A stretch of 64,000 nt of DNA, from positions 49,081 to 113,080 of the IMG/VR virus record IMGVR_UViG_3300032331_001766; one strand, 5' to 3'. Of this stretch, positions 1 through 64,000 are shown one piece after another. The notes below the pieces were generated by a model. The model did no database searches and was not told the DNA's origin. It saw only the letters and a program-made list of their open reading frames with translations. The position numbers were made by a program, and so were the translations under genes. Every line of letters starts with the position of its first letter. The stretch's first letter is position 1. The stretch comes from a virus.

Positions 1-357
1 TGCTCTATAGTTGCACACAATGTAATTTCTATAGGTGAGCAATATTCCTTAGATTCTGGAATAGACCTCGGATATCTACCAGTATATTTTGGCATTAATA
101 AATATAATGTTGGTGTTCACATGGGCGCACACGTAGATGCATATGATGGGGCTCAAGATGAATCTACTGTTTCTATGGTTATGTATTTAAATGATGACTA
201 CGAAGGCGGAGAGATAGAGTTTCCAGAGCATGGGATATCAATTAAACCAGAAGCTGGAAGCGTAGTCGTATTTGCCTCAAAGGGCGTTTTACATGATCCA
301 AAACCTACAATATCTGGAACTAAGTATATGATCCCCATATTCTTTTTCAAAAGATAG
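1..357 (+). CDS. 2OG-Fe(II) oxygenase, 5' truncated by window edge
   Basis: The frame is open from base 1, so the N-terminus lies outside the window; the ATG at 121 is internal. The visible 118 residues form the double-stranded beta-helix half of a prolyl-4-hydroxylase-like dioxygenase. The iron ligands are the HVD triad (codons at 130-138) and a distal His in GVLHDP (codon at 292), with the usual YLNDDYEGGEIEF core strand between them. The 2-oxoglutarate-binding Arg after the distal His is replaced by Lys (GTKY). Such enzymes hydroxylate proteins, small molecules or nucleobases using Fe(II), O2 and 2-oxoglutarate; the substrate here is unknown. The gene ends just before a leaderless promoter for the LamG protein. 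Family call is firm, substrate not. Confidence 0.85.
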   Translation, partial: CSIVAHNVISIGEQYSLDSGIDLGYLPVYFGINKYNVGVHMGAHVDAYDGAQDESTVSMVMYLNDDYEGGEIEFPEHGISIKPEAGSVVVFASKGVLHDPKPTISGTKYMIPIFFFKR

Positions 358-372
358 ATATTAGTATATAAT
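344..372 (+). promoter_or_regulatory. Promoter TTTTCA-N17-TATAAT, leaderless start
   Basis: The -35-like TTTTCA (344-349) and perfect -10 TATAAT (367-372) are 17 bases apart. Only six bases separate the -10 from the ATG at 379, so transcription should begin at or next to the start codon. There is no Shine-Dalgarno sequence. Confidence 0.6.
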
Positions 373-378
373 AAAAGA

Positions 379-2118
379 ATGTCATACCAACTTAAAGTAA
401 TCAAGGATCAACCAGTAGGGTTTTGGGCCTTAGATGAAACTTCTGGAACTTCAGCTACAGACTCATCTGGTTGCGGAAATTCTGGCACATATACTGGTGG
501 AATTACAAATGGTCTTATGCCATTAATTCCAGGCGGACTTCAGGGTTCTTTAATTACTAGTTCAAAATCTATTTCGTTTCCAATAGTAAATAACTATTAC
601 GGAAGTTCTGGATATAAAAGCTTGGCAGATGTAAATTCATTAGATAACGATTGTTCTTTTGAAGTATGGTTTTACCCAAAATTTGCAACAACAAACGAGA
701 CTGTCATATTTGGTAACTCAACAAATCTAGTTGGTTTATTTTATGATTCTGGAGATATTGTATTTAAATTTGCTCAATATACTGCTAGATATACTTTACA
801 ACATATTTCAAAATCTCATCATATTGTTGGAACTTATTCACCTTCAGAAATTAAGCTATATATTGATGGTGAGATTAAAGCTACAACATCTATTACAGAC
901 CTTCCAAGCCTTTCTCAGACTGGTTTAACACTTAACGCTGGTCCAACCATAAGTGCATCAGATTCTTTTGTCATAGACGCCCCTGCGGTTTATAGACATG
1001 CATTACCTATATCAAAAATAATTAATCATTATTCTGAAATTCAGCCAATACCAGCACATCAAGTTGCATTTCCAGATAGCGGAAGAATATTTGAAATTCA
1101 AGATGATAATATATCTACAGCATATTCATATTCATATCCAGGAAACAAGCCATTAAATTATTTAATAACGGATGGACTTTACTATAATACAGAAGAACAA
1201 TATATCTCTCTTGTTAAATCAGATTTAGGTGGGGCATCGTCAATAGAAATTCTTGATTTTATTTCTATCCCTTCAGGAATTGAAGCTAACTCTTCTAAAA
1301 TTGAATGGAACGGATCAAATGGAATTGCAGTTTCAATAAATGATCAGCTATGCGTAAATGGCGGGGAGATTCCAAACTACTCAAAAAATAGCTTTTCTTC
1401 AGAAACTGGAATGAACATTAAGATAACAATATCTTCTTCCGATGTAAGCAAATATATTCCTAGACTATATGGACTTTCAATTACTCTGTACAAGGATCAG
1501 ACGGTCTTTGCTTCAAATTCTGCAGACTACATAAATCATTTAAGCACTGAGTCATTTACTCTAGGCAGTAAAAAATATCCAATACTGTCAAGGGATAGCC
1601 GAAATGGGGTTAAGACATTTAGTAGCTCTGGATTTAATTTAAATACAGAAGAACTGATTAGCACGGTAGAATTTTTCTACACCCCCTCAGCTTTGTCTAA
1701 CAGTGGACTGGTATCTTCAATTTCTGGAACAGGGGCTGCTTCAAATTACTCATGGATTACCGCTGGTACCGTAAGCAAGACTAACGTTGCTGGTATATAT
1801 GTAAATGGTGTAAATAAGACATCTCAGACATTAATATCAAACCTGTTCTCTGCGGGAGAGATTTACCATGTTGTAATTGTATACACTAGCCCTATATCTG
1901 GAGCATTAAAATTTAATTCATCGGCAGCTGGCTCAGTTTCTTCCACATATCAAAATATTGCCCTGTACCAGACGGCATTTGATGCCACAAAAGTATCTCA
2001 GCATTATTCTTTATACACACAGAGATCCATATCTTTGGCTGACGATTCGTCAATTACGATGACAGAAAACGGAACCTTTGTATATAACAATGACTGGCTT
2101 GTAATACAAAACATATAA
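379..2118 (+). CDS. LamG/concanavalin-like virion protein
   Basis: This 579-residue protein begins with a LamG/concanavalin A-like jelly-roll domain (about residues 10-215), seen in motifs such as VGFWALDETSGT, CSFEVWFYPK and IKLYIDGEIKATTSI. A weaker second domain of the same kind covers about residues 390-560 (STVEFFYTP, AGIYVNGVNKT, NIALYQTAFDATKVSQHY). LamG domains bind carbohydrates and are common in phage tail-tip and head-decoration proteins, so a role in adhesion to host glycans is likely. No signal peptide is visible. The gene stands alone upstream of the portal block, with its own leaderless promoter and an inverted repeat right after its stop. Whether it sits on the head or the tail cannot be told from sequence. 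Confidence 0.75.
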   Translation: MSYQLKVIKDQPVGFWALDETSGTSATDSSGCGNSGTYTGGITNGLMPLIPGGLQGSLITSSKSISFPIVNNYYGSSGYKSLADVNSLDNDCSFEVWFYPKFATTNETVIFGNSTNLVGLFYDSGDIVFKFAQYTARYTLQHISKSHHIVGTYSPSEIKLYIDGEIKATTSITDLPSLSQTGLTLNAGPTISASDSFVIDAPAVYRHALPISKIINHYSEIQPIPAHQVAFPDSGRIFEIQDDNISTAYSYSYPGNKPLNYLITDGLYYNTEEQYISLVKSDLGGASSIEILDFISIPSGIEANSSKIEWNGSNGIAVSINDQLCVNGGEIPNYSKNSFSSETGMNIKITISSSDVSKYIPRLYGLSITLYKDQTVFASNSADYINHLSTESFTLGSKKYPILSRDSRNGVKTFSSSGFNLNTEELISTVEFFYTPSALSNSGLVSSISGTGAASNYSWITAGTVSKTNVAGIYVNGVNKTSQTLISNLFSAGEIYHVVIVYTSPISGALKFNSSAAGSVSSTYQNIALYQTAFDATKVSQHYSLYTQRSISLADDSSITMTENGTFVYNNDWLVIQNI

Positions 2119-2141
2119 TTTTGTCATAAGGCATGACAAAA
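2119..2141 (+). repeat. Perfect inverted repeat after LamG gene
   Basis: TTTTGTCAT (2119-2127) and ATGACAAAA (2133-2141) form a nine-pair stem with an AAGGC loop, starting on the base after the stop codon. No U-run follows on the + strand, so it may be a weak terminator, an mRNA 3'-end stabiliser or an operator for the promoter that starts three bases later. Confidence 0.6.
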
Positions 2142-2143
2142 AC

Positions 2144-2172
2144 TAGACTTATATCCAGGATAATGGTAAAAT
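2144..2172 (+). promoter_or_regulatory. Promoter TAGACT-N17-TAAAAT, near-leaderless
   Basis: TAGACT (2144-2149) and TAAAAT (2167-2172) are 17 bases apart, and the -10 carries an extended TGG (2164-2166). The ATG at 2181 lies eight bases after the -10. This should drive the head-gene operon. Confidence 0.6.
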
Positions 2173-2180
2173 AAAACACT

Positions 2181-2525
2181 ATGGACTTCAATAAGATAAA
2201 CACAAAGGTTTTAGACGAAGAGTCAACGCTGGGCATTTATGTCTGGGAAATGCCAGACGGCAGATGGATTGGCGATGACGACGGCAATTATCTATCTATT
2301 ACATCTAAAAAGAATAATAGATCACGCATGGATGCCTTGGCTAGAGAAGTAAGATCTTATGGAATTCATGAAGGGCAGCCGCTTTTTCTTTCAGCAAGAA
2401 GAAAAATTGATGATGAAGAATTTCTTTATCAGAGCCAAAGACTTAACCTGGGCTTAGTTCCAGACCCACTCGATATTGGAAATTATAAAGATGAAATGAA
2501 AAAGTTAGGTAATCTAAGGGGTTAA
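2181..2525 (+). CDS. Hypothetical protein upstream of portal
   Basis: A 114-residue, charged, probably cytoplasmic protein that I do not recognise by family. It has a WEMPDGRWIGDDDGNYLSI segment near the N-terminus that looks like a small beta-sheet, a helical middle and a basic ARRKIDDEEF stretch. It is the first gene of the head operon, starts without a Shine-Dalgarno sequence eight bases after a promoter -10, and ends one base before the portal ATG. The position suggests a role linked to head assembly or packaging, but nothing in the sequence proves this. Confidence 0.6.
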   Translation: MDFNKINTKVLDEESTLGIYVWEMPDGRWIGDDDGNYLSITSKKNNRSRMDALAREVRSYGIHEGQPLFLSARRKIDDEEFLYQSQRLNLGLVPDPLDIGNYKDEMKKLGNLRG

Positions 2526-2526
2526 A

Positions 2527-4107
2527 ATGGAATTCATGCATGAAGAAGACTCACAAAATATTATTGATATTTCTAATACTGCAGACTGGTTTTCTTTTAA
2601 AAAAGAAATAACAACAAGCAACGACCCATTTGCTATAGACGTTGAAGAATTAAAAAAGTTTAAAGGTCTAAGCCCAGCATTTCGTAGAAAAATGAATCGT
2701 GATTTTTCAAAGTCATTTTCTGGAATTGATGGAGTTACAACACAACAGAATTTATTGGCTCAAGCAATTACTGGCTACGCAATGTTCGATCTTATCGAGC
2801 CACCATATAACCTAGAATACCTTTCAAAAATTTATGAAGTTTCAACATATAACTATGCTGCAATTAATGCAAAGGTCTCTAACATTGTTGGTTTAGGATA
2901 CGACTTTATTGAAACAAAAAAAACCAATGATGCGTTTGATGCAATAGAAGATGAAAAAGTTTTGGCTAGAGCACGTAAGAAGCTTGGTAAGCTTAGACAA
3001 GATATGCAAGAGTGGTTAGATACAACAAACGATGAAGATACATTTACTCAAACTTTAATTAAGGTCTATACAGATTTAGAAGCTACTGGAAATGGGTTCC
3101 TAGAAATTGGTAGAACGACATCAGGCAATATTGGTTACATTGGGCATATTCCAGCAAAGACAATGAGAATAAGAAGATTGCGTGATGGCTTTATTCAATT
3201 ACTTTATGGCAAGGCTGTGTATTTCCGCAACTTTGGAGACTCAGAAACATTGAGTCCAATTACTTCACAAGAAGAAAGACCTAATGAAGTTATTCATTTT
3301 AAAAAGTATACTCCTATGAATAACTACTATGGAATTCCAGACATCATTGCCGCACAGACAGCGTTGGCTGGTAACGAATTTTCTGGTAGATATAACCTAG
3401 ACTACTTTGAAAATAAAGCGGTCCCAAGATATATTATTACAGTAAAGGGAGCAAAGCTTTCACCAGAATCAGAAAGAAAACTTCTTGAGTTTTTTCAGGT
3501 TGGATTAAAGGGCAAAAATCACAGATCTCTTTACGTTCCGCTACCAGCAGATACCCCAGACTCTAAAGTTGAATTTAAAATGGAGCCAATTGAAGCTGGC
3601 AATCAGGAAGGCTCATTTGAGAAGTATCGCAAATCAAATAGAGACGAAATCCTATTAGCTCACCGTGTGCCAATTAATAAAATTGGAACCCCAGAAGGAC
3701 TAAGCCTGGCAAATGCTCGTGATGCAGATAAAACATTTAAAGAGCAAGTATGCCGACCAGCCCAAATGATTCTAGAAAAGAAATTAAATAGAATATTTGA
3801 AGAAAAAACAGATGCCCTTCTACTTAAATTTAATGAATTAACATTGACTGATGCAGATACTCAGTCTAAAATTGATGAGCGTTATTTAAGAATGCAGGTA
3901 ATTGTTCCTAATGAAGTTAGAATTAGAAATGGCTGGATCCCACTTGATGGCGGAGATAAAGTCATAGAATTAAAGCCTCAACAAGCAGCAGAACAATCAG
4001 CCCAGGCAGGCAAGACAAGAGCACGGGATGGTGAAAGAGCTGCAAATTCACCAGATAAATCTGGAGAAGGAAGAAATGCAAAAGGCGACGGGAGCAAGGT
4101 AGAGTAA
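2527..4107 (+). CDS. Portal protein
   Basis: This 526-residue protein matches the HK97/PBSX-type portal family, whose members form the twelve-subunit ring at the capsid vertex through which DNA is packaged and ejected. Typical features are YNYAAINAKVSNIVGLGY, the stretch LEATGNGFLEIGRT, IHFKKYTPMNNYYGIPDIIAA, a clip and crown region ending in LLAHRVPINKIG, and a charged, disordered tail (about residues 480-526, rich in Gln, Ala, Gly and Arg). AAGGGG at 2516-2521 supports the start at 2527; an internal ATG at 2536 is a less likely alternative. It lies directly upstream of the protease and capsid genes, the standard HK97-like order. Confidence 0.92.
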   Translation: MEFMHEEDSQNIIDISNTADWFSFKKEITTSNDPFAIDVEELKKFKGLSPAFRRKMNRDFSKSFSGIDGVTTQQNLLAQAITGYAMFDLIEPPYNLEYLSKIYEVSTYNYAAINAKVSNIVGLGYDFIETKKTNDAFDAIEDEKVLARARKKLGKLRQDMQEWLDTTNDEDTFTQTLIKVYTDLEATGNGFLEIGRTTSGNIGYIGHIPAKTMRIRRLRDGFIQLLYGKAVYFRNFGDSETLSPITSQEERPNEVIHFKKYTPMNNYYGIPDIIAAQTALAGNEFSGRYNLDYFENKAVPRYIITVKGAKLSPESERKLLEFFQVGLKGKNHRSLYVPLPADTPDSKVEFKMEPIEAGNQEGSFEKYRKSNRDEILLAHRVPINKIGTPEGLSLANARDADKTFKEQVCRPAQMILEKKLNRIFEEKTDALLLKFNELTLTDADTQSKIDERYLRMQVIVPNEVRIRNGWIPLDGGDKVIELKPQQAAEQSAQAGKTRARDGERAANSPDKSGEGRNAKGDGSKVE

Positions 4108-4126
4108 TTATTACTCAACCACTTAT

Positions 4127-4155
4127 TTGCCTTTTGATGTATACGAGTATAAAAT
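4127..4155 (+). promoter_or_regulatory. Promoter TTGCCT-N17-TAAAAT before protease gene
   Basis: TTGCCT (4127-4132) and TAAAAT (4150-4155) are 17 bases apart. The ATG at 4163 follows seven bases after the -10, with no Shine-Dalgarno sequence, again a leaderless arrangement. Confidence 0.5.
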
Positions 4156-4162
4156 TAAGCAT

Positions 4163-5482
4163 ATGAATATTGAAAAATCACAATGGTCCAGTAATGGAGA
4201 TAACTTACATTTATCTATTCCATTTACTAAGGTTAACCGTGAAAAAAGAACAGTATCAGGCTTTGCTACGCTAGACAATGTTGACCAGACAGGCGATGTT
4301 GTAACAGCAGAGGCAAGCACAAAAGCATTTGAAGGTTTCCGTGGGAACATTCGTGAAATGCACGGATCGCTTGCAGTTGGTAAAATGTTATCATTTAAGC
4401 CAGAGACATACTATGATCCAATTTCAAAGAATTTTTATAATGGAATTTATGTAACAACATATATTTCAAAGGGTGCACAAGATACATGGGAAAAAGTTCT
4501 AGACGGAACTCTTTCAGGATTTTCAATTGGCGGAAAGATTACAGAGTCAGATAACGAAGTCAATAAAGCAAATGGAGAAACTGTTCGTTTTATTAAAGGC
4601 TATAGCCTAATTGAGTTATCAATTGTAGACTCACCAGCAAATGAATTATGTAATATTATTTCATTTGAAAAGGTAAATGGCCAGATGATTGCCAAAGGTA
4701 TTGCAACTGAAGTTGTAACAGAAAACATCTTTTATTGCGAAGAAAGCGACTCAGTTTTTGTATCAACAGAAAAAACATTTGATTCACCAGTTTCTGGTAA
4801 GCCAGCAACATTAATCGGTTGGGTTGAAAGTTCAGATACAAATAAGTCAAAAGAAATAGATAAGATTCTTGCTTCATTTAAGAAGTCAAGATTGTCGTTG
4901 CCTGATACACAAACAATTGCAAAACAGGCAAACGCAGAAGGAGGTAATGAAGTGTCAGAAAATACAGAAAACGTAGTAGTTGAAGAAACTACAGCCGTTG
5001 AAGAGACTCCAGTTGTTGCAGAAGAAGCAGCACCAGTTGTCGAAGAAGCTCCTGCAGAAGAAGCAGCAGCAGACGCTCCTGCCGAAACTCTGGAAAAAGC
5101 AGCCGACGTATCAGAAGTTATGGTTGATGAACCTGATTTTGCAAAAATGTTAGGCGATCTAAAAAACTTTTTCTCAGAAACTCTAGAAAAGTCAAACAGC
5201 ACAAGCTCTGCTGAATTTACAACAGTTAAAGAAACTGTTGAATCATTTAGCAAGTCTGTTGAAGTAAAGCTTTCAGAGCAGGCAGAAGTAAACAGCGCAT
5301 TAGCAAAAGCTATTGAAGAAATCAAGAACACGATTGATGGCGTACAAAAGCGTGTCGATGCAGTAGAATCAGAGACTGCAGTAAAGAAGTCCTCAGATCT
5401 TGGCGGATCTCAGGAAGTAACAATCAAAAAATCCAAATGGAACGGTTCTTTCCTCGGTTCCGTGAACGAAATATTTAACTAA
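4163..5482 (+). CDS. Prohead protease fused to scaffold domain
   Basis: The N-terminal half (about residues 1-190 from 4163) is a HK97-type prohead serine protease (U35/S78): RTVSGFATLDNVDQTGDVV, the conserved MHG with the catalytic His, SGFSIGG with the catalytic Ser, and ELSIVDSPANELC. A Glu/Ala/Val-rich acidic stretch follows (about 255-320), then a helical coiled-coil tail, the usual make-up of a delta/scaffold domain cleaved during capsid maturation. The frame also opens at a TTG (4127), but that TTG coincides with a likely -35 element, so the ATG at 4163 is preferred. Length (439 residues) fits protease-scaffold fusions. The major capsid gene follows after 14 bases. Confidence 0.88.
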   Translation: MNIEKSQWSSNGDNLHLSIPFTKVNREKRTVSGFATLDNVDQTGDVVTAEASTKAFEGFRGNIREMHGSLAVGKMLSFKPETYYDPISKNFYNGIYVTTYISKGAQDTWEKVLDGTLSGFSIGGKITESDNEVNKANGETVRFIKGYSLIELSIVDSPANELCNIISFEKVNGQMIAKGIATEVVTENIFYCEESDSVFVSTEKTFDSPVSGKPATLIGWVESSDTNKSKEIDKILASFKKSRLSLPDTQTIAKQANAEGGNEVSENTENVVVEETTAVEETPVVAEEAAPVVEEAPAEEAAADAPAETLEKAADVSEVMVDEPDFAKMLGDLKNFFSETLEKSNSTSSAEFTTVKETVESFSKSVEVKLSEQAEVNSALAKAIEEIKNTIDGVQKRVDAVESETAVKKSSDLGGSQEVTIKKSKWNGSFLGSVNEIFN

Positions 5483-5496
5483 GGTAGGTATAAAAA

Positions 5497-6543
5497 ATGA
5501 GCAATGATTTATTAAAAGATATTGCATCTGGTACAACAGCAACAGGTACATTTGCTTCCACTACAGGTGGAACAGGTACTCACGTCGCTTCCGAAAATGG
5601 AAACGGTGGTTTGTTAAACCCAGAGCAATCAGCTCGCTTTCTAGACTACATGTTCGATTCAACCGTAATTGGTAAGGTCGCACGTACAGTCCGCATGAAG
5701 GCAGACACAACCGAGATTGATCGTATTGGTGTTGGCGAGAAGCTTATGAAGCTCGCTACAGAAGGAGATAACACAGCTACAAATGCTGCAGTTACTTTCT
5801 CAAAGATTTCTCTCACAACTAAGAAGCTTCGCTTAGATTGGGAACTTTCAACTGAGTCTCTAGAAGACAACATTGAAGGTCCAGATCTAGAAGATCACAT
5901 CGCAAGAATGCTTGCAACACAAGCAGGAAACGATATCGAAGATGTTATCCTTAACGGTAACACAGCATTAACAGGAGATGCACTTTACAAGGCATTTAAC
6001 GGTGTAGTAAAGAAGGCTAAGACCTATGGTCGTGTAGTCGATGCAGCTGGAGCTGGCATTTCACGTGCCACATTCAACTCAGCACTTAAGGCACTCCCAC
6101 GTAAGTACAAGCAACGTCGTACAGACCTTCGCTTCCTTGCTGGATCAAACTTGATCCAGGATTACTTATACAACACATCACAGAACATTCAGAACGTTAA
6201 CCCACAGGACATTGCTTCAGGCATCATCCGTGGAGATGTTCCAGTTCTTGGTGGACCAGCAGGATATGTAGCTCCATACGCATTTGGTATTCCAATCGTT
6301 GAAGTTCCACTTCTTCCAGAAACACAGACTGGTGACTACTCAGCAGCAGCAGGATCACACGGTGACGTGCACTTAACATTCCCAAATAACGTTGTTATTG
6401 GTGTTAAGCGTGACGTAACTGTTTACCGATTCTTCTGGCCACGTAAGGACTCAATTGAGTACACAATGTATACTCGTGTTGGCGTCCAGATCGAACAAGC
6501 AGATGCTTGGGTCGTAGTAAAGAACGTTAAGGTTGCTTCTTAA
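5497..6543 (+). CDS. Major capsid protein, HK97 fold
   Basis: A 348-residue protein with typical HK97-like capsid features: a Gly/Thr/Ser-rich disordered N-terminus (about 1-35), the N-arm and E-loop region (IDRIGVGEKLMKLATEGDN), the long spine helix (EDHIARMLATQAGNDIEDVI), and P-domain and A-domain motifs such as LPRKYKQRRTDLRFLAGSN and GVKRDVTVYRFFWPRKDSIE. AGGTAGG upstream (5483-5489) serves as ribosome-binding site. The gene carries more C-ending codons (AAG, ATC, CGT) than its neighbours, as expected for strong expression, and is followed by a strong terminator. It forms the icosahedral shell after cleavage by the upstream protease. Confidence 0.93.
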   Translation: MSNDLLKDIASGTTATGTFASTTGGTGTHVASENGNGGLLNPEQSARFLDYMFDSTVIGKVARTVRMKADTTEIDRIGVGEKLMKLATEGDNTATNAAVTFSKISLTTKKLRLDWELSTESLEDNIEGPDLEDHIARMLATQAGNDIEDVILNGNTALTGDALYKAFNGVVKKAKTYGRVVDAAGAGISRATFNSALKALPRKYKQRRTDLRFLAGSNLIQDYLYNTSQNIQNVNPQDIASGIIRGDVPVLGGPAGYVAPYAFGIPIVEVPLLPETQTGDYSAAAGSHGDVHLTFPNNVVIGVKRDVTVYRFFWPRKDSIEYTMYTRVGVQIEQADAWVVVKNVKVAS

Positions 6544-6565
6544 TTAATTTAAGAATTAATCACGG

Positions 6566-6595
6566 AAAGGCCCCCAATTAATTTTGGGGGCTTTT
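6566..6595 (+). terminator. Rho-independent terminator after capsid gene
   Basis: AAAGGCCCCCAA (6566-6577) pairs with TTGGGGGCTTTT (6584-6595) around a TTAATT loop, with the U-run partly inside the 3' arm. It closes the capsid transcript. Confidence 0.9.
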
Positions 6596-6620
6596 CATTT
6601 AAATTCATCAATGCTATAAT
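6592..6620 (+). promoter_or_regulatory. Promoter TTTTCA-N17-TGC-TATAAT
   Basis: TTTTCA (6592-6597), which overlaps the terminator U-run, and TATAAT (6615-6620) with an extended TGC (6612-6614). It restarts transcription for the connector genes; GGAG at 6637-6640 serves the ATG at 6647. Confidence 0.7.
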
Positions 6621-6646
6621 TAAATACCTAGAAAAAGGAGTAATAT

Positions 6647-7054
6647 ATGTCATTCGAGACATTAAAAGTTGCAGAACTAAGAAAGATCGCAGAAGATTTT
6701 GCGGTTGAAACAGAAGGTCTAAAAAACAAGGCGGATATTATTGCTGCCCTATCAGAAGAAGGCGTAACATATGCAGTCTATGCCAAAACTATAGAAAAGC
6801 TTGAAGAAGCAGAAGAAGAAGAAGAAGAAGCAGAAGAAATTCTTCCAAGATTTGATCCTAAGAAATCACAATCTAAGGATGATGTGCTAGTTAGAATGAC
6901 TAGAGCAAATTTTCGTTACGATATCATAGGATATACCTTTACAAAGGAGCATCCATTTATTGCAATGAAAGAAGAAGACGCACAAAAAATCTTTGATATG
7001 GAGGAAGGTTTCCGTTTAGCAACGCCAAGAGAAGCACAAGAGTACTACAGCTAA
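6647..7054 (+). CDS. SAP/Rho-N-like acidic head protein
   Basis: The first 40 or so residues (LKVAELRKIAEDF, GLKNKADIIAALSEEG) form a helix-extended-helix typical of SAP or Rho N-terminal motifs, which bind nucleic acid or act as small protein docks. A run of Glu (about residues 51-66) links this to a C-terminal domain of about 65 residues (VLVRMTRANFRYDIIGYTFTKEHPF) that I do not recognise. Proteins of this make-up are often found right after the capsid gene in actinobacteriophages, where their role is not settled. A good Shine-Dalgarno sequence and a dedicated promoter precede it. Confidence 0.6.
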   Translation: MSFETLKVAELRKIAEDFAVETEGLKNKADIIAALSEEGVTYAVYAKTIEKLEEAEEEEEEAEEILPRFDPKKSQSKDDVLVRMTRANFRYDIIGYTFTKEHPFIAMKEEDAQKIFDMEEGFRLATPREAQEYYS

Positions 7055-7068
7055 ACAAACCTAATTAA

Positions 7069-8052
7069 ATGGCAGAAGTTTATATTGAAAGTAATTTTCC
7101 AGTTAAAACAAAAATATTTTATGCTGGAGAAATTATTGACGCAGACGGTAGTGTTACAGCAGAAATTTATGACATTACCGAAGACCCTGCCATTGTACCC
7201 GCAATAAACCCAGGAACACTGATAACTCAATTGGTTGCGTCTAAGTCTGAATCAGACATTGGATCATATCAAATTGTTTTTCCATTTTCTCTTACAACTA
7301 GACCAAGAAAATTTAGAATTAAGTGGAGATATGCAATCAATTCAGAATTGGTAAATCATTTTACAACAGTAGATATTGTAACTCCATACATAGAGCTAGC
7401 TGATGCTATTGAAGATTTAGGATTTGGATCAGATTCGTCAGACCCAAATAACAAAACATATCATGAGTTAATTATGGCAGAAAAATGGGCTAGAAAAACA
7501 ATTGAAACTTACACTGGACAGCAATTTTATTTATACAACGATATACATGTTGTCTATGGAGATAACGCCGACTCGTTAAGATTACCTTTTAAAATTAATG
7601 AGATTCATGAACTTTATGAAAATGACATATTGCTATTAGATACTATTAATAATATTAACAATTGGAATTATGATACTCAAATATCAGAAAGCGGATTTGG
7701 AGTTAGAATAAATCGAGCAAGCATGTTAGACAATACTGTTTATACAGCAAATGGAATGGTTCCGCCAAGCATCAATGATACTTATGGTGGCGTATTTAAA
7801 AATGGTTCAGTTTATAGAATCCAAGGTGTATATGGATGGGACAGTGTTCCTGACGCAGTAAGCGAAGCATGTATATATTTAATGAAAGACTATTTTTCAA
7901 AAGATAAAACTTGGAGAGAAAAGTATATTGCTAGTTTATCTTCATTTGATTGGAATTTTAAGTACAACACAGGAGCTTTTGTAGGAACAGGTAATTTATA
8001 TGCAGATCAAATATTATTACCTTACGTCTTAACTCAAATGGTTGTAATTTAA
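7069..8052 (+). CDS. Head-tail connector / adaptor protein
   Basis: A 327-residue protein in the slot of the first neck protein. The N-terminal 105 residues look like an Ig-like beta-sandwich (KTKIFYAGEIIDADGSVTAE, GSYQIVFPFSLTTRPRKFRI). The middle, with ELIMAEKWARKTIETYTGQQF and a later YLMKDYFSKDKTWREKYI helix pair, resembles the gp6/gp15-type adaptor that docks on the portal. The fusion of a beta-sandwich to the adaptor makes it about twice the usual length. It is followed directly by the head-closure-like gene. Assignment rests on position and helical pattern more than on strict motifs. Confidence 0.65.
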   Translation: MAEVYIESNFPVKTKIFYAGEIIDADGSVTAEIYDITEDPAIVPAINPGTLITQLVASKSESDIGSYQIVFPFSLTTRPRKFRIKWRYAINSELVNHFTTVDIVTPYIELADAIEDLGFGSDSSDPNNKTYHELIMAEKWARKTIETYTGQQFYLYNDIHVVYGDNADSLRLPFKINEIHELYENDILLLDTINNINNWNYDTQISESGFGVRINRASMLDNTVYTANGMVPPSINDTYGGVFKNGSVYRIQGVYGWDSVPDAVSEACIYLMKDYFSKDKTWREKYIASLSSFDWNFKYNTGAFVGTGNLYADQILLPYVLTQMVVI

Positions 8053-8481
8053 ATGTTTGGTATAGTTGAAGCCACATTCTCAATGAGTCTTGACCTATAT
8101 AAACAGTCTGATTTACAAGATCCAAATACTGGTGCTATAAAAAAAGAATGGTCTTATGACAGCACAGTAAGTTGCTATGCCAAGGGTGTAATTAGCAATT
8201 CCTCTTCATCCAGATCTGGAGATAGACAAGCTTTTAATAATAGATATGAAAACGTACAATTTATTGATGTTCGTACAACAAATAAATTAAATACAAGATT
8301 TAAAATAACAAATATATGCGGTCCAAGTGGTAAACCAATATGGACTGAGCTAGATTACCCAACAGAAACACCAACAGTTTTTGAAGTTCTTGGATCAACA
8401 CCATTAACAGACGCCTTTGGAAATATTTTAGGATATAACTCAAGCCTAAAAAGATCGGAGAATCAGCAAATTGGACTCTAG
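8053..8481 (+). CDS. Head-closure-like neck protein
   Basis: A 142-residue, mainly beta protein placed between the adaptor and the next neck gene, where head-closure (stopper) proteins usually lie. Visible segments are LDLYKQSDLQDPNTGAIKKEW, typical of stopper N-termini that report on a tail attachment site, and YENVQFIDVRTTNKLNTRFKI. It starts directly after the previous stop and overlaps the next gene by 11 bases, so translation is coupled. Assignment is by order and shape; no catalytic function is expected. Confidence 0.6.
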   Translation: MFGIVEATFSMSLDLYKQSDLQDPNTGAIKKEWSYDSTVSCYAKGVISNSSSSRSGDRQAFNNRYENVQFIDVRTTNKLNTRFKITNICGPSGKPIWTELDYPTETPTVFEVLGSTPLTDAFGNILGYNSSLKRSENQQIGL

Positions 8482-9259
8482 TCAATTATTAATGACAGCT
8501 GCCAGCGGACTTGAAAAGCTAATGGCTAACCCTACTAAGAATAATAAAAATTTAAGGGATAGCAGCGTGGCACAAATATCTGCTGCAATTTATTATAAGG
8601 CTAATGTTATTTCCCAATTGACTTCAAACACTGCATTTCAGAAAAAATTTAGAGAAGTAATATATGGACAAATAGAAAAAGATTTTGGAGACTATATTGA
8701 CTCTCAGGCAAGAACAAAGCCAAAAGCATTACACCATGTATATGAATGGGACAAGGCTGGTTCACCAGCAGCAAGACTATTTAAGTTAAAATCATTTGGG
8801 GATAACGCATTGTCGTTTAAAGTTGGATACGAATTTAAACTCTCTAAATCAAATGTTCCATCTCCAGCAAATTTTAAAAAATATAAGTTTGCTAATAAAG
8901 CATATGTAATGGAAAACGGCATACCCGTTACAATTGCTCCAAAGGCCGCTGAGAGACTTGTGTTTGAGGTTAATGGTTATACCGTCTTTATGCCTAAAGG
9001 TCGCTCTATTACCGTTTCAAAGCCTGGTGGAGGCGGTGCTACGCATCAGTTCAGACTTGCATACTCAAGATTCTTTAGAGGAAATTTAGCGGGAGATTCA
9101 ATTAGAAGATCTGGATTTCAACAATTATTTAATTCAAAAATGTCAAAAGCATTAAAGGTTCCAGGAGGAATATCAAGAGTTCAATATTCTTTCGCACCAA
9201 ATACAGTTAGAGCTCAAGCAAACTCAGCATTAAGTCAAGCATTTGGAGGATCACTATGA
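8471..9259 (+). CDS. Minor neck/tail protein (gp10-like position)
   Basis: A 262-residue basic protein between head closure and tail terminator, the place of HK97 gp10-like proteins. It opens with a helical segment (MTAASGLEKLMANPTKNNKN) and contains YGQIEKDFGDYIDSQARTKP, HHVYEWDKAGSPAARLFKL and a Gly-rich turn (SKPGGGGATHQ). A TTG start at 8471 has GGAG ten bases upstream; an ATG at 8492 is the alternative. It ends with an ATGA overlap with the next gene. The role in the neck is inferred from order. Confidence 0.5.
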   Translation: MDSSQLLMTAASGLEKLMANPTKNNKNLRDSSVAQISAAIYYKANVISQLTSNTAFQKKFREVIYGQIEKDFGDYIDSQARTKPKALHHVYEWDKAGSPAARLFKLKSFGDNALSFKVGYEFKLSKSNVPSPANFKKYKFANKAYVMENGIPVTIAPKAAERLVFEVNGYTVFMPKGRSITVSKPGGGGATHQFRLAYSRFFRGNLAGDSIRRSGFQQLFNSKMSKALKVPGGISRVQYSFAPNTVRAQANSALSQAFGGSL

Positions 9260-9768
9260 CAGTAGATTATAAAGCAGATGCAATGCTAGAAGTCCGCAAA
9301 TATTTGTGGGACTCATTGGCTACAATAGGAATATTTGATGAAAATAATTATTATAGCGATAACATTGGAACTACAATAATTCCAATTATTCCAGTACAGC
9401 AACAGCCAGAACTAAATCAATTCTTAAGCGGAAAGAAGCACATAGTCTATGATAAGGTAGGAATGTCATATGAGGAGAACTGGGTCATATGCTGCGAGCA
9501 GATCTTGTTTACAATCTATTCAACAGATGTATCTGAGATAGCAGAAATTAGAAACTTTATGACAGATTTATTTAGAAGAATAGACGAGTCAGCAAGAGAT
9601 GTAAACTTGTGGGATGGAATGTCTAATAAATTCAAATTCCATAGCATCTTTATTTCTGACATATCTGCCACAACTCCATCTGAAGAACTTCAAGGCTTTC
9701 TATCAGCAGATGTCATCCTTGAAATTAAATACTCAAGATACTCTGATATACAGGGCAGATTTATCTAG
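9256..9768 (+). CDS. Tail terminator / completion protein
   Basis: A 170-residue protein directly upstream of the major tail gene. It shows the alpha/beta pattern of tail terminators: an N-terminal helix (AMLEVRKYLWDSLATIGIF), strands around WVICCEQILFTIYSTDVSEI, a helix EIRNFMTDLFRRIDE and a C-terminal strand ADVILEIKYSRY. Such proteins form a ring that ends tail-tube growth and joins tail to head. The start overlaps the previous stop (ATGA). Order strongly supports the call, motifs moderately. Confidence 0.62.
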   Translation: MTVDYKADAMLEVRKYLWDSLATIGIFDENNYYSDNIGTTIIPIIPVQQQPELNQFLSGKKHIVYDKVGMSYEENWVICCEQILFTIYSTDVSEIAEIRNFMTDLFRRIDESARDVNLWDGMSNKFKFHSIFISDISATTPSEELQGFLSADVILEIKYSRYSDIQGRFI

Positions 9769-9786
9769 TTTGCCTTAAGGCTCAAA

Positions 9787-9837
9787 ATGGCTTATTATTA
9801 TACCAGAGGAAAGCGGCCTAGCCAGCCAAAATTTTAG
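9787..9837 (+). CDS. Possible 16-residue peptide
   Basis: A tiny reading frame in the 111-base gap before the major tail gene. It encodes a basic, Tyr-rich peptide (MAYYYTRGKRPSQPKF). AAGG lies six bases before the ATG. Nothing else supports expression, so this is a weak call. Confidence 0.25.
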   Translation: MAYYYTRGKRPSQPKF

Positions 9838-9879
9838 AATACAACTTAATATAGATTTTTATAAACAGGAGGTTTTACA

Positions 9880-10572
9880 ATGGCAACATTTAATAATGCC
9901 AAGAACATTCTCGTAGGTGCTTCACCACTGTTCCTTTCAACAAAGGATTCAACTGATGGAACATACGCCGAGAACATGGAGCCAGGCTCATCAGCTGGAG
10001 TTGCATATCCATCAGCAGCATCTTATACAGATGCTTTGAACTCAGCAACAACAAAGTTTCGTAACGTAGGTTACACAAACAATGGTCTTCAGATTACTTA
10101 CAACCCATCATACGGTTCAGTAACAGTAGATCAGCTTCTTGATACAGCTAAGCTTTTCAAGGAGTCAATGGAAGTTATGATTGCAACAGAAATGACTGAA
10201 GGTACTCTTGAAAACGTACTAACAGTATTTGGTCAAGGATCTTCAACTCTTACAACTGAAGCTGGATACACATCAGGTACAGCTGAAGGAAAGAAGACAC
10301 TTGGTCTTGCAGCAGGAGCTCTCGGTGTTCAGCCAACAGAGCGTCAATTAATTGCAGTTGGTCAGTCACCAACAACAACTGATGGAACTAATACAGAAAG
10401 AACAGAGCGTATTTATTATGCACGTCGTGTTCTTTCAGTTCAGCAATCAGCATTCTCATTAGCACGTAATAATCCAACCACATTCCCAGTAACATTCCGT
10501 CTGCTTCCAGACGGCAATACAGCATACGCTGGCCAGGAATACGGTAAGATTATTGACCGTGTTATTGCATAA
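9880..10572 (+). CDS. Major tail tube protein
   Basis: A 230-residue protein with the size, position and composition of a siphovirus tail tube subunit: small-residue-rich, beta-strand pattern, FRNVGYTNNGLQITYNPSYG, VTVDQLLDTAKLFKESMEVMIATEM and a C-terminal VTFRLLPDGNTAYAGQEYGKIIDR. AGGAGG at 9866-9871 gives a strong ribosome-binding site. Codon choice resembles the capsid gene, and a strong terminator follows, both signs of high expression. Hexameric rings of this protein stack around the tape measure to form the tube. Confidence 0.88.
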   Translation: MATFNNAKNILVGASPLFLSTKDSTDGTYAENMEPGSSAGVAYPSAASYTDALNSATTKFRNVGYTNNGLQITYNPSYGSVTVDQLLDTAKLFKESMEVMIATEMTEGTLENVLTVFGQGSSTLTTEAGYTSGTAEGKKTLGLAAGALGVQPTERQLIAVGQSPTTTDGTNTERTERIYYARRVLSVQQSAFSLARNNPTTFPVTFRLLPDGNTAYAGQEYGKIIDRVIA

Positions 10573-10592
10573 TTTAATACTTTAAATTACGG

Positions 10593-10617
10593 AAACCCCC
10601 ATTGATATGGGGGTTTT
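10593..10617 (+). terminator. Rho-independent terminator after tail tube gene
   Basis: AAACCCCCAT (10593-10602) pairs with ATGGGGGTTT (10607-10616) around TGAT, followed by U residues. Confidence 0.9.
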
Positions 10618-10621
10618 CTGT

Positions 10622-10650
10622 TTGTGTTAATAAAACCCTTTTGTTATAAT
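10622..10650 (+). promoter_or_regulatory. Promoter TTGTGT-N17-TATAAT
   Basis: TTGTGT (10622-10627) and a perfect TATAAT (10645-10650), 17 bases apart, lie between the terminator and the tail chaperone gene, which has AGGAGG at 10668-10673. Confidence 0.65.
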
Positions 10651-10678
10651 AATAAAGACATATCCATAGGAGGATAAA

Positions 10679-11011
10679 TTGGCAACTACAGTATATGACG
10701 TAGAAGAAATTACGTTACAGAATGGCGCAACAGTTAACCTTAAGCCATTAACAATTAAAGAACTACGCAAGTTTATGGCTGCTATCTCCAAAACTGGAGA
10801 AGCAAAAACAGAAGACGAAACACTAACAATTCTTATTGACGCTTGTGCAGTAGCATTAGAAAAGCAATTACCAGAATTGGTAAAAGATCGTGACGCATTT
10901 GAAGATGTTTTAGACGTTCCTACCATCAACCGCATTCTTGAAGTTTGCGGAGGAATTAAGATGGACGACCCAAACCTTCTAGCGGCAGCGGTTCTGGCTG
11001 GTCAGAACTAG
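10679..11011 (+). CDS. Tail assembly chaperone, zero-frame product (gpG type)
   Basis: A 110-residue protein with a TTG start and a strong AGGAGG six bases upstream. It opens with a beta hairpin (VEEITLQNGATVNLKPLTIKELRKF), common to phage tail chaperones, and continues with helices. It lies between the tail tube and tape measure genes, the fixed place of these chaperones, which coat the tape measure while the tube forms around it. The last codons contain a slippery heptamer that lets a fraction of ribosomes enter the -1 frame and make a longer fusion (see 10679-11340). Confidence 0.85.
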   Translation: MATTVYDVEEITLQNGATVNLKPLTIKELRKFMAAISKTGEAKTEDETLTILIDACAVALEKQLPELVKDRDAFEDVLDVPTINRILEVCGGIKMDDPNLLAAAVLAGQN

Positions 11012-11340
11012 ATTTAGCCGCTTTAGAGGGAGAAGTTTTTCTTTTAGGTAATTGGAAAAATTACGCAGAGATAGAAGAAAATCTTTCAATGCCAGAACTT
11101 ATTCAAACATTGAAGTCAATGCAAAAAACGGAATCAGAGAAAAGAAAATTTTTAGCTGGAATCCAAGGTGTTGATATAAATGATGAACAAGAAGAAAAAG
11201 AAGGTCCTACCTTTGAAGATATACAAAGAAGAGCACTTGGCATACATGCAAGCGGAGATGATATAACATCACTTCAAGGAGCATTAGCAGCACAAAGTGG
11301 ATTTGGTATCGGAGCTGGATTAGGATACACCAGGGAGTAA
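10679..11340 (+). CDS. Tail assembly chaperone frameshift fusion (gpGT type)
   Basis: A -1 frameshift after the AAC codon at 10973-10975 continues in a frame that stays open to the stop at 11338-11340, giving about 220 residues (99 from the zero frame and 121 after the shift). The extension starts PSSGSGSGWSELDLAALEGE, a flexible linker then a helical domain that resembles the T domain of lambda gpGT, which binds the tail tube protein. Without frameshifting the second frame would start only at 11089 with no ribosome-binding site, so the fusion explains it better. Slip site and hairpin are listed separately. Confidence 0.85.
10969..11022 (+). promoter_or_regulatory. Programmed -1 frameshift signal: slip site plus hairpin
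   Basis: CCCAAAC (10969-10975) is read C-CCA-AAC, a standard X-XXY-YYZ heptamer. After a five-base spacer comes a two-part stem: AGCGGC (10981-10986) with GCCGCT (11017-11022), and inside it GTTCTG (10991-10996) with CAGAAC (11003-11008). Confidence 0.85.
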
Positions 11341-11349
11341 AATAGATAA

Positions 11350-14300
11350 ATGGCTGATGAGCAAATTGTAACCAATATAGTTGCAACCTCAGATTTTTCA
11401 AGTCTCATTGCCGATGTGCAACGGACCACAGCAGCACTATCTAAATTACAGTCACAACTAGCTTTATCAAATACAGCATTAGCGAATCAGGCTGGCCAGA
11501 TACAAAAAGGTTTTGGAGAAACTCTAAGATCAACTGGCCAGTTTACTTCGCATTTTGTTACTGTTGGATCAGAGGTAGATAGATTTGGTAAAAGCCTTGA
11601 TTCTGGAAGATTAAAGTTAAGAGATTATTTTAAAACTTGGCAAGATCACACAAAAAGTTCTGGCGGATTAATTAGAGGTTTAGCAAAAGAACAGGTTGCA
11701 TTACAGCAATCTATAGTTCAATCGCTTGGTAAAACTGCAGATGGAATGCAGAAGTTTAACGTACACGTTAAGACTGGGCTAGATGAAGTAGCAAACAGAA
11801 CTGCATTAGCAAAGAAAGAAATGCAGATATACAACAAGGTTATTCAAGACGGCGGAAATCAAATTATTAACTGGGGTAAAAATACTCAGTGGGCTGGTCG
11901 TCAGTTAACAGTAGGACTCACAGTTCCAATAGCAGCATTTGGTGTGGCTGCATCAAAAGCATTTAGAGATGTTGACCAAGAGCTTGTTAGACTTACAAAG
12001 GTTTACGGTGGGCTTTCTGCAACTAGCGCAGTAGAGTTAGCTAAAGTTAGAAAAGATGTTTCTGCAACAGCTAAAGAATTAGCTGCAGCATATGGAGCGT
12101 CGTACAAAGATACAATTGCATTAGCAGCAGATATTGCAGCAACTGGTAAACAGGGCAACGAGCTGCTTCAGTCTACAAAAGAAGCAACAAGACTTTCTAT
12201 TCTTGGAGAAGTAGATAGACAAGAAGCTATGAAAGCAACTCTTGCAATTCAATCAGCATTTAAAAAGAATACAACAGAGCTTGGCAAATCAATTAACTTT
12301 CTTAACGCAGTTGAAAACCAAACCTCAACAAGCCTTGCAGATTTAGTTGAAGCTATACCAAAAGCTGGACCAGTAGTTAAAGCACTTGGCGGAGACATAG
12401 AAGATTTAGCACTTTATCTTACAGCTATGCGTGAAGGCGGAATTAACGCATCTGAAGGAGCAAATGCTTTAAAGTCAGCATTAGCATCTATCATTAACCC
12501 AACTAAAGTTGCTAAAGAAATGTTTCAAGGATTTGGAATTGATTTAGGTGGGATAGTAACAAAAAATGCTGGAAACTTAACAGGAACTATATTAGAGATT
12601 CAAGCAGCATTAGAAACACTAGATCCTCTTAAGAAATCACAGGCAATTGAGCAGTTGTTTGGTAAGTTCCAGTTTGCAAGAATGAATGCTTTATTTGAGA
12701 ATTTGGGTAAGCAGGGTAGCCAGACTTTACAGGTATTAGATTTAATGAAAGCAAGCTCACAAGATCTTGCAAATGTGGCTGGACGAGAATTAGCACAAAT
12801 TACTGAGTCTGCTTCTGGTAAATATAGAAGAGCATTAGAGTCATTAAAGGCAGACTTAGCTAAAGTAGGAGAGCAGTTCTTAACAATTCAAACATTCTTT
12901 ATTGAATTAGTAGATAAAATAATTAACTTTGTAAACAAATTACCAGAGCCTATTCAAAAAGTTCTTACATTGCTAGCTGGATTCACTGCAGCAGCGGGTC
13001 CACTTATTATGTTAACTGGTGTATTTGCTAACTTCTTTGGATATGTAATTAAGGGAATTGGCCATCTAAGAGCTTTATTTAAGGGCGGCGAAGGATTTAA
13101 ATTATTAACACCTCAAATAATAGCTGCAAATCAAGCTGGAAGTTTAATAGAAAAAACATTTTATAGCGATGCTCAAGCAGCAGCGACATTAGCTAATGCC
13201 CTAAGTAATTTAAATAATGAATTTAATCTTCTATACAATAAAGCAAACAACATTGCGCCAGTAGCACCAGCAATTTCAACAATGGCAAGCACCATGATGT
13301 TGCCAGGCGGAGCAACAGAAAGAGTTGTAAATAAGCAAAGCTCAATGCTAGGCAAGCCTTATTCAAGAGATATGTCTCATATGATTCCTTCAAAAACTGG
13401 ACAAGCAGGAACAATGTTTGGAGTTCTTCCTGGAACTGCTCCAGTAAATAAAAGAATTAGTAATAACCCACAGATCTATGCAGCAGGAGATTTGCCAGAT
13501 GTTCCTGGATTAACTAATGTTAATAAAGTTTCAACAGGTGTTGTAGCAGCAGAAGCTGCTAAATGGCACTCAATGACTGCAGCAATTGCAATGCAATCAG
13601 ATGCAGAACTTACAGCATTGAAACAAGAAGTTGCTGCAACTGGAACAATTACACATGAATTGTCTTCTTCATACCAGGCATTGTTGCCTAAGATGACTGA
13701 AGTTATTCAGAAAGCTGTTAAAGAATCAGAGTTAATTGTTGCTCAGACACAATCTGGTAAAATAACGTTAGATCAAGCAAGAGCAAAAATCACTGCGCTT
13801 AATGCACAAATAGAAACATTATTAGCATCAACAGCACAAGGAGTTGCAACAGCACAGGGAAGATCTATTAATGTTGGAATGGTTCCATTAACAAATCAAC
13901 CAGCTGTATCTCCAACTGGCAAGAGCAACATGAAAGAAATGTTCCACAAGAGTGCTAACGCAAATCTTATTAATAAAATAGCTGGCGTACTTGGAGTAAG
14001 AACTTCAGGCGGAGGATACAGCACTGAAACAACAATGCCAAAGAGATTTGCAGAAGGTGGATTTGTACCAGGAACTGGAAACACAGATACTCATCCAGAT
14101 TCACTACCTGCTGGATCTTATGTTGTAAATAAAAAGTCTTCTGAAAATCCTATGTATAGACCTATACTTAGAGCAATGAAAACTGGAATTAGATTTAGCA
14201 AGGGTGGAGAAGTACCAGTCGTACTAACACCAGGAGAGTTTGTTGCTGACCCACAAACAGCAAGAGAAAACGCACCAGTTCTAAGATCTATTAATGCTGG

Positions 14301-17300
14301 TAATTATGCTGTTGGCGGAACAGTAAGTATGAATAAAGTTAACTATGGAATTTCACCAAACAAGCAAAGAGTAAAGAGCCCAGCAATCATTGAAGATGCT
14401 TTAGCTAAAGTTATTGCATTTAACACAGATAAAAACTATGCTAAAAATAATTATACTGGTGCAGTATTAAATGACTCATGGGCAATATATGATGCAATAA
14501 CTTCTGCAACTGGAAGACCAGCAGATCCAAAAGAAGCAATTTCAATTGCAGAAGCAATGGAAGAAGAAGCAAGATCAGCATCGACCTTTGGCGGAGTGCT
14601 AGATGAAAATGAATATCGTAAAGTCGCTAAAGAACAGATGACTACATGGAAAAAGAAACTTAAAGAACAGTATCCTTCTATAAGACTTACAAGTTCTAAC
14701 AAAAGACAAAATGCAACTGATCCAACTGTCAGAAAATTAATTTATGCAATGATGCTTAAGGATAAAAGATTTAGTAGAGATTACCTAAAAACGCTAGATG
14801 TTTCTGAAGGCGGAAATGCAGTAAGAGCACACAGAGATCAGCTTTCTCAGTCTAAGAATAAGAATAATCCTTATAAGTATTTAAGAGCAGCCGTTGTTAC
14901 TCCAACAAATGTTAATTATGAAAGTAAGCAACTTCAGGATTATTATGGTATGGAAAACTATGAAGATAGAGTTTCTGCTGGACCAGTTCGTGCAGAGCAA
15001 GATGCAAAAAAGCTTCTTAAAGGTGTTGGTTTTAATTCACTTTCTTCATACGAAAAATATTTAAAAGAAAAGAAAGAAAAAAAGGAAGCAGCAAAGAAAC
15101 CTAAAAAGTATAAAGAGTTTTTAGCAGCAAGAACTTTAGGCAAGCCAGCGTTGTTTACACCAGCGTTTGCAGGAGCTATTAGAAGAAATAAGGGCGGAAT
15201 AATACCTGGACTAGCATCATCTGTTATTAATAGACTAACTAATAGATGGCCTGGTAAAAAGCAATTCTATCCACAGGGCTACCAGTACATGCTTGGTAAT
15301 CAAGATCCACTTCATGGTCCACTTCAAATTGGAATGTCACAACAACTTGCAAGACATTCTGGGTATGATCCAAAAGATGTATCACTTCAAAGAGGTGTTG
15401 TATTTAGAGATGATAGGTTTAGTAGATTAAACATTATGCCTCAGTTCCTTACTGGAACAGCAGAAGACCGTGGCAGATATGCAACATCACAATACATGTC
15501 TGGAAACCTAGATATTATGGGACAAATGGAAAGATTGGGTAATCACCCTCTCGGACCAATTGCTGCAATGAAAACTCAACAGAAAAAGTTTAGCGGAAAA
15601 TTATTTAGAGGAATTAAATTAGATAGAACATTTAAGGGTCTGCCAGAAGATTTAATTGAAGCAATTAAAATGGCAAGAGTTACTGGAGATGCTTCACCTT
15701 TAATTGGCAAAGAATTCATTATGCGCCGATCATCTTGGAGCAAGAGCCAAAACATAGCAAGCTACTTTGCGCCAGGGAAAAATGTAGACCCAGAATCATT
15801 GCTTATAGAAGCTGCTGTAAAAAATAGAAATATTTTACCAGCAGGAGACATGTTCCCAGATAAAGTTTTCCAGGCTCCAGGAGGACAAAATTGGGGCGGT
15901 GGAAGATTTAATAATGGATATAGATCAGAACAAGAAGCAATATTTGGTGGCAAGTTTAAGATAGTAGGATTTGATAAAGGCACTCTTCAGGTACAAACAG
16001 TTGTCGATGGAGCAAGAGAAGATGGCGGACCAACACAAGCTGGCAAGTCTTATATAGTTGGAGAAAATGGTCCAGAAATATTTATTCCAGAAACAAATGG
16101 AAATATAGTTCCAAATGCTGGAGTAAGCGGATCTAGAAAAACAGGCGCTATGGTTGCAAACTATGGTGCAAGCATGGCTGGGTATGGAATTGCAAGCAAG
16201 TTAGCTCCAGGAAATATGTTGGCACAAATTGGTGGCGGATTATTAGGCGATGTAGCTGGAAATATGATGTACAACAAGATAATGAATATTGGTCAAGCAG
16301 CTGGATCAGCAGCAAACAAAACTTCATTATTAACAAAAGCTTTCCAATTCTTTATTAAGATGCCTGGACCAGTTAAGTTACTTGCTGCAATTGCTGGAGT
16401 AGGAATGGCAATTCAAGCAGTCAATAAAAAAATTGAAGAGCATAGAAGAATTGTTAATTCAGCATTTGGATTAGAGGCTTCAACTGTAGCAAAGCTTGGA
16501 CTACAGTACACAACCCTTGAAGATAAGATGAAGGATTATCGCAAGGCACAAGATTTAGCAAATGCTTCTGCTGCAGCGTTTAAATATACTACAGATAAAG
16601 TTGGCGGAGCTCAAGGAATAGATATGACTCAAGAAGAGCTAGATGCTCTTAAGAAGTCATCAAAGAAAGATTTTAAAACAGAAATATCAATGTTTAATAC
16701 AGCAGGCGGGAATGAAGTTATTCAAAAAGCTACACAGCTTAAAGCAATGTTTGTATCATCTGGAATGGCAGTACAGGATGCAAATGAATTAATTTATGCA
16801 TTAATATTAAACTCTAATAAGGCAGAAAGCGCATTAACCGCACTTGGAGACAAAGGATTTGGTTCAATTCAAGATAAGGGTACAGCAGCAGCAGCAACAC
16901 TTAAAACATACTACTCCGTTATTGCAAAAGGAAATACTGATCAAATTGGTAAATCCGTTGATTCCGCATTAAATGCATATATAAATCTAGAGACATCTTT
17001 AGTTAATATAAATGATAAGACAAAGCCTATTGTAACTGAATCAGAGGCATACCTAAAGGTTCTTAATAAAATAAAAAATAGCAATGCTGGGAATGCAGAG
17101 TTAGGTGATGAAATTTATCTAGCACTTTCTAAGCAGAATGCTGAGCTTGGTAAGATAATAAATACCACAGACACATTTGCATCTGTAATGGCAAAGGTTA
17201 AATTAAGTACTTCAGGCCTTTCGTTAGACCTTGCAAATATGGGATCATCTGCTGCAACTGCTCTTTCAATAGTAGTATCAAAGCAACAAGATACTCTAGG

Positions 17301-18789
17301 ATCAACAACTGGCCCCTTTGCCAAGCTTGCAAGAGATATTCAAAACACTGGAAAAGCAAGTGCTGATCAAATTGTAAAAACTTCACAGATTTCTGCAGAT
17401 GCATTAAATAAGCAGATAGATTTACATAATAAGAATATAAAAAAGATTAAAGAAGAAGCGGATGCCAGAAAGAAGGCATTAGACGAACAGCTTTCAGATG
17501 AGACAACATTACTTCAAATTAAAAAGAAGCAGATGGAATATGCTGATGCAGTTGCCGCTGGAGATATGTCTAGAGCTGCACAAGCGCAATTAGATATACA
17601 GGCTTTAACAAGAGCTCAAGAAGTTACTGTAGCAAAGCGATCAATTGACGACAAGGCTGAAAAAGATATTAAGGCTCAAGAAGCTGCAATTGATGCGTTA
17701 AATAAAAAGCTTGATGGACTTCAAAAAACAGTAAATGCTGCACAAGCAAATGCATCTGCTGCACAAAAGAAATCTGCTGACCTTCAGTCAATGATGGATG
17801 AACTAGTTGCATTAACTGTAGCTGGAGCGGATGGAGTTGACTCAAAAGAATCTGCACGTAGAGATGCACTTGTAAATAAATTAACAAAGGCTGGATATAA
17901 AGATATTGCTTCTAAGATAACAGGAGCAGTTGGCGGAAGATACGAAGGCAGCACGTTTGTTCCTTCAGGAGATAAGTTAGCAGAATTAAGCAAGGGTTCA
18001 TTTAATGATGCATATAATGCTTCAAAGAAAGCTTTGGCAGTTTACATAACAGATCCAGAAACAATAGCTTTATTAGGTGGATTAGGAAAGGGAGAGACTC
18101 CTGGATTCCAGCCACCAAAGGGAACACCAAAAACTCCTATTATTAATCCTAAAACTCCAGTAAAAGATGTTTCAAAAGAAAAGACAATTCTTGATGCAGC
18201 AAAAGCTGCAGCTGGTGGGAAAAAACAAACAACAATGGTTAGCATTAATGATATTGCTTATGAGATATTTAAGTACGGCAACTCACAGTATTTGATGCCA
18301 AAGGGCACAAGCGGAAGTGAAATTTATGAATACCTATTTGCAAATGGAGCAGTTACTAGAGGTAAACGAGTAACTGACTTAAAGAGAAACTATAGCATAG
18401 GTGGACTAGTATTTGGAGCAGGAACTGCAACATCTGATTCAATACCAGCAATGCTTTCAAATGGAGAATATGTAATTAATGCTGGAGCAGTAAGTGCATA
18501 CGGCAAAGAAGTATTTGATCAATTTAATAGTAGAAAGTTTGCTACTGGAGGAATGGTTAATCCTTCATTTAGTGTTCCTTCTGGAGCAGTCTCACTTGGC
18601 AATAACATGGGTTCACGATATAATGGTGGAGGACAGGTTTACAATTACAGCGCAGGAGGAATTGTCATTAATCCAGCGCAAGGACAAAATGAAAAACAAA
18701 TTGCAGAATACGTAGTTTCAATTATGGATGCAAAAAATGGCTTAAGAGCAGCAAGCACTGGAGATAAAGGACGGTACCTAAGAACATGA
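11350..18789 (+). CDS. Tape measure protein with embedded ART-like domain
   Basis: This 2,479-residue protein sets tail length and is ejected ahead of the DNA. Residues about 190-420 match the phage tape measure core (FRDVDQELVRLTKVYGGLS, YLTAMREGGINASEGANALK). Hydrophobic segments lie near 535-575 and 1600-1700. Gly-rich modules of the form GGxVPGxGxxDSxPAxLxxGEYVVN recur near residues 900, 955, 1280, 1560 and 2350. Residues about 1290-1550 look like an ADP-ribosyltransferase: LFRGI (R1420), SSWS (1461-1464) before QNIASYF, and EQE (E1527, E1529) before AIFGGKFKIVGF, the R/S-x-S/ExE signature. Residues about 2010-2150 form a coiled coil. Residues 1000-1275 form an unrecognised domain. The gene follows the chaperones by nine bases. 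Confidence 0.93.
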   Translation: MADEQIVTNIVATSDFSSLIADVQRTTAALSKLQSQLALSNTALANQAGQIQKGFGETLRSTGQFTSHFVTVGSEVDRFGKSLDSGRLKLRDYFKTWQDHTKSSGGLIRGLAKEQVALQQSIVQSLGKTADGMQKFNVHVKTGLDEVANRTALAKKEMQIYNKVIQDGGNQIINWGKNTQWAGRQLTVGLTVPIAAFGVAASKAFRDVDQELVRLTKVYGGLSATSAVELAKVRKDVSATAKELAAAYGASYKDTIALAADIAATGKQGNELLQSTKEATRLSILGEVDRQEAMKATLAIQSAFKKNTTELGKSINFLNAVENQTSTSLADLVEAIPKAGPVVKALGGDIEDLALYLTAMREGGINASEGANALKSALASIINPTKVAKEMFQGFGIDLGGIVTKNAGNLTGTILEIQAALETLDPLKKSQAIEQLFGKFQFARMNALFENLGKQGSQTLQVLDLMKASSQDLANVAGRELAQITESASGKYRRALESLKADLAKVGEQFLTIQTFFIELVDKIINFVNKLPEPIQKVLTLLAGFTAAAGPLIMLTGVFANFFGYVIKGIGHLRALFKGGEGFKLLTPQIIAANQAGSLIEKTFYSDAQAAATLANALSNLNNEFNLLYNKANNIAPVAPAISTMASTMMLPGGATERVVNKQSSMLGKPYSRDMSHMIPSKTGQAGTMFGVLPGTAPVNKRISNNPQIYAAGDLPDVPGLTNVNKVSTGVVAAEAAKWHSMTAAIAMQSDAELTALKQEVAATGTITHELSSSYQALLPKMTEVIQKAVKESELIVAQTQSGKITLDQARAKITALNAQIETLLASTAQGVATAQGRSINVGMVPLTNQPAVSPTGKSNMKEMFHKSANANLINKIAGVLGVRTSGGGYSTETTMPKRFAEGGFVPGTGNTDTHPDSLPAGSYVVNKKSSENPMYRPILRAMKTGIRFSKGGEVPVVLTPGEFVADPQTARENAPVLRSINAGNYAVGGTVSMNKVNYGISPNKQRVKSPAIIEDALAKVIAFNTDKNYAKNNYTGAVLNDSWAIYDAITSATGRPADPKEAISIAEAMEEEARSASTFGGVLDENEYRKVAKEQMTTWKKKLKEQYPSIRLTSSNKRQNATDPTVRKLIYAMMLKDKRFSRDYLKTLDVSEGGNAVRAHRDQLSQSKNKNNPYKYLRAAVVTPTNVNYESKQLQDYYGMENYEDRVSAGPVRAEQDAKKLLKGVGFNSLSSYEKYLKEKKEKKEAAKKPKKYKEFLAARTLGKPALFTPAFAGAIRRNKGGIIPGLASSVINRLTNRWPGKKQFYPQGYQYMLGNQDPLHGPLQIGMSQQLARHSGYDPKDVSLQRGVVFRDDRFSRLNIMPQFLTGTAEDRGRYATSQYMSGNLDIMGQMERLGNHPLGPIAAMKTQQKKFSGKLFRGIKLDRTFKGLPEDLIEAIKMARVTGDASPLIGKEFIMRRSSWSKSQNIASYFAPGKNVDPESLLIEAAVKNRNILPAGDMFPDKVFQAPGGQNWGGGRFNNGYRSEQEAIFGGKFKIVGFDKGTLQVQTVVDGAREDGGPTQAGKSYIVGENGPEIFIPETNGNIVPNAGVSGSRKTGAMVANYGASMAGYGIASKLAPGNMLAQIGGGLLGDVAGNMMYNKIMNIGQAAGSAANKTSLLTKAFQFFIKMPGPVKLLAAIAGVGMAIQAVNKKIEEHRRIVNSAFGLEASTVAKLGLQYTTLEDKMKDYRKAQDLANASAAAFKYTTDKVGGAQGIDMTQEELDALKKSSKKDFKTEISMFNTAGGNEVIQKATQLKAMFVSSGMAVQDANELIYALILNSNKAESALTALGDKGFGSIQDKGTAAAATLKTYYSVIAKGNTDQIGKSVDSALNAYINLETSLVNINDKTKPIVTESEAYLKVLNKIKNSNAGNAELGDEIYLALSKQNAELGKIINTTDTFASVMAKVKLSTSGLSLDLANMGSSAATALSIVVSKQQDTLGSTTGPFAKLARDIQNTGKASADQIVKTSQISADALNKQIDLHNKNIKKIKEEADARKKALDEQLSDETTLLQIKKKQMEYADAVAAGDMSRAAQAQLDIQALTRAQEVTVAKRSIDDKAEKDIKAQEAAIDALNKKLDGLQKTVNAAQANASAAQKKSADLQSMMDELVALTVAGADGVDSKESARRDALVNKLTKAGYKDIASKITGAVGGRYEGSTFVPSGDKLAELSKGSFNDAYNASKKALAVYITDPETIALLGGLGKGETPGFQPPKGTPKTPIINPKTPVKDVSKEKTILDAAKAAAGGKKQTTMVSINDIAYEIFKYGNSQYLMPKGTSGSEIYEYLFANGAVTRGKRVTDLKRNYSIGGLVFGAGTATSDSIPAMLSNGEYVINAGAVSAYGKEVFDQFNSRKFATGGMVNPSFSVPSGAVSLGNNMGSRYNGGGQVYNYSAGGIVINPAQGQNEKQIAEYVVSIMDAKNGLRAASTGDKGRYLRT

Positions 18790-19250
18790 TAATGCCAAGA
18801 GGATCCATCCTTCAAATAGAAGCTAAAGATTTATTAGCAAGTCCAGCTGGAACCAGCTTAGTTTGGAATAAGGTTACAGAGCACAATAGATCTGCTTTTG
18901 ATATGAGCCCAATGAGAATTGAGCGCACACAAAGAATGTCCAATGGGTCATTAAGAAAGTTTTATATTGCAGATAAATATAGATTTAACTTAGGCTGGGA
19001 CATGCTTCCTTCATATAGAACTCTAACTGTTGACGGTGCATGGGGAGCAGAAGACCTAAGATCTTTTTATAATAGCGCAGAAGGCCAGGGCACATTTAAG
19101 ATTCGTGTAAACTTAGCAAAGACTGGATCAAACCAAGAGTCAAGTGGATATGAAGAGTACACAGTAAATATAACTGGATGTAACTTTGCAATTGCTAAGC
19201 GTGGGCTACAGCCACATTGGAGTGTATCTCTCTCACTGGAAGAAGTATAA
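18786..19250 (+). CDS. Minor tail / distal tail protein
   Basis: A 154-residue beta-rich protein just after the tape measure. It contains RRMSNGSL-type turns (ERTQRMSNGSLRKFYIADKY), a WDMLP helix cap, GAWGAEDLRSFYNSAEGQGTF and a final WSVSLSLEEV strand, a pattern like the small tail proteins at the tail tip end of actinobacteriophage tails. The start overlaps the tape measure stop (ATGATAATG; a second ATG at 18792 could serve), and its stop shares a base with the next ATG. A structural role at the tail end is inferred from place. Confidence 0.6.
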   Translation: MIMPRGSILQIEAKDLLASPAGTSLVWNKVTEHNRSAFDMSPMRIERTQRMSNGSLRKFYIADKYRFNLGWDMLPSYRTLTVDGAWGAEDLRSFYNSAEGQGTFKIRVNLAKTGSNQESSGYEEYTVNITGCNFAIAKRGLQPHWSVSLSLEEV

Positions 19251-22200
19251 TGATTACTGCATCCGATGATTTAAAAAATGTATTAAAGCAAAATGTCTCA
19301 GTAAAGACATCTACTCAGACTACCATCGAATATAATATGAACTCATTAATTGATGGTATAACTGTCACATCTACAAATACAGATACAGAGTATACAAACA
19401 AAATTGAAAATTGGCCAAGCGGAAAGCCAAACCCATTTAAAAAACTTTTTCCAATGGATTCAGTTATTAAACCATTTAGACCATTAAATCCTGGAATCAG
19501 ATATTTTATATTTAATACTAATGATCCTTATAAAGCTATAATTGATCCACGTAAAATTTCTTACCCAACAGCAAGTCCTAGAACTTACTATCCAGGAATA
19601 TCAACTTTTTATAAATATTGGGTAAGCCCAGAAGGTTCAAATGCTAATCTTACAGTAACATACAAACAAACTTCATCAACAGGCGGAAACAAAGCAGCAC
19701 TTGCAAATAAGATAATTATAAGATTTGAAAAATATCATCAGCTTCCTTCTGGATACACTGTAACAATTACACCAGTAACTGGATCTCCAATAACAACTTC
19801 TACATATACAGCAGATTCTAATGGACAAGCTGCAATATATTACAACGGAACTACGTGGACAAATATTGCACCATCAGAACCAGTTTCATATGCTTCACCG
19901 CAAGAAATTAAATCAATTACTTTAAATGCAACAAATCCAAGCGGCACAAATATAATTGGAGTTATAGAGTTATCTGCTAGATGGATAAAAGATATATCTT
20001 CAGACATTATAGATTTTTCTGTAAACAAAGAATCTTCTGATTCAGCAGATGGCATTCTTCCAGTTGGAATTGTAACAGCCAATACCTTAAGCATAAATTT
20101 AGTTAAATATGATCAGACAGCTCTTAAGTATGTAAACTATAATAGAGAGTCTACCTCTTTTGATAGCACACTCACCTACCTTGCAAAGAATGCTGAAATT
20201 AAAACATACATAAATGTTCATCATGCAGCAGGCTCAATAACAAACGGATCTGATAAATACGATAAGCTAATCCAAGGAACATTCTATATTGACTCCTCTG
20301 AAATTGGAGAATATGGAGATGTATCTTTAACTGCGTTAGACTCAGCAAAGTATCTAATGGAAACTTATGCCCCAGAGATTATATGCGAAGACTATCCAGT
20401 TACTGCAATATTTAGAAGACTACTAGACTCAGTAGGGTTTTCTAATTACGGATTTAACATTAAAGATAACGAAACATCTGTACCCACAATTCAGTATTGG
20501 TGGAGCGATGGAACGCTAACTGTATGGGAAGCAATACAAGAATTATGTAGAGATATTCAAATGAACGCATTTGTAGATGAGAATAACATTCTTCAATTTT
20601 ATAGCAGAGACTACATATATGATGCAAGTACTAGAACTACCAACTGGGGATTTAATTATGCCACCGACGGCACAACCCTTGCAAACATAGTACAGTTCTC
20701 ACAAAAAGAAGTTTCATCAGCAAACTCAGTAAAGGTTTTATGGCAAAGCCCATTGACATCAAACTACAATGGAACATCTGGCCCACTCTGGGAATCAGCA
20801 GAAGCATTTCTATCTGCAGGTGCTTTAAGAAAAACAATTACAGCAAACTCAAATGCAGCAAGTACCGAGCTTTCTATTGATACAGTTGTGCTCGATAACT
20901 ACTCTTTACAATACAGTTTATATAATTTTCAAGGATACGTTCTTATTGATTCTGAAATAATAGAGTTTGATGCAATTGAATATCAGTATACAGATCTTTC
21001 TAATGCACCTCAAGTAGCGTGGCTAACATCTCAGTCAGATGTAAGCAAATATCGTGCATTATCTAAACCAGGATATGCAGATCCTAAGCTTCCAGAAACT
21101 GCATACTTTAAGCCATCAGGCAGATACAGAGTTAAAACCAGAGGGGCGCTTGGAACAACACCAGCATTTCATGCTGCAACAGCAAATACAAGATTAAGCG
21201 AATGGTCTCAATATACAAACAATGGATCTGGTAAAGTCGGTTCAATTACATCAATACCACTAGACCCGTCAACAGCAAATAAATATAAATCATATTTAAC
21301 AATATCTAATACTAATACTGCAGCAAAAAGTTATAGCTTAGCTTATAGGCCATTTAGCGCAGTTACAATTCCATCTAGCACAAACGTAACTGTAACTGGA
21401 GAAAGCGGAACAGTAACAGTAAAGAGTTACACAGAATCGTATTTTAGTTTTGGAACAACATTATTTATTCAATCTGATATTACTGATACAAAAGGAAAGT
21501 ATCCAAAGCAAGGTGGAGGTCTAGGATTCTTTGTAAATTCTTCTGGATCAGATGGCTACTTTATTTTATTAGAAACATTGTCTTCTGCTGCTTCAACTGG
21601 ACAAAAAACAATTAGAATAGCAAGAATGAAAGCTGGCGTACTTACAACTTTAACTGATAGCCAGAAGACTGATCAAAAAACTTTATCAGCAGTATTTGGA
21701 AATCAGTCACACATTATAGATGTAAAAGTAAAACTATTAGGTAAGTTTATTTATATAGATGCATATATAAATGGATTTAAAATATCCGCAGTAGACCAAG
21801 CAACAGCAGCCAATGCTGGCCTAATAGCTCCAACAACAAACGCTGGACTAATTTGCCACCTACCAAGCACTACTGGAATATATGATTATATATATGGAAT
21901 TGATATATCAAAAGCTAAATATATTTCTGGAACATCAAATATTTATCAAGGACAATTTTCAAACGATTTAGTCGAGACTGCTTTCGGAGACATCATATAT
22001 AATGCAAATACTTCAGAAGACGGCATACCAGTAACTAAGACCTCGATAGATGAATTTGGAACTGTGGTTAGAGAGATAGCTAAGGTTACAACTAAGTTTG
22101 ATAGCCGACCAGCATATCCTCTTAAATGGACAACAGGCATGAATAAGTTTGCAAAGATACTTGGTTCAAAAGTTTCAAACTTTGGCGGGGAAGCATACGT

Positions 22201-22597
22201 GCTAAACAATTCATCATCTACTATTCCTTTGGCAGATGGAGGATTTTCAAACTTCTATGTATACGGAAACACATTAGGTCAATCGGGGCAGCTAGAATAT
22301 TCAACAGATGAGTCTGCAGAATATGCAAACAAAGAGCCTGTCGTATTTGAATCTAAATGGATTCAGTCTTTGTCGGATGCAAAAGCTTTGGCCACATGGA
22401 TTAAGCAAAAAGTTATAAACAGAGGTAAGATTGTAGAGCTTTCAATATTTGGAAATCCAATTATTGGGGTTGGTGATATAGTTACAATTAATTATCCTTA
22501 TAATGGATTTGCGGGCACCGAAAAACTTATTGTTACAAACGTTAATCAGTCATACTTTGAAGGATTGGAGACTACCATTAGCTGCAGAACCCTGTAG
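19250..22597 (+). CDS. Large tail-tip protein with concanavalin-like insert
   Basis: The ATG at 19250 overlaps the previous stop (TAATG) and gives 1,115 residues; a start 33 bases earlier is possible but unlikely. The middle (about residues 380-470) has YPVTAIFRRLLDSVGFSNY and WSDGTLTVWEAIQELCRDIQMNAFVDENN, characteristic of gp27/tail-associated hub proteins that sit under the tube. Residues about 730-905 resemble a concanavalin-like sugar-binding fold (GGGLGFFVNSSGSDGYFILL, VKVKLLGKFIYIDAYINGFK). The C-terminus (SIFGNPIIGVGDIVTINYP) returns to hub-type sequence. I infer a tail hub carrying a carbohydrate-binding insert. Confidence 0.7.
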   Translation: MITASDDLKNVLKQNVSVKTSTQTTIEYNMNSLIDGITVTSTNTDTEYTNKIENWPSGKPNPFKKLFPMDSVIKPFRPLNPGIRYFIFNTNDPYKAIIDPRKISYPTASPRTYYPGISTFYKYWVSPEGSNANLTVTYKQTSSTGGNKAALANKIIIRFEKYHQLPSGYTVTITPVTGSPITTSTYTADSNGQAAIYYNGTTWTNIAPSEPVSYASPQEIKSITLNATNPSGTNIIGVIELSARWIKDISSDIIDFSVNKESSDSADGILPVGIVTANTLSINLVKYDQTALKYVNYNRESTSFDSTLTYLAKNAEIKTYINVHHAAGSITNGSDKYDKLIQGTFYIDSSEIGEYGDVSLTALDSAKYLMETYAPEIICEDYPVTAIFRRLLDSVGFSNYGFNIKDNETSVPTIQYWWSDGTLTVWEAIQELCRDIQMNAFVDENNILQFYSRDYIYDASTRTTNWGFNYATDGTTLANIVQFSQKEVSSANSVKVLWQSPLTSNYNGTSGPLWESAEAFLSAGALRKTITANSNAASTELSIDTVVLDNYSLQYSLYNFQGYVLIDSEIIEFDAIEYQYTDLSNAPQVAWLTSQSDVSKYRALSKPGYADPKLPETAYFKPSGRYRVKTRGALGTTPAFHAATANTRLSEWSQYTNNGSGKVGSITSIPLDPSTANKYKSYLTISNTNTAAKSYSLAYRPFSAVTIPSSTNVTVTGESGTVTVKSYTESYFSFGTTLFIQSDITDTKGKYPKQGGGLGFFVNSSGSDGYFILLETLSSAASTGQKTIRIARMKAGVLTTLTDSQKTDQKTLSAVFGNQSHIIDVKVKLLGKFIYIDAYINGFKISAVDQATAANAGLIAPTTNAGLICHLPSTTGIYDYIYGIDISKAKYISGTSNIYQGQFSNDLVETAFGDIIYNANTSEDGIPVTKTSIDEFGTVVREIAKVTTKFDSRPAYPLKWTTGMNKFAKILGSKVSNFGGEAYVLNNSSSTIPLADGGFSNFYVYGNTLGQSGQLEYSTDESAEYANKEPVVFESKWIQSLSDAKALATWIKQKVINRGKIVELSIFGNPIIGVGDIVTINYPYNGFAGTEKLIVTNVNQSYFEGLETTISCRTL

Positions 22598-22606
22598 TAT
22601 TCCAAA

Positions 22607-22615
22607 TGGTATAAT
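22607..22615 (+). promoter_or_regulatory. Extended -10 TGG-TATAAT, leaderless start
   Basis: TGG (22607-22609) plus TATAAT (22610-22615) end six bases before the ATG at 22622. No clear -35 is seen; extended -10 elements can do without one. Confidence 0.55.
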
Positions 22616-22621
22616 GATAAA

Positions 22622-23005
22622 ATGAGAATTCCAATACAACAAATCGTAGACGCAGCACCAATTGTTATTGACGAGAACGATCCAGATTTAGTTTTTCTTA
22701 ATCCAAAAAAAGTAATAACAACTAAAAATGGAAAAGCGGTATACGATAAATATGTTGGATATGTACCAGGCGGAGACGGAGGAAATGGAGGAGGAGATGG
22801 CCCACCAGAACCACCAGAGCCACCAAAACCACCAGTTAAACCAGATATACCAAGTTTAAGTGATATAGAAAGTATTACTTACGAACAATATTATGATTCT
22901 TCAAATAAGGCTAGAATTAAAGCTATAATTAAAATAAGAAATTCTAGCTCAAAGGCACAAGAAGTAGAAGGGGTAGATGCTAGGATATATGACCCTAGCT
23001 CATGA
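22622..23005 (+). CDS. Tail protein with Gly- and Pro-rich linker
   Basis: A 127-residue protein with a short N-terminal segment (MRIPIQQIVDAAPIVIDENDP), a GGDGGNGGGDG stretch, a PPEPPEPPKPP run (about residues 50-75) and a C-terminal half that looks like one beta-sandwich edge (ARIKAIIKIRNSSSKAQEVEG). Gly-rich then Pro-rich linkers are common in tail-tip proteins, where they give flexible spacing. It begins without a Shine-Dalgarno sequence six bases after a -10 element. I do not recognise a family. Confidence 0.55.
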   Translation: MRIPIQQIVDAAPIVIDENDPDLVFLNPKKVITTKNGKAVYDKYVGYVPGGDGGNGGGDGPPEPPEPPKPPVKPDIPSLSDIESITYEQYYDSSNKARIKAIIKIRNSSSKAQEVEGVDARIYDPSS

Positions 23006-23930
23006 TATGATAAAAGGAACTTATATTTTTAAAGAGAACGGCATAGAGGTTGCACGTTCATCTAATGTTATAACAAAATTTGGAAAAAGATTTCTTACAA
23101 ATTTTATAGCTGGCAATGTTGACTTTAACAATAAAGATTTAGCCATAGGAATTGATTCAACTGCGGCTACGGTTAATGATACAAGACTAGGATTTGAGTT
23201 CTATAGATTACCTGTAGAATTTGGATCAACGGATATTCAAACAACAGGCGGAACAACAACATATTCTGTTGTATATAAAACAACTATACCTGTAGATGTG
23301 TCTGGAACAATATCAGAGGTTGGCTTATATCCATCAACAAGACTTTCTACAAACAACTACGATAGTAAATTTTTAGCAGACTTTAATAGCTACTTAGACT
23401 GGTATGATCCATCTGGTAATCATCCAGCAGTATCTACAACTGGTCCAAAAATTGGAGACAATGTTATTACAATGACTTCAAATGGAACATCTACAAAAGA
23501 ATACACATTACCTTTATCTGGATTAGATATATCAGGATATAGCGTAAACGATTCTATTAAGCTAGCTTATTACAAAAACGATGCAAATCTTGAAAAGATA
23601 GTTATTAAATTTTATAGCTCAGACACAGACTACTACTATTATAATTTAGCTGCAGCTTCTGGAACTGGGTATAAGATAAGCAGCGACATTTTGCTAAGCT
23701 CATTAGTGGCATTTGGTTCACCAAATAAATCTGCAATAAATAAAATTGGAATAGTAATTGATCCACTATCATCCGCAACAACTGTTGGTCTTGACGGACT
23801 AAGGATAAATGATGAAGATACCTTTGACCCAATCTTTGGAATCATTAGTAGATCTGTTTTAGGATCAGCATTAACAAAATTAGCTGGAAGACAAGTAGAC
23901 ATAGAGTATCGGTTAGACTTGGGATTCTAA
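22977..23930 (+). CDS. Tail-tip / baseplate-type structural protein
   Basis: A protein of up to 317 residues. The ATG at 22977 has a GGGG-type purine stretch just upstream; the ATG at 23007 (MIKGTYIFKENGIEVA) begins where the conserved-looking sequence begins, so either may be used. Early segments GIEVARSSNVITKFGKRFL and NKDLAIGIDSTAATVNDTRLG resemble proteins that report on phage tail fibres and their attachment. The rest is beta-rich, with VSGTISEVGLYPS and a jelly-roll-like second half. It overlaps the upstream gene and is followed within two bases by the fibre gene. A structural tail role is inferred. Confidence 0.6.
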   Translation: MLGYMTLAHDMIKGTYIFKENGIEVARSSNVITKFGKRFLTNFIAGNVDFNNKDLAIGIDSTAATVNDTRLGFEFYRLPVEFGSTDIQTTGGTTTYSVVYKTTIPVDVSGTISEVGLYPSTRLSTNNYDSKFLADFNSYLDWYDPSGNHPAVSTTGPKIGDNVITMTSNGTSTKEYTLPLSGLDISGYSVNDSIKLAYYKNDANLEKIVIKFYSSDTDYYYYNLAAASGTGYKISSDILLSSLVAFGSPNKSAINKIGIVIDPLSSATTVGLDGLRINDEDTFDPIFGIISRSVLGSALTKLAGRQVDIEYRLDLGF

Positions 23931-23931
23931 A

Positions 23932-26241
23932 ATGGCATATGAGGATTTACTTAAAGATACGAGTGCGGTAGCACCAGATGATAATAACAAGTTTATTATC
24001 ACTATACTCGACCTTAATTTAAGTACTACATATCCAATTCAGTTTAGATGGAAATATAAAGACGGAACATTTGGTAAATGGTCTACATCTAAACTATTAA
24101 CAACTCCTGGAGAATCGTTTCCAGATACACCAGGATTTTCCCAGACAGACGTAGTTGGCGGTCCAGAGTATATCAAAGTAACTTGGGGCGGATTAAATGC
24201 TTCTGGAAATGCATTTACAAATTATGACAGAATAGATGTTTATATATCTGGTTCGCCATTTGATGGGTCTAAACCAGCAGCATCTTTTAAAACTCCTGGC
24301 ACACAAATATTAAAAGCGCCTCAAGGCGAGTATCTTGTTGCATTATATGCGGTATCAGTTGCTGGTACTCGCTCAGCAGTAAGCGCAGATTTCTCAGTTA
24401 TAGTAACTGCACAAGGCGAAACAATTGAGACACCAACAAACCCAAATGGTTTTTCAATAGATAGAGTCCTGGGAGGAATATTAGTTAATTGGGCTGGTAC
24501 ATATGCCAATGGAACATTCACAGGATTTGAGGCTATAAAAATATATGTCGGTACAAGTGCAACTGCAACACCTGGCACATATAAAGAGGCTGGTGTTTTA
24601 ACAGGAAACAATGTAAAAAATACAATAACTATTCCAGTTGATGGAACCTATGTTAGATATAATCTACCAGTATACGTTCATGCAGCAGCAGTAAATAAAA
24701 ATGCAGTTGTTGGCACACTACAACAAAATGTCGCAAGCGATTTACTTGGCGCAAGATCTGCAATATCTTCTGATTTGGCAGATGAGATTATTACAAATGC
24801 TAAATTAGTTGCAGACTCAGTAACTGCAACAAAAATTGCATTAGGTGCAATTACAGAAGTTAAAATTGATACTGGCGCTATAACAGCAGCAAAAATTGCT
24901 GCGGGTGCAGTTACAGAAACTAAAATTGCAGATAATGCTATTAGCTCTCCTAAAATTGTAGCGGGAGCAATTGATGCTGGTAAAATTGCAGCAGGAGCAA
25001 TTACGGCAGAAAAAATAGATGCTTTAGCAATTAGCGCAGATAAAATTCAGGCAAATGCAATTACCTCAGATAAAATTGTTGCTAATGCTATTACTGCTGG
25101 TAAAATTAATGCATTAGCAATTACTTCAGAAAAAATTGCAGCAGATGCTATTACTGCAACTAAAATTAAAGCAGGAGAAATTGATGTTTTAAAACTAGCA
25201 GCTGGAACAATATCTGTCAATAATTTAGAGTCTGGAACAATAACAAGTACTTCCTATATACGAGCAGGTAGCAAAAATATTTCCACGGGACTTGGCGCAA
25301 GAGTAGAAATTTCTTCAGCAGCAATTGAAGACGGAACAGTAGATATTGCAGCAGGACTTTATGTTTATAATTCATCTGGAGTTGCAGTATTAAGTGCTCC
25401 GCTGTCTGGTGGATTAACAATTCAAGGCGGAGGAACATTTACTGGAGACTTGTCAGTAGGTTCTGGATCATCTAAATTTGGATCAGACTCAAATGGTATC
25501 TGGCTTGGCTCAGATACATATTCAACTAACTCAACATTTCGTGTAAGCAGAAGCGGATATATGACAGCAAACTCTGGAACTGTTGGAGGCTGGAGTTTAA
25601 CTGATAGCTATATGCAAAACGGCGCTGGTACATTTAAAATTAGTAGCGCAGACTCTGCAGTTTATGTAGGTAACAGTGCAAGTACACATATTAGAATTAG
25701 TGCATCTGGTGGAATTGCAACATATAATGGCGGATCTCAAGTTTCAGGATTTAATTTAAGTACTGATGGGACATTAACATTAAAAGGAAGTATTACTGCA
25801 ACTACTGGATATATTGGAAACCCAGCATCTGGAAACTCTTGGACAATTGGTTCTGATGGAATAACATCTAATGGATCTGCAAAAATTCAAGTTGGTGATT
25901 ATACAATTACTAGCGTTAGCAATACAGACTTTACTATATCACAAGCAAGTAATGGTTATAATTTATTAAAGACTGAATCAGTTTCTGGGGCTACAGATTC
26001 CCCATTAAGAATATTTCTTGGAAATAGCATAAGACAGGTTGAGGTAGCAAAACCAGCTCAAATATCTGGAAACGGAACTTCTAATTATGATGGATATAAT
26101 GCAACAACTACAAATGCTTATAGATCTGGTGGACTTAGAAATATGTATACTGTTTCAAAGAGTAACTTAATTTCATCAATATATCCTTCCGCCTCAAATG
26201 GAGACGTTCTTTTAGTTTATGATTCAACAGTAGGTATTTAA
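23932..26241 (+). CDS. Tail fibre with fibronectin-like domains and decapeptide repeats
   Basis: A 769-residue protein. Residues about 15-250 hold two fibronectin type III-like domains (YPIQFRWKYKDGTFGKWST, GGILVNWAGTYANGTF). Residues about 293-443 consist of around fifteen decapeptides of the form xAxAITxxKI, which in phage fibres form a slender trimeric beta-helical or triple-stranded shaft. The C-terminal 320 residues are Gly/Ser/Thr-rich strands (GGWSLTDSYMQNGAGTFKIS, GSITATTGYIGNPASG) typical of fibre tips that bind receptors. No chaperone domain is seen at the C-terminus. The next gene starts directly at the stop codon. Confidence 0.8.
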   Translation: MAYEDLLKDTSAVAPDDNNKFIITILDLNLSTTYPIQFRWKYKDGTFGKWSTSKLLTTPGESFPDTPGFSQTDVVGGPEYIKVTWGGLNASGNAFTNYDRIDVYISGSPFDGSKPAASFKTPGTQILKAPQGEYLVALYAVSVAGTRSAVSADFSVIVTAQGETIETPTNPNGFSIDRVLGGILVNWAGTYANGTFTGFEAIKIYVGTSATATPGTYKEAGVLTGNNVKNTITIPVDGTYVRYNLPVYVHAAAVNKNAVVGTLQQNVASDLLGARSAISSDLADEIITNAKLVADSVTATKIALGAITEVKIDTGAITAAKIAAGAVTETKIADNAISSPKIVAGAIDAGKIAAGAITAEKIDALAISADKIQANAITSDKIVANAITAGKINALAITSEKIAADAITATKIKAGEIDVLKLAAGTISVNNLESGTITSTSYIRAGSKNISTGLGARVEISSAAIEDGTVDIAAGLYVYNSSGVAVLSAPLSGGLTIQGGGTFTGDLSVGSGSSKFGSDSNGIWLGSDTYSTNSTFRVSRSGYMTANSGTVGGWSLTDSYMQNGAGTFKISSADSAVYVGNSASTHIRISASGGIATYNGGSQVSGFNLSTDGTLTLKGSITATTGYIGNPASGNSWTIGSDGITSNGSAKIQVGDYTITSVSNTDFTISQASNGYNLLKTESVSGATDSPLRIFLGNSIRQVEVAKPAQISGNGTSNYDGYNATTTNAYRSGGLRNMYTVSKSNLISSIYPSASNGDVLLVYDSTVGI
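24808..25258 (+). repeat. Decapeptide-coding repeats of the fibre shaft
   Basis: About fifteen 30-base units encode AITxxKI-type decapeptides. Bases differ between units while residues are kept, so selection acts on the protein. Confidence 0.85.
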
Positions 26242-29200
26242 ATGGGAATGTTTTTAAAAGATTCTTCAGGAACATTTAGAAGTATTCCAAAAATATTTTT
26301 AAAAAACTCTGATGGCACATGGAGAGGTGTAGTTTCTGCCTACTTAAAAGATTCACTAGGAACATGGAGACTATTTTTTGGTGCAGAATACTTAAACCCT
26401 TCTGTGCTATTTGAGCCAGCTTTAGTATCAAATGACTCCATTGGTAGATTTAAGCAAGGCTCGACTTTAAGTTTAGATAGAGGTATATGGGACGGAAGCC
26501 CAACATCATATTCTTTAACAATTCAAGGTACTTTAGATAGTGGCGCTACCTGGACTGATTTTGCAACAGGATCTGGAACAAGTGTAACTTATCTTTTAAA
26601 TATAAGTGATGTGATGTATCCTTCATATTCATTTAGAGGTAAAGTAGTTGCAACAAATACTTATGGGTCTACAACTTTTTATACATTAATAACACCATCA
26701 ATATTAAGTTTGCAAATAAATGGAATCGTATCTTTACCAACTCAAAATGGAGCAACATTCTCTTGGACAGTAAATCCTTCAACTTCAGGATATAGAGCTT
26801 CCCAAAGAATAGAATTTTATTCAGTTTCAAATCCGTCGGTAACTCCAGTATATACATATAATGTTCCTACTAATTCAGCAAACTCTGCAGTAGTAAGCAA
26901 TGCAGCTCTTACTACATCAACACAATATAATGCTGTCATAAAAATTGTTTCTTTAGATAGCTCTAATACAGTTAACTTTAGCAGCGATATATTATTTACT
27001 ACAGCATCTTCTTTGGTAAATACAGTTGCTCCATCAATTACTGGAACAAAACAAGAGGGACAAACAGTCACAGCTAATCCAGGAACCTGGTCTGGAAATG
27101 GAACAATTACTTATGCATATCAATGGCAGTATGCAGTGCAAACTGCTGGATCTAATTATTCTTATTATGATATACCAGGAGCTACTGGAAGCACTTACTT
27201 TATACCTTATAACTATAATGAAACATATGTTGATAAGGGAATAAGGCTAAAGGTTACAGCAACTACAGTAGATACTCCAGGAGGAGTAATTGCTTATTCT
27301 CAAAGCTATGCAGTTGCAGATTTTGCAGTTCCAGTTGGAACAGATGATACAGTTACATTTTCACGAGATTCTTCCAGTAATTATAATTTTTCAATAACAA
27401 ATACAGGAACTTGGACTGGTACTCCAACATCTTATAGATACCAATGGTATACATACGAGTCAACATTTGGAGGAAACTATTCCTGGTTTCCAGTATCTGG
27501 AGCAACATCTAGTACATTTAATGCTTCAGGAGTAAAGTTATTTGAAATTATGCCAATTGTTTGGGCTTCAAATCCTGGAGGAGAAAGCGATACTGGATAC
27601 AGTTTAACTAATACAAATGGAACTAGACCTGCTGGTAACATAGGATCTATATCTGCAGCTGCAACACAGGTAGTAAAATATACCGCTCCAATCATTGGTT
27701 CTTTTTCTGTTACTGGTGGAGCTGGATCTATAACATATAGTTATTCCGTAACTGGAGATGATCCAACCAAAACATTAGCAATATCTTATTCTGGTGCAGC
27801 TACAGGTAGTTTTACTCCAGCAGCAAGCGGATCTACGCAGACTGGTCTGGCCGCAGGAACATATAACTTTGTTTTAACTGCAACAAACTCCGTAAGTGGA
27901 AATAGTTATTTTGTAACATCAACAGTTGCAAATATTATTGTAACAGCACCACTAACAGCTCCAGTAAATACTTTAGCCCCAGCAGTAACTCCAGTAACTG
28001 GAACAGCTGGAGTAACAACATACACTTCAACAACTGGAACATGGACTGGAAACCCAACACCAACTTATGCTTATCAATGGCAAACCAACGATCAAGGTTC
28101 TTTGTGGGTTTCTATATCTGGAGCAACTTCATCTACATATTCTCCAGCTAGTAATTATACTTCTGTATATAATAATACATTAAGGTGCAGAGTTACTGCA
28201 ACAAATAGCCAAGCTAGCGTTGCTGCATTTTCTAATGAAGTTGTAGTTAATACACCTCAATATACAGTTACATATGATTATCAATCAGCCACAGGAGGAA
28301 ATACAACAGCTTCTGCTACTGTAAATGCTGGTTCATCAACATCTCTTCCAACCCCAACTAGAACAAATTACACATTTGGTGGATGGTATACAGCAATTAC
28401 TGGTGGTACATTTATTGGAAACGGGGGATTTGCTTATACTCCAACAGCAAGCATTACTTTATATGCAAGATGGACAGCCATAAACTGGACAGTGAGTTGG
28501 GATGCAAATGGTGGAACCGTTAGCCCAACATCAAACACTGGAATACAGGGTTCAACAGTAACTGCGCCAACACCTACCCGTACAAACTTTACATTTTTAT
28601 ACTGGAGAGATTCTTTATCTGCAGTAAGCTATCTGTATCAGCTAAGCGCAGGCGGAACATGGACACAATCACAAACTATAACATTCTATGCTTGGTGGCA
28701 ACAAATTACATATGTTGTTACCTATAATGCTAACAGTGGAACCGTTAGCCCAGCATCTGCAACAGTAAATGCTGGATCTGCAACAACGCTTCCTACTCCA
28801 ACAAGATCTGGGTTTACATTTAATGGATGGTATACAGCAGCATCTGGGGGAACCTTAGTAGGAGCAGCAGGAGGATCCTATACACCAACTGCAGCAATTA
28901 CACTATATGCACAATGGACTGCAGTAGTAGTTAACTACACTATGACTTGGAGAGCAAATGGTGGTTCTAGCGGAGATCAAACAACAGGGCCGTTTGCATC
29001 AGGCAGTGCACATACTGCACCAAGCCCAGGAACAAGGGCTGGATACACATTTGCTGGTTACTACGACACAGCTTCTTTAGATTTTACAGTTGGGCCAATT
29101 GCATCTGGTGGAACTTATACTCCAACAGCTAATACCACACTACAGGCAAGATGGACTGCAATAGTTCCGAGCATTACTCAAATTGTTGTTTCTGGAAACG

Positions 29201-29523
29201 TAACTGCGGGAGTTACATGTGCAGTTACTGGGACAAATATGGGCTCTATACAGTATACATTTTATGCCAGAGATACAGGCACAAGCGCTTGGACTCAAAT
29301 TTCTGCTGGTACTGCAGCTCCATCTAGCGCAACATCTGCAAGCATTTCTACAACTGGTTCTGTAGGAACTTTGCCAGATCAATACTATGTTGATATGCAG
29401 CCATTTTTTGGAGCAAGATCTACATCTGGAGCTAATGGGGGAACTGGAACTGCTGGTACGCTAAGATCTACATCTGGAAGTCCAAAAAATAATCAATCAG
29501 GATCGGTAACGGTAAACTTCTAA
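26242..29523 (+). CDS. Large tail adhesin with Ig-like and Flg_new repeats
   Basis: A 1,093-residue, Thr/Ser/Gly/Ala-rich protein. The N-terminus has three short repeats of the form LKDSxGTWR (about residues 5-43), found at the start of some tail proteins as an attachment piece. Residues about 265-670 carry Ig-like repeats of the type GTWTGNPTPTYAYQWQ. Residues about 674-970 hold four Listeria-Bacteroides (Flg_new, InlB B-type) repeats such as GWYTAITGGTFIGNGG and ITLYARWTA. No signal peptide is present, so this is a virion part rather than a cell surface protein. The composition suits an extended adhesin that reaches host surface polymers. It follows the fibre gene without a gap. Confidence 0.78.
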   Translation: MGMFLKDSSGTFRSIPKIFLKNSDGTWRGVVSAYLKDSLGTWRLFFGAEYLNPSVLFEPALVSNDSIGRFKQGSTLSLDRGIWDGSPTSYSLTIQGTLDSGATWTDFATGSGTSVTYLLNISDVMYPSYSFRGKVVATNTYGSTTFYTLITPSILSLQINGIVSLPTQNGATFSWTVNPSTSGYRASQRIEFYSVSNPSVTPVYTYNVPTNSANSAVVSNAALTTSTQYNAVIKIVSLDSSNTVNFSSDILFTTASSLVNTVAPSITGTKQEGQTVTANPGTWSGNGTITYAYQWQYAVQTAGSNYSYYDIPGATGSTYFIPYNYNETYVDKGIRLKVTATTVDTPGGVIAYSQSYAVADFAVPVGTDDTVTFSRDSSSNYNFSITNTGTWTGTPTSYRYQWYTYESTFGGNYSWFPVSGATSSTFNASGVKLFEIMPIVWASNPGGESDTGYSLTNTNGTRPAGNIGSISAAATQVVKYTAPIIGSFSVTGGAGSITYSYSVTGDDPTKTLAISYSGAATGSFTPAASGSTQTGLAAGTYNFVLTATNSVSGNSYFVTSTVANIIVTAPLTAPVNTLAPAVTPVTGTAGVTTYTSTTGTWTGNPTPTYAYQWQTNDQGSLWVSISGATSSTYSPASNYTSVYNNTLRCRVTATNSQASVAAFSNEVVVNTPQYTVTYDYQSATGGNTTASATVNAGSSTSLPTPTRTNYTFGGWYTAITGGTFIGNGGFAYTPTASITLYARWTAINWTVSWDANGGTVSPTSNTGIQGSTVTAPTPTRTNFTFLYWRDSLSAVSYLYQLSAGGTWTQSQTITFYAWWQQITYVVTYNANSGTVSPASATVNAGSATTLPTPTRSGFTFNGWYTAASGGTLVGAAGGSYTPTAAITLYAQWTAVVVNYTMTWRANGGSSGDQTTGPFASGSAHTAPSPGTRAGYTFAGYYDTASLDFTVGPIASGGTYTPTANTTLQARWTAIVPSITQIVVSGNVTAGVTCAVTGTNMGSIQYTFYARDTGTSAWTQISAGTAAPSSATSASISTTGSVGTLPDQYYVDMQPFFGARSTSGANGGTGTAGTLRSTSGSPKNNQSGSVTVNF

Positions 29524-29714
29524 TGATAAATAATGATGTTAAAATAGATTTTATTAAACAACACCAGGGAGAGAACCTTGTCCAAATTTCTTTAATACAG
29601 GATCAAATAAAGTTTACTACAGACCAAGTATTAATAGATGAATATAATAATAAAATTAGTGATCTTCTAGCTCAAAATACCGCTCTAGAATCATTAAAAG
29701 AAACACTCATTTGA
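29523..29714 (+). CDS. Small coiled-coil protein 1
   Basis: A 63-residue protein, fully helical by pattern, with heptad-like spacing (VLIDEYNNKISDLLAQNTALESL). It starts in a TAATG overlap with the adhesin gene, so it is probably made with it. It is the first of three short coiled-coil proteins in a row (63, 70 and 59 residues). Function unknown; a small tail-tip clamp, chaperone or lysis partner are all possible. Confidence 0.6.
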   Translation: MINNDVKIDFIKQHQGENLVQISLIQDQIKFTTDQVLIDEYNNKISDLLAQNTALESLKETLI

Positions 29715-29717
29715 TGT

Positions 29718-29746
29718 TTGACCAGATCAAATACGAATGCTATAAT
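29718..29746 (+). promoter_or_regulatory. Strong promoter TTGACC-N17-TGC-TATAAT
   Basis: TTGACC (29718-29723) and TATAAT (29741-29746) with extended TGC (29738-29740), 17 bases apart. It is the closest match to a housekeeping promoter in the window, with AGGAGG at 29752-29757 ahead of the ATG at 29764. Confidence 0.8.
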
Positions 29747-29763
29747 ATGAAAGGAGGCAAAAA

Positions 29764-29976
29764 ATGACATATGAATTAACAACACAGGAAAAGACTGATA
29801 TACTTAATCAGCACCTTAGAAATCTAGAACTATCTATTTATAACCTAACGTTATCAATTCTAGAAGAAGAGGCAAAGTCTACTCCAGAAGCAGCAATTCT
29901 TTCATCATATAACTCTGATCTTTCAGATTTAAATGCAAAGAAGACAGCTTTACTTGACGAATTAGCGTCTCTTTAA
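29764..29976 (+). CDS. Small coiled-coil protein 2
   Basis: A 70-residue, mostly helical, acidic protein (TTQEKTDILNQHLRNLELS, LNAKKTALLDELASL). It has the best Shine-Dalgarno sequence and promoter in the region, which implies high expression. Similar in length and helical pattern to its two neighbours, but the residues are not clearly homologous. No known family recognised. Confidence 0.65.
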   Translation: MTYELTTQEKTDILNQHLRNLELSIYNLTLSILEEEAKSTPEAAILSSYNSDLSDLNAKKTALLDELASL

Positions 29977-29991
29977 AGAATAGGATATATT

Positions 29992-30171
29992 ATGGATAAA
30001 GCGGAATTAGTAATTACCGCCTTACAACAGCGTATTGGTGAATTGGTATCAAGTTATGAAACTCAGGTTGCAATATTACGTGCAGAGGTTACTCAACTTC
30101 TTGAAAGAGAAAAGGCTAAAGATGAAGCTGTTCAAGAGTACTCAGACTCACTTAATAACCTCACCAACTAA
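29992..30171 (+). CDS. Small coiled-coil protein 3
   Basis: A 59-residue helical protein (MDKAELVITALQQRIGELV then EVTQLLEREKAKDEAVQEY). Heptad spacing of Leu and Ile gives a two-stranded coiled coil by eye. AGGATAT lies upstream of the ATG. It overlaps the following gene by about 50 bases in another frame. Proteins of this type occur near tail genes of actinobacteriophages; function unknown. Confidence 0.65.
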   Translation: MDKAELVITALQQRIGELVSSYETQVAILRAEVTQLLEREKAKDEAVQEYSDSLNNLTN

Positions 30172-30517
30172 TTTCCCATCAGGCCTTGCTGTTAAAACAG
30201 ACAAGGGTACTTATTGGATTAAAGACGGAAAAAGATTTAAGTTGATCTCTGATAGAGCAACAAAGTCATGGTCTTTCCCAACCGTTAATGCAACCGAGTC
30301 CGCTATATCTTCAATGAAGATCGCAGGCAAGCTTGGATTTAGGGACGGGACCTTGATAAAGAATATAGCAGATGGTAAACTATATTTGATATCACAGAAT
30401 AAAAGAAGGCACATAATAGACCCAGATACATTTGAAAAATATGGATTAGATAGATCTAATATAATAGAAGTAAGCGAGTCTGAAGCCAATATGCACGAAC
30501 TAGGAGAAAATTTATAA
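30122..30517 (+). CDS. Beta-repeat protein of unknown function
   Basis: From the ATG at 30122, which has GAGAAAAGG upstream, the protein has 131 residues. The core (TDKGTYWIKDGKRFKLISD, ATKSWSFPTVNATESAI, LGFRDGTLIKNIADGKLYLIS, KRRHIIDPDTFEKYG) is a pair of short beta-motifs of the type KxLISxGxKRxIxDxxTFxxxG, found as repeats in secreted proteins of Gram-positive bacteria and in tail proteins. It may bind cell-wall polymers. An earlier start at 30035 is possible but would lie entirely inside the coiled-coil gene. Ends one base into the next ATG. Confidence 0.6.
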   Translation: MKLFKSTQTHLITSPTNFPSGLAVKTDKGTYWIKDGKRFKLISDRATKSWSFPTVNATESAISSMKIAGKLGFRDGTLIKNIADGKLYLISQNKRRHIIDPDTFEKYGLDRSNIIEVSESEANMHELGENL

Positions 30518-30945
30518 TGCCATTAGATCCATTTAAACCAATTACATTTAATGAGGGTGAACCTTTAGATCCCAACAAATTAAATGATATGCAAAAGAAT
30601 ACTAATGTGGCATATCAGGCATCAAATGTTGTATATAATTCAACATTAAATGCTCAGTCAAATCCTATTGTTCCAGTAATTAAAAGCGGTAACTTACAGT
30701 TTGGCAAGATGGCTGCTAAAGAAATTAAAACTTTAACACTCCCAAGCGACCTCCTTGTAGCAGGACTACCGACCCCACAGGTCGTTGCTTCATTTAGAAG
30801 CAAAGGTGCAAAAGATCAAATTGTAACAGTTAGTGTTCATGAAATTTCAACAAACCCATCAATCACAGTATATACAAGCACCGAAATAAGTAACTGCCTT
30901 GTTGACTGGATTGCAGTTACATACAAAGAAATAACTACTTCGTAG
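30517..30945 (+). CDS. Putative tail-associated protein
   Basis: A 142-residue protein. The N-terminus (FKPITFNEGEPLDPNKLNDMQKNTNVAYQASN) resembles the segment by which fibre or head-fibre proteins attach to virions, and the second half is a beta domain (AAKEIKTLTLP, SFRSKGAKDQIVTVSVHEIS). It is the last gene of the structural block and lies just before the promoter and terminator that separate it from replication genes. Likely a small structural protein; no family recognised. Confidence 0.55.
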   Translation: MPLDPFKPITFNEGEPLDPNKLNDMQKNTNVAYQASNVVYNSTLNAQSNPIVPVIKSGNLQFGKMAAKEIKTLTLPSDLLVAGLPTPQVVASFRSKGAKDQIVTVSVHEISTNPSITVYTSTEISNCLVDWIAVTYKEITTS

Positions 30946-30973
30946 TTGACAGCATAACTCAATATGTTACACT
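30946..30973 (+). promoter_or_regulatory. Promoter TTGACA-N16-TGT-TACACT
   Basis: A perfect -35 TTGACA (30946-30951) and an extended -10 TGT-TACACT (30965-30973). It faces the replication genes but sits upstream of a terminator-like hairpin. Confidence 0.65.
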
Positions 30974-30984
30974 TAGGGTGTAAC
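30966..30984. promoter_or_regulatory. Operator-like palindrome over the -10
   Basis: GTTACAC (30966-30972) and GTGTAAC (30978-30984) form a perfect seven-base inverted repeat with a five-base centre. It covers the -10 and the expected start site, as a repressor operator would. Confidence 0.6.
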
Positions 30985-30987
30985 ATC

Positions 30988-31012
30988 AAAGTCACGCACC
31001 CGTGACTTTTTT
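30988..31012 (+). terminator. Rho-independent terminator / attenuator
   Basis: AAAGTCACG (30988-30996) pairs with CGTGACTTT (31001-31009) around CACC, ending in six U residues. It ends the structural transcript and may attenuate the promoter just upstream. Confidence 0.9.
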
Positions 31013-31029
31013 CGTATAAAGGTATATAA

Positions 31030-31839
31030 ATGTCTAACGATTTAAAATGGATGATATCATCTGATCAGCAGTTCCCATATCAAGACGACAAAGCAATTGA
31101 GCTTTGGTTCAAGGTTATGAAGTGGTTTAAGCCAGATGTGGTTGATTACGCTGGAGATACAGACGATCAGGCATGCTACAGTAAGTACACAGAGGGACGC
31201 TCTGCAGAATTTTTAAAATTGCACAAGGATGAGAATGGACAACAGATTGTTCCACTTATGCAGCACGAAGCAAAGCTTGCAAGAGATTTTTATGCAAAGA
31301 CAAGAAAGATTGCTGGCAAAGACGCTCAGCTGTTTTCTGCTTTAGGAAATCACGACATCAGAGTATTTGATTATATTGATGCCAAGCTTCCAGATTATAT
31401 TAATGCGGTAACGCCAGAAACTTTATGGAGCCTAGACTCATTGGGCTACGAGTATATCTATTACAATGAACTACCTAAGCGCAGATTTGGAGACATGCAT
31501 ATTCATCATGGTGTTGCTATTTCTCAAAATGCTGGAGAGTCTGTTAAGAAAGACATCGACAACTTCGGGGTTTCTTTAATTAGAGGACACTCGCACAGAG
31601 CTGGAGTTATGTATCAGACTTATGAACTTCGCAATAACGGTAAGGGTGAAATTCTTCGTGGCTATGAGCTTGGACATATGTGTGATGAGAAGAGTGATGG
31701 AATGAAATACTCAACTACACACAACTGGCAGAAGGCTTTTGCTATTGCTCATATTGTAAATGACTATCCACACATGCAGTTAATTCATATTAACCAAGAT
31801 TACTCATGTGTTGTCGACGGGAAAACATTTACTTTATGA
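31030..31839 (+). CDS. Calcineurin-like metallophosphoesterase
   Basis: A 269-residue protein with the metallophosphoesterase motifs in order: YAGDTDD (GD motif), LGNHD (GNHD motif) and IRGHSHRAG (GHxH motif), with a further HHG before it. The first motif, normally DxH, reads SSDQQ, with Gln in place of His. Such enzymes split phosphomono- or diesters with two metal ions; in phages they may act on DNA ends, nucleotides or tRNA. It is the first gene of the replication block, after a terminator-like hairpin. Substrate unknown. Confidence 0.88.
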   Translation: MSNDLKWMISSDQQFPYQDDKAIELWFKVMKWFKPDVVDYAGDTDDQACYSKYTEGRSAEFLKLHKDENGQQIVPLMQHEAKLARDFYAKTRKIAGKDAQLFSALGNHDIRVFDYIDAKLPDYINAVTPETLWSLDSLGYEYIYYNELPKRRFGDMHIHHGVAISQNAGESVKKDIDNFGVSLIRGHSHRAGVMYQTYELRNNGKGEILRGYELGHMCDEKSDGMKYSTTHNWQKAFAIAHIVNDYPHMQLIHINQDYSCVVDGKTFTL

Positions 31840-32024
31840 TGACCTGCGGTAGATGTAATGGTAGGGTTTTTATAGATAGAGTATTTTCTCAAAAACTACA
31901 TATGGAATTGTTTTGCGTAATGTGCGGAAAACGATGGATGATTAATAAAGAAACGAATGCGCTGGCAAAATGTCTAGATCAAAAGGAAAGTCTACACGCA
32001 AAAAGTTTCTCTATTTCTTCTTAA
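31836..32024 (+). CDS. Small zinc-ribbon protein
   Basis: A 62-residue protein with two CxxC knuckles (TCGRC at the N-terminus, FCVMC about 25 residues later), a standard zinc ribbon. The ATG overlaps the phosphoesterase stop (ATGA). Basic and Lys-rich after the ribbon. It may bind nucleic acid or a host protein. It overlaps the next gene by 55 bases in another frame. Confidence 0.65.
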   Translation: MMTCGRCNGRVFIDRVFSQKLHMELFCVMCGKRWMINKETNALAKCLDQKESLHAKSFSISS

Positions 32025-32452
32025 ATAAGAAGTTGCATAAGGTGCTTAGGGCATCTCGTGCAAAAGATGAGATTATTGCTTGGTGTTATCCAGATAAGAA
32101 AAGAGTTCTATATTCTTATTCTCAGGTTAATAAGCACATGGAAAATGCATACTCAATGGTGCAGGTTGGAAAGATCTTAAATAAACATAAGATTACAATT
32201 GAGGATTATATCTTAGACGGCAAAATTAAAGAGCCACAAAGATTATATCCAATAGGAAATCCAGAAAGCACATGGTCTAAGTATATGTTTAGTGAAGCAG
32301 ATATATTTGATCTTCACCAATTTATATTAGACTCAGGGTATGCCTCTGAGATGCCATCAAAAAATGAATTATCAGCTATTCTCAAAAACAATTTAATACT
32401 GTATACTAAGACCGAAGAGGGCAAGTTTGTCCCAGTATGGAAGGCGGAGTAA
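31970..32452 (+). CDS. Putative DNA-binding protein
   Basis: A 160-residue basic protein. The N-terminus is Lys/Arg-rich (MSRSKGKSTRKKFLYFFLNKK). Residues about 60-85 (ENAYSMVQVGKILNKHKITIEDYILDG) look like a MerR/excisionase-type helix-turn-helix, followed by a KYMFSEADIFDLHQFI helix. This layout is common among phage DNA-binding proteins encoded before the replicative helicase. It ends in a TAATG overlap with the next gene. The HTH call is by eye. Confidence 0.55.
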   Translation: MSRSKGKSTRKKFLYFFLNKKLHKVLRASRAKDEIIAWCYPDKKRVLYSYSQVNKHMENAYSMVQVGKILNKHKITIEDYILDGKIKEPQRLYPIGNPESTWSKYMFSEADIFDLHQFILDSGYASEMPSKNELSAILKNNLILYTKTEEGKFVPVWKAE

Positions 32453-32658
32453 TGTCAGAGACCAAGGTAAAGGTGGACTTGTCGTTCACACGCAATTTAG
32501 GAAACTATGAAAGTATCAAGATAGGTATTGGAGTAGAAGATACAATTCGTCAAGGCGAAAATGTAGATACCGCAACTGAAAGAGTATATAAGTTTGTTGA
32601 AGATAAGCTTATTGAAAAAACTCGTGAGGTAGAGGAAGAGCTAAAGCGTGGCAAATGA
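32452..32658 (+). CDS. Small conserved phage protein
   Basis: From the ATG at 32452 (TAATG overlap) the protein has 68 residues: FTRNLGNYESIKIGIGVEDT then ATERVYKFVEDKLIEKTREVE. This one-sheet, one-helix pattern recurs in actinobacteriophages next to helicase and primase genes, where its function is not known. It overlaps the next gene by 11 bases. Confidence 0.65.
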   Translation: MSETKVKVDLSFTRNLGNYESIKIGIGVEDTIRQGENVDTATERVYKFVEDKLIEKTREVEEELKRGK

Positions 32659-32971
32659 GAAAGAGCCATATGTACTAATTGGGCTGTACGAAACTTTGTA
32701 TAAAGAGAAGTATGGCAAGAAGCCTACCATGAATAAGTTTCGTGAAAAGTGGGCCATGAAGGATGTCATAGATAGCGTAGGCCTTGACCGAGCTAAAGAG
32801 ATTTTGATATACTACTTTACTCTTACTAAAGGCGGACACCCATTGCAGTTCTTTTTCTACAATTTTGATAGACTAAATACTGCAATTATGGAAGTTGAAA
32901 AGGATAAAGAAAGACGTCGTTTGTTGCTAGAAGAAACGAAAAATATGGTTCAAAGAGGCGGAATAGAATGA
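32648..32971 (+). CDS. Helicase-operon hypothetical protein
   Basis: A 107-residue, helical, basic protein with a GTG start. It contains LYETLYKEKYGKKPTMNKFREKW and ILIYYFTLTKGGHPLQFFFYNFDRL. The size, helicity and place directly before a DnaB-type helicase with an ATGA overlap suggest a helicase loader or other replication partner, but this is inference only. Confidence 0.55.
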   Translation: MANEKEPYVLIGLYETLYKEKYGKKPTMNKFREKWAMKDVIDSVGLDRAKEILIYYFTLTKGGHPLQFFFYNFDRLNTAIMEVEKDKERRRLLLEETKNMVQRGGIE

Positions 32972-34215
32972 ACACAGAAGCAACACTAATCTCAGCAGTG
33001 TGTAAGAATAAAGACATAAGTACTCTACTTGCTGATAACGTAGATGATCTATTTACCTCTCACAAAGATATCTGGGAAGGCTTAAAGTCATATTACTATA
33101 AATTTAAAGCAGTGCCAGAAGCGGGAGTGCTACTTGAGAAGTTTAAAGATTTTGAGATTGATACTAATGTAAAAGCTGAAACTGGATATTATTTAGATAA
33201 GCTTAAGAATGAATATCTTTCTAATAGACTTAAGAATATTATTATTAAAAGCGGTTCAATGCTTAAAGAAGATGCCGCATCAAGAGTTTTATCAGAAATG
33301 CAAGCACAGCTAGCTTCTCTTAGTAAGTTTACAAGTAATGTTCGTGATTTAGATATTACAGATGCAGACAATGCCATTAAACATTTTGAAGCAACAAAGG
33401 TTCGTTCTGTTGAAATGGGCGGATCTCCTGGAATTAAAACTGGGTTTGAAGCAATTGATTTAGCATATCCAACAGGAATGGCTCCAGGACATTTAATTGT
33501 TGCTATTGGTTGGCCAGGCCGTGGTAAGACATGGTTTACATCCTATCTTGCATGCAAAGCATGGGAGCAAGGATTTAAGCCTATGATCGTATCACTTGAA
33601 ATGTCGCCAGAAAATATGCGTGACCGTATCTATACTATGTTGGGTTCTGGTTTATTTAAAGCTAGCGAATTAGCAACTGGAGATATTAATATTGATGATT
33701 TTAGATCATGGTCTAATAAGAAGTTTGAAAACAAAAATGGCTTTGTCCTTGTATCAAATGAGGGAATGGCAGAAGTTACACCAGCAACTATTCAAGGAAA
33801 GATTGACCAGCATAAGCCAGATCTAGTTATTCTTGATTATCATCAGCTATTTTCAGATAACAAAAAGAGCATGGGTGCTACAGAGCGTAACATGAATATC
33901 TCTCGTGAGTTCAAGATGCTTGCTATGACAAACAATATTCCAGTTATTGATATTACTGCAGCAACCATGGATGACGTTTCAGATCAAGACAACCCTCCGA
34001 TGCTTTCTCAGGTGGCATGGTCTAAGGCCATTGAGTATGATGCTGATATGGCTATCGCTATTCATAAGTACACTGGCACTCAAATGATTGAAGTTGTTTC
34101 AAGAAAGAATAGACATGGACAAGAGTTTGGGATGTATCTAGACTGGGATATCAATCGTGGTATCGTCAAAGAGATTTATGAAAATCCTTTTGCGAATGAC
34201 GCACAAAAGAATTAA
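32968..34215 (+). CDS. DnaB-type replicative helicase
   Basis: A 415-residue RecA-fold helicase. The Walker A motif is GWPGRGKT (about residues 181-188), preceded by GIKTGFEAIDLAYPTGMAPG, and Walker B is VILDYHQLF. SREFKMLAMTNNIPVI and the SRKNRHG arginine-finger region complete the DnaB C-terminal domain. The N-terminal 140 residues are helical, shorter than bacterial DnaB. It unwinds DNA at the phage fork together with the primase encoded downstream. It is translationally coupled to the gene before and overlaps the one after. Confidence 0.92.
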   Translation: MNTEATLISAVCKNKDISTLLADNVDDLFTSHKDIWEGLKSYYYKFKAVPEAGVLLEKFKDFEIDTNVKAETGYYLDKLKNEYLSNRLKNIIIKSGSMLKEDAASRVLSEMQAQLASLSKFTSNVRDLDITDADNAIKHFEATKVRSVEMGGSPGIKTGFEAIDLAYPTGMAPGHLIVAIGWPGRGKTWFTSYLACKAWEQGFKPMIVSLEMSPENMRDRIYTMLGSGLFKASELATGDINIDDFRSWSNKKFENKNGFVLVSNEGMAEVTPATIQGKIDQHKPDLVILDYHQLFSDNKKSMGATERNMNISREFKMLAMTNNIPVIDITAATMDDVSDQDNPPMLSQVAWSKAIEYDADMAIAIHKYTGTQMIEVVSRKNRHGQEFGMYLDWDINRGIVKEIYENPFANDAQKN

Positions 34216-34498
34216 AAGATTTCAAATCGATGTTGAGTTTGGGGATAACGCACAGTTAATAAGCTTAAGGCCTCAGTATGAAAATTTATTAATACATGAT
34301 ATGAGGTCTAAGGGATACGTCAGGGTACTTGACATAGACCCAGCTTTTTCGGTAGAATTCACAGGTGAAACATGGAAGTTCTTAATGACTCTCCATGGCG
34401 TATACGTAGGAAAGAAGAAGGCATGGCAATCAGAGGGCATAATACAAAGCAGGTTGATACCACGCAATATTCCCCAGCGCACATTAAGTCAATATTAA
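34196..34498 (+). CDS. Replication-block hypothetical protein
   Basis: A 100-residue protein (from the ATG at 34196, which overlaps the helicase gene) with a small alpha/beta pattern: KRFQIDVEFGDNAQLIS, then RVLDIDPAFSVEFTGETWKF and a basic end. I do not recognise a family. It is wedged between helicase and primase and overlaps the primase N-terminus by 76 bases, so a role at the fork is plausible. An earlier start at 34157 is possible. Confidence 0.5.
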   Translation: MTHKRIKRFQIDVEFGDNAQLISLRPQYENLLIHDMRSKGYVRVLDIDPAFSVEFTGETWKFLMTLHGVYVGKKKAWQSEGIIQSRLIPRNIPQRTLSQY

Positions 34499-35421
34499 AA
34501 TCAATTGGCTTGGAGATAGTTGGAGAAACAAACAACGATTTCCTATGCTACTGTCCATTTCATTCTAATAGACACACCTCCAGCTTTAGCGTAAGCCGTG
34601 AAAAAGGAGCATTCATTTGCTTTAACCCCTCATGCGGAGAAGCTGGAACCCTACTTGAATTAGTAAAGCGCACAATGCACAAGAATGATTTTGAGTCTAT
34701 GAGATTTATATCATCAAAAGAAACGGAAGCCCTAGAGAATTTTGATGAACTACTTAATGATGCTATAGCCGACACACCCACCTTTCAAGAATTTCCACAT
34801 GAGACTTTAGTTAAATTAAATGATGATCTAGTTACCGAATGGAAAGCTCAGAAGTATTTTGAGTCTAGAGGAATCAATATGGATTCAGGTAAACATTTTA
34901 ATTTAGGATATTCAAAAAATATGGATATGGTAACGGTTCCAGTTCATAGTCCAGACGGAATGCCAATTGGTATTGTTGGAAGATCTATTGAAGGAAAGTC
35001 ATTTAAAAATAGTACCAATCTTCCAAAGAGCAAGACATTATTTAATGTTCACAGAGCAAAGAAAATTGGAGACCATGTAATTGTTGTAGAGTCCAGCTTT
35101 GATGCAATTAGAATTCATCAGGCTGGCTTTCCAAATGTTGTTGCAACCCTAGGAGGGTTTTTGTCAACAGAGCAACATCATTTACTTAATAGATACTTTA
35201 ATAGAATAACTATAATGACAGACTCAGATTTAGCTGGCAGAGAGTTGGGCTTGAGCATAGCTAATAAATTAAGAATGAAAGACATCTTGTGGTCCTCTTA
35301 CTCTTATGGTAAGATATACCCACATGATGCAAAAGATGCAGGGGATATGACTGATGAAGAAATTAAAACCTGTATTAAAAATGCTGTATCCGATATAGAA
35401 TACAGATCTTGGAATCAATGA
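34423..35421 (+). CDS. DNA primase (CHC2 zinc finger plus Toprim)
   Basis: From the ATG at 34423, preceded by GAAAGAAGAAGG, the protein has 332 residues. The N-terminal CHC2-type zinc finger is visible as CPFH (C44, H47), FICFNPSC (C66, C71) and the flanking SFSVSREKGAF. A Toprim domain follows, with VVESSFDAI (conserved Glu) and MTDSDLAGREL (DxD-type acidic pair) for metal-dependent primer synthesis. It is shorter than bacterial DnaG (about 600 residues) and lacks the helicase-binding C-terminal part, as in many phage primases. The frame extends upstream to 34372, but with no ribosome-binding site. Confidence 0.9.
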   Translation: MAIRGHNTKQVDTTQYSPAHIKSILKSIGLEIVGETNNDFLCYCPFHSNRHTSSFSVSREKGAFICFNPSCGEAGTLLELVKRTMHKNDFESMRFISSKETEALENFDELLNDAIADTPTFQEFPHETLVKLNDDLVTEWKAQKYFESRGINMDSGKHFNLGYSKNMDMVTVPVHSPDGMPIGIVGRSIEGKSFKNSTNLPKSKTLFNVHRAKKIGDHVIVVESSFDAIRIHQAGFPNVVATLGGFLSTEQHHLLNRYFNRITIMTDSDLAGRELGLSIANKLRMKDILWSSYSYGKIYPHDAKDAGDMTDEEIKTCIKNAVSDIEYRSWNQ

Positions 35422-35427
35422 TATAAT
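35419..35427 (+). promoter_or_regulatory. Extended -10 TGA-TATAAT before SSB gene
   Basis: TGA (35419-35421) and TATAAT (35422-35427) lie across the primase stop; no good -35. AAGGAG at 35464-35469 precedes the SSB ATG. Confidence 0.6.
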
Positions 35428-35475
35428 AGTAATACAGATGGATATATACCATCAACTATATAACAAGGAGAAAAA

Positions 35476-36153
35476 ATGGGAATCGTAAAAGGTTTAAAAG
35501 ATTTAAATAAAGTAATGGATAAGCCACAGTCTTCAGGTGGTTCAGATGGAGTTAAGGCACGTTGGGCCAAACTAGAGGATGCAGAGAGCGTTAAGATTCG
35601 TTTTCTCCAAGAACTAGATCCAGACTCACCAACATATGATGAAAAATTAGGTCTGGGATTTATTGCCGTTGAGCACACAAACCCGAAAGATTACCGTCGC
35701 AAGGCGCTATGTTCTATGGAAGACCAAGGTAAGTGCTACGGTTGCGAACAGCATCGCAAAGATTATAAAGCTGGTTGGAAGGGTCGCTCACGTCTATACA
35801 TTAATGTTTTAATTGATGATGGAAAAGAAGACCCATATGTTGCAATTCTTTCACAGGGATCAAGCGGAAAGACAATTACTCCTACATTAATTGAATACGC
35901 TGGTGAAATGGGTTCAATTACAAACCTTATGTGGCGCATTAAACGCTCAGGTACTAAGACAGACACAAGTTATACAATTATTCCATTGGCAAAAGATGAG
36001 TCTAAGTTTGACACATCTTCTTTGGAATTGTATGATTTAGAAACAACAGCAGTTAGAGACATGCCATACACAGAGCAAGATGCATTTTTTGCTGGTGAAG
36101 GCGGAAACAATAGCGAAGATTCATCTTCAACAGATTCAAATCTAGCCTGGTAG
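35476..36153 (+). CDS. Single-stranded DNA-binding protein
   Basis: A 225-residue protein. The pattern fits phage SSBs of the gp32-like OB-fold type: a Lys-rich N-terminus, ESVKIRFLQELDPDSPTYDE, a zinc-binding loop (CSMEDQGKCYGCEQH), SRLYINVLIDDGKEDPY, SSGKTITPTLIEYA and an acidic, Ser-rich C-terminal tail ending in LAW, used to contact partner proteins. A strong Shine-Dalgarno sequence and its own promoter point to high expression. It sits between primase and polymerase genes, with a hairpin and tRNA-Leu just after it. Confidence 0.82.
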   Translation: MGIVKGLKDLNKVMDKPQSSGGSDGVKARWAKLEDAESVKIRFLQELDPDSPTYDEKLGLGFIAVEHTNPKDYRRKALCSMEDQGKCYGCEQHRKDYKAGWKGRSRLYINVLIDDGKEDPYVAILSQGSSGKTITPTLIEYAGEMGSITNLMWRIKRSGTKTDTSYTIIPLAKDESKFDTSSLELYDLETTAVRDMPYTEQDAFFAGEGGNNSEDSSSTDSNLAW

Positions 36154-36159
36154 TTTGTT

Positions 36160-36181
36160 GGGGAGCAGGCAACTGCTCCCC
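36160..36181 (+). terminator. Hairpin with GNRA loop after SSB gene
   Basis: GGGGAGCAG (36160-36168) pairs perfectly with CTGCTCCCC (36173-36181) around GCAA. No U-run follows, so it may stabilise the SSB mRNA 3' end or mark tRNA processing rather than end transcription. Confidence 0.6.
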
Positions 36182-36185
36182 ATAT

Positions 36186-36258
36186 GCCAGAGTAGCCCAG
36201 CGGTAGAGGCGGTAGACTTAAAATCTATACAGCGTGGGTTCGAATCCCACCTTTGGTA
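36186..36258 (+). tRNA. tRNA-Leu (UAA), short variable loop
   Basis: Acceptor GCCAGAG/CTTTGGT, D-arm 36195-36210, anticodon stem GTAGA/TCTAT with loop CTTAAAA (anticodon TAA at 36219-36221), five-base variable loop (ACAGC) and T-arm GTGGG-TTCGAAT-CCCAC. CCA is not encoded. Leucine tRNAs usually have a long variable arm; this one does not. Confidence 0.88.
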
Positions 36259-36278
36259 CACAATAGAAAACGGCGGAC

Positions 36279-36485
36279 ATGATTAGTTTAGAAATACCAG
36301 ATCCATTTGAAACCTTTGTTTCAAATAAATACAAAAACTTTAAAGGCATGCTTTATGACTTCTTTGGACAAGAATGGCATATGAATTGCGGTTGTTGTAA
36401 TGAAGATTTATACGCACCAACAAAAAAGATTATGACAAAGATTAGACTTTATCATACTAGAAATGAATGTACAGGCGGATACTAA
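36279..36485 (+). CDS. Small Cys-rich protein 1
   Basis: A 68-residue protein with a central CGCC knuckle (WHMNCGCCNEDLY) and a later Cys (RNECTGGY), perhaps one zinc site. It lies after tRNA-Leu and ends one base into the next tiny gene. Function unknown; may be a nucleic-acid-binding or host-targeting peptide. Confidence 0.55.
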   Translation: MISLEIPDPFETFVSNKYKNFKGMLYDFFGQEWHMNCGCCNEDLYAPTKKIMTKIRLYHTRNECTGGY

Positions 36486-36628
36486 TGAGCGAGATATGCA
36501 ATAAATACGGTTGCAGTTTTGAGCTGGACCTTGACGGTCAAGTCACATGTTCATCTTGTGGAGCAATGGATGATGACAAACAAACAATTTCTTTAGAACA
36601 TTTTGAAAATCAGGTGGACTTTGAGTAA
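36485..36628 (+). CDS. Small zinc-ribbon protein, 47 residues
   Basis: Reads MSEICNKYGCSFELDLDGQV then TCSSCGAMDDDKQT. The spacing C-x4-C then C-x2-C is a zinc ribbon. The ATG overlaps the previous stop and its own end overlaps the polymerase start, so translation is coupled on both sides. Confidence 0.6.
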   Translation: MSEICNKYGCSFELDLDGQVTCSSCGAMDDDKQTISLEHFENQVDFE

Positions 36629-39600
36629 TCAGTTTACACACCTTCACGTTCATTCATACTATTCATTAATGGATGGACTAAATTCACCTAAAGAATTATG
36701 TCAAGCTGCATTAGATGCAGGGCAGACAGTAATTGCAATTACAGACCATGGAACATTGTCTTCACATCGTGAAATGCAGATTGCTGCAAAAGAATTAGGT
36801 ATCAAGCCAATACTTGGAGTAGAAGCGTACATATCTCCTACAGATAGATTTGATCGCTCTTCTAAAACAGATAAATCAATTCAAGCCTACAACCACATAA
36901 TATTGTTGGCTAAAAATAAAAAGGGATTAGAGAATATTAACAAGCTCCAAGAGCTTGCATGGAATGAAGGCTTTTATCATAAGCCACGTATCGATAGAGA
37001 GGTTTTAAATGAATACAAAGAGGGCATTATTGTTCTTTCTGGATGTCTTAATGGGCTTATTTCGAAGTGCATTGAAAAAGGTGAGTTCAAAGAAGCAAAG
37101 CTTATCCTACAAGATTTTAAGAAAAATTTTGCTGAGGATTTCTATATTGAAGTGCAGTCTCACAATCCCCAAGAAATAAATTCAAAGCTTCTTGAATTAG
37201 CGGATGAGCTTAAGATTAAAGCGGTGGCAACTGGAGATGCTCACTTTGCTAAAGAAGAAGATAGAATTCTAGAAGAGGCCATGCTTATCTTGTCTACATC
37301 CCCAAAGTTAGATAAGGATTCAGACTTTGATATGTCTAGAAATATAAAAGACATGCTAGATAGATTTAATTACTTATATCCTGACCGTAGAATATCATTC
37401 CAGGATATGAATTTATTTATCCAGAGCCGCTCAGAAATTGAGGCTGATTTTAATAAGGCTGGAATTGCTCGTACAGATATTTATGAAAATACAATGGAAA
37501 TTTCTAATAAGGTTGGAGACTATGACTTCTATCAAGGCCTAGACCTCCTACCAGTCCCAAAGACCGATGCTGATGATAAGCTTAGAGAGATGACTCTAAA
37601 GGGCTTAGAGAGGCTTCAGAAGGCTTCTGATGAGGTTTATCTGGCACGTGTAGAAGAAGAGCTATCGGTAATTGCCTCTAAAAACTTTGCCTCTTACTTT
37701 CTAGTTGTTGGAGATATGATTAATTGGGCAAAAGAAACTGGCATCCGTGTAGGTCCAGGACGTGGTTCTGCAGCAGGTTCCCTAGTCTGCTACGCCCTTG
37801 GAATCACAGACGTGGATCCAATTAAATATAACTTATTGTTCTTTAGATTTATTAACCCAGAACGTAATGACTTTCCAGATATTGATACAGACTTTGAAGA
37901 CCGTCGTCGTAAGGAAGTTAAAGAATATTTAAAGAAGAAATTTAAACACGTAGCATCTATTTCAACGTATACTTATTTTAAAGATAAGGGTGTAATTCGT
38001 GATGCTGCTCGTGTATTTATGGTTCCACTTCAAGAAGTTAATCGTGCAACAAAACAAATTGATACCTTTGAAGATTTTTTAAGTTCACCAAATACAAAAG
38101 AATTTAGAACTAAGTACCCAGAAGTTGTTTGGCTTGCAGATAGATTACGTGGTCGAATTCGTTCAGTAGGAGTACACGCAGCAGGTGTTGTTGTAGCTAA
38201 AAATGATCTTAGAAACTATGCTCCAGTAGAGTCTCGTGAAGATGCACAAGATAAAGTTTCTGGAAGAATCCCAGTTGTTGCTTATGATATGGATACTGTC
38301 GCCGACATTGGATTGATTAAGCTTGATGCTTTGGGTCTAAAGACTCTTTCTGTTATATCAGACACATTAGAGTCAATTAAAAAAAGAAAAAATAAAGATA
38401 TTAATTTATCAGAATTAAAAATGGATGACCCAAAAGTTTATCAGATGCTAAGTGAGGGATATACAAAGGGTGTGTTTCAGGCAGAAGCAACTCCATATAC
38501 AAACCTTTTAATGAAAATGGGTGTAGACAAGTTTGAGGACCTTGTTGCTTCTAATGCACTAGTTAGGCCAGGTGCAATGAATACTGTAGGAGCTGCTTAT
38601 ATAAATAGAAAGCATGGAAGAGAAGCAGTTGACTATAGTCATGTTCTTATGAAAGATTTTACAGAAAACACATATGGTGTTATCATTTATCAAGAGCAAG
38701 TTATGCAGGCATGCGTACACTTGGGAGGAATGTCTTGGGCAGAGGCTGATAAGGTCCGCAAGATTATTGGAAAGAAAAAAGATGCAAAAGAGTTTGACCA
38801 ATTCAAAGATCAGTTTGTTGCTGGGGCTTCAAAACACATTACTCAGAAAAAAGCAGAGGCGCTTTGGCACGACTTTGAAGCGCATGCTGGTTATTCTTTC
38901 AACCGCTCCCATGCTGTTGCTTACTCTATGCTTAGTTATTATACTGCTTGGCTTAAGTCCTATTATCCTCTTGAGTTCATGTTTTCAATTCTTAAAAACG
39001 AAAATGATAAAGATGCGAGAACAGAATATTTAATTGAAGCTAAAAGACTTGGACTTAAAATTATGCTTCCGCATATTAATGAGTCTGAAATTTATTTCTC
39101 ATTGCAGGATGAAGGTATTCGTTTTGGCTTAGCCGAAGTTAAATTTATTTCTGATAGTATTGCAAATAAAATTATGGACTTAAGGCCATTTAAAGACTAT
39201 TCTGATTTTATTGATAAGGCTTCTAAAAAGGGAAGCGGTGTTAACAGTCGTGCAATTGCAGCGCTTAATGCTATTGGTGGCGCAGCATTTCCTGATAACC
39301 CAAGATCTGGTTTAGAAAAAGATAGTTACTACGAATATCTTGGCATACCTACTTTTAATTTGGCTGGCATTCCTCCAAGAATTAAAGCACAAGCTAGACC
39401 AATCGAAGAGTTTGATGACCTCGGTTCTTTTGTTATGTTTGGTATGGTAAAAAGTATTAAGCGAGGAACTGGCTGGGCGAGAGTAGAGCTAGTAGATGAA
39501 ACTGGAACTATTGGTCTGTTTCACAATGAAGACACTCAAATTGAAACTAATCAGATGTACTTCATTCTTGTAGGTGACAATAGAATTGCCAGATACATTA

Positions 39601-39896
39601 AGGTAAATGAAATTGATCCAAATGGCTCTGATCTTTTTGTAGACTACTTATATAGAAAAGAATATGATTTAGAGGAAGATGAATATATGGTTGTTAATTT
39701 TAATCCATATAAAACAAAGGCTGGCAAGATGATGAGCCATATTGTACTAAGTAATAAAGAAAAAGAGCTTACAAGAGCAATTGTTTTTCCAACTATGTAC
39801 AAAATGTCTTTAGCTAAAATGCGTGAAGGCATGAAGTGCAAAGTTGTTCTTTCAAAATTAGATGATGGAACATTAAATATTAAGGAGATATTATGA
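36621..39896 (+). CDS. dnaE: DNA polymerase III alpha subunit (DnaE type)
   Basis: A TTG start at 36621 with AGGTGGA four bases upstream gives 1,091 residues; a TTG at 36603 is less well placed. The N-terminal PHP domain has HLHVHSYYSLMDG, AITDHGTL and KPILGVEAYI. The C-family polymerase core shows GPGRGSAAGSLVCYALGITD and PDIDTDFEDRRR, where the usual PDFDIDF reads PDIDTDF with its three Asp kept. ASNALVRPGAMN, IIYQEQVMQ and FNRSHAVAYSMLSY follow. The C-terminus has an OB-like domain (FVMFGMVKSIKRGTGWARV). It copies the phage genome with the encoded helicase and primase. Slightly shorter than bacterial DnaE. Confidence 0.95.
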   Translation: MSNQFTHLHVHSYYSLMDGLNSPKELCQAALDAGQTVIAITDHGTLSSHREMQIAAKELGIKPILGVEAYISPTDRFDRSSKTDKSIQAYNHIILLAKNKKGLENINKLQELAWNEGFYHKPRIDREVLNEYKEGIIVLSGCLNGLISKCIEKGEFKEAKLILQDFKKNFAEDFYIEVQSHNPQEINSKLLELADELKIKAVATGDAHFAKEEDRILEEAMLILSTSPKLDKDSDFDMSRNIKDMLDRFNYLYPDRRISFQDMNLFIQSRSEIEADFNKAGIARTDIYENTMEISNKVGDYDFYQGLDLLPVPKTDADDKLREMTLKGLERLQKASDEVYLARVEEELSVIASKNFASYFLVVGDMINWAKETGIRVGPGRGSAAGSLVCYALGITDVDPIKYNLLFFRFINPERNDFPDIDTDFEDRRRKEVKEYLKKKFKHVASISTYTYFKDKGVIRDAARVFMVPLQEVNRATKQIDTFEDFLSSPNTKEFRTKYPEVVWLADRLRGRIRSVGVHAAGVVVAKNDLRNYAPVESREDAQDKVSGRIPVVAYDMDTVADIGLIKLDALGLKTLSVISDTLESIKKRKNKDINLSELKMDDPKVYQMLSEGYTKGVFQAEATPYTNLLMKMGVDKFEDLVASNALVRPGAMNTVGAAYINRKHGREAVDYSHVLMKDFTENTYGVIIYQEQVMQACVHLGGMSWAEADKVRKIIGKKKDAKEFDQFKDQFVAGASKHITQKKAEALWHDFEAHAGYSFNRSHAVAYSMLSYYTAWLKSYYPLEFMFSILKNENDKDARTEYLIEAKRLGLKIMLPHINESEIYFSLQDEGIRFGLAEVKFISDSIANKIMDLRPFKDYSDFIDKASKKGSGVNSRAIAALNAIGGAAFPDNPRSGLEKDSYYEYLGIPTFNLAGIPPRIKAQARPIEEFDDLGSFVMFGMVKSIKRGTGWARVELVDETGTIGLFHNEDTQIETNQMYFILVGDNRIARYIKVNEIDPNGSDLFVDYLYRKEYDLEEDEYMVVNFNPYKTKAGKMMSHIVLSNKEKELTRAIVFPTMYKMSLAKMREGMKCKVVLSKLDDGTLNIKEIL

Positions 39897-40099
39897 GCGT
39901 AACAATTGAAGAAATAATGCCGACATTGACGGCGACAAAAGTTTTAGTTTCTATTTTAGAAACACTGGAGAAAGCGGAAGTACCTCTTTCTACATTTGTA
40001 AGCATGCAGTCAGAAGACCGTGAGCTTGAAGTAAATTATAATGGAGAAAAAGATTTGATTGTCTTTTCTTTAAAAAAGGCAGATGAAGTTAATGAATAA
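39893..40099 (+). CDS. Hypothetical protein after polymerase
   Basis: A 68-residue acidic protein that starts in an ATGA overlap with the polymerase stop. It has a helix (ILETLEKAEVPLSTFVSM) and two strands (RELEVNYNGEKDLIVFSL). It might be a small polymerase or MazG partner. Not recognised. Confidence 0.5.
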   Translation: MSVTIEEIMPTLTATKVLVSILETLEKAEVPLSTFVSMQSEDRELEVNYNGEKDLIVFSLKKADEVNE

Positions 40100-40439
40100 T
40101 AATGAATTAGTTACAGATTATGGTTTAGATGCTCTAGCAGCATTATTGCATGAGACTGCAATTGAAAAAGGTTTCTGGGAAGGTGAATATTCCTATGATA
40201 AGCTAGGAAATAAACTTGCCTTAGTGCATTCAGAAGTTACTGAAGTTCTAGAAGCAATTCGCAAAAACAAAGGCTCAGAAGAAGTTGTAGAGGAAATGGC
40301 CGATGTAATTATTAGGCTGTTAGATATTTATGCAGCAATGATGAATGAAGGGTCTGTAACACACAGCCTAGATGAAATTTTAGAAAAGAAAATTAATATA
40401 AATAGTAATAGGCCAAGGCTTCACGGCAATTTATTTTAA
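40083..40439 (+). CDS. MazG-like nucleotide pyrophosphohydrolase
   Basis: A 118-residue, all-helical protein (an ATG at 40092 is an alternative start). KLALVHSEVTEVLEAIRK and EVVEEMADVIIRLLDIYA carry the ExxE and ExxD metal-binding motifs of the MazG/all-alpha NTP-PPase fold. Such enzymes hydrolyse NTPs or dNTPs to monophosphates; in phages they may adjust nucleotide pools or counter the host stringent response. It overlaps the upstream gene and is followed by the recA promoter. Confidence 0.85.
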   Translation: MKLMNNNELVTDYGLDALAALLHETAIEKGFWEGEYSYDKLGNKLALVHSEVTEVLEAIRKNKGSEEVVEEMADVIIRLLDIYAAMMNEGSVTHSLDEILEKKININSNRPRLHGNLF

Positions 40440-40448
40440 TGCTATACT
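40420..40448 (+). promoter_or_regulatory. Promoter TTCACG-N17-TGC-TATACT before recA-like gene
   Basis: TTCACG (40420-40425), TGC (40440-40442) and TATACT (40443-40448), with 17-base spacing. Confidence 0.6.
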
Positions 40449-40469
40449 ATAACAAAAGAGAGAGATTAC

Positions 40470-41474
40470 ATGACAATTGCAATAGATGATATATTAGCAA
40501 AGCTAGATCCAAAAACTAGAAATAGAGTGACCGCTGCACAAGATGTTGTTGTTCAAAAACAATTGACACCAAGTATTGGTTTAAACATGGCACTCAAAGG
40601 CGGCCTTGGTTACGGCAGACAAGCTTTAATTTGGGGCAATAAGTCTGCAGGAAAATCCTCATTTTGTTTACAGATGATTGCATTAGCTCAGCAAGAAGGA
40701 AAGACATGTGCTTGGATAGACGCAGAAGACTCGTATGATCCAGAATGGGCAGAGCATTTAGGAGTTGATTCATCTTCCCTTATCCACTCTAAAGCTAAAA
40801 CAGTTAATGATATGGTTGACGTTGCTACAAAACTAATGGATGCTGGTGTGGATGTAATTGTTGTTGATTCAATATCAGCACTACTACCAGCAATTTACTT
40901 TGAAAAAGATGGAAACGAATTAAAAGATCTGCAAGATACAAAGCAGATTGGCGCAGAAGCAAAGGATATGACTCACGCAGTCAAGATGTTAAATTATGCA
41001 AACAAAAATACATTACTCATTCTTATATCGCAGCAAAGAAATCAATTTGGATCTATGCATGCAAGCCACATCCCAACAGGAGGAATGGCTGTTAAGTTCT
41101 TCTCCTCTACCGTCATCAAGCTCTGGTCTTCAGAAGCTGAGGCTAATGCTATTAAGGCTGGTGTTAAAGTTGGCGACAAGATTATTGAGCAAAGAGTTGG
41201 AAGACCCGTCAACTGGATTATTGATTACAACAAACTCGGTCCCCCTAACCTCTCTGGCCAATACGACTTCTACTACCAAGGAGAATCTCTTGGTGTCGAC
41301 AGAGTTGGAGAGACACTAGACGTTGCAGAAATGTGCGGAATAGTTGAAAAGGGTGGAGCATGGTATACAGTAAATGGAGAGCGTTTTCAAGGTCGTGCAA
41401 AAGCTGTTGCATATCTAAGAGATAACCCAAAGGTTGTTGGAACTTTAATAGGTGAAATTCATGCCAGATCTTAA
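40470..41474 (+). CDS. RecA-like recombinase
   Basis: A 334-residue RecA/UvsX-type protein. Walker A is GNKSAGKS (about residues 56-63), then WIDAEDSYDPEWAEHLGVD, Walker B VIVVDSISALLPA, an L1/L2 region with LLILISQQRNQFGSMH and a C-terminal DYNKLGPPNLSGQYDFYYQG. It should form filaments on single-stranded DNA for strand exchange and repair, with the nearby SSB, nuclease and RuvC-like proteins. It has its own promoter; AGAGAG-type purines precede the ATG. Confidence 0.92.
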   Translation: MTIAIDDILAKLDPKTRNRVTAAQDVVVQKQLTPSIGLNMALKGGLGYGRQALIWGNKSAGKSSFCLQMIALAQQEGKTCAWIDAEDSYDPEWAEHLGVDSSSLIHSKAKTVNDMVDVATKLMDAGVDVIVVDSISALLPAIYFEKDGNELKDLQDTKQIGAEAKDMTHAVKMLNYANKNTLLILISQQRNQFGSMHASHIPTGGMAVKFFSSTVIKLWSSEAEANAIKAGVKVGDKIIEQRVGRPVNWIIDYNKLGPPNLSGQYDFYYQGESLGVDRVGETLDVAEMCGIVEKGGAWYTVNGERFQGRAKAVAYLRDNPKVVGTLIGEIHARS

Positions 41475-41649
41475 TGAGTTTTTGAATCCTAAAATAAAAT
41501 CCAAAGACTATAATCTTGAGAAGATAGAAGGACTACGTGCATGCAATAAATGTGATGAAGATGTTTCTGGAGCTTTCTGGGACCCAATTGAATTAGTTAT
41601 GTCATGGAAATGTTCTAAGGGACACGAAACTATTTTTAAGGTGCAATAA
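41461..41649 (+). CDS. Small zinc-binding protein
   Basis: From the ATG at 41461 the protein has 62 residues. A CNKC knuckle and a later C-x3-H (WKCSKGHE) form one likely zinc site. It overlaps recA by 14 bases and ends in a TAATG with the next gene. Unknown function. Confidence 0.6.
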   Translation: MPDLNEFLNPKIKSKDYNLEKIEGLRACNKCDEDVSGAFWDPIELVMSWKCSKGHETIFKVQ

Positions 41650-41954
41650 TGTCAGAGAGATCAGAAGTAGAAAGAGATGGAGCTAAGGCTCAAAAGAATT
41701 CTGGCAGAGGTGATTATCAAAAAGGTGATGCTAAATGGAATCAATTCTTAGTAGATTACAAAGAGGCATCAAAATCTTTTACTTTAAATAAAGATGTTTG
41801 GGCAAAAATATGTACTGATACATTTAAAGTCAGCAGAGACATGCACCCAGCATTAAAAATTATTATAGGAAACGAATCAAAAGTCAGGCTTGGTATAATT
41901 GAATGGGCAGTTTTAGAAGAATTGATAAAGTTTTGGGAGGCAGAACATGAATGA
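41649..41954 (+). CDS. Putative Holliday junction resolvase-like nuclease
   Basis: A 101-residue protein with NSGRGDYQKGDAKWNQFLVDYKEASKS. The Gly-Asp followed by VDYKEA fits the PD-(D/E)xK nuclease core of small archaeal-type or phage resolvases, and the rest (WAKICTDTFKVSRDMHPAL, IIIGNESKVRLGIIEW) fits the following sheet. It lies between RecA and the Cas4-type nuclease, a fitting context. It starts in TAATG and its stop overlaps the oxygenase start. Family call is moderate. Confidence 0.55.
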   Translation: MSERSEVERDGAKAQKNSGRGDYQKGDAKWNQFLVDYKEASKSFTLNKDVWAKICTDTFKVSRDMHPALKIIIGNESKVRLGIIEWAVLEELIKFWEAEHE

Positions 41955-42831
41955 TTTAAATAAAACAGTTATCTATCCTAAAGTAGTTGTATATCATAAT
42001 CTAATAAATGACCCTAAAAAAATTGCTGACATGCTAGAAGCAAATAGAGGTCTAAAAGAAAGCAACCACCATCTAATTCCTTGGAGAGACTGGAGTCCAA
42101 TGGGTGAAATTATGAATGTTGATCTTCCAGATAAACTAAATGAAACAGAAGACCAGGAAAAAATAAATCAAGAAGAGCGTTTAAATGATATAAACAATGC
42201 ATTTATTGCTGCATCAAATGATTTTTTTGATATGTATTCAAAGGAAGATGGTTGGCCAGAATTTGTTAAACATTTTGATAGATCAGTTGAGCCATGGAAC
42301 AGAAGTGGAATGTCTTTTTTAAGATATGATCCAACAAGATATAATTATGATGTAAAAAATAATAAGCCAGGATTAGCAATGGATTACCATACAGACCATG
42401 CAGAATTTAATGAAAGATATCCAGGCAAAAAGTTTGTTGTAACTGTTACAATGTATCTTAATGATGAATATGAGGGTGGAGAAATTTCATTCTTAGATGA
42501 ATCTAGTGGTTCTATTACAAATTATAGACCAAAAGCTGGGGATGTGACTGTTTTCCCTTCTGGATATCCATATTTTCATGGTGTGCTTCCAATATTAAAT
42601 GGAGACAGATATCTACTCAGAATGTTTTGGTCTTGGTATCATGAGGGAAGCCCAGAGTGGCATGAGGGATACAATAAGTACGGCGAAGAAGAGTGGACAA
42701 AGATGGAGAATGAAAGAAAAGAAATTGAGTTTAACTCTGGTAAATATCATCGTGTTGTAATTTATCCAGGAGAAGAATTTGATCCATCTACACAAAGGTC
42801 TACGCCATTTTATGTAAAGGAAATAAGATAA
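41947..42831 (+). CDS. 2OG-Fe(II) oxygenase
   Basis: A 294-residue dioxygenase with the full active site: H148-x-D150 in YHTDHAEF, distal H211 in YFHGV, and R221 (GDRYLL) for 2-oxoglutarate, joined by MYLNDEYEGGEISF. The N-terminal 130 residues are extra to the catalytic fold and may bind the substrate. GGGAGG at 41935-41940 precedes the ATG. Such enzymes hydroxylate proteins, sugars or bases; none of the neighbours fixes the substrate. It stands inside the recombination block and is one of several in this genome. Confidence 0.9.
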   Translation: MNDLNKTVIYPKVVVYHNLINDPKKIADMLEANRGLKESNHHLIPWRDWSPMGEIMNVDLPDKLNETEDQEKINQEERLNDINNAFIAASNDFFDMYSKEDGWPEFVKHFDRSVEPWNRSGMSFLRYDPTRYNYDVKNNKPGLAMDYHTDHAEFNERYPGKKFVVTVTMYLNDEYEGGEISFLDESSGSITNYRPKAGDVTVFPSGYPYFHGVLPILNGDRYLLRMFWSWYHEGSPEWHEGYNKYGEEEWTKMENERKEIEFNSGKYHRVVIYPGEEFDPSTQRSTPFYVKEIR

Positions 42832-42935
42832 TGGATTTGTTTTTATTAGGATTTTTAAGTGGATTAGTTTTTGGTTATGGCATGGGGCTATTAATTGATA
42901 GATGGGATAAGAAGATTAAAAATGACGGAAGATAA
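42831..42935 (+). CDS. 34-residue membrane peptide
   Basis: The ATG overlaps the oxygenase stop (TAATG). Residues 3-23 (LFLLGFLSGLVFGYGMGLLI) form one membrane helix with Gly-rich face, followed by a basic tail. It could be a small regulator of a membrane protein, or a holin-like piece, though far from the endolysin. Confidence 0.5.
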   Translation: MDLFLLGFLSGLVFGYGMGLLIDRWDKKIKNDGR

Positions 42936-43260
42936 AAATACACTAGAGTTAATCAGTAATATTACTGAGTTTAATGATCTTCATGAGTTTATGCAGGATG
43001 AGCATTTAGATAAAGCCCTGGCAGTTGTGGTAAAATTATTAATGAACCCAGATGTACCATCAGCAAAGGCCCCAATGCTTATCATGGAGCTTCAGGCAAT
43101 GTCCACTAAGTTTGCAGTACTTGCTTCTGTATACTCTACAATTGCAAAAGACAAAGCTGGCACGGCTAACAATAACAAGAAGAACATTTATTATTCAGTA
43201 AAGGAGTCCATAGACAAACTTGTAGATGCACTTAAATATGTCGTTAGGTATAATTCATAA
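42922..43260 (+). CDS. Helical hypothetical protein
   Basis: From the ATG at 42922 the protein has 112 residues, almost all helical (EFMQDEHLDKALAVVVKLL, KAPMLIMELQAMSTKFAVLA). It overlaps the membrane peptide and ends one base into the nuclease start. Similar small helical proteins accompany Cas4/RecB-type nucleases in phages, perhaps as partners; unproven here. Confidence 0.5.
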   Translation: MTEDKNTLELISNITEFNDLHEFMQDEHLDKALAVVVKLLMNPDVPSAKAPMLIMELQAMSTKFAVLASVYSTIAKDKAGTANNNKKNIYYSVKESIDKLVDALKYVVRYNS

Positions 43261-44051
43261 TGGGTAGAGATATAGTAAAGAATCTTAAGTTTAAAAAGCA
43301 CACTGGAAAGTTTTTTGACCCAGAACGCTTTGCACAATTACTAGATGATTCTTATAAGAATACAAAACGTGCTGATGGGTCTATGACAAAAAAATCATTT
43401 AGCCCAAGCTCACTTGGCTACGGTCATGGAAAGTGTCCAAGATATTGGTACATGGCTTTTTCTGGTGCAGTTTTTATTGATGATAACGATGCTGTAGCAG
43501 TTGCTAATATGGCTCAAGGAACACAAGCACACGAAAGACTTCAAAAACTTATATCTACAATGCCTGAGTGGAGAGCGGAAGAAGAAGAAATTGTTAATGA
43601 GTATCCGCCAATTCGTGGGTTCATAGATTTAATAATGGAGTATGATGGCGAAACTGTAATTGGTGAAATCAAAACAGCAAAGCAAGAAGTTTGGGATACA
43701 AGACAGTCAGAAATGAAGTCTTCAGCAAACCATATGCTTCAACTGCTTACCTATATGAAATTAAAGAATGCCAAAGAAGGTTTTTTCTTATATGAAAATA
43801 AAAATACCCAAGAGATCCTAATCATTCCTATTTCAATGAATGATAAAAACAAAAAGATTATTGAGGATGCTTTTCTTTGGATGCAAGAAGTTTATGATAA
43901 CTTTAAAGAAGGCGATCTTCCAATGCGTCCAGCAGGTTCATCAAAGTCTAAGATGCCATGCACATATTGTCCAATTAAAAAAGAATGTTATAGTAAAGAT
44001 ACTCCAGTGGGAACGGTTCAAATAGAGCTGTATGAGACACCAACAATATGA
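43260..44051 (+). CDS. Cas4/RecB-type PD-(D/E)xK exonuclease
   Basis: A 263-residue nuclease with the RecB/Cas4 active site D123 in RGFIDLIMEYDG and E136-I-K138 in GEIKTAKQ, followed by the motif-IV-like helix NHMLQLLTYMKL. Four cysteines, C59 (GKCPRYWY) and C234, C237 and C243 (PCTYCPIKKEC), are placed to bind an iron-sulfur cluster as in Cas4 and AddB. It should resect DNA ends for recombination with RecA and SSB. No CRISPR array or other cas gene is present, so it is a recombination nuclease, not part of a CRISPR system. Confidence 0.88.
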   Translation: MGRDIVKNLKFKKHTGKFFDPERFAQLLDDSYKNTKRADGSMTKKSFSPSSLGYGHGKCPRYWYMAFSGAVFIDDNDAVAVANMAQGTQAHERLQKLISTMPEWRAEEEEIVNEYPPIRGFIDLIMEYDGETVIGEIKTAKQEVWDTRQSEMKSSANHMLQLLTYMKLKNAKEGFFLYENKNTQEILIIPISMNDKNKKIIEDAFLWMQEVYDNFKEGDLPMRPAGSSKSKMPCTYCPIKKECYSKDTPVGTVQIELYETPTI

Positions 44052-44326
44052 TTTGTTATAACAAAGAATGTGCTAAAGATTTTGAGTCAAAGACTCACAA
44101 TCAAAAATATTGTTCTGATGAATGCTGTAGAATTGCAACCAATCGCAGGATTATGGAAAAGTATTATGAAAAGAAAGCAATTAGAAACGGATCTATTCGT
44201 GGCTGTAGAAAATGTAATCTTAAGCTAAGCAGATACAATCAGGGAACTTTATGCTCATCATGTGAAAAGAAGAGCACGGCTTCAGAAAGAAATAAGTTGC
44301 TTGGAATGATAGATGAAATTAGCTGA
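44048..44326 (+). CDS. Zinc-finger protein with two knuckle pairs
   Basis: A 92-residue basic protein. An N-terminal finger (ICYNKECAKDF then KYCSDECC) resembles treble-clef fingers that read K/N-x-KYCS; a second pair (CRKC, LCSSC) lies in the C-terminal half. It starts in an ATGA overlap with the nuclease and overlaps the RuvC-like gene by 14 bases. A DNA- or RNA-binding role near recombination is likely. Confidence 0.65.
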   Translation: MICYNKECAKDFESKTHNQKYCSDECCRIATNRRIMEKYYEKKAIRNGSIRGCRKCNLKLSRYNQGTLCSSCEKKSTASERNKLLGMIDEIS

Positions 44327-44879
44327 GCTTATAAAGACCAAGGCTCACAGGGTTCTTGGCATAGATGCATCAACTAATTCAATCGCATTCTGTCTAATGG
44401 AAAATGATGTCCCTTTAAAATGGGGCAAGGTAGAACTTTCTGGATCAGACATATATGAAAAAATACATGATGCTAAAATAAAAATGCATGCGATGCTAGA
44501 AGAACTTAAGTCTGATTACATTGTAGTTGAGGGCGCAGTTCTTGTCAGATCACCTGACGCTGTAATAAAATTGTCTTATGTCTACGGAGTTGTTATTGCT
44601 GAGCTTATGTCTACTGGTGCTAAGGTTATTACTATTAGTCCTACCGCTTGGCAGGCATATATTGGCAACAAAAATCCGACAAAAGATGAGAAGTCTGCAA
44701 TAAGATTAAAAAATCCAGGTTACGCTGACTCATGGTATAAAAATCAATTACGAAATATGAGAAAACAAAGAACTGCAGACTACTTTAATAACAAATACAA
44801 TATAATTTTAACAGACTATGACGTAGCAGATTCATTTGGAATTGCTCATTACGCCAATAAGGTTTTGACAGAGCGATGA
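44313..44879 (+). CDS. RuvC-like Holliday junction resolvase
   Basis: A 188-residue RNase H-fold nuclease with the acidic set of RuvC: D18 in VLGIDASTNS, E73 in YIVVEGAVL, and D170 with D173 in DYDVADSFGIAHYA. SPTAWQAYIGNK matches the loop typical of phage RuvC-like proteins. It should cut branched DNA made by RecA during replication and before packaging. Ends in an ATGA overlap with a tiny HTH gene. Confidence 0.85.
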   Translation: MKLAELIKTKAHRVLGIDASTNSIAFCLMENDVPLKWGKVELSGSDIYEKIHDAKIKMHAMLEELKSDYIVVEGAVLVRSPDAVIKLSYVYGVVIAELMSTGAKVITISPTAWQAYIGNKNPTKDEKSAIRLKNPGYADSWYKNQLRNMRKQRTADYFNNKYNIILTDYDVADSFGIAHYANKVLTER

Positions 44880-45022
44880 AATTATATCAAAGCAAGGATT
44901 GGCTGTCTCGTAGATATGTTATACAAAAAAAGACTGTAACAGAAATAGGTAAAGAGTGTGGTGTATCTGCTATGACAATACAAAGATACTTAGAGCAGTT
45001 TGGGCTAATTAAGAAAAGATGA
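44876..45022 (+). CDS. 48-residue helix-turn-helix protein
   Basis: Reads MKLYQSKDWLSRRYVIQKK then TVTEIGKECGVSAMTIQRYL. The second half is a clear helix-turn-helix of the homeodomain-like/resolvase type (EIGKECGVSAMTIQRYLEQ). Starts and ends in ATGA overlaps. It may be a transcription regulator or a small recombination accessory; 48 residues is near the lower limit for such a fold. Confidence 0.65.
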   Translation: MKLYQSKDWLSRRYVIQKKTVTEIGKECGVSAMTIQRYLEQFGLIKKR

Positions 45023-45714
45023 AGTTCTCACATAAGGTTTTTCATATTGAAGGTAATGAAGAAAGATATTCTAAGGTAAAGTCTATAAATGACTACCTAC
45101 ATTCATACTCAAAGCTTTTAATAACTCCAACAATTAAAATATCTTCTATTGAAGAATATACTGAGTTTTTAAAAAATAACCCAAGCTTTGTGCCAGATCC
45201 ATATGGATATAGTCTTCATGGTGAACAGGGCTGGAGGTATGGAGAGATAGGAATTTGGGCAAGCAATTGGACTGCATGGCATAACTTCCTTGAGTCAGAC
45301 TCAGACTACTTAATTCTTATGGAAGACGACATTGTATATTCAGATGGATTTATGGATATGATTATTAATTATATGAAACAGCTTCCAGAAAATTGGGATG
45401 CCTTTCATGCTTTTTCTCCAGCAGATCAGTTTGGTAAATACAATCATTCTCATGATATTGATGCAGATGATGTATGTAGGTGCTATCAGGACTGGTCTTG
45501 CTTATGTTATATTATAACAAAGGAGGGTGCTCAAAAGCTTATTGATAACTCTAATAGATTTAATCTTCCATTAGACTGGTATATGTTTAGGCAACAGCAT
45601 ATATTTAACACTTACACAATTAAACCATCATCAGAATTTCCATGTACATTGTTGCCAACTGAATCAACATTTCAAGCTAAACAGAAAAGAGAAATAATAA
45701 ATGGGATACTCTAA
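45019..45714 (+). CDS. Glycosyltransferase family 25-like protein
   Basis: A 231-residue protein whose core fits the GT25 (LPS glycosyltransferase) family: HIEGNEERYSKVKSINDYLH at the start, GEIGIWASNWTAWHNFLES, the acidic LMEDDIVY motif that binds nucleotide sugar and metal, and CYIITKEGAQKLIDN near the end. It transfers a sugar to a glycan or protein; the acceptor is unknown. It starts in an ATGA overlap with the HTH gene and overlaps a methyltransferase, together forming a small glycan-editing group. Confidence 0.82.
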   Translation: MKFSHKVFHIEGNEERYSKVKSINDYLHSYSKLLITPTIKISSIEEYTEFLKNNPSFVPDPYGYSLHGEQGWRYGEIGIWASNWTAWHNFLESDSDYLILMEDDIVYSDGFMDMIINYMKQLPENWDAFHAFSPADQFGKYNHSHDIDADDVCRCYQDWSCLCYIITKEGAQKLIDNSNRFNLPLDWYMFRQQHIFNTYTIKPSSEFPCTLLPTESTFQAKQKREIINGIL

Positions 45715-46225
45715 TCCAGAAAACAAGCCATGGGCACAGCAAAAAATAATTGAGTTAAAGCCAACAACCGTGCTCGATGTAGGAGCTGGCCAAGGAACCT
45801 ATTTAAACTTAATCAGAGATGGTTTGGGTGCGGGAGTAATAGTTAATGCAGTAGAAGTATGGCAGCCATATATAGATGAGTTTAATCTTTTAAATAGATA
45901 CGACAAGCTGTTTCCAATTGATGTCAGAGAGATGACTAATTTCGAGTATGATCTTGTAATACTTGGAGATGTGCTTGAGCATATGTCAGAATCAGATGCA
46001 TTAATTTTATGGGAAAAAATCTCAAAGCAGGCCAAGTACGCAATGATATCTATTCCTATTGTTCATTACCACCAAGATGCAATTAATGGTAATCCTTATG
46101 AGGTCCATGTAGAAGAAGACTGGACAGTTGAAAGAGTCTTAGAAAAATTTAGCCATATTATTGAGCATAAGAAGTTTGAGGTGACTGGTACATTTATTGC
46201 GGAGTTTAATAATGACAATTCCTAA
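45701..46225 (+). CDS. SAM-dependent methyltransferase
   Basis: A 174-residue class I methyltransferase. TVLDVGAGQGTYL is motif I that binds S-adenosylmethionine, NAVEVWQPYIDEF is motif II, and YDLVILGDVLEHMSESDA the motif III to IV region. The substrate is not set by sequence; placed between two glycosyltransferases, a sugar or lipid-linked glycan is likely, and DNA is less likely since no NPPY/DPPY or DNA-binding part is seen. Confidence 0.82.
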   Translation: MGYSNPENKPWAQQKIIELKPTTVLDVGAGQGTYLNLIRDGLGAGVIVNAVEVWQPYIDEFNLLNRYDKLFPIDVREMTNFEYDLVILGDVLEHMSESDALILWEKISKQAKYAMISIPIVHYHQDAINGNPYEVHVEEDWTVERVLEKFSHIIEHKKFEVTGTFIAEFNNDNS

Positions 46226-46931
46226 AATAATTTGGCAGACATATAAAGACCCAGTAGATACGTTGGCACCATACATGAATGATGCAATGCAAACCTGGAA
46301 AGATTTAAATCCAGAATATGAGCATAGATATATGGATGATAGCCAAGCTGGGCAATTTGTTTTAGAAGAGTACGGTCAAAAATGGTATGATATTTTTATA
46401 AGTTTACCAGTTGGAGTAATGCGTGGAGATCTATGGCGTTATATGATTATATATAAATATGGTGGAGTGTACGCAGATTTAGACACTGAGTGTTTACTCC
46501 CGATATCTTCTTGGATTCTTGAAGATAAAGAGTTCATTGTTTGCCCAGAAACTTCTGAACATTTTTGTCAGTGGACATTTGCATCTACACCTGGAAATGT
46601 AATTTTAAAATCAGTATTAGATTTAATTAAAGATAGATTATTAAATCCAGAGTATGGATCCCCGCATTTTGTGCATACTCATACTGGCCCAGCTATATGG
46701 ACTGATGGAATTAATAAAGCTTTGGGATTAAATGTAGATAATTTAATTAGTGACTACCTATTGTTAAATTCTTCTGATAATGCTAAACTGTATAAATTCC
46801 ATTGCTATGGCGGAGAAGAATGGCGTATATTTCATTTTGAATCAGTAAAGCATATTTATGGTAGCCAAAAATGGAATGATGGAAATTACGTACAATGGAT
46901 TGAAGACCCAATAGTGAAAGGTACTAGATAA
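46212..46931 (+). CDS. DXD-type glycosyltransferase (Gly_transf_sug)
   Basis: From the ATG at 46212, which has GGAG upstream, the protein has 239 residues. IPKIIWQTYKDP and RGDLWRYMIIYKYGGVYADLD are hallmarks of the Och1/capsular mannosyltransferase-type family; YADLDTE holds the DXD motif for metal and nucleotide sugar. It ends with HFESVKHIYGSQKW, also typical. It likely works with the GT25-like enzyme on a common glycan. Overlaps the methyltransferase by 14 bases and joins the next gene by TAATG. Confidence 0.85.
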   Translation: MTIPKIIWQTYKDPVDTLAPYMNDAMQTWKDLNPEYEHRYMDDSQAGQFVLEEYGQKWYDIFISLPVGVMRGDLWRYMIIYKYGGVYADLDTECLLPISSWILEDKEFIVCPETSEHFCQWTFASTPGNVILKSVLDLIKDRLLNPEYGSPHFVHTHTGPAIWTDGINKALGLNVDNLISDYLLLNSSDNAKLYKFHCYGGEEWRIFHFESVKHIYGSQKWNDGNYVQWIEDPIVKGTR

Positions 46932-47272
46932 TGGCGGGATACCCAGAAAAAGAAAACGGTTATCAGATGTGGGTAACTGATTTGCAATTAATTTCAACAG
47001 ACGCACCATCTGGAGACAGAATAATTAGAGAGTGTCTTGAAATTGCAGAGATGTTAATTAAAAAGAATATATCGTATGGCGACTCAGCTTTGAGTCCAAT
47101 TCGTATATTTTCTCAGGCAGATAATCAAGAGCAGATTAAAATACGTATTGATGACAAGATCAACCGAATTAAAAACGGATCAGGCTTTGCAGGAGACAAT
47201 GATATCGAAGACATGATTGGATACCTAATCCTGCTTAAAATAGCCAAGAAACTTGCTATTTCAGTCGACTAG
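46931..47272 (+). CDS. DUF1599/Nmad1-like protein
   Basis: A 113-residue protein with ECLEIAEMLIKKNISYGDSA, QIKIRIDDKINRIKNG and NDIEDMIGYLILLKIAKK. This pattern, a helical bundle with K-x-x-YG and R-x-x-DKxxRI, matches the DUF1599 family, named nucleotide-modification-associated domain 1 because it travels with base-modifying genes in phages. It may act on nucleotides or modified bases. Its place beside glycosyltransferase and terminase genes is compatible with that. Confidence 0.65.
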   Translation: MAGYPEKENGYQMWVTDLQLISTDAPSGDRIIRECLEIAEMLIKKNISYGDSALSPIRIFSQADNQEQIKIRIDDKINRIKNGSGFAGDNDIEDMIGYLILLKIAKKLAISVD

Positions 47273-47281
47273 AAGTATAAT
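47253..47281 (+). promoter_or_regulatory. Promoter TTGCTA-N17-TATAAT, leaderless start of terminase small subunit
   Basis: TTGCTA (47253-47258) and TATAAT (47276-47281) are 17 bases apart; the ATG at 47288 follows after six bases, with no Shine-Dalgarno sequence. Confidence 0.7.
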
Positions 47282-47287
47282 AAATCT

Positions 47288-47821
47288 ATGTCTGAAATAG
47301 AGCCAGCAGTACACTTTGATAGAATGAACAAGGTAGTTGAAGAACTACTGAAGGGTAACTCTGCTAGCCAAATAGCAACGCTTACTGGGTTTTCCCGCAA
47401 AGAAGTACTTGAGTTCATTGATGAGTGGAAGTCTGTAGTACACAATGATACAAGCCTTAGAGACCGTGCTAAAGAAGCAATATCTGGGGCTGATCAACAT
47501 TACGCTATGATGATTAAAGAAGCCTGGAAAACCGTAGAAGATGCTGACACACAAGGCCAGCTTAATGTTAAAGCTGGAGCATTAAAGTTAATTGCTGATA
47601 TTGAAACAAAAAGAATTGGTATGCTTCAGTCGGTAGGCGTAATTGAAAATAATGAGCTTGCATCGCAGGTTGCTGAGGCTGAAAGAAAACAAGAGATTTT
47701 AGTAAAGATACTTAAAGAGGTAACTTCTTCATGCCCTAAATGTAAGATGGATGTAGCCAAAAGATTATCACAGGTTACTGGAGTAGTAGAGCCTATATTT
47801 ATAGATTCGGAAGTTTCATGA
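47288..47821 (+). CDS. Putative terminase small subunit
   Basis: A 177-residue helical protein with an N-terminal helix-turn-helix (GNSASQIATLTGFSRKEVLEFIDEW), long helices in the middle (MMIKEAWKTVEDADTQGQLNVK) and a CPKC pair near the C-terminus. A DNA-binding N-domain with an oligomerising helical core is the usual make-up of small terminases, which recognise the genome for packaging. The large subunit lies 2.5 kb downstream; the gap is filled by the HAD-NTase-GT61 gene. It ends in an ATGA overlap with that gene. Confidence 0.65.
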   Translation: MSEIEPAVHFDRMNKVVEELLKGNSASQIATLTGFSRKEVLEFIDEWKSVVHNDTSLRDRAKEAISGADQHYAMMIKEAWKTVEDADTQGQLNVKAGALKLIADIETKRIGMLQSVGVIENNELASQVAEAERKQEILVKILKEVTSSCPKCKMDVAKRLSQVTGVVEPIFIDSEVS

Positions 47822-50352
47822 CAGAAACATTTAAAAGAAGATTATTTATTTTTGATTTAGATGGTGTTTTGGTTGATAGTAAAAAAATACATTTTAATTC
47901 TTTAAATACAGCATTAGAAAAAATTGATCCAAAATATTTAATATCTGAAGAAGATCAGTCAACTATGTTTGAAGGCCTTCCCACTAAAGAAAAGCTAAAA
48001 CTATTAACTAGTTTACGTGGTTTACCAGAAGAGCTTTATGAAAAAATATGGGAAGAAAAACAAAAGCAATCTATAGTATATTTTAAATCTTTAGAAAAAG
48101 ATAAAGAACTTATAGAACTTTTTAAAATAATTAAAGAGTATCATGTTGATATAGCAGTCGCAAGCAACTGCATAAGGGAGACCGTTGAAGCATGTCTTAC
48201 ATCATTAGGATTAATTGATCTAGTTGGCTTATATTTAAGTAATGAAGATGTAGTACAACCAAAACCAAACCCAGAAATTTATACAAAATGTATAAGTCAT
48301 TTTGTGTGTCATCCAAACTATACAACCATATTTGAAGATAGTCGTGTTGGAAAAATTGCAGCTATTGCAAGTGGAGCACGTTTAATAGGCATAGAGAATA
48401 GAAGCTCTATAAATAAAGAAACTATTTTTAAAGCATTAAATGAAGAAAGAAGAAAAATAAATGTATTAATTCCTATGGCTGGCGAAGGCTCTAGATTTAC
48501 AAAAGCTGGTTATAAAGATCCAAAACCAATGATAGATGTAAATGGTAAATCTATGATTAACCTAGTACATGATAATATTAATTTAGATGCTCATTATATT
48601 TTTATTGCAAAAGATGAACACGTAGTTAAATATAATTTAGAAGATCATATTAGTTCATTTTGTAGTAACTATACAATTATAAAACAAGAAGGTAGACTTG
48701 AGGGTGCAGCAAAAACTGCTTTACTTGCTAAAGATCTTATAAGTAATCAAGATCATTTATTGATTGCAAATTCAGATCAGTATATAGATTGGGATAGTAG
48801 TAAAACTATAAATGATTTTATAAGGTCTGGAGTAGATGGTGCTATATTAACTTTTAAAGCAACAGAAGAAAAATGGTCTTATATTAAAGAAAATGATGGC
48901 ATAGTAGAAGAAGTATTTGAAAAAATAGTTGCAAGCGATAATGCAACTTGCGGTGTATATTTTTGGAAATATGGATCTGATTTTATTAAATATGCAGAAA
49001 AAATGATTGAAAAAAATATTAGAACAAATAATGAGTTTTATATATGTCCAGTTTATAATCAAGCTATTGAAGATCAAAAAATTATTTCTTTTTCTGAAGT
49101 AAAAGAAATGCATGGCTTAGGTACACCAGAAGATTTAGATTCTTATTTAAAATATTTAGATATAAGAACTGATATTAGAAATAAAAATTACACAGAAAAA
49201 ATATTTGAAATATCTGAAGATGAATTTTTTGTTAAATATAAAAATCCAGAGTATGAGATATATGATAGAGAATTATCAAATAATCCTGGATATAAGTATT
49301 ATGACTATGATGCTGAAATGGTTAAACTTCCAGATGCCACACTACTTGAAAAATATCAAGAGCGCACACGTAGATGGGTTTTAAATCCAATAGTGACTAA
49401 AATTCATAATTCTAATGAGGTTTCTTATTTAGAAAGATCAGTATATCTTGTGCCATATCATACAAGATTTTTTCATGTTTATTTAGAAATTCTTCCAAAG
49501 ATTTTTATTTTAAAAGAAAAAGATCCTAACTTTAAACTTATAATGTTTCATGATGAAGAATTAAATGAAGATAAAATTTTTCCAAGTTTATTAGGCAATT
49601 ATAATAAAAAAAATGGAAGAGAATCCGACGGTAGAGCTTTAAAGTTTTGGTTAGATAAACTAAATATAGACTATGAATGTATAAATTTAGAAACCTTAAA
49701 GGATTATAATTTAAAGTTTAAATATTCATATGTATTTTATGAAGCTATTAGAAATCAAAATTTAATGGATATTGCAAAAAAATATGATGAAAAATTTTTT
49801 AATGGTCCAATAGTATATAAAGATTTAAAAAAATATCATCCACATGAGATATTACAAAGAGGAGATTCTAGCGTAGATGTAGGTACAAATAGATATTTAA
49901 AAAAAGCAATAAATGATTTTATTAATATAAATAATTTAGATGTAAAAAATGAAAATAAAAAAATATATATATCTAGAAAAAATTATGTTAGATCTCACAA
50001 AAATGAAAAAGATATAGAAAACTACTTTATTTCAATTGGATACGAATCCGTATGCTTGGAAGACTTTGATCCAATAGAGCAAATACAAATATTTAGAAAG
50101 TCATCAGATATAGTTTGTTATTTAGGATCATCTATAATAAATGCATATTTTATAAATCATGAAGCTAAACTAACCATATTGGCATTAGATTCAGATAGCG
50201 ACGCAGAGTTTAATAAAAATATGCTTGGATACTATAGTATGCAAATTCAAGATCAAAAAATCAATAAAAAATTTATAAACATACCTCAATTTTTTAATGA
50301 TGATGTAAGTCATTTCTTTAATAAAGAATTGGAGAAAAATAATGGAGTTTGA
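47818..50352 (+). CDS. HAD phosphatase / sugar nucleotidyltransferase / GT61 fusion
   Basis: An 844-residue, three-part enzyme. Residues about 8-205 are a HAD hydrolase of the phosphoglucomutase-like class: FDLDGVLVD (D13, D15), VASNCIR and FEDSRVGKIAAIASGA. Residues about 213-440 are a sugar-phosphate nucleotidyltransferase: LIPMAGEGSRFTKAGYKDPKPM, then IANSDQYIDWDS and GLGTPEDLDSYL. Residues about 510-840 match the GT61 glycosyltransferase family: YLVPYHTRFFHVYLEILPKI, KKIYISRKNYVRSH, DPIEQIQIFRKSSDIVCYLG. It could process a sugar phosphate, activate it and transfer it. It is more AT-rich than its neighbours and lies between terminase genes, suggesting acquisition. Confidence 0.85.
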   Translation: MTETFKRRLFIFDLDGVLVDSKKIHFNSLNTALEKIDPKYLISEEDQSTMFEGLPTKEKLKLLTSLRGLPEELYEKIWEEKQKQSIVYFKSLEKDKELIELFKIIKEYHVDIAVASNCIRETVEACLTSLGLIDLVGLYLSNEDVVQPKPNPEIYTKCISHFVCHPNYTTIFEDSRVGKIAAIASGARLIGIENRSSINKETIFKALNEERRKINVLIPMAGEGSRFTKAGYKDPKPMIDVNGKSMINLVHDNINLDAHYIFIAKDEHVVKYNLEDHISSFCSNYTIIKQEGRLEGAAKTALLAKDLISNQDHLLIANSDQYIDWDSSKTINDFIRSGVDGAILTFKATEEKWSYIKENDGIVEEVFEKIVASDNATCGVYFWKYGSDFIKYAEKMIEKNIRTNNEFYICPVYNQAIEDQKIISFSEVKEMHGLGTPEDLDSYLKYLDIRTDIRNKNYTEKIFEISEDEFFVKYKNPEYEIYDRELSNNPGYKYYDYDAEMVKLPDATLLEKYQERTRRWVLNPIVTKIHNSNEVSYLERSVYLVPYHTRFFHVYLEILPKIFILKEKDPNFKLIMFHDEELNEDKIFPSLLGNYNKKNGRESDGRALKFWLDKLNIDYECINLETLKDYNLKFKYSYVFYEAIRNQNLMDIAKKYDEKFFNGPIVYKDLKKYHPHEILQRGDSSVDVGTNRYLKKAINDFININNLDVKNENKKIYISRKNYVRSHKNEKDIENYFISIGYESVCLEDFDPIEQIQIFRKSSDIVCYLGSSIINAYFINHEAKLTILALDSDSDAEFNKNMLGYYSMQIQDQKINKKFINIPQFFNDDVSHFFNKELEKNNGV

Positions 50353-52144
50353 TTTTAGTGACCTCATAGATATATTGGACGGCGAAGAGTTTGATGAGCG
50401 TCCAGTAGATCTTCGCACATTTGTACAAAGCCCAAACTATCTAGGATTACCACCATTGTCTGAACATCAATATACTTTAATTGAAAAAAGTTCTCAGATA
50501 TACAAAGAATCGACATTGATTAAACTTTTGGGCAATGAAGAAGGAAAAAGAATGTTTAAGCAGACTGCCAATGAGGTTGTTGCTCAATTAGGCAAGGGAT
50601 CTGGCAAGGATTACTGCTCTACTATATCTGTAGCTTATATAGTATATTTACTATTGTGCTTAAAAGACCCAGCTACTTATTACGGAAAACCTCCTGGAGA
50701 TTCAATTGATATTATTAATATTGCAATTAACTCTCAGCAAGCACAGAATGTTTTCTTTAAGGGATTTAAAACAAGAATTGATAAATCCCCCTGGTTTGCT
50801 GGCAAATATGAATCTAAAGCATCTGAAATCAAATTTGATAAAGCAATAACAGTATACTCAGGACACTCAGAGAGGGAAGCATTTGAGGGGTACAACGTTA
50901 TTGTTGTCGTGCTTGATGAAATATCTGGTTTTGCAACAGAGAACACTACTGGGCACGAGCAGGCAAAAACAGGAAGCGCTATTTACGATATGTATAGGGC
51001 ATCCGTTGACTCAAGATTTCCAGACTTTGGTAAAGTTATTTTGCTTTCTTTTCCTAGATATAAAAACGATTACATACAGCAAAGATATGAAGATGTGGTT
51101 GCGGAAAAAGAAGTTGTTGTTAGAACGCATCATTTTAAGTTAGACGAAGACCTTCCAGATGGAACTACTGGTAACGAGTTTGATATAGATTGGGAAGAAG
51201 ATCATATAATTTCTTATAAGTATCCTAGGATGTATGCTTTAAAAAGACCAACATGGGAAGTTAATCCAATAAGAAAAATTGATGATTTCAAGGTTGCTTT
51301 CTATAAAAATTCAGTTGACGCATTAGGTAGATTTGCCTGTATGCCTTCAGATGCAGTAGACGCATTTTTTAAGTCCAGGGAAAAAGTTGAGAAAGCTTTT
51401 AATATTGGTAACTTGGCTGTAGATCATTTTGGAAGAATAGAAGATTGGTTTAAGCCAGACCCAGAAAAGAAATATTTTATACACGTGGACTTAGCGCAAA
51501 AGCATGACCATTGTGCAGTAGCGCTATCACACGTAGACAGATGGGTAAATGTTAAAATCACAAACGAATACTCTCAGCCAGCACCAATTGTAAGTGTTGA
51601 TGCTGTTAGATATTGGACACCAACCCCAGATAAATCTGTAGATTTTACTGAGGTTAAAGACTATATTATTTCATTAAAAAGTAGGGGATTTAACATAGGT
51701 GTTTGCACATTTGATAGATGGAACTCACACGACATGATGCAGCAGTTAAAACAATATGGAATTAATACAGAAATTTTATCTGTTGCTAAGAAACATTACG
51801 ATGATATGGCTATGATTGTTTTAGAAGAAAGATTAAATGGCCCACATATACCACTATTAATTGATGAATTACTTCAGCTAAAGATTATGAGAGATAGGGT
51901 AGATCACCCAAGAAAAGGTTCTAAGGACTTAGCCGATGCTGTTTGTGGATCTATATTTAATGCAATAAGTAGGACAAGGCCAAACATAGACCAAGAAGTT
52001 AATATACATACGTATGAATCTATGTCATATGATAATGATTTTGGAGTAGAGAAAAAAGAAGAAGAGTATGTACAGAATATGATTAGGGCCCCAAGGATGC
52101 CACAAGATTTAAGAGAAGCAATGGATAGGATGCAAATAATATGA
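50342..52144 (+). CDS. Terminase large subunit
   Basis: A 600-residue packaging motor. The ATPase half has QLGKGSGKDYCS (Walker A-like), YNVIVVVLDEISGF (Walker B with catalytic Glu) and ILLSFPRYKND (coupling motif). The nuclease half shows YFIHVDLAQKHDHCAVALSH with the first acidic residue, VCTFDRWNSHDM and SKDLADAVCGSIFNA with the last. GGAG at 50331-50334 precedes the ATG, and the gene overlaps the GT61 fusion by 11 bases. It cuts and pumps DNA into the prohead through the portal. Confidence 0.93.
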   Translation: MEFDFSDLIDILDGEEFDERPVDLRTFVQSPNYLGLPPLSEHQYTLIEKSSQIYKESTLIKLLGNEEGKRMFKQTANEVVAQLGKGSGKDYCSTISVAYIVYLLLCLKDPATYYGKPPGDSIDIINIAINSQQAQNVFFKGFKTRIDKSPWFAGKYESKASEIKFDKAITVYSGHSEREAFEGYNVIVVVLDEISGFATENTTGHEQAKTGSAIYDMYRASVDSRFPDFGKVILLSFPRYKNDYIQQRYEDVVAEKEVVVRTHHFKLDEDLPDGTTGNEFDIDWEEDHIISYKYPRMYALKRPTWEVNPIRKIDDFKVAFYKNSVDALGRFACMPSDAVDAFFKSREKVEKAFNIGNLAVDHFGRIEDWFKPDPEKKYFIHVDLAQKHDHCAVALSHVDRWVNVKITNEYSQPAPIVSVDAVRYWTPTPDKSVDFTEVKDYIISLKSRGFNIGVCTFDRWNSHDMMQQLKQYGINTEILSVAKKHYDDMAMIVLEERLNGPHIPLLIDELLQLKIMRDRVDHPRKGSKDLADAVCGSIFNAISRTRPNIDQEVNIHTYESMSYDNDFGVEKKEEEYVQNMIRAPRMPQDLREAMDRMQII

Positions 52145-52374
52145 GTCAGTACCAAGAAAAAGCTAAAGAGTGTAAATGTTGTGGTAAACATGTGCCCTTA
52201 CCTACAGTTTTAAGAGAATATAATGGGCTTATGCTTTGCCCAACTACATTTTCTAATGTAATGGAATATAAAAGATTATGGTTAGTAATTGGTAATAGGC
52301 CACAAGGAAGCATACGCAAGCATTTTTCTGAATATGTACAGCAGATTGTTGAAAGCTCAATAAATGTTGAATAA
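52141..52374 (+). CDS. Small zinc-binding protein after terminase
   Basis: A 77-residue protein with a CKCCGKH knuckle (residues 11-17) and a later Cys (LMLCPTTF), a likely zinc site. It starts in an ATGA overlap with the terminase stop. The C-terminal half is helical (SIRKHFSEYVQQIVESS). It could be a packaging accessory, perhaps an HNH-remnant or small DNA binder; no nuclease motif is visible. Confidence 0.6.
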   Translation: MSQYQEKAKECKCCGKHVPLPTVLREYNGLMLCPTTFSNVMEYKRLWLVIGNRPQGSIRKHFSEYVQQIVESSINVE

Positions 52375-52456
52375 AATTTATGCATATATCTATATAAAAT
52401 ATTTTAAAATTAAATTAAAGTTTAAAAAAGAAAAGGGTAAAAGGTTTATATACTAA
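52364..52456 (+). CDS. Possible 30-residue Lys/Tyr-rich peptide
   Basis: Reads MLNKIYAYIYIKYFKIKLKF and then a basic end. It overlaps the gene before and shares its stop with the next ATG (TAATG), the coupling style of this genome. The amphipathic, basic make-up could bind membranes. It may also be a mere AT-rich spacer frame. Confidence 0.35.
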   Translation: MLNKIYAYIYIKYFKIKLKFKKEKGKRFIY

Positions 52457-53457
52457 TGTTTAATAAAAAATATAAACTAGAATATCAAAATACAGATAGG
52501 CTATCGTCTTCCATACTCTTTGGAAAAACTAAAAGCTATTCTCCATCATTATCTGATATTCAAGAAATTTACTTTAATGATATGAACGAAATAAGGCTAT
52601 CAGATTTATATTATGGCATAGAAAATGGTAGCGATATCGGGATTAACTATCAATTAAACTCATATGGATACAGAGGTCCTAGCCCTAAAGTAACTAACGA
52701 CATACTTACTTTAGGATGCTCACAGACTTTTGGAATAGGTATCAAAGACTACGGTAATACTTGGCCAGCGATAGTGTCTTATTCATTAAATTTAAATTAT
52801 ACAAATTTAGCAAAATCTGGTAGTTCAATTGATTCTCAAATAAGAAGAGCTTTTGCTTATTTTAAAAAATTTGGTAATCCAAAGCATATCTTTGCAATTT
52901 TCCCAGATTTTCAAAGAGTTGAATTTCCTTCTAATTACAAAACATTAGTAGCAGATAAGAGTATTAAAACAAAAAAACAGGGTGGACTAGCCATAAAACA
53001 TTTTAAAGATTTTGATCAGATTCCTAAAGTTTCATCAATGCCTCACGACTCTAGAGATATATTTACAGAAGAGCTTTGCTATTTTAGATCTGCACAAAGC
53101 ATACTTATGCTAGAACAGTATTGTGAAATTGCAGGTATAAATTTTATTTGGGGAACTTGGTCAGAAGAAGATGAAGATTTAATATTAAAATTAAAAGAAA
53201 TTAATAATTCATCATATAAAAATTTTATACCATTACATAATTATAAATGGATTAGAAATTATGAAACACAACAAGAAGAATTTTATGATAAAACTTATAA
53301 AGATTTACATCCAGTTAAAAGCAATTGTCATAATGAGCATTCAAGTTTAGAAGATTTTTATATTGCATTGGATAAAAAATATAACTTTTCTACAGCTCAT
53401 TCTGGAGTTCACAGGCACATGCATTGGGCAGAAACAATAGTAAATAATATAAAATGA
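52456..53457 (+). CDS. SGNH-like hydrolase, copy 1
   Basis: A 333-residue alpha/beta protein of the SGNH/GDSL type. Block I is ILTLGCSQTFGIGI (Ser after Gly-Cys), block II-like NLAKSGSSIDSQIRRAFAYF, a strand HIFAIFPDFQRVEFP and a C-terminal HSGVHRHMHWAETI that supplies His for the catalytic site. The family includes esterases and acetyltransferases that act on sugars. Low sequence complexity and high AT mark it as a recent-looking arrival. It is followed by the carbamoyltransferase in an ATGA overlap, and a paralogue follows that. Confidence 0.75.
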   Translation: MFNKKYKLEYQNTDRLSSSILFGKTKSYSPSLSDIQEIYFNDMNEIRLSDLYYGIENGSDIGINYQLNSYGYRGPSPKVTNDILTLGCSQTFGIGIKDYGNTWPAIVSYSLNLNYTNLAKSGSSIDSQIRRAFAYFKKFGNPKHIFAIFPDFQRVEFPSNYKTLVADKSIKTKKQGGLAIKHFKDFDQIPKVSSMPHDSRDIFTEELCYFRSAQSILMLEQYCEIAGINFIWGTWSEEDEDLILKLKEINNSSYKNFIPLHNYKWIRNYETQQEEFYDKTYKDLHPVKSNCHNEHSSLEDFYIALDKKYNFSTAHSGVHRHMHWAETIVNNIK

Positions 53458-54875
53458 TAATATTAGGAATAAATGAAACATCTCATGATGCATCTGCATC
53501 TTTAATTAGTAATGGAAATATATTATTTGCAGGTCATGCTGAAAGATATAGCAAGCAAAAAAATGATTGGTATGTGAATGATAATTTAATAAAAGATGCT
53601 TTGCAGTATGGCAGACCAGATCATATAGCCTACTACGAGAAACCCCTTCTAAAGGCCTCCAGGCTGGCATTAAGGGGTGGTCTAGGTGACTGGAAACCAA
53701 GGTTTAATATTGACGGCATACCAAGAAAATCTTTTAGTCACCACTACTCCCACGCAGCAGCGGGATACTATACAAGTGCATTTAATGATGCTGCCATCGT
53801 TGTTCTTGATGCAATAGGCGAATATAATACCTCAACAATTTGGGTTGGAGAAGGTGATAAGATTACTTTAAAGTATAAGCAAAACTATCCTGTTAGTTTC
53901 GGCTTGTTTTATTCTGCTTTTACACAACTAATTGGACTAATGCCAAACCAAGAAGAATATATTATGATGGGTATGGCTGCATATGGAGACTGGCAAAAAT
54001 ATTATAAAAAAGTAGATGATTATTTTCCAAGTTATGATAAACAAAAATATAATTTTCATAAAGGAATTATTGATTGGGGATGGGTTTCAGAACAAGATAA
54101 ATTTGATATAGCAGCAGCAGTTCAAGTGGTATACGAGCAAAGGCTAAATCAATTTATGCGTATGGCAAAATCCTTGACTGGTAAAAATAATTTAGTATTT
54201 ATGGGTGGATGTGCACTTAACTCATCAGCAAATACATTGCTGTGGAAAATATTTGATATGATTTGGATTATGCCAAACCCTGGAGATGCTGGGAGTTCTC
54301 TGGGCGCTGCTGCTGCACTCTATGGCAAACATGTTGAATGGAAAGATCCATACCTTGGTTATGATTTAGGTGGAAAATACCCTATTCAGAAAATTGTTGA
54401 CGGTATATTAAAAGATGGAATAGTAGCAATAGCAACAGGTAGAGCAGAATACGGTCCAAGAGCATTGGGAAACAGAAGCATCCTTGCAGATCCAAGAGAT
54501 CCAAACATTAAAGACAAAGTTAATTTAATTAAACAAAGAGAACTGTTCAGACCTTTTGCACCAGTAGTACTTGCTGATCACGCACACAAATGGTTTGATA
54601 TGGATTTTGAAAGCCCATATATGCAATACACGGTTAAGTGTCTTCAACCCGATAAGATTCCTTCTGTAGTCCACAGAGATGGAACCTCAAGAGTTCAAAC
54701 AGTAACAAGAGAGCAACATCCAGGTTTATACCGTGCAATAAATAAGTTCTATTTACAAACAGGCGTTCCCGTATTGCTAAATACAAGTTTAAATATTAAG
54801 GGTCAGCCATTGCTAAATGATGAAAACGATATTTTACAATGGGAATCACAGTATGGGGTAAAAATTTTAAGATGA
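53454..54875 (+). CDS. Carbamoyltransferase, NodU/CmcH/TobZ family
   Basis: A 473-residue enzyme with the family hallmarks: ILGINETSHDASASLISNG at the start, SHHYSHAAAGYYTSAF (metal-binding His), VVLDAIGEYNTSTIW, MMGMAAYGDW, FMGGCALNSSANT and, in the C-terminal YrdC-like part, GRAEYGPRALGNRSILADPRD and LLNTSLNIKGQP. Enzymes of this family place a carbamoyl group from carbamoyl phosphate, through carbamoyl-AMP, on a hydroxyl of a sugar or antibiotic. It is shorter than NodU (about 560). The flanking SGNH paralogues suggest a joint modification of a glycan; nearby oxygenases and Nmad1 leave DNA or nucleotide targets open. Confidence 0.9.
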   Translation: MIILGINETSHDASASLISNGNILFAGHAERYSKQKNDWYVNDNLIKDALQYGRPDHIAYYEKPLLKASRLALRGGLGDWKPRFNIDGIPRKSFSHHYSHAAAGYYTSAFNDAAIVVLDAIGEYNTSTIWVGEGDKITLKYKQNYPVSFGLFYSAFTQLIGLMPNQEEYIMMGMAAYGDWQKYYKKVDDYFPSYDKQKYNFHKGIIDWGWVSEQDKFDIAAAVQVVYEQRLNQFMRMAKSLTGKNNLVFMGGCALNSSANTLLWKIFDMIWIMPNPGDAGSSLGAAAALYGKHVEWKDPYLGYDLGGKYPIQKIVDGILKDGIVAIATGRAEYGPRALGNRSILADPRDPNIKDKVNLIKQRELFRPFAPVVLADHAHKWFDMDFESPYMQYTVKCLQPDKIPSVVHRDGTSRVQTVTREQHPGLYRAINKFYLQTGVPVLLNTSLNIKGQPLLNDENDILQWESQYGVKILR

Positions 54876-55879
54876 GAGACTTTGAAACAATAGCTTCAGT
54901 AATGTTATCAAAAAATAGTGGACATTTGCCGTTGTTAAAAAAACAATATAAAGAGTATGATTATGAAGAAGAAGTGATAGATCGTTTATTTTTTAACAAT
55001 TTAGATAAATCATATATATTAACTTCTCATAATATACTAACTGAAGATAATGTAGAAATTTCTAATGAATTTTTTTACAAGCTTAATTCATCATTTTATA
55101 GATCAGAAGAGTTTTATAAATCTCCAGATATTATATTTTCTGGATGTTCTTTTACTTATGGAATGGGTTTAAAAGAAGAAAGTTTATGGACCGACCTGCT
55201 TGCCAAAAAAATGAAAAGTGGTTATATTAATCTAGGACTTCCTGGTAAATCAGTTTCATCTATAATAAATAATTTGTATTCATATTTTAGAGAATACGGT
55301 AAGCCTAAATATATTTTTTGTTTATTCCCTAACTTTCATAGATTTGAGTTACCAATTAATGAACAAATTATTATTTCACAAAGGAATTTAAATAATACAA
55401 AATATAATTCAAGTCCAATATTTTATGATGATCCGATAGATGCTGGCGGATATCTTCAAGATATTATAATTGATGATACAAACTTATCAGAAAAACCAAA
55501 GTATTCAAAAAAGCCCCACGTAGCAGAAGATATTCTTTCAATAGATATAACATACTGGACGGCAATAAAACACATACTTTCTTTTGAACAGTATTGTGAG
55601 GCAGCTGGAATAAAATTGTTCTGGACTACATGGGATAAGGATTTAAATTTAGCAATTAATTTAATTAAAGATAAATACCCAAATCAATATAAAAATTTTG
55701 TTTTATTAGATGAAAAATATGATTCAGATTGTCACGATGAAGAAAAACAAAAAAACCTACTGCTTTGGGATTTAGCTGGTGACAGAGATCGTGGAAACGA
55801 TTATGCACATCCTGGAGTACATTTTCATATACATGTGGCAGAAGCTTTCCATAAAGCATTACCCATTGACGAAATTTAA
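54872..55879 (+). CDS. SGNH-like hydrolase, copy 2
   Basis: From the ATG at 54872, in ATGA overlap with the carbamoyltransferase stop, the protein has 335 residues. It is a paralogue of copy 1: IIFSGCSFTYGMGLKEESLW, INLGLPGKSVSSIINNLYSYF, KYIFCLFPNFHRFELP, FEQYCEAAGIKLFWTTW, and AHPGVHFHIHVAEAFHKA at the end. Blocks I and V fit SGNH catalysis by Ser and His, though the expected Asp two or three residues before His is replaced by the P-G-V-H arrangement. A tRNA promoter begins just before its stop. Confidence 0.75.
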   Translation: MRDFETIASVMLSKNSGHLPLLKKQYKEYDYEEEVIDRLFFNNLDKSYILTSHNILTEDNVEISNEFFYKLNSSFYRSEEFYKSPDIIFSGCSFTYGMGLKEESLWTDLLAKKMKSGYINLGLPGKSVSSIINNLYSYFREYGKPKYIFCLFPNFHRFELPINEQIIISQRNLNNTKYNSSPIFYDDPIDAGGYLQDIIIDDTNLSEKPKYSKKPHVAEDILSIDITYWTAIKHILSFEQYCEAAGIKLFWTTWDKDLNLAINLIKDKYPNQYKNFVLLDEKYDSDCHDEEKQKNLLLWDLAGDRDRGNDYAHPGVHFHIHVAEAFHKALPIDEI

Positions 55880-55894
55880 TTATATAGATATACT
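55866..55894 (+). promoter_or_regulatory. Promoter TTGACG-N17-TATACT for tRNA-Met
   Basis: TTGACG (55866-55871) and TATACT (55889-55894), 17 bases apart, put the start site at about 55900, five bases before the tRNA. Confidence 0.7.
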
Positions 55895-55904
55895 TTAACA
55901 ACTA

Positions 55905-55978
55905 GTGCCATTAGCTTAGTTGGTTAAAGCCCCGAACTCATAATTCGGTAATCGTAGGTTCAAGTCCTACATGGCACA
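55905..55978 (+). tRNA. tRNA-Met or Ile2 (CAU)
   Basis: Acceptor GTGCCAT/ATGGCAC, anticodon loop CTCATAA, T-arm GTAGG-TTCAAGT-CCTAC. A CAU anticodon can belong to Met or, with lysidine at position 34, to Ile (AUA). AUA is common in these genes, so Ile2 is possible. CCA is not encoded; the bases after the discriminator read CA. Confidence 0.9.
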
Positions 55979-55988
55979 CAGAAAGGTA

Positions 55989-55994
55989 TATAAT
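55989..55994 (+). promoter_or_regulatory. -10 TATAAT, leaderless start at 56001
   Basis: TATAAT ends six bases before the ATG at 56001. This favours that start over the ATG at 55971, which lies inside the tRNA acceptor stem. Confidence 0.5.
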
Positions 55995-56000
55995 AATACT

Positions 56001-56285
56001 ATGGATAACGATGAGAAGCTAGACCACTACCTTGAAATAGGAGCTGTAGAGGTTGCTGGAATTCAAGAAGATGGTGAATTCCTTTATGAGATTACAGCAA
56101 AAGCAAAAGATGTTGCACCAGAGCTTTGGGAATCACATATTGAATATATAGACAATACAATATTGGATCTATATGAAAAAGGATTAGTTGAAATAGAATA
56201 CAATGAGAATTTAGAAGCATCTATTAGTGTTTCAGAAGAAGCAAAATCAATACTAAGATCTTATGGGATGTATGAAGATGATTGA
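56001..56285 (+). CDS. Winged-helix-like small protein
   Basis: From the ATG at 56001 the protein has 94 residues: HYLEIGAVEVAGIQEDGEFLYEIT, then a helical middle (PELWESHIEYIDNTILDLYEKG) and VSEEAKSILRS. The helix-rich pattern with a beta-hairpin (VEIEYNENLEASISVS) resembles a winged helix, seen in small phage proteins. No DNA-binding evidence beyond shape. It overlaps the oxygenase-like gene. Confidence 0.5.
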   Translation: MDNDEKLDHYLEIGAVEVAGIQEDGEFLYEITAKAKDVAPELWESHIEYIDNTILDLYEKGLVEIEYNENLEASISVSEEAKSILRSYGMYEDD

Positions 56286-56790
56286 TTCAGGGATTAAGCT
56301 TTCAGATGGAATATATCTTTACAAAAATTTTTATCCTGATGTTGAACAAATAGATAGCTTATTAAGTAGCGTCACCGATTGGGACTCTCATGGCAACTAC
56401 GAGCCAAACGATCATACTGATGAATTTTGGAAAGGCAAGCTAAGCCCAGACTTTATAGATAAAAGGTTTCATGAGTATATTATTAACCTGATAGCTCCAG
56501 AATATTGGATCCTTAGTCATAGTAATTTTATGAAGCTTGGCCCAGAGGATAATTGTCCAGTTTATAATAACAATATCCCAAAGGAGTTTGAGTATATATT
56601 AGCATACTACGCTGGTAATTTTACTGGTGGAGCTATAACATTTTTAGATGCAGACATAACTTATCAGCCAGAAAGAAATGATTTAATTTTATTTAAGCCA
56701 ACAAGCATAGATATAAGTAAGGTAAAGTCTGGTACTAGATATTCATATCTAGATTATTTAATTAAGCATCCAGGCTACATTATGGTTTAA
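56278..56790 (+). CDS. Degenerate 2OG-Fe(II) oxygenase-like protein
   Basis: From the ATG at 56278 the protein has 170 residues with the fold pattern of the other oxygenases (LYKNFYPDVEQIDSLL, YILAYYAGNFTGGAITFLD, RNDLILFKPTS, SGTRYSYLDYL with R154). The iron ligands are missing: the expected HxD region reads PVYNNNIP, and the distal His position reads SIDISKV. It probably no longer binds iron and may be a partner, a regulator or a decaying copy. It converges with the minus-strand oxygenase gene and shares bases with its stop. Confidence 0.7.
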   Translation: MIDSGIKLSDGIYLYKNFYPDVEQIDSLLSSVTDWDSHGNYEPNDHTDEFWKGKLSPDFIDKRFHEYIINLIAPEYWILSHSNFMKLGPEDNCPVYNNNIPKEFEYILAYYAGNFTGGAITFLDADITYQPERNDLILFKPTSIDISKVKSGTRYSYLDYLIKHPGYIMV

Positions 56791-57494
56791 TGTTGATGGC
56801 GATCACAGATTACATTCATCCATGTGCCATTAGCTTTTCTGTCTAGATCTTCTTGAGTTCCCCACGCAGGAAATGTTCCTGGATTCTTATCAGCTCTTAA
56901 AGAAAAATTACTGTATACATATCTAATGCCAGAAGATATAGGGTATGTACCATGCTCGTAAGGTGCTTGAGCCCAATGCATAATTAAATCTCCAGGTTGA
57001 ACTTTTACAACTAAACAATCTTCAATAGGTTCTTTTGCGGGAGTTCCGTCAGGATTTATGTGTGGATAAAAAACTTCTCCACCCTCAAATTCTCCAAAGT
57101 AAACACAGACACCGTAAGACAATGCACAGCAAGTGTGCCACCTGTCTTCTTGGGTTAATAGGTCATCCATTCCTTCACCAGGATTGTCGTTGTGAACAAA
57201 CATTCCTTCGTCCCCTGGACGGAGAACGGCTAAATTTTGCTGAGGATGTATAACAAACTCTGGTGCAAGAAACTCTGATATCTGATCCCAGATCCTAATT
57301 AGCTCTGGCATCTGAGGACCTTCTTTGTCATTGTACCAGTCAATGGTGTTGACATCGGTATTAAAAGATTCTGGTCTTTTTTTGTATGGTTCCATCAGAT
57401 CATTTATATATTTAATATCCTCTTTAGATATAAAATTTTTGTAATGGAATACTTTATCTGCATAGTTAATTAAATTAGGGTTATCTGAGAACAT
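56787..57494 (-). CDS. 2OG-Fe(II) oxygenase, only minus-strand gene
   Basis: A 235-residue dioxygenase with H101-x-D103 (MFVHNDNPG), distal H181 (PYEHGTYP) and R191 (SGIRYVYSNF), with VYFGEFEGGEVFYP as the core strand. All catalytic residues are in place. The gene runs against all others, with its own extended -10 promoter and a leaderless start. Its 3' end overlaps the stop of the degenerate oxygenase. This isolated, inverted unit has the look of a moron-type insertion. Substrate unknown. Confidence 0.88.
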   Translation of the reverse strand: MFSDNPNLINYADKVFHYKNFISKEDIKYINDLMEPYKKRPESFNTDVNTIDWYNDKEGPQMPELIRIWDQISEFLAPEFVIHPQQNLAVLRPGDEGMFVHNDNPGEGMDDLLTQEDRWHTCCALSYGVCVYFGEFEGGEVFYPHINPDGTPAKEPIEDCLVVKVQPGDLIMHWAQAPYEHGTYPISSGIRYVYSNFSLRADKNPGTFPAWGTQEDLDRKANGTWMNVICDRHQH

Positions 57495-57500
57495 ATATCA

Positions 57501-57509
57501 ATTTTAGCA
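57501..57509 (-). promoter_or_regulatory. Minus-strand extended -10 TGC-TAAAAT
   Basis: On the minus strand TGC-TAAAAT ends six bases before the ATG at 57494, the same leaderless design as on the + strand. No clear -35. Confidence 0.55.
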
Positions 57510-57530
57510 TATTTAAATTCGAAACAGCTA

Positions 57531-57559
57531 TAGACAATTTTATAGCAAGATGATATTAT
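57531..57559 (+). promoter_or_regulatory. Promoter TAGACA-N17-TGA-TATTAT for tRNA cluster
   Basis: TAGACA (57531-57536) and extended TGA-TATTAT (57551-57559), spacing 17. Expected start near 57566, three bases before tRNA-Arg. It is divergent from the minus-strand promoter. Confidence 0.7.
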
Positions 57560-57568
57560 TAAGCACAA

Positions 57569-57640
57569 GCCTTCGTAGCTCAGAGGAAGAGCAAAACACT
57601 TCTAATGTTTAGGCCATAGGTTCGAATCCTATCGGGGGCA
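57569..57640 (+). tRNA. tRNA-Arg (UCU)
   Basis: Acceptor GCCTTCG/CGGGGGC (two G-U pairs), D-arm 57578-57592, anticodon stem AAACA/TGTTT, loop CTTCTAA with TCT at 57601-57603, T-loop TTCGAAT. Reads AGA, the main Arg codon in these genes. Confidence 0.9.
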
Positions 57641-57644
57641 CAAT

Positions 57645-57718
57645 GCGGATGTTGCATATTGGTAGTGCCTCTGCCTTCCAAGCAGAAGGGGTGAGTTCGA
57701 TTCTCATCATCCGCTCCA
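57645..57718 (+). tRNA. tRNA-Gly (UCC), CCA encoded
   Basis: Acceptor GCGGATG/CATCCGC, anticodon stem TCTGC/GCAGA, loop CTTCCAA (TCC at 57677-57679), T-loop TTCGATT. The discriminator T is followed by an encoded CCA, unlike the other four tRNAs. Reads GGA. Confidence 0.92.
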
Positions 57719-57720
57719 AC

Positions 57721-57793
57721 GCTCCTATAGCTCAGTTGGTAGAGCAGCAGACTTTTAATCTGCGGGTCGATGGTTCGAGACCATCTGGGGGCA
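57721..57793 (+). tRNA. tRNA-Lys (UUU)
   Basis: Acceptor GCTCCTA/TGGGGGC, anticodon stem GCAGA/TCTGC, loop CTTTTAA (TTT at 57754-57756), T-loop TTCGAGA. Reads AAA and AAG. Confidence 0.92.
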
Positions 57794-57804
57794 CTTAGTA
57801 GAAA

Positions 57805-57813
57805 TGGTATACT
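57805..57813 (+). promoter_or_regulatory. Extended -10 TGG-TATACT, leaderless start
   Basis: TGG-TATACT ends six bases before the ATG at 57820, with no Shine-Dalgarno sequence. Confidence 0.5.
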
Positions 57814-57819
57814 TAAATT

Positions 57820-58869
57820 ATGGATAAAATATTTATTTCAATGGGAAGCTATGATGAAAAATACCTATATCAAACTATAGGTAGTGCTGTATCAAATGCT
57901 AAGTTTCCTGAAAATATTGTAATCGGAATACATAACATTCACCCAAATGATGTAGAGTATGACCTTGGAATATACAAAGATCACGTTAGATTTTTAAATA
58001 CTCCCTACCCAAATCCAATGGGGACTGGATATGGAAGACTGTCCGCCAGCCTACTTTGTCCAAAAGATTGTAAATATATTTTTCAGGTGGACGCACATAT
58101 GCTATTTGAAAAAAATTGGGATGAAGATATTCTTTTTAGATATAAAGAAATTAAAAAAGAGCACGATAAAGTTATTATAACAAAATATTTAATGTACTGG
58201 AATGAAATAGATGGTAAAGTAAAAATATTTAATAATGGTGAATATGTAGAATGCGATCCATACAATATGCCTAACACAACTCTGCCAACACATGTTCCAG
58301 CAAGTTTAAAGTATGATTCAATTGAGGGTTGTATTAATTACAGGTTTCCGTCCATGATTGGCTATCAGGACAATTGGTCTGAATCAGATACATATAAAGA
58401 ACAAGTTGGGGTTTCTGGACATTTTATGTTTACGGAATCTTCTTCAATCAAAGAGTTACTATATGACCCACTGGTTACTTGGGCGGCAGATGAAGTAATT
58501 TTTTCTTTAAGAGCACATACGAGAGGATACAAGGTTGTAACTATAAGGGAAGTAATTGCTTGGCACATGGATAAACAATTTAGAGCTGATCCAGCATCTG
58601 GTATAGATTTTATGAAATATTCAGATGAGTATAAAAAGAAATTGGCCGACGAGTATGATCAATTTTTTTATCATGGAATGAGAAGGATTAAAGACTTAGT
58701 TCTTGGAGATGAAGTAGGATTCTGGGGAGCCCCAGACCGAGAAACGTTAAATAAATACCATGAATTTGCAGGTTTTGATTTTGCTGGTTTTTATAATGCC
58801 CTGAAGATTGACCTTCAAAAAGACAATGGTAATGCTCGTGCTCTCAATATCATGTATGATATAATTTAA
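57820..58869 (+). CDS. GT60/GlcNAc-transferase-like glycosyltransferase
   Basis: A 349-residue protein that begins IFISMGSYDEKYLYQTIGSA and continues with GYGRLSASLLCPKDCKYIFQVDAHMLFEKNWDE. The QVDAHM motif is the DXD-like metal and sugar-nucleotide site of the Skp1-type GlcNAc transferase family, and later HFMFTESSSIKELLYDPLVTWAADEVIFSLRAHTRGY is its usual second half. In bacteria and phages, members decorate proteins or glycans. It is leaderless, just after the tRNA cluster, and followed by Dps within three bases. Confidence 0.85.
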   Translation: MDKIFISMGSYDEKYLYQTIGSAVSNAKFPENIVIGIHNIHPNDVEYDLGIYKDHVRFLNTPYPNPMGTGYGRLSASLLCPKDCKYIFQVDAHMLFEKNWDEDILFRYKEIKKEHDKVIITKYLMYWNEIDGKVKIFNNGEYVECDPYNMPNTTLPTHVPASLKYDSIEGCINYRFPSMIGYQDNWSESDTYKEQVGVSGHFMFTESSSIKELLYDPLVTWAADEVIFSLRAHTRGYKVVTIREVIAWHMDKQFRADPASGIDFMKYSDEYKKKLADEYDQFFYHGMRRIKDLVLGDEVGFWGAPDRETLNKYHEFAGFDFAGFYNALKIDLQKDNGNARALNIMYDII

Positions 58870-58871
58870 GG

Positions 58872-59321
58872 ATGGAAGAATTAATAGCAGCCCTGAAAAA
58901 ATGGCAAGCAAACTCTGTGGTGTTTTATAGCACTGCACATGGTTTTCATTGGAATGTAGAAGGCCCATTGTTTACACAGTACCACACATTCTTTGAAGAG
59001 ATATACACAGATGTATATGGAACAATTGATACAATTGCAGAGTGGATTCGAAAGTTTGATACACCAGCACCTTATTTATTACAAGATTTTATTGCATCTC
59101 AGACATATGGTGATGTTCAGCTAGACTCTAACTCACCACTTGCAATGTCAAGACAACTTTTGTCAATGAATGATGTTATGATTGAAAGCATTAAGCAAAT
59201 GTTTGACGTTGCTACAATTCAAAAAGAACAAGGTCTTGCAAACTTTTTAGCAGATAGACAAGACAAACATCAGTTCTGGGGATGGTGGCTTAAATCATCT
59301 CTTAAATCAACAATTAACTAG
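58872..59321 (+). CDS. Dps-like ferritin
   Basis: A 149-residue four-helix ferritin of the Dps class. The ferroxidase ligands fit the E. coli spacing exactly: H26 (HGFHWNV), H38, E42, D53 and E57 (DTIAEWIRKF). Dps forms a twelve-subunit shell that oxidises Fe(II) with peroxide and may bind DNA. A basic N-terminal DNA-binding tail is absent, so iron storage and protection from oxidative damage is the main likely role. The abundance of Fe(II)-dependent oxygenases in this phage makes iron handling relevant. It follows the GT60 gene by two bases. Confidence 0.9.
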   Translation: MEELIAALKKWQANSVVFYSTAHGFHWNVEGPLFTQYHTFFEEIYTDVYGTIDTIAEWIRKFDTPAPYLLQDFIASQTYGDVQLDSNSPLAMSRQLLSMNDVMIESIKQMFDVATIQKEQGLANFLADRQDKHQFWGWWLKSSLKSTIN

Positions 59322-59330
59322 GAGATAAAA

Positions 59331-59945
59331 ATGTCAGCAGTACAAGGCTCAGCAGCAAGATTAGTAGAAGTAGCATTAGGCGAAATTGGATATATTGAAG
59401 GTCCAAAAGATAACGAAACAAAGTACGGTAAGTTTACAAAATCAAATTTTCAACCATGGTGCGGAAGTTATATTATGTGGTGCGGAAATGAGGCTGGCGT
59501 AAAGATTCCTAATACAGTTTACACTCCAGCAGGTGCACAAGCATTTATTAAAGCAGGAACATGGCAGCCAGTAGAAACAGCTGCACCTGCAATTGGTGAT
59601 ATAGTTTATTTTGATTTTCCAAATGACGGCGTAGACAGAATTTCTCATGTAGGAATTGTTGTTGCAGTTAACACAGATGGCACAGTTGATGTCGCAGAAG
59701 GAAATACTAGCCCAGATAAAAAAGGAGATCAAAGAAACGGCGGACAGGCATGTCTTAAGAACCGTGCATACAAAAAGAAGAATGGCTCAAAGCTTCGCAA
59801 GTCACAGCCAGTATTTATTGTAGGATTTGGACGCCCAGCATTTGGTAATCCAGTTAAAACAAAATCAGATAAACCAGCAGCAAAGGCGGCACCCGTAAAG
59901 AAAGCGGCTCCTGTAAAGAAAGCTGCAATTAAGAAGCCAATGTAA
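59331..59945 (+). CDS. Endolysin, CHAP domain with AKP-rich tail
   Basis: A 204-residue lysin. The CHAP amidase/endopeptidase domain (about residues 10-160) has its catalytic Cys in PWCGSYIMW, the His in RISHVGIVV and the acidic third residue in VDVAEGNTS. The C-terminus (about 165-204) is rich in Ala, Lys and Pro with near-repeats of AAPVKK, likely a cell-wall-binding or flexible basic tail. AGGAG at 59320-59324 sets the start. CHAP lysins cut peptidoglycan of Gram-positive cells. No signal peptide is present, so a holin should exist but I did not identify it. Confidence 0.88.
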   Translation: MSAVQGSAARLVEVALGEIGYIEGPKDNETKYGKFTKSNFQPWCGSYIMWCGNEAGVKIPNTVYTPAGAQAFIKAGTWQPVETAAPAIGDIVYFDFPNDGVDRISHVGIVVAVNTDGTVDVAEGNTSPDKKGDQRNGGQACLKNRAYKKKNGSKLRKSQPVFIVGFGRPAFGNPVKTKSDKPAAKAAPVKKAAPVKKAAIKKPM

Positions 59946-60349
59946 TGTACGAATACCATGTTAAGAAAGTAACTAATGTTGTAGACGGAGATACAATAGA
60001 CGTAGAAATTGATTTAGGTTTTGACATATCATTTAGTTCAAGAGTCAGGCTGGCTGGAATTGATACTCCAGAAAGCAGAACAAAAGATAAAGCCGAAAAA
60101 GCTTTAGGACTTGAAGCTAAAGAATATGTAAAGTCTAAGATTAAAGATGCTAAAGATGTTGTTATTAAGACAGAGAAGATGGATTCATCAGAAAAATATG
60201 GACGCATTTTAGGATGGCTTTATTTAGATGGATCTAAAGTTTCAGTCAATGAACAAATGATTGCAGATGGATATGCCTGGGGCTACTTAGGAGAGACTAA
60301 AGTCAAAGACTTCGAAGCGCTTGCAAAAATTAGGGCTAAAAAGAAATAG
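59945..60349 (+). CDS. Staphylococcal-nuclease-like thermonuclease
   Basis: A 134-residue SNase-fold protein with the full active site: DGDTIDV (calcium-binding Asp), R35 in RVRLAGIDTPE, D40 and E43, and R87 in KYGRILGWL. The positions match those of the staphylococcal enzyme. It cuts DNA or RNA with calcium; in phages it may degrade host nucleic acid. No signal peptide, so it acts in the cytoplasm. It starts in TAATG with the endolysin stop. Confidence 0.92.
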   Translation: MYEYHVKKVTNVVDGDTIDVEIDLGFDISFSSRVRLAGIDTPESRTKDKAEKALGLEAKEYVKSKIKDAKDVVIKTEKMDSSEKYGRILGWLYLDGSKVSVNEQMIADGYAWGYLGETKVKDFEALAKIRAKKK

Positions 60350-60375
60350 ACTTTAAAAAAGTTTTTTGATATAAT
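60347..60375 (+). promoter_or_regulatory. Promoter TAGACT-N17-TATAAT for Hsp20 gene
   Basis: TAGACT (60347-60352) and TATAAT (60370-60375), spacing 17. The start site falls at about 60381, the first base of the hairpin that follows. Confidence 0.7.
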
Positions 60376-60380
60376 GATAT

Positions 60381-60403
60381 ACGGGTCGCCTTCGGGGGCC
60401 CGT
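60381..60403 (+). promoter_or_regulatory. 5'-terminal UUCG hairpin in Hsp20 leader
   Basis: ACGGG (60381-60385) pairs with CCCGT (60399-60403), with an inner CC(TTCG)GG cap, a very stable tetraloop. It sits at the expected 5' end of the mRNA, about 20 bases before AAAGGAG (60424-60430). It could protect the mRNA or act in temperature control. Confidence 0.6.
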
Positions 60404-60437
60404 ATATTAATTTATTTGCTTATAAAGGAGAAATAAA

Positions 60438-60857
60438 ATGGTACAAACATACACATGGGACCTTTTCAAGGATCCCTTTTTTATTGGTTTCGATAACACA
60501 TGGAGCCGTTTAAATTCAGTTCACAATATAGCATCACATCAGGCATACCCACCATACGATATCATTAAGCTAGATGAAGATTCATTTAGAGTCGACCTTG
60601 CAGTTGCAGGCTTTGATAAAAAAGATATTGACGTGTCGGTAGACAACGGAACCTTAATTATAAAAGGAGAAGTTGGAGAAGGAGCAGAGGGAGAAGTTAT
60701 TCATAAGGGCATTGCCACAAGAAAATTTACTCGCACATTCGCTCTTGGTGAATATATGGAAGTAACTGGTGCAGATTTTCTAAATGGAATGCTACATATT
60801 AATGTAGAAAGAATTGTTCCAGAAGAGAAGAAGCCAAAGACTATTAAAGTCAAGTAG
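60438..60857 (+). CDS. Small heat shock protein Hsp20
   Basis: A 139-residue protein with an alpha-crystallin domain (about residues 40-135): YDIIKLDEDSFRVDLAVAGFDKKDIDVSVDNGTL at its start, then FTRTFALGEYMEVTGADFLNGMLHI and the C-terminal I-x-V tail motif (KTIKVK). Such chaperones form oligomers that hold unfolded proteins; phages may use them to keep virion proteins soluble. It has its own promoter, a strong Shine-Dalgarno sequence and a structured leader, so strong expression is expected. Confidence 0.92.
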   Translation: MVQTYTWDLFKDPFFIGFDNTWSRLNSVHNIASHQAYPPYDIIKLDEDSFRVDLAVAGFDKKDIDVSVDNGTLIIKGEVGEGAEGEVIHKGIATRKFTRTFALGEYMEVTGADFLNGMLHINVERIVPEEKKPKTIKVK

Positions 60858-60860
60858 TAG

Positions 60861-60866
60861 TATAAT
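60861..60866 (+). promoter_or_regulatory. -10 TATAAT for leader RNA and luciferase-like gene
   Basis: TATAAT just after the Hsp20 stop; no good -35. The start site would be at about 60872-60874, where the structured leader begins. Confidence 0.5.
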
Positions 60867-60870
60867 AGAA

Positions 60871-60977
60871 ACCTGCATCCCTTCATCGGGCAGTCGCAGG
60901 TAAAATCGAGGGTCGCTACCCCTTGGATGGGACCTGAGCAAGTCTATAAACGGCTCATATAAATTTAAGGGGAAAAG
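60871..60977 (+). ncRNA. Candidate structured leader RNA
   Basis: About 107 bases between a -10 and the TTG of the luciferase-like gene. Hairpins: CCTGC (60872-60876)/GCAGG (60896-60900) with an inner CCC/GGG; GGGT (60910-60913)/ACCC (60918-60921); TGAGC (60935-60939)/GCTCA (60953-60957). CATCC (60876-60880) could also pair with GGATG (60925-60929) as an alternative fold. The GC content is far above its surroundings. It resembles no riboswitch class I can name. Confidence 0.55.
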
Positions 60978-61766
60978 TTGAATATTCATTGGATGCAAAG
61001 ATTCGATGGTAGTAACCCAAAAGAACTTAGAACTCTTTCAAATGTATTAGACTACTCTGGATACTACTCTGTTTTAACAGTCTATCATTCAAAGCTACCA
61101 GACTATTGGATAAAAATAGCAAATATAATAAATCCAGAACATAAATTAAAGTACATGATTGCAATGAGAACTTATGCAATTAGCCCAGAATACTGTGCAA
61201 TGGTCTGCGAAGGATTTAGTGAAATATCTCCCCAAAGATTGATCCTAAACGTTGCTGCTGGAGATATACATTCTGATGAAACAAGCAGGTCAGACGTTGT
61301 GGCTATATCTGAGCTTTTAAGAACACATGATGATCGAGTTAGATATACTGCTGAATGGCTAGAAAAGTTTACCTCCCTACCATTATTAAAAGATAAGCCA
61401 GAAATAGTTGTAAGCGGAACCTCTGAAGAAACAATCATAAATGCAAATAAATATGCTGATGCACATCTTTCAATGTATTCTAGCTACAAAGAAAAGCTAA
61501 AAGATTCTATTAAAACAAATAGGAAAATGGTGTCTAGTCCAATAATAATACGTGACACTAAGGCGGAGGCAGAGGATATATACAACCAATTACCAGACGA
61601 TATGGGTAAAAGGTCTTGCCTTTTTGGTACAGAAAATGAGATAATAGATACTATTAGCTCAATGAAGTCTGAAGGAATTACAGACCTTTTGGTTAGTAGA
61701 GTCCAAATAGATGATCAGCCCTATAGAATACATGGAATGGTAAAAAAAATAAATGATATCAGCTAA
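60978..61766 (+). CDS. Luciferase-like flavin monooxygenase
   Basis: A TTG start with AAGGGG five bases upstream gives 262 residues. The sequence fits a short TIM-barrel enzyme of the bacterial luciferase-like superfamily (FMN- or F420-dependent): GYYSVLTVYHSKLPDYW, LKYMIAMRTYAISPEYCAMV, EGFSEISPQRLILNVAAGD, YTAEWLEKFTSLPLL and VSGTSEETIINANKYAD. It is shorter than typical members (about 330). Such enzymes oxidise or reduce small organic substrates. It is an unusual cargo for a phage and overlaps a cupin-like oxygenase gene by 14 bases, so the two may act on the same compound. Confidence 0.8.
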   Translation: MNIHWMQRFDGSNPKELRTLSNVLDYSGYYSVLTVYHSKLPDYWIKIANIINPEHKLKYMIAMRTYAISPEYCAMVCEGFSEISPQRLILNVAAGDIHSDETSRSDVVAISELLRTHDDRVRYTAEWLEKFTSLPLLKDKPEIVVSGTSEETIINANKYADAHLSMYSSYKEKLKDSIKTNRKMVSSPIIIRDTKAEAEDIYNQLPDDMGKRSCLFGTENEIIDTISSMKSEGITDLLVSRVQIDDQPYRIHGMVKKINDIS

Positions 61767-62343
61767 TGAAGTAAAAAAAATGATTGAAGATGCTAGGATT
61801 AATAAAAAAATATTGCATTTAAAATCAATGTTTTCAAATGTTCCAACATGGGATAAATTTATTAAACATTTAGATCATCATTTTAATACCGTTCCAGAAG
61901 GTCCAAAAGAAGAGTCTGATGAATGGCATATAATACATAATGGTACTGTTGCTAAGCCTGGATATTATTTTCATGTAAGAGACGCTATATCAAATTATGA
62001 ATTTACCTTTTTCCCAGAATCTGAAAATGTAGTTAATTTTTTTAATGAAGTTTATAATGAAAAAACTAATGGTGGTGGAACTTTTTTAAATATAGTTGGA
62101 AATGGAATGCTAGTACCAACTCATATTGATAATGTAGATAGCGTATTTTGGCAATGTCAGGGATCAACAGTTTGGGAAGTATTTTTAAACAAAGATGATC
62201 AAGGTAAGGGAATTCCACCAATACAAACAATAACTGTTGAACCAGGGGATATAATTGTTGTTCCTTTGGGTGTATTCCACGGATTAAATCCACATGTTGC
62301 AAGAGCAGCAATAGCTTTTAGATATCAGGAGGCGGAAGAGTAA
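61753..62343 (+). CDS. Cupin/JmjC-like 2OG-Fe(II) oxygenase
   Basis: A 196-residue cupin-fold protein. H124-x-D126 in VPTHIDNVDSVFWQCQG and H176 in VPLGVFHGLNP form the iron site, and R184 follows in HVARAAIAFRY. PGDIIVVP is a classic cupin turn. It resembles JmjC- and YcfD-type hydroxylases more than the prolyl-hydroxylase type found elsewhere here. It is coupled to the luciferase-like gene. Substrate unknown; a protein residue or small molecule is likely. Confidence 0.82.
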   Translation: MISANEVKKMIEDARINKKILHLKSMFSNVPTWDKFIKHLDHHFNTVPEGPKEESDEWHIIHNGTVAKPGYYFHVRDAISNYEFTFFPESENVVNFFNEVYNEKTNGGGTFLNIVGNGMLVPTHIDNVDSVFWQCQGSTVWEVFLNKDDQGKGIPPIQTITVEPGDIIVVPLGVFHGLNPHVARAAIAFRYQEAEE

Positions 62344-62344
62344 G

Positions 62345-62530
62345 ATGCCAGTATATGAATATAAGTGCTCTTATGATGACGCACACCCATTAATGTCAGT
62401 ACATAGATCAATTACAGATAGTGATCCAGGATATACATGTGCTGAATGTGAGTGTAATATGATAAGACATTTCACTCCGTTTGGCATACAGTTTAAAGGC
62501 ACTGGTTTTTACAAAACTGATAACGCTTAA
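62345..62530 (+). CDS. FmdB-family zinc ribbon protein
   Basis: A 61-residue protein that matches the FmdB putative regulator family closely: MPVYEYKC at the start, CAECECNMIRHF in the middle (zinc ribbon) and the characteristic IQFKGTGFYKTD end. The family is common in Actinobacteria and their phages; its true role is not known. It begins two bases after the oxygenase stop. Confidence 0.88.
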   Translation: MPVYEYKCSYDDAHPLMSVHRSITDSDPGYTCAECECNMIRHFTPFGIQFKGTGFYKTDNA

Positions 62531-62551
62531 CTTTAATTAGATATATCAACA

Positions 62552-62560
62552 TGCTATAAT
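62552..62560 (+). promoter_or_regulatory. Extended -10 TGC-TATAAT
   Basis: TGC-TATAAT (62552-62560) with a weak TTTAAT -35 at 62532-62537. The transcript should begin near 62567 and carry a short leader. Confidence 0.65.
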
Positions 62561-62562
62561 TA

Positions 62563-62592
62563 CTAAGTAAACAAAAATATTGTTTTACTTAG
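62563..62592 (+). promoter_or_regulatory. Leader hairpin abutting Shine-Dalgarno sequence
   Basis: CTAAGTAAACAA (62563-62574) pairs with TTGTTTTACTTAG (62580-62592) with one bulged base. Its 3' arm takes the first bases of AGGAG (62591-62595), so it may tune translation of the secreted protein. The predicted start of transcription trims the first bases of the 5' arm. Confidence 0.5.
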
Positions 62593-62603
62593 GAGATCCT
62601 TAG

Positions 62604-64000
62604 TTGACTAGAAAGTTTAAATACTTTATAACCAGCCTTTTTATAATTGGCTGGCTTTTCCTTTTTGGACCAAGTGTTGCGTATGGTGATGAAGTACCAG
62701 CGCCTGCAGAACAAGTAGTTGTAAGCCCCGCACAACAAGCTGTTAATACAGCACTTGCTACCGCAACCATAGAAGTAGCACAAGCAGCAGCAGCATCAGA
62801 CACAGCAACTGTAACAATAGCAACTGCTGTCCAAGCAGTAACAGCATCTAATACAGCCGTATCTGCAGCAAATACTGCGGTTACTGCTGCAACTACTGCG
62901 GTAGCGGAAGTTTCAAATGTATCACCACTTGTAGAAACTGCAACGGCGGTTGTGCAAGCAATTACTTCAACAGTAGCATCAGTTACACAAGCCGTAGCCG
63001 CAATACCAGTAACGGCTACAACTCAAACACCAGAAGTCGCTACAGCACAAGAAGTTGTTACAGCAGCAACCACTGTTGTTGAGTCTGCAACTACATCCTT
63101 AACACAAGCAGTTGCTACGGCAGCAACTCCAGCAGGATCACCCGTTCCATCTGTTACCGTAGAGCAAGTTTCTACAGCAATTGCAACAGAAGTTGCTCAA
63201 TCAGAAACAGCAACAGTTTTAGTTCAAGCAGCTCAGACAGCAATAGACACAGCAACTGCAACAGTTTCTACAGCAACTACGGCGGTGGCAGCAGTAACAC
63301 CTGCACGTACAGAGGCTCAAACACAATTAACCCAAGCAAACGTAGCAATTAATAACGCCCAGGATGCAGTTAATGCTCTCGCAGCAACTATTGGCACCAC
63401 AACAAACGTTTTAGCAAACACAGATGATGCTGGTGTACGTATGAATCTACCATTTAATTTACGTATGGGAAACACTGTTTATAACAATGTGTATGTAGGT
63501 TCAAATGCAACTATTACTTTTGGCGTAAATGAAGGACAAAATTATTATTCAACACCTACTGCTCCTTCGATTTCTATAGCAGGATATGATTGGACTACAT
63601 GGAGTAATGGCTCTGGAGTTACCTACTCAACAACAACTAACACCCTTTCAGTTGCTTGGGATGTTCGTGTATATCCTTTAAGAACTGCTGATACTCAAAT
63701 GACTCAAATTAGATTTAATGCAGATGTAAACCCAGCAGATGGCGCATGGCAAGCAGATGTAAGTGTGACTGGGCCAATACCAAATGGTGCTAGGTTTAAC
63801 GTAAGAGAGACAACTGGGGGTGCCGTAACAGCTATTGCTAATACAAGCACCACAACAGGTTTTACTGGAACAATCACTCAGGGCTCCGCATTTACTCCTA
63901 CCCCTGATCCAGACAATGCAACAGTCTTGGCAGCAATTGATACAGCAAATGCACAAATTGCTACATTAAACTCAGCAGTTACTGCTATTGTTGCAACAAA
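62604..64000 (+). CDS. Secreted Ala/Thr/Val-rich protein, 3' end outside window
   Basis: A TTG start with AGGAG eight bases upstream opens a frame that runs past the window end (465 codons seen). The N-terminus is a signal peptide: MTRKFKYFITSLFIIGWLFL then FGPSVAYG, likely cut before Asp-Glu. Residues about 35-275 are almost only Ala, Thr, Val, Gln, Glu and Ser with loose repeats such as AVTAATTAVAEV and TAIDTATATVSTAT, helical by pattern. A beta-domain follows (LPFNLRMGNTVYNNVYVGSN, SISIAGYDW), then a return to helical repeats. A secreted repeat protein is rare in phages; it may alter the host surface, block other phages or aid lysis. Confidence 0.75.
   Translation, partial: MTRKFKYFITSLFIIGWLFLFGPSVAYGDEVPAPAEQVVVSPAQQAVNTALATATIEVAQAAAASDTATVTIATAVQAVTASNTAVSAANTAVTAATTAVAEVSNVSPLVETATAVVQAITSTVASVTQAVAAIPVTATTQTPEVATAQEVVTAATTVVESATTSLTQAVATAATPAGSPVPSVTVEQVSTAIATEVAQSETATVLVQAAQTAIDTATATVSTATTAVAAVTPARTEAQTQLTQANVAINNAQDAVNALAATIGTTTNVLANTDDAGVRMNLPFNLRMGNTVYNNVYVGSNATITFGVNEGQNYYSTPTAPSISIAGYDWTTWSNGSGVTYSTTTNTLSVAWDVRVYPLRTADTQMTQIRFNADVNPADGAWQADVSVTGPIPNGARFNVRETTGGAVTAIANTSTTTGFTGTITQGSAFTPTPDPDNATVLAAIDTANAQIATLNSAVTAIVAT

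Follow-up and report, generated by a model that had tools for sequence, protein, structure and literature searches.

An exchangeable cassette with a predicted ADP-ribosyltransferase fold in the tape measure protein of uncultured viruses

Introduction

The ADP-ribosyltransferase (ART) Alt of bacteriophage T4 is carried in the virion and delivered together with the DNA; it modifies the RNA polymerase and further proteins of the host (PMC9503650, PMC5512222). Alt, which belongs with VIP2 to family PF03496, is packaged into the head as a separate protein. In another group of phages, VIP2-like ARTs are fused to the MuF or the portal protein, as in the Microbacterium phages Percival and Goodman and in gp16 of Stenotrophomonas phage AXL1, where the ART is C-terminal. 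The distribution of these fusions is patchy, and the close phages Floof and PaMx74 are devoid of the ART. Tape measure proteins (TMPs) can also contain enzyme domains: a hydrolase motif in TM4, a muramidase in phiIPLA35 and lytic transglycosylases in enterococcal phages, all of which act on the cell wall. Finally, polymorphic toxins combine a constant carrier with exchangeable C-terminal modules. An earlier paper on freshwater actinophages reportedly described an ADP-ribosylating toxin. No report of an ART within a TMP was found in the consulted papers mentioning both, and the carrier of the freshwater actinophage toxin is the main uncertainty with respect to novelty.

The domain described here shares with Alt the R-S-E type of signature and, by prediction, the location in the virion. 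Unlike Alt, it is part of a TMP and does not match PF03496 significantly. As in the MuF and portal fusions, the ART is joined to a structural protein of the virion; however, the carrier is a tail protein instead of a head protein, and the domain is internal, between Gly-rich linkers. In contrast to the known enzyme domains of TMPs, it is predicted to use NAD+ and to modify proteins. A constant carrier with exchangeable modules is also a property of polymorphic toxins, but here the variable module is internal and not C-terminal.

Results

The carrier is a tape measure protein

The window, i.e. the whole stretch of 64,000 nucleotides that was analysed, is part of a 113,080-base IMG/VR virus record. 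The features of the TMP gene are listed in Table 1. The encoded protein matches the Pfam family PF10145 (PhageMin_Tail, 2.9e-28) and many tape measure families of PHROGs (best match 4.7e-124), and no MuF family. The profile matches, the long frame and the position within the tail gene block identify it as a TMP. The surrounding genes include those for the portal, the prohead protease and replication. The host is likely actinobacterial, because the record contains a WhiB gene and because the N-terminal half of the TMP resembles, at 35–37% identity, those of the Streptomyces phages Bmoc, Samisti12 and others. A macro domain was not found in the same genome.

Several further features of the window were recorded. 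Five tRNA genes (Leu, Met, Arg, Gly, Lys) are located between positions 36186 and 57794, and 2OG-Fe(II) oxygenase domains occur in two proteins (1–357 and 41947–42831). A 1093-residue protein encoded downstream of the tail genes (26242–29523) contains four Listeria-Bacteroides repeats (PF09479). The region 47818–54875, a possible cluster of sugar modification genes, codes for a HAD hydrolase / nucleotidyltransferase / glycosyltransferase-61 protein, an unknown protein of 600 residues and a carbamoyltransferase.

Table 1. Features of the tape measure protein gene and of the ART cassette
Feature	TMP residues	Window positions	Strand	Evidence or remark
Tape measure protein gene		11350..18789	+	Open frame, 2479 aa; PF10145 and PHROG matches
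PhageMin_Tail domain	239–438	12064..12663	+	Pfam match; inside conserved N-terminal part
Variable module in the cargo slot, upstream of the ART	~960–1280	14227..15189	+	Common only to L003/L165 (one contig)
ART cassette and bounding Gly-rich linkers	1281–1591	15190..16122	+	912-nt in-frame presence/absence, L016 vs L017
NQDPLHGPLQIG motif, upstream of core	1317–1328	15298..15333	+	N, D, P, H, G, L, I and G invariant in all 43 TMPs with the ART
Predicted ADP-ribosyltransferase core	1365–1552	15442..16005	+	AlphaFold model m69295974e6c4; Foldseek ART matches
R1420 in LFRGI (1418–1422), arginine of the R-S-E signature	1420	15607..15609	+	Predicted strand
SSWS, S-x-S element	1461–1464	15730..15741	+	End of predicted strand
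E1527-Q-E1529, ExE element	1527–1529	15928..15936	+	Start of last long predicted strand

A sequence-only reading of the window had proposed an ART-like domain inside the TMP, at positions 15170–16010. This extent was right to about 20 bases: the conserved block comprises TMP residues 1281–1560 (positions 15190–16029). All motifs named in that reading, namely R1420, SSWS, QNIASYF (1467–1473), EQEAIFGG (1527–1534) and FKIVGF (from 1536), were found at the places given and in the one open frame of the TMP. Gly-rich linkers of the tape measure type were likewise confirmed on both sides of the block, KGGIIPG at residue 1281 and GG...YIVGENGPE at 1559–1576.

The block is predicted to fold as an ADP-ribosyltransferase

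The sequence-only reading had asked for a structure prediction and a fold search, and two AlphaFold models were generated. The first one, based on 17 alignment rows, reached a pLDDT of 63.6, and ranks 1–12 of the Foldseek search against the PDB were all ARTs. The second model, based on 43 rows and comprising TMP residues 1312–1555, has a pLDDT of 80.0 and a pTM of 0.75; for 102 of its residues, the pLDDT is 90 or higher. The values are about 75–96 in the core, except for one loop at 59, and 33–41 in the region of the NxDPxHGxLxIG motif (blocks 1–20 of the model). The predicted order of elements is strand (R), helix, strand (SxS), helix, strand, ExE, strand, which is the strand order of ARTs. 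Thus, an Arg on the first core strand, the S-x-S element and a Glu follow each other as in the R-S-E clade. E1529, presumably the catalytic glutamate, is located where the long strand with FKIVGF begins.

With the second model, ranks 1–7 of the PDB search were again all ARTs, namely Vis (with agmatine or NAD), Certhrax and CDTa. The E values range from 4.0e-5 for Vis with agmatine to 1.6e-2; rank 8 is unrelated (E 0.68). These matches point to the split beta-sandwich of ARTs, with moderate TM-scores in the PDB: 0.38–0.43 by query length and up to 0.50 by target length. Vis, Certhrax and CDTa share with the block the R, S-x-S and ExE signature, but their sequence identity is only 12–15%, and they are bacterial toxins with no structural role in a phage. 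In the viral library, the named proteins among ranks 1–25 were mostly ARTs, including enzymes of a Gordonia phage and of T4-like phages; some minor capsid and portal proteins occurred as well. On the basis of the two models, the block very probably folds as an ADP-ribosyltransferase.

Searches of Pfam, PHROGs, NCBIfam and PDB sequences with the domain gave no significant family. Among the 43 members that were searched, the commonest family match was PF03496 (ADPrib_exo_Tox), which remained below the threshold in three members (best E 0.067); by this profile the domain does not belong to the Alt/VIP2 family. DRAT was matched below the threshold by one member (E 0.13). A weak match of one of the 43 members to gerPA (E 0.01) was set aside as chance.

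The signature is invariant among relatives

A scan of viral contigs with the single sequence yielded one relative with 62% identity. With the N-terminus of the TMP as query, 80 TMP loci were collected, about 20 of which contained the ART block. A profile scan yielded 49 loci, and a second profile scan, in which the most divergent members came first, contributed two further types. The resulting ART alignment consists of 43 copies from uncultured viruses, which are 35–79% identical to that of the window. Nearly all copies are located within a long TMP frame, apart from those cut off by contig ends and that of L068, which is affected by an in-frame stop. In the latter case (L068:4984-9456), the TMP frame is broken near position 8521, before the ART, which may reflect a genuine split or an error in sequencing. 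Another ART-bearing TMP, with 4190 residues (L117:3948-16517), contains a LysM domain at residues 3007–3051 that is probably involved in wall binding.

Residues R1420, S1461, S1462, W1463 and S1464 are invariant in all 43 copies. E1527 and E1529 are invariant in 42 of 42 copies, the remaining contig ending upstream of them, and the residue between the two is variable (Q, S, K, N, H or E). The motif before the last long strand is therefore always ExE and never QxE, which is the arginine-type pattern and suggests arginine specificity. Loss of the motif in relatives, which would have spoken against the sequence-only reading, was not observed in any copy that reaches these positions. Fully conserved are 39 of the 244 alignment columns; the chance that all five named columns are among them is p ~8e-5. 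For pairs with dS <0.5, the dN/dS values of the ART are 0.07–0.25 (Nei-Gojobori), more distant pairs being near saturation and left out. The ART is therefore maintained as a protein by purifying selection.

The NxDPxHGxLxIG motif upstream of the core co-occurred with the ART cassette in pattern scans and may have a role in release or binding. SLQRGV (from residue 1345) was considered as a second ART arginine and dropped, since this Arg varies among relatives. A tblastn search of 50,697 phage records gave nothing but chance matches with the window member and no match with two divergent members. Pattern-seeded scans of species-representative prokaryote genomes did not reveal a relative.

The cassette is exchanged between tape measure proteins

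The TMPs that lack the ART match that of the window from residue 1 to about 950 (mostly 59–67% identity) and then, weakly, from about 1585. The ART is therefore located in a variable slot. The clearest case is the comparison of L016, which contains the ART, with L017, which lacks it. Before the block, the two TMPs are 95% identical, with hardly any difference in the N-terminal 900 residues, and most of the flanking DNA shows 86–95% identity. In L017, the block is absent as a unit: 891 nt between the aligned pieces plus a 21-nt overlap of these pieces in L017 add up to a difference of 912 nt, which corresponds to 304 codons and is in frame. The overlap coincides with a Gly-linker, of which L016 has a copy on each side of the block (GGMVQGY and GGIIPGY). 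The module upstream of the ART is also unlike between L016 and L017.

When mapped on a phylogeny of 76 TMP N-termini, the presence of the ART switches at least seven times; this was a quick tree in which two long branches were joined, and the number of changes is therefore approximate. The N-termini of L114 and L087 are 88% identical and their ARTs just 38%, whereas L114 and L126 have ARTs with 80% and N-termini with 57% identity. Together with the L016/L017 difference, these switches and swaps bear out the earlier suggestion that the block was inserted as a unit. Base composition, which was inspected for a recent import, gave no sign of it: the GC content is 38.8% in the ART and 37.8 and 37.3% in the TMP flanks.

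Upstream of the ART, the slot contains a second variable module, which falls into eight sequence clusters among 68 TMPs; these were drawn by BLAST, and the clusters may still be remote kin. No Pfam match was found for the upstream variable modules, which are possibly further cargo. In the TMPs of L090, L092, L094, L102, L103 and L104 (3367–3834 residues), the last 75–105 residues match the C-terminus of the TMP from the window. All six have more than 800 extra residues ahead of this match.

Discussion

We propose that the block is probably an arginine-type mono-ADP-ribosyltransferase that is borne by the tail, ejected together with the TMP, and modifies targets of the host early in infection. 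The tube of the tail is occupied by the TMP, which is released from it ahead of the DNA. Being a part of the TMP, the ART domain would ride in the tail and would exit together with its carrier when the tail opens. In the cytoplasm, it would use host NAD+ to attach ADP-ribose to one or several host proteins. R-S-E ARTs with an ExE motif usually modify arginine, which would most likely be the target residue here. The modification would precede the expression of phage genes, as is the case for T4 Alt delivered from the head. Delivery is the weakest step of this proposal, because a folded domain of about 25 kDa, present in several copies, may not fit into a tail lumen of about 4 nm unless it is unfolded or located at an end. 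Ejection into the host is suggested by analogy with the TMP of the gene transfer agent RcGTA, which was modelled as being ejected with the DNA into the periplasm (PMC7296036).

The ART might instead work outside the cytoplasm or on parts of the phage, modifying a surface-exposed host protein or its own tail and thus aiding DNA entry. In line with such a role, the envelope is where TMPs act, and wall-acting domains are frequent in them (PMC10194240, PMC6145125). However, the optional presence of the domain in sister phages argues against a core function in assembly. Moreover, NAD+ is generally known to be scarce outside the cytoplasm, and we regard this alternative as unlikely.

For VIP2-like ARTs of freshwater phages, some of which are predicted to infect Actinobacteria, it was proposed that the active toxin is aimed at eukaryotic grazers eating infected bacteria and not at the bacterial host (PMC6802176). 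Actin-modifying toxins are indeed among the structural neighbours of our domain. The same explanation is nevertheless quite improbable in this case: the domain is internal to a tail protein that delivers into a bacterium, no translocation partner was seen, and the presence or absence in sister phages fits pressure from the bacterial host equally well.

A tape measure may tolerate changes in length, and an inactive ART fold could thus serve as a spacer or a binding module. This alternative is, however, very improbable, because the signature is invariant in 43 copies despite a divergence of the remaining domain down to 35–40% identity, and because close pairs are under purifying selection. Finally, the R / SxS / ExE pattern by itself is loose and the family libraries contain no significant match, but a motif that arose by chance in a rapidly evolving coiled coil or linker is extremely improbable, given the conservation of the five residues and two models whose top structural matches in the PDB are all ARTs.

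Under the preferred reading of a tail-borne, host-directed ART, the slot between residues ~950 and ~1585 would be occupied by cargo that phages swap through recombination between the repeated Gly-rich linkers. It is tempting, if still speculative, to regard the middle of the TMP as a general cargo bay with an optional ART and about eight kinds of upstream module, flanked by recombining Gly-rich linkers. The tail of siphoviruses would then be a delivery route for polymorphic effectors, comparable to that of MuF proteins in the head.

The class of enzyme is ordinary; its carrier and its exchange are unusual. In a 2023 study of mosaicism in phage proteins, no genuine recent mosaicism was confirmed in TMPs (PMC10684548). 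The pair L016/L017 looks like such a case. The ART may target RNA polymerase, a defence protein or another molecule, and the purified domain makes the choice between them testable. A TMP-borne ART is missed by sequence libraries, as happened here. A study that screened 21,191 viral proteomes, and in which tape measures are unmentioned, found NAD+/ADP-ribose systems in only 16% of siphoviruses compared to 60% of myoviruses (PMC9503650). If our proposal is true, an ART cassette in the TMP would be the siphoviruses' own route for effectors that act in the first minute of infection.
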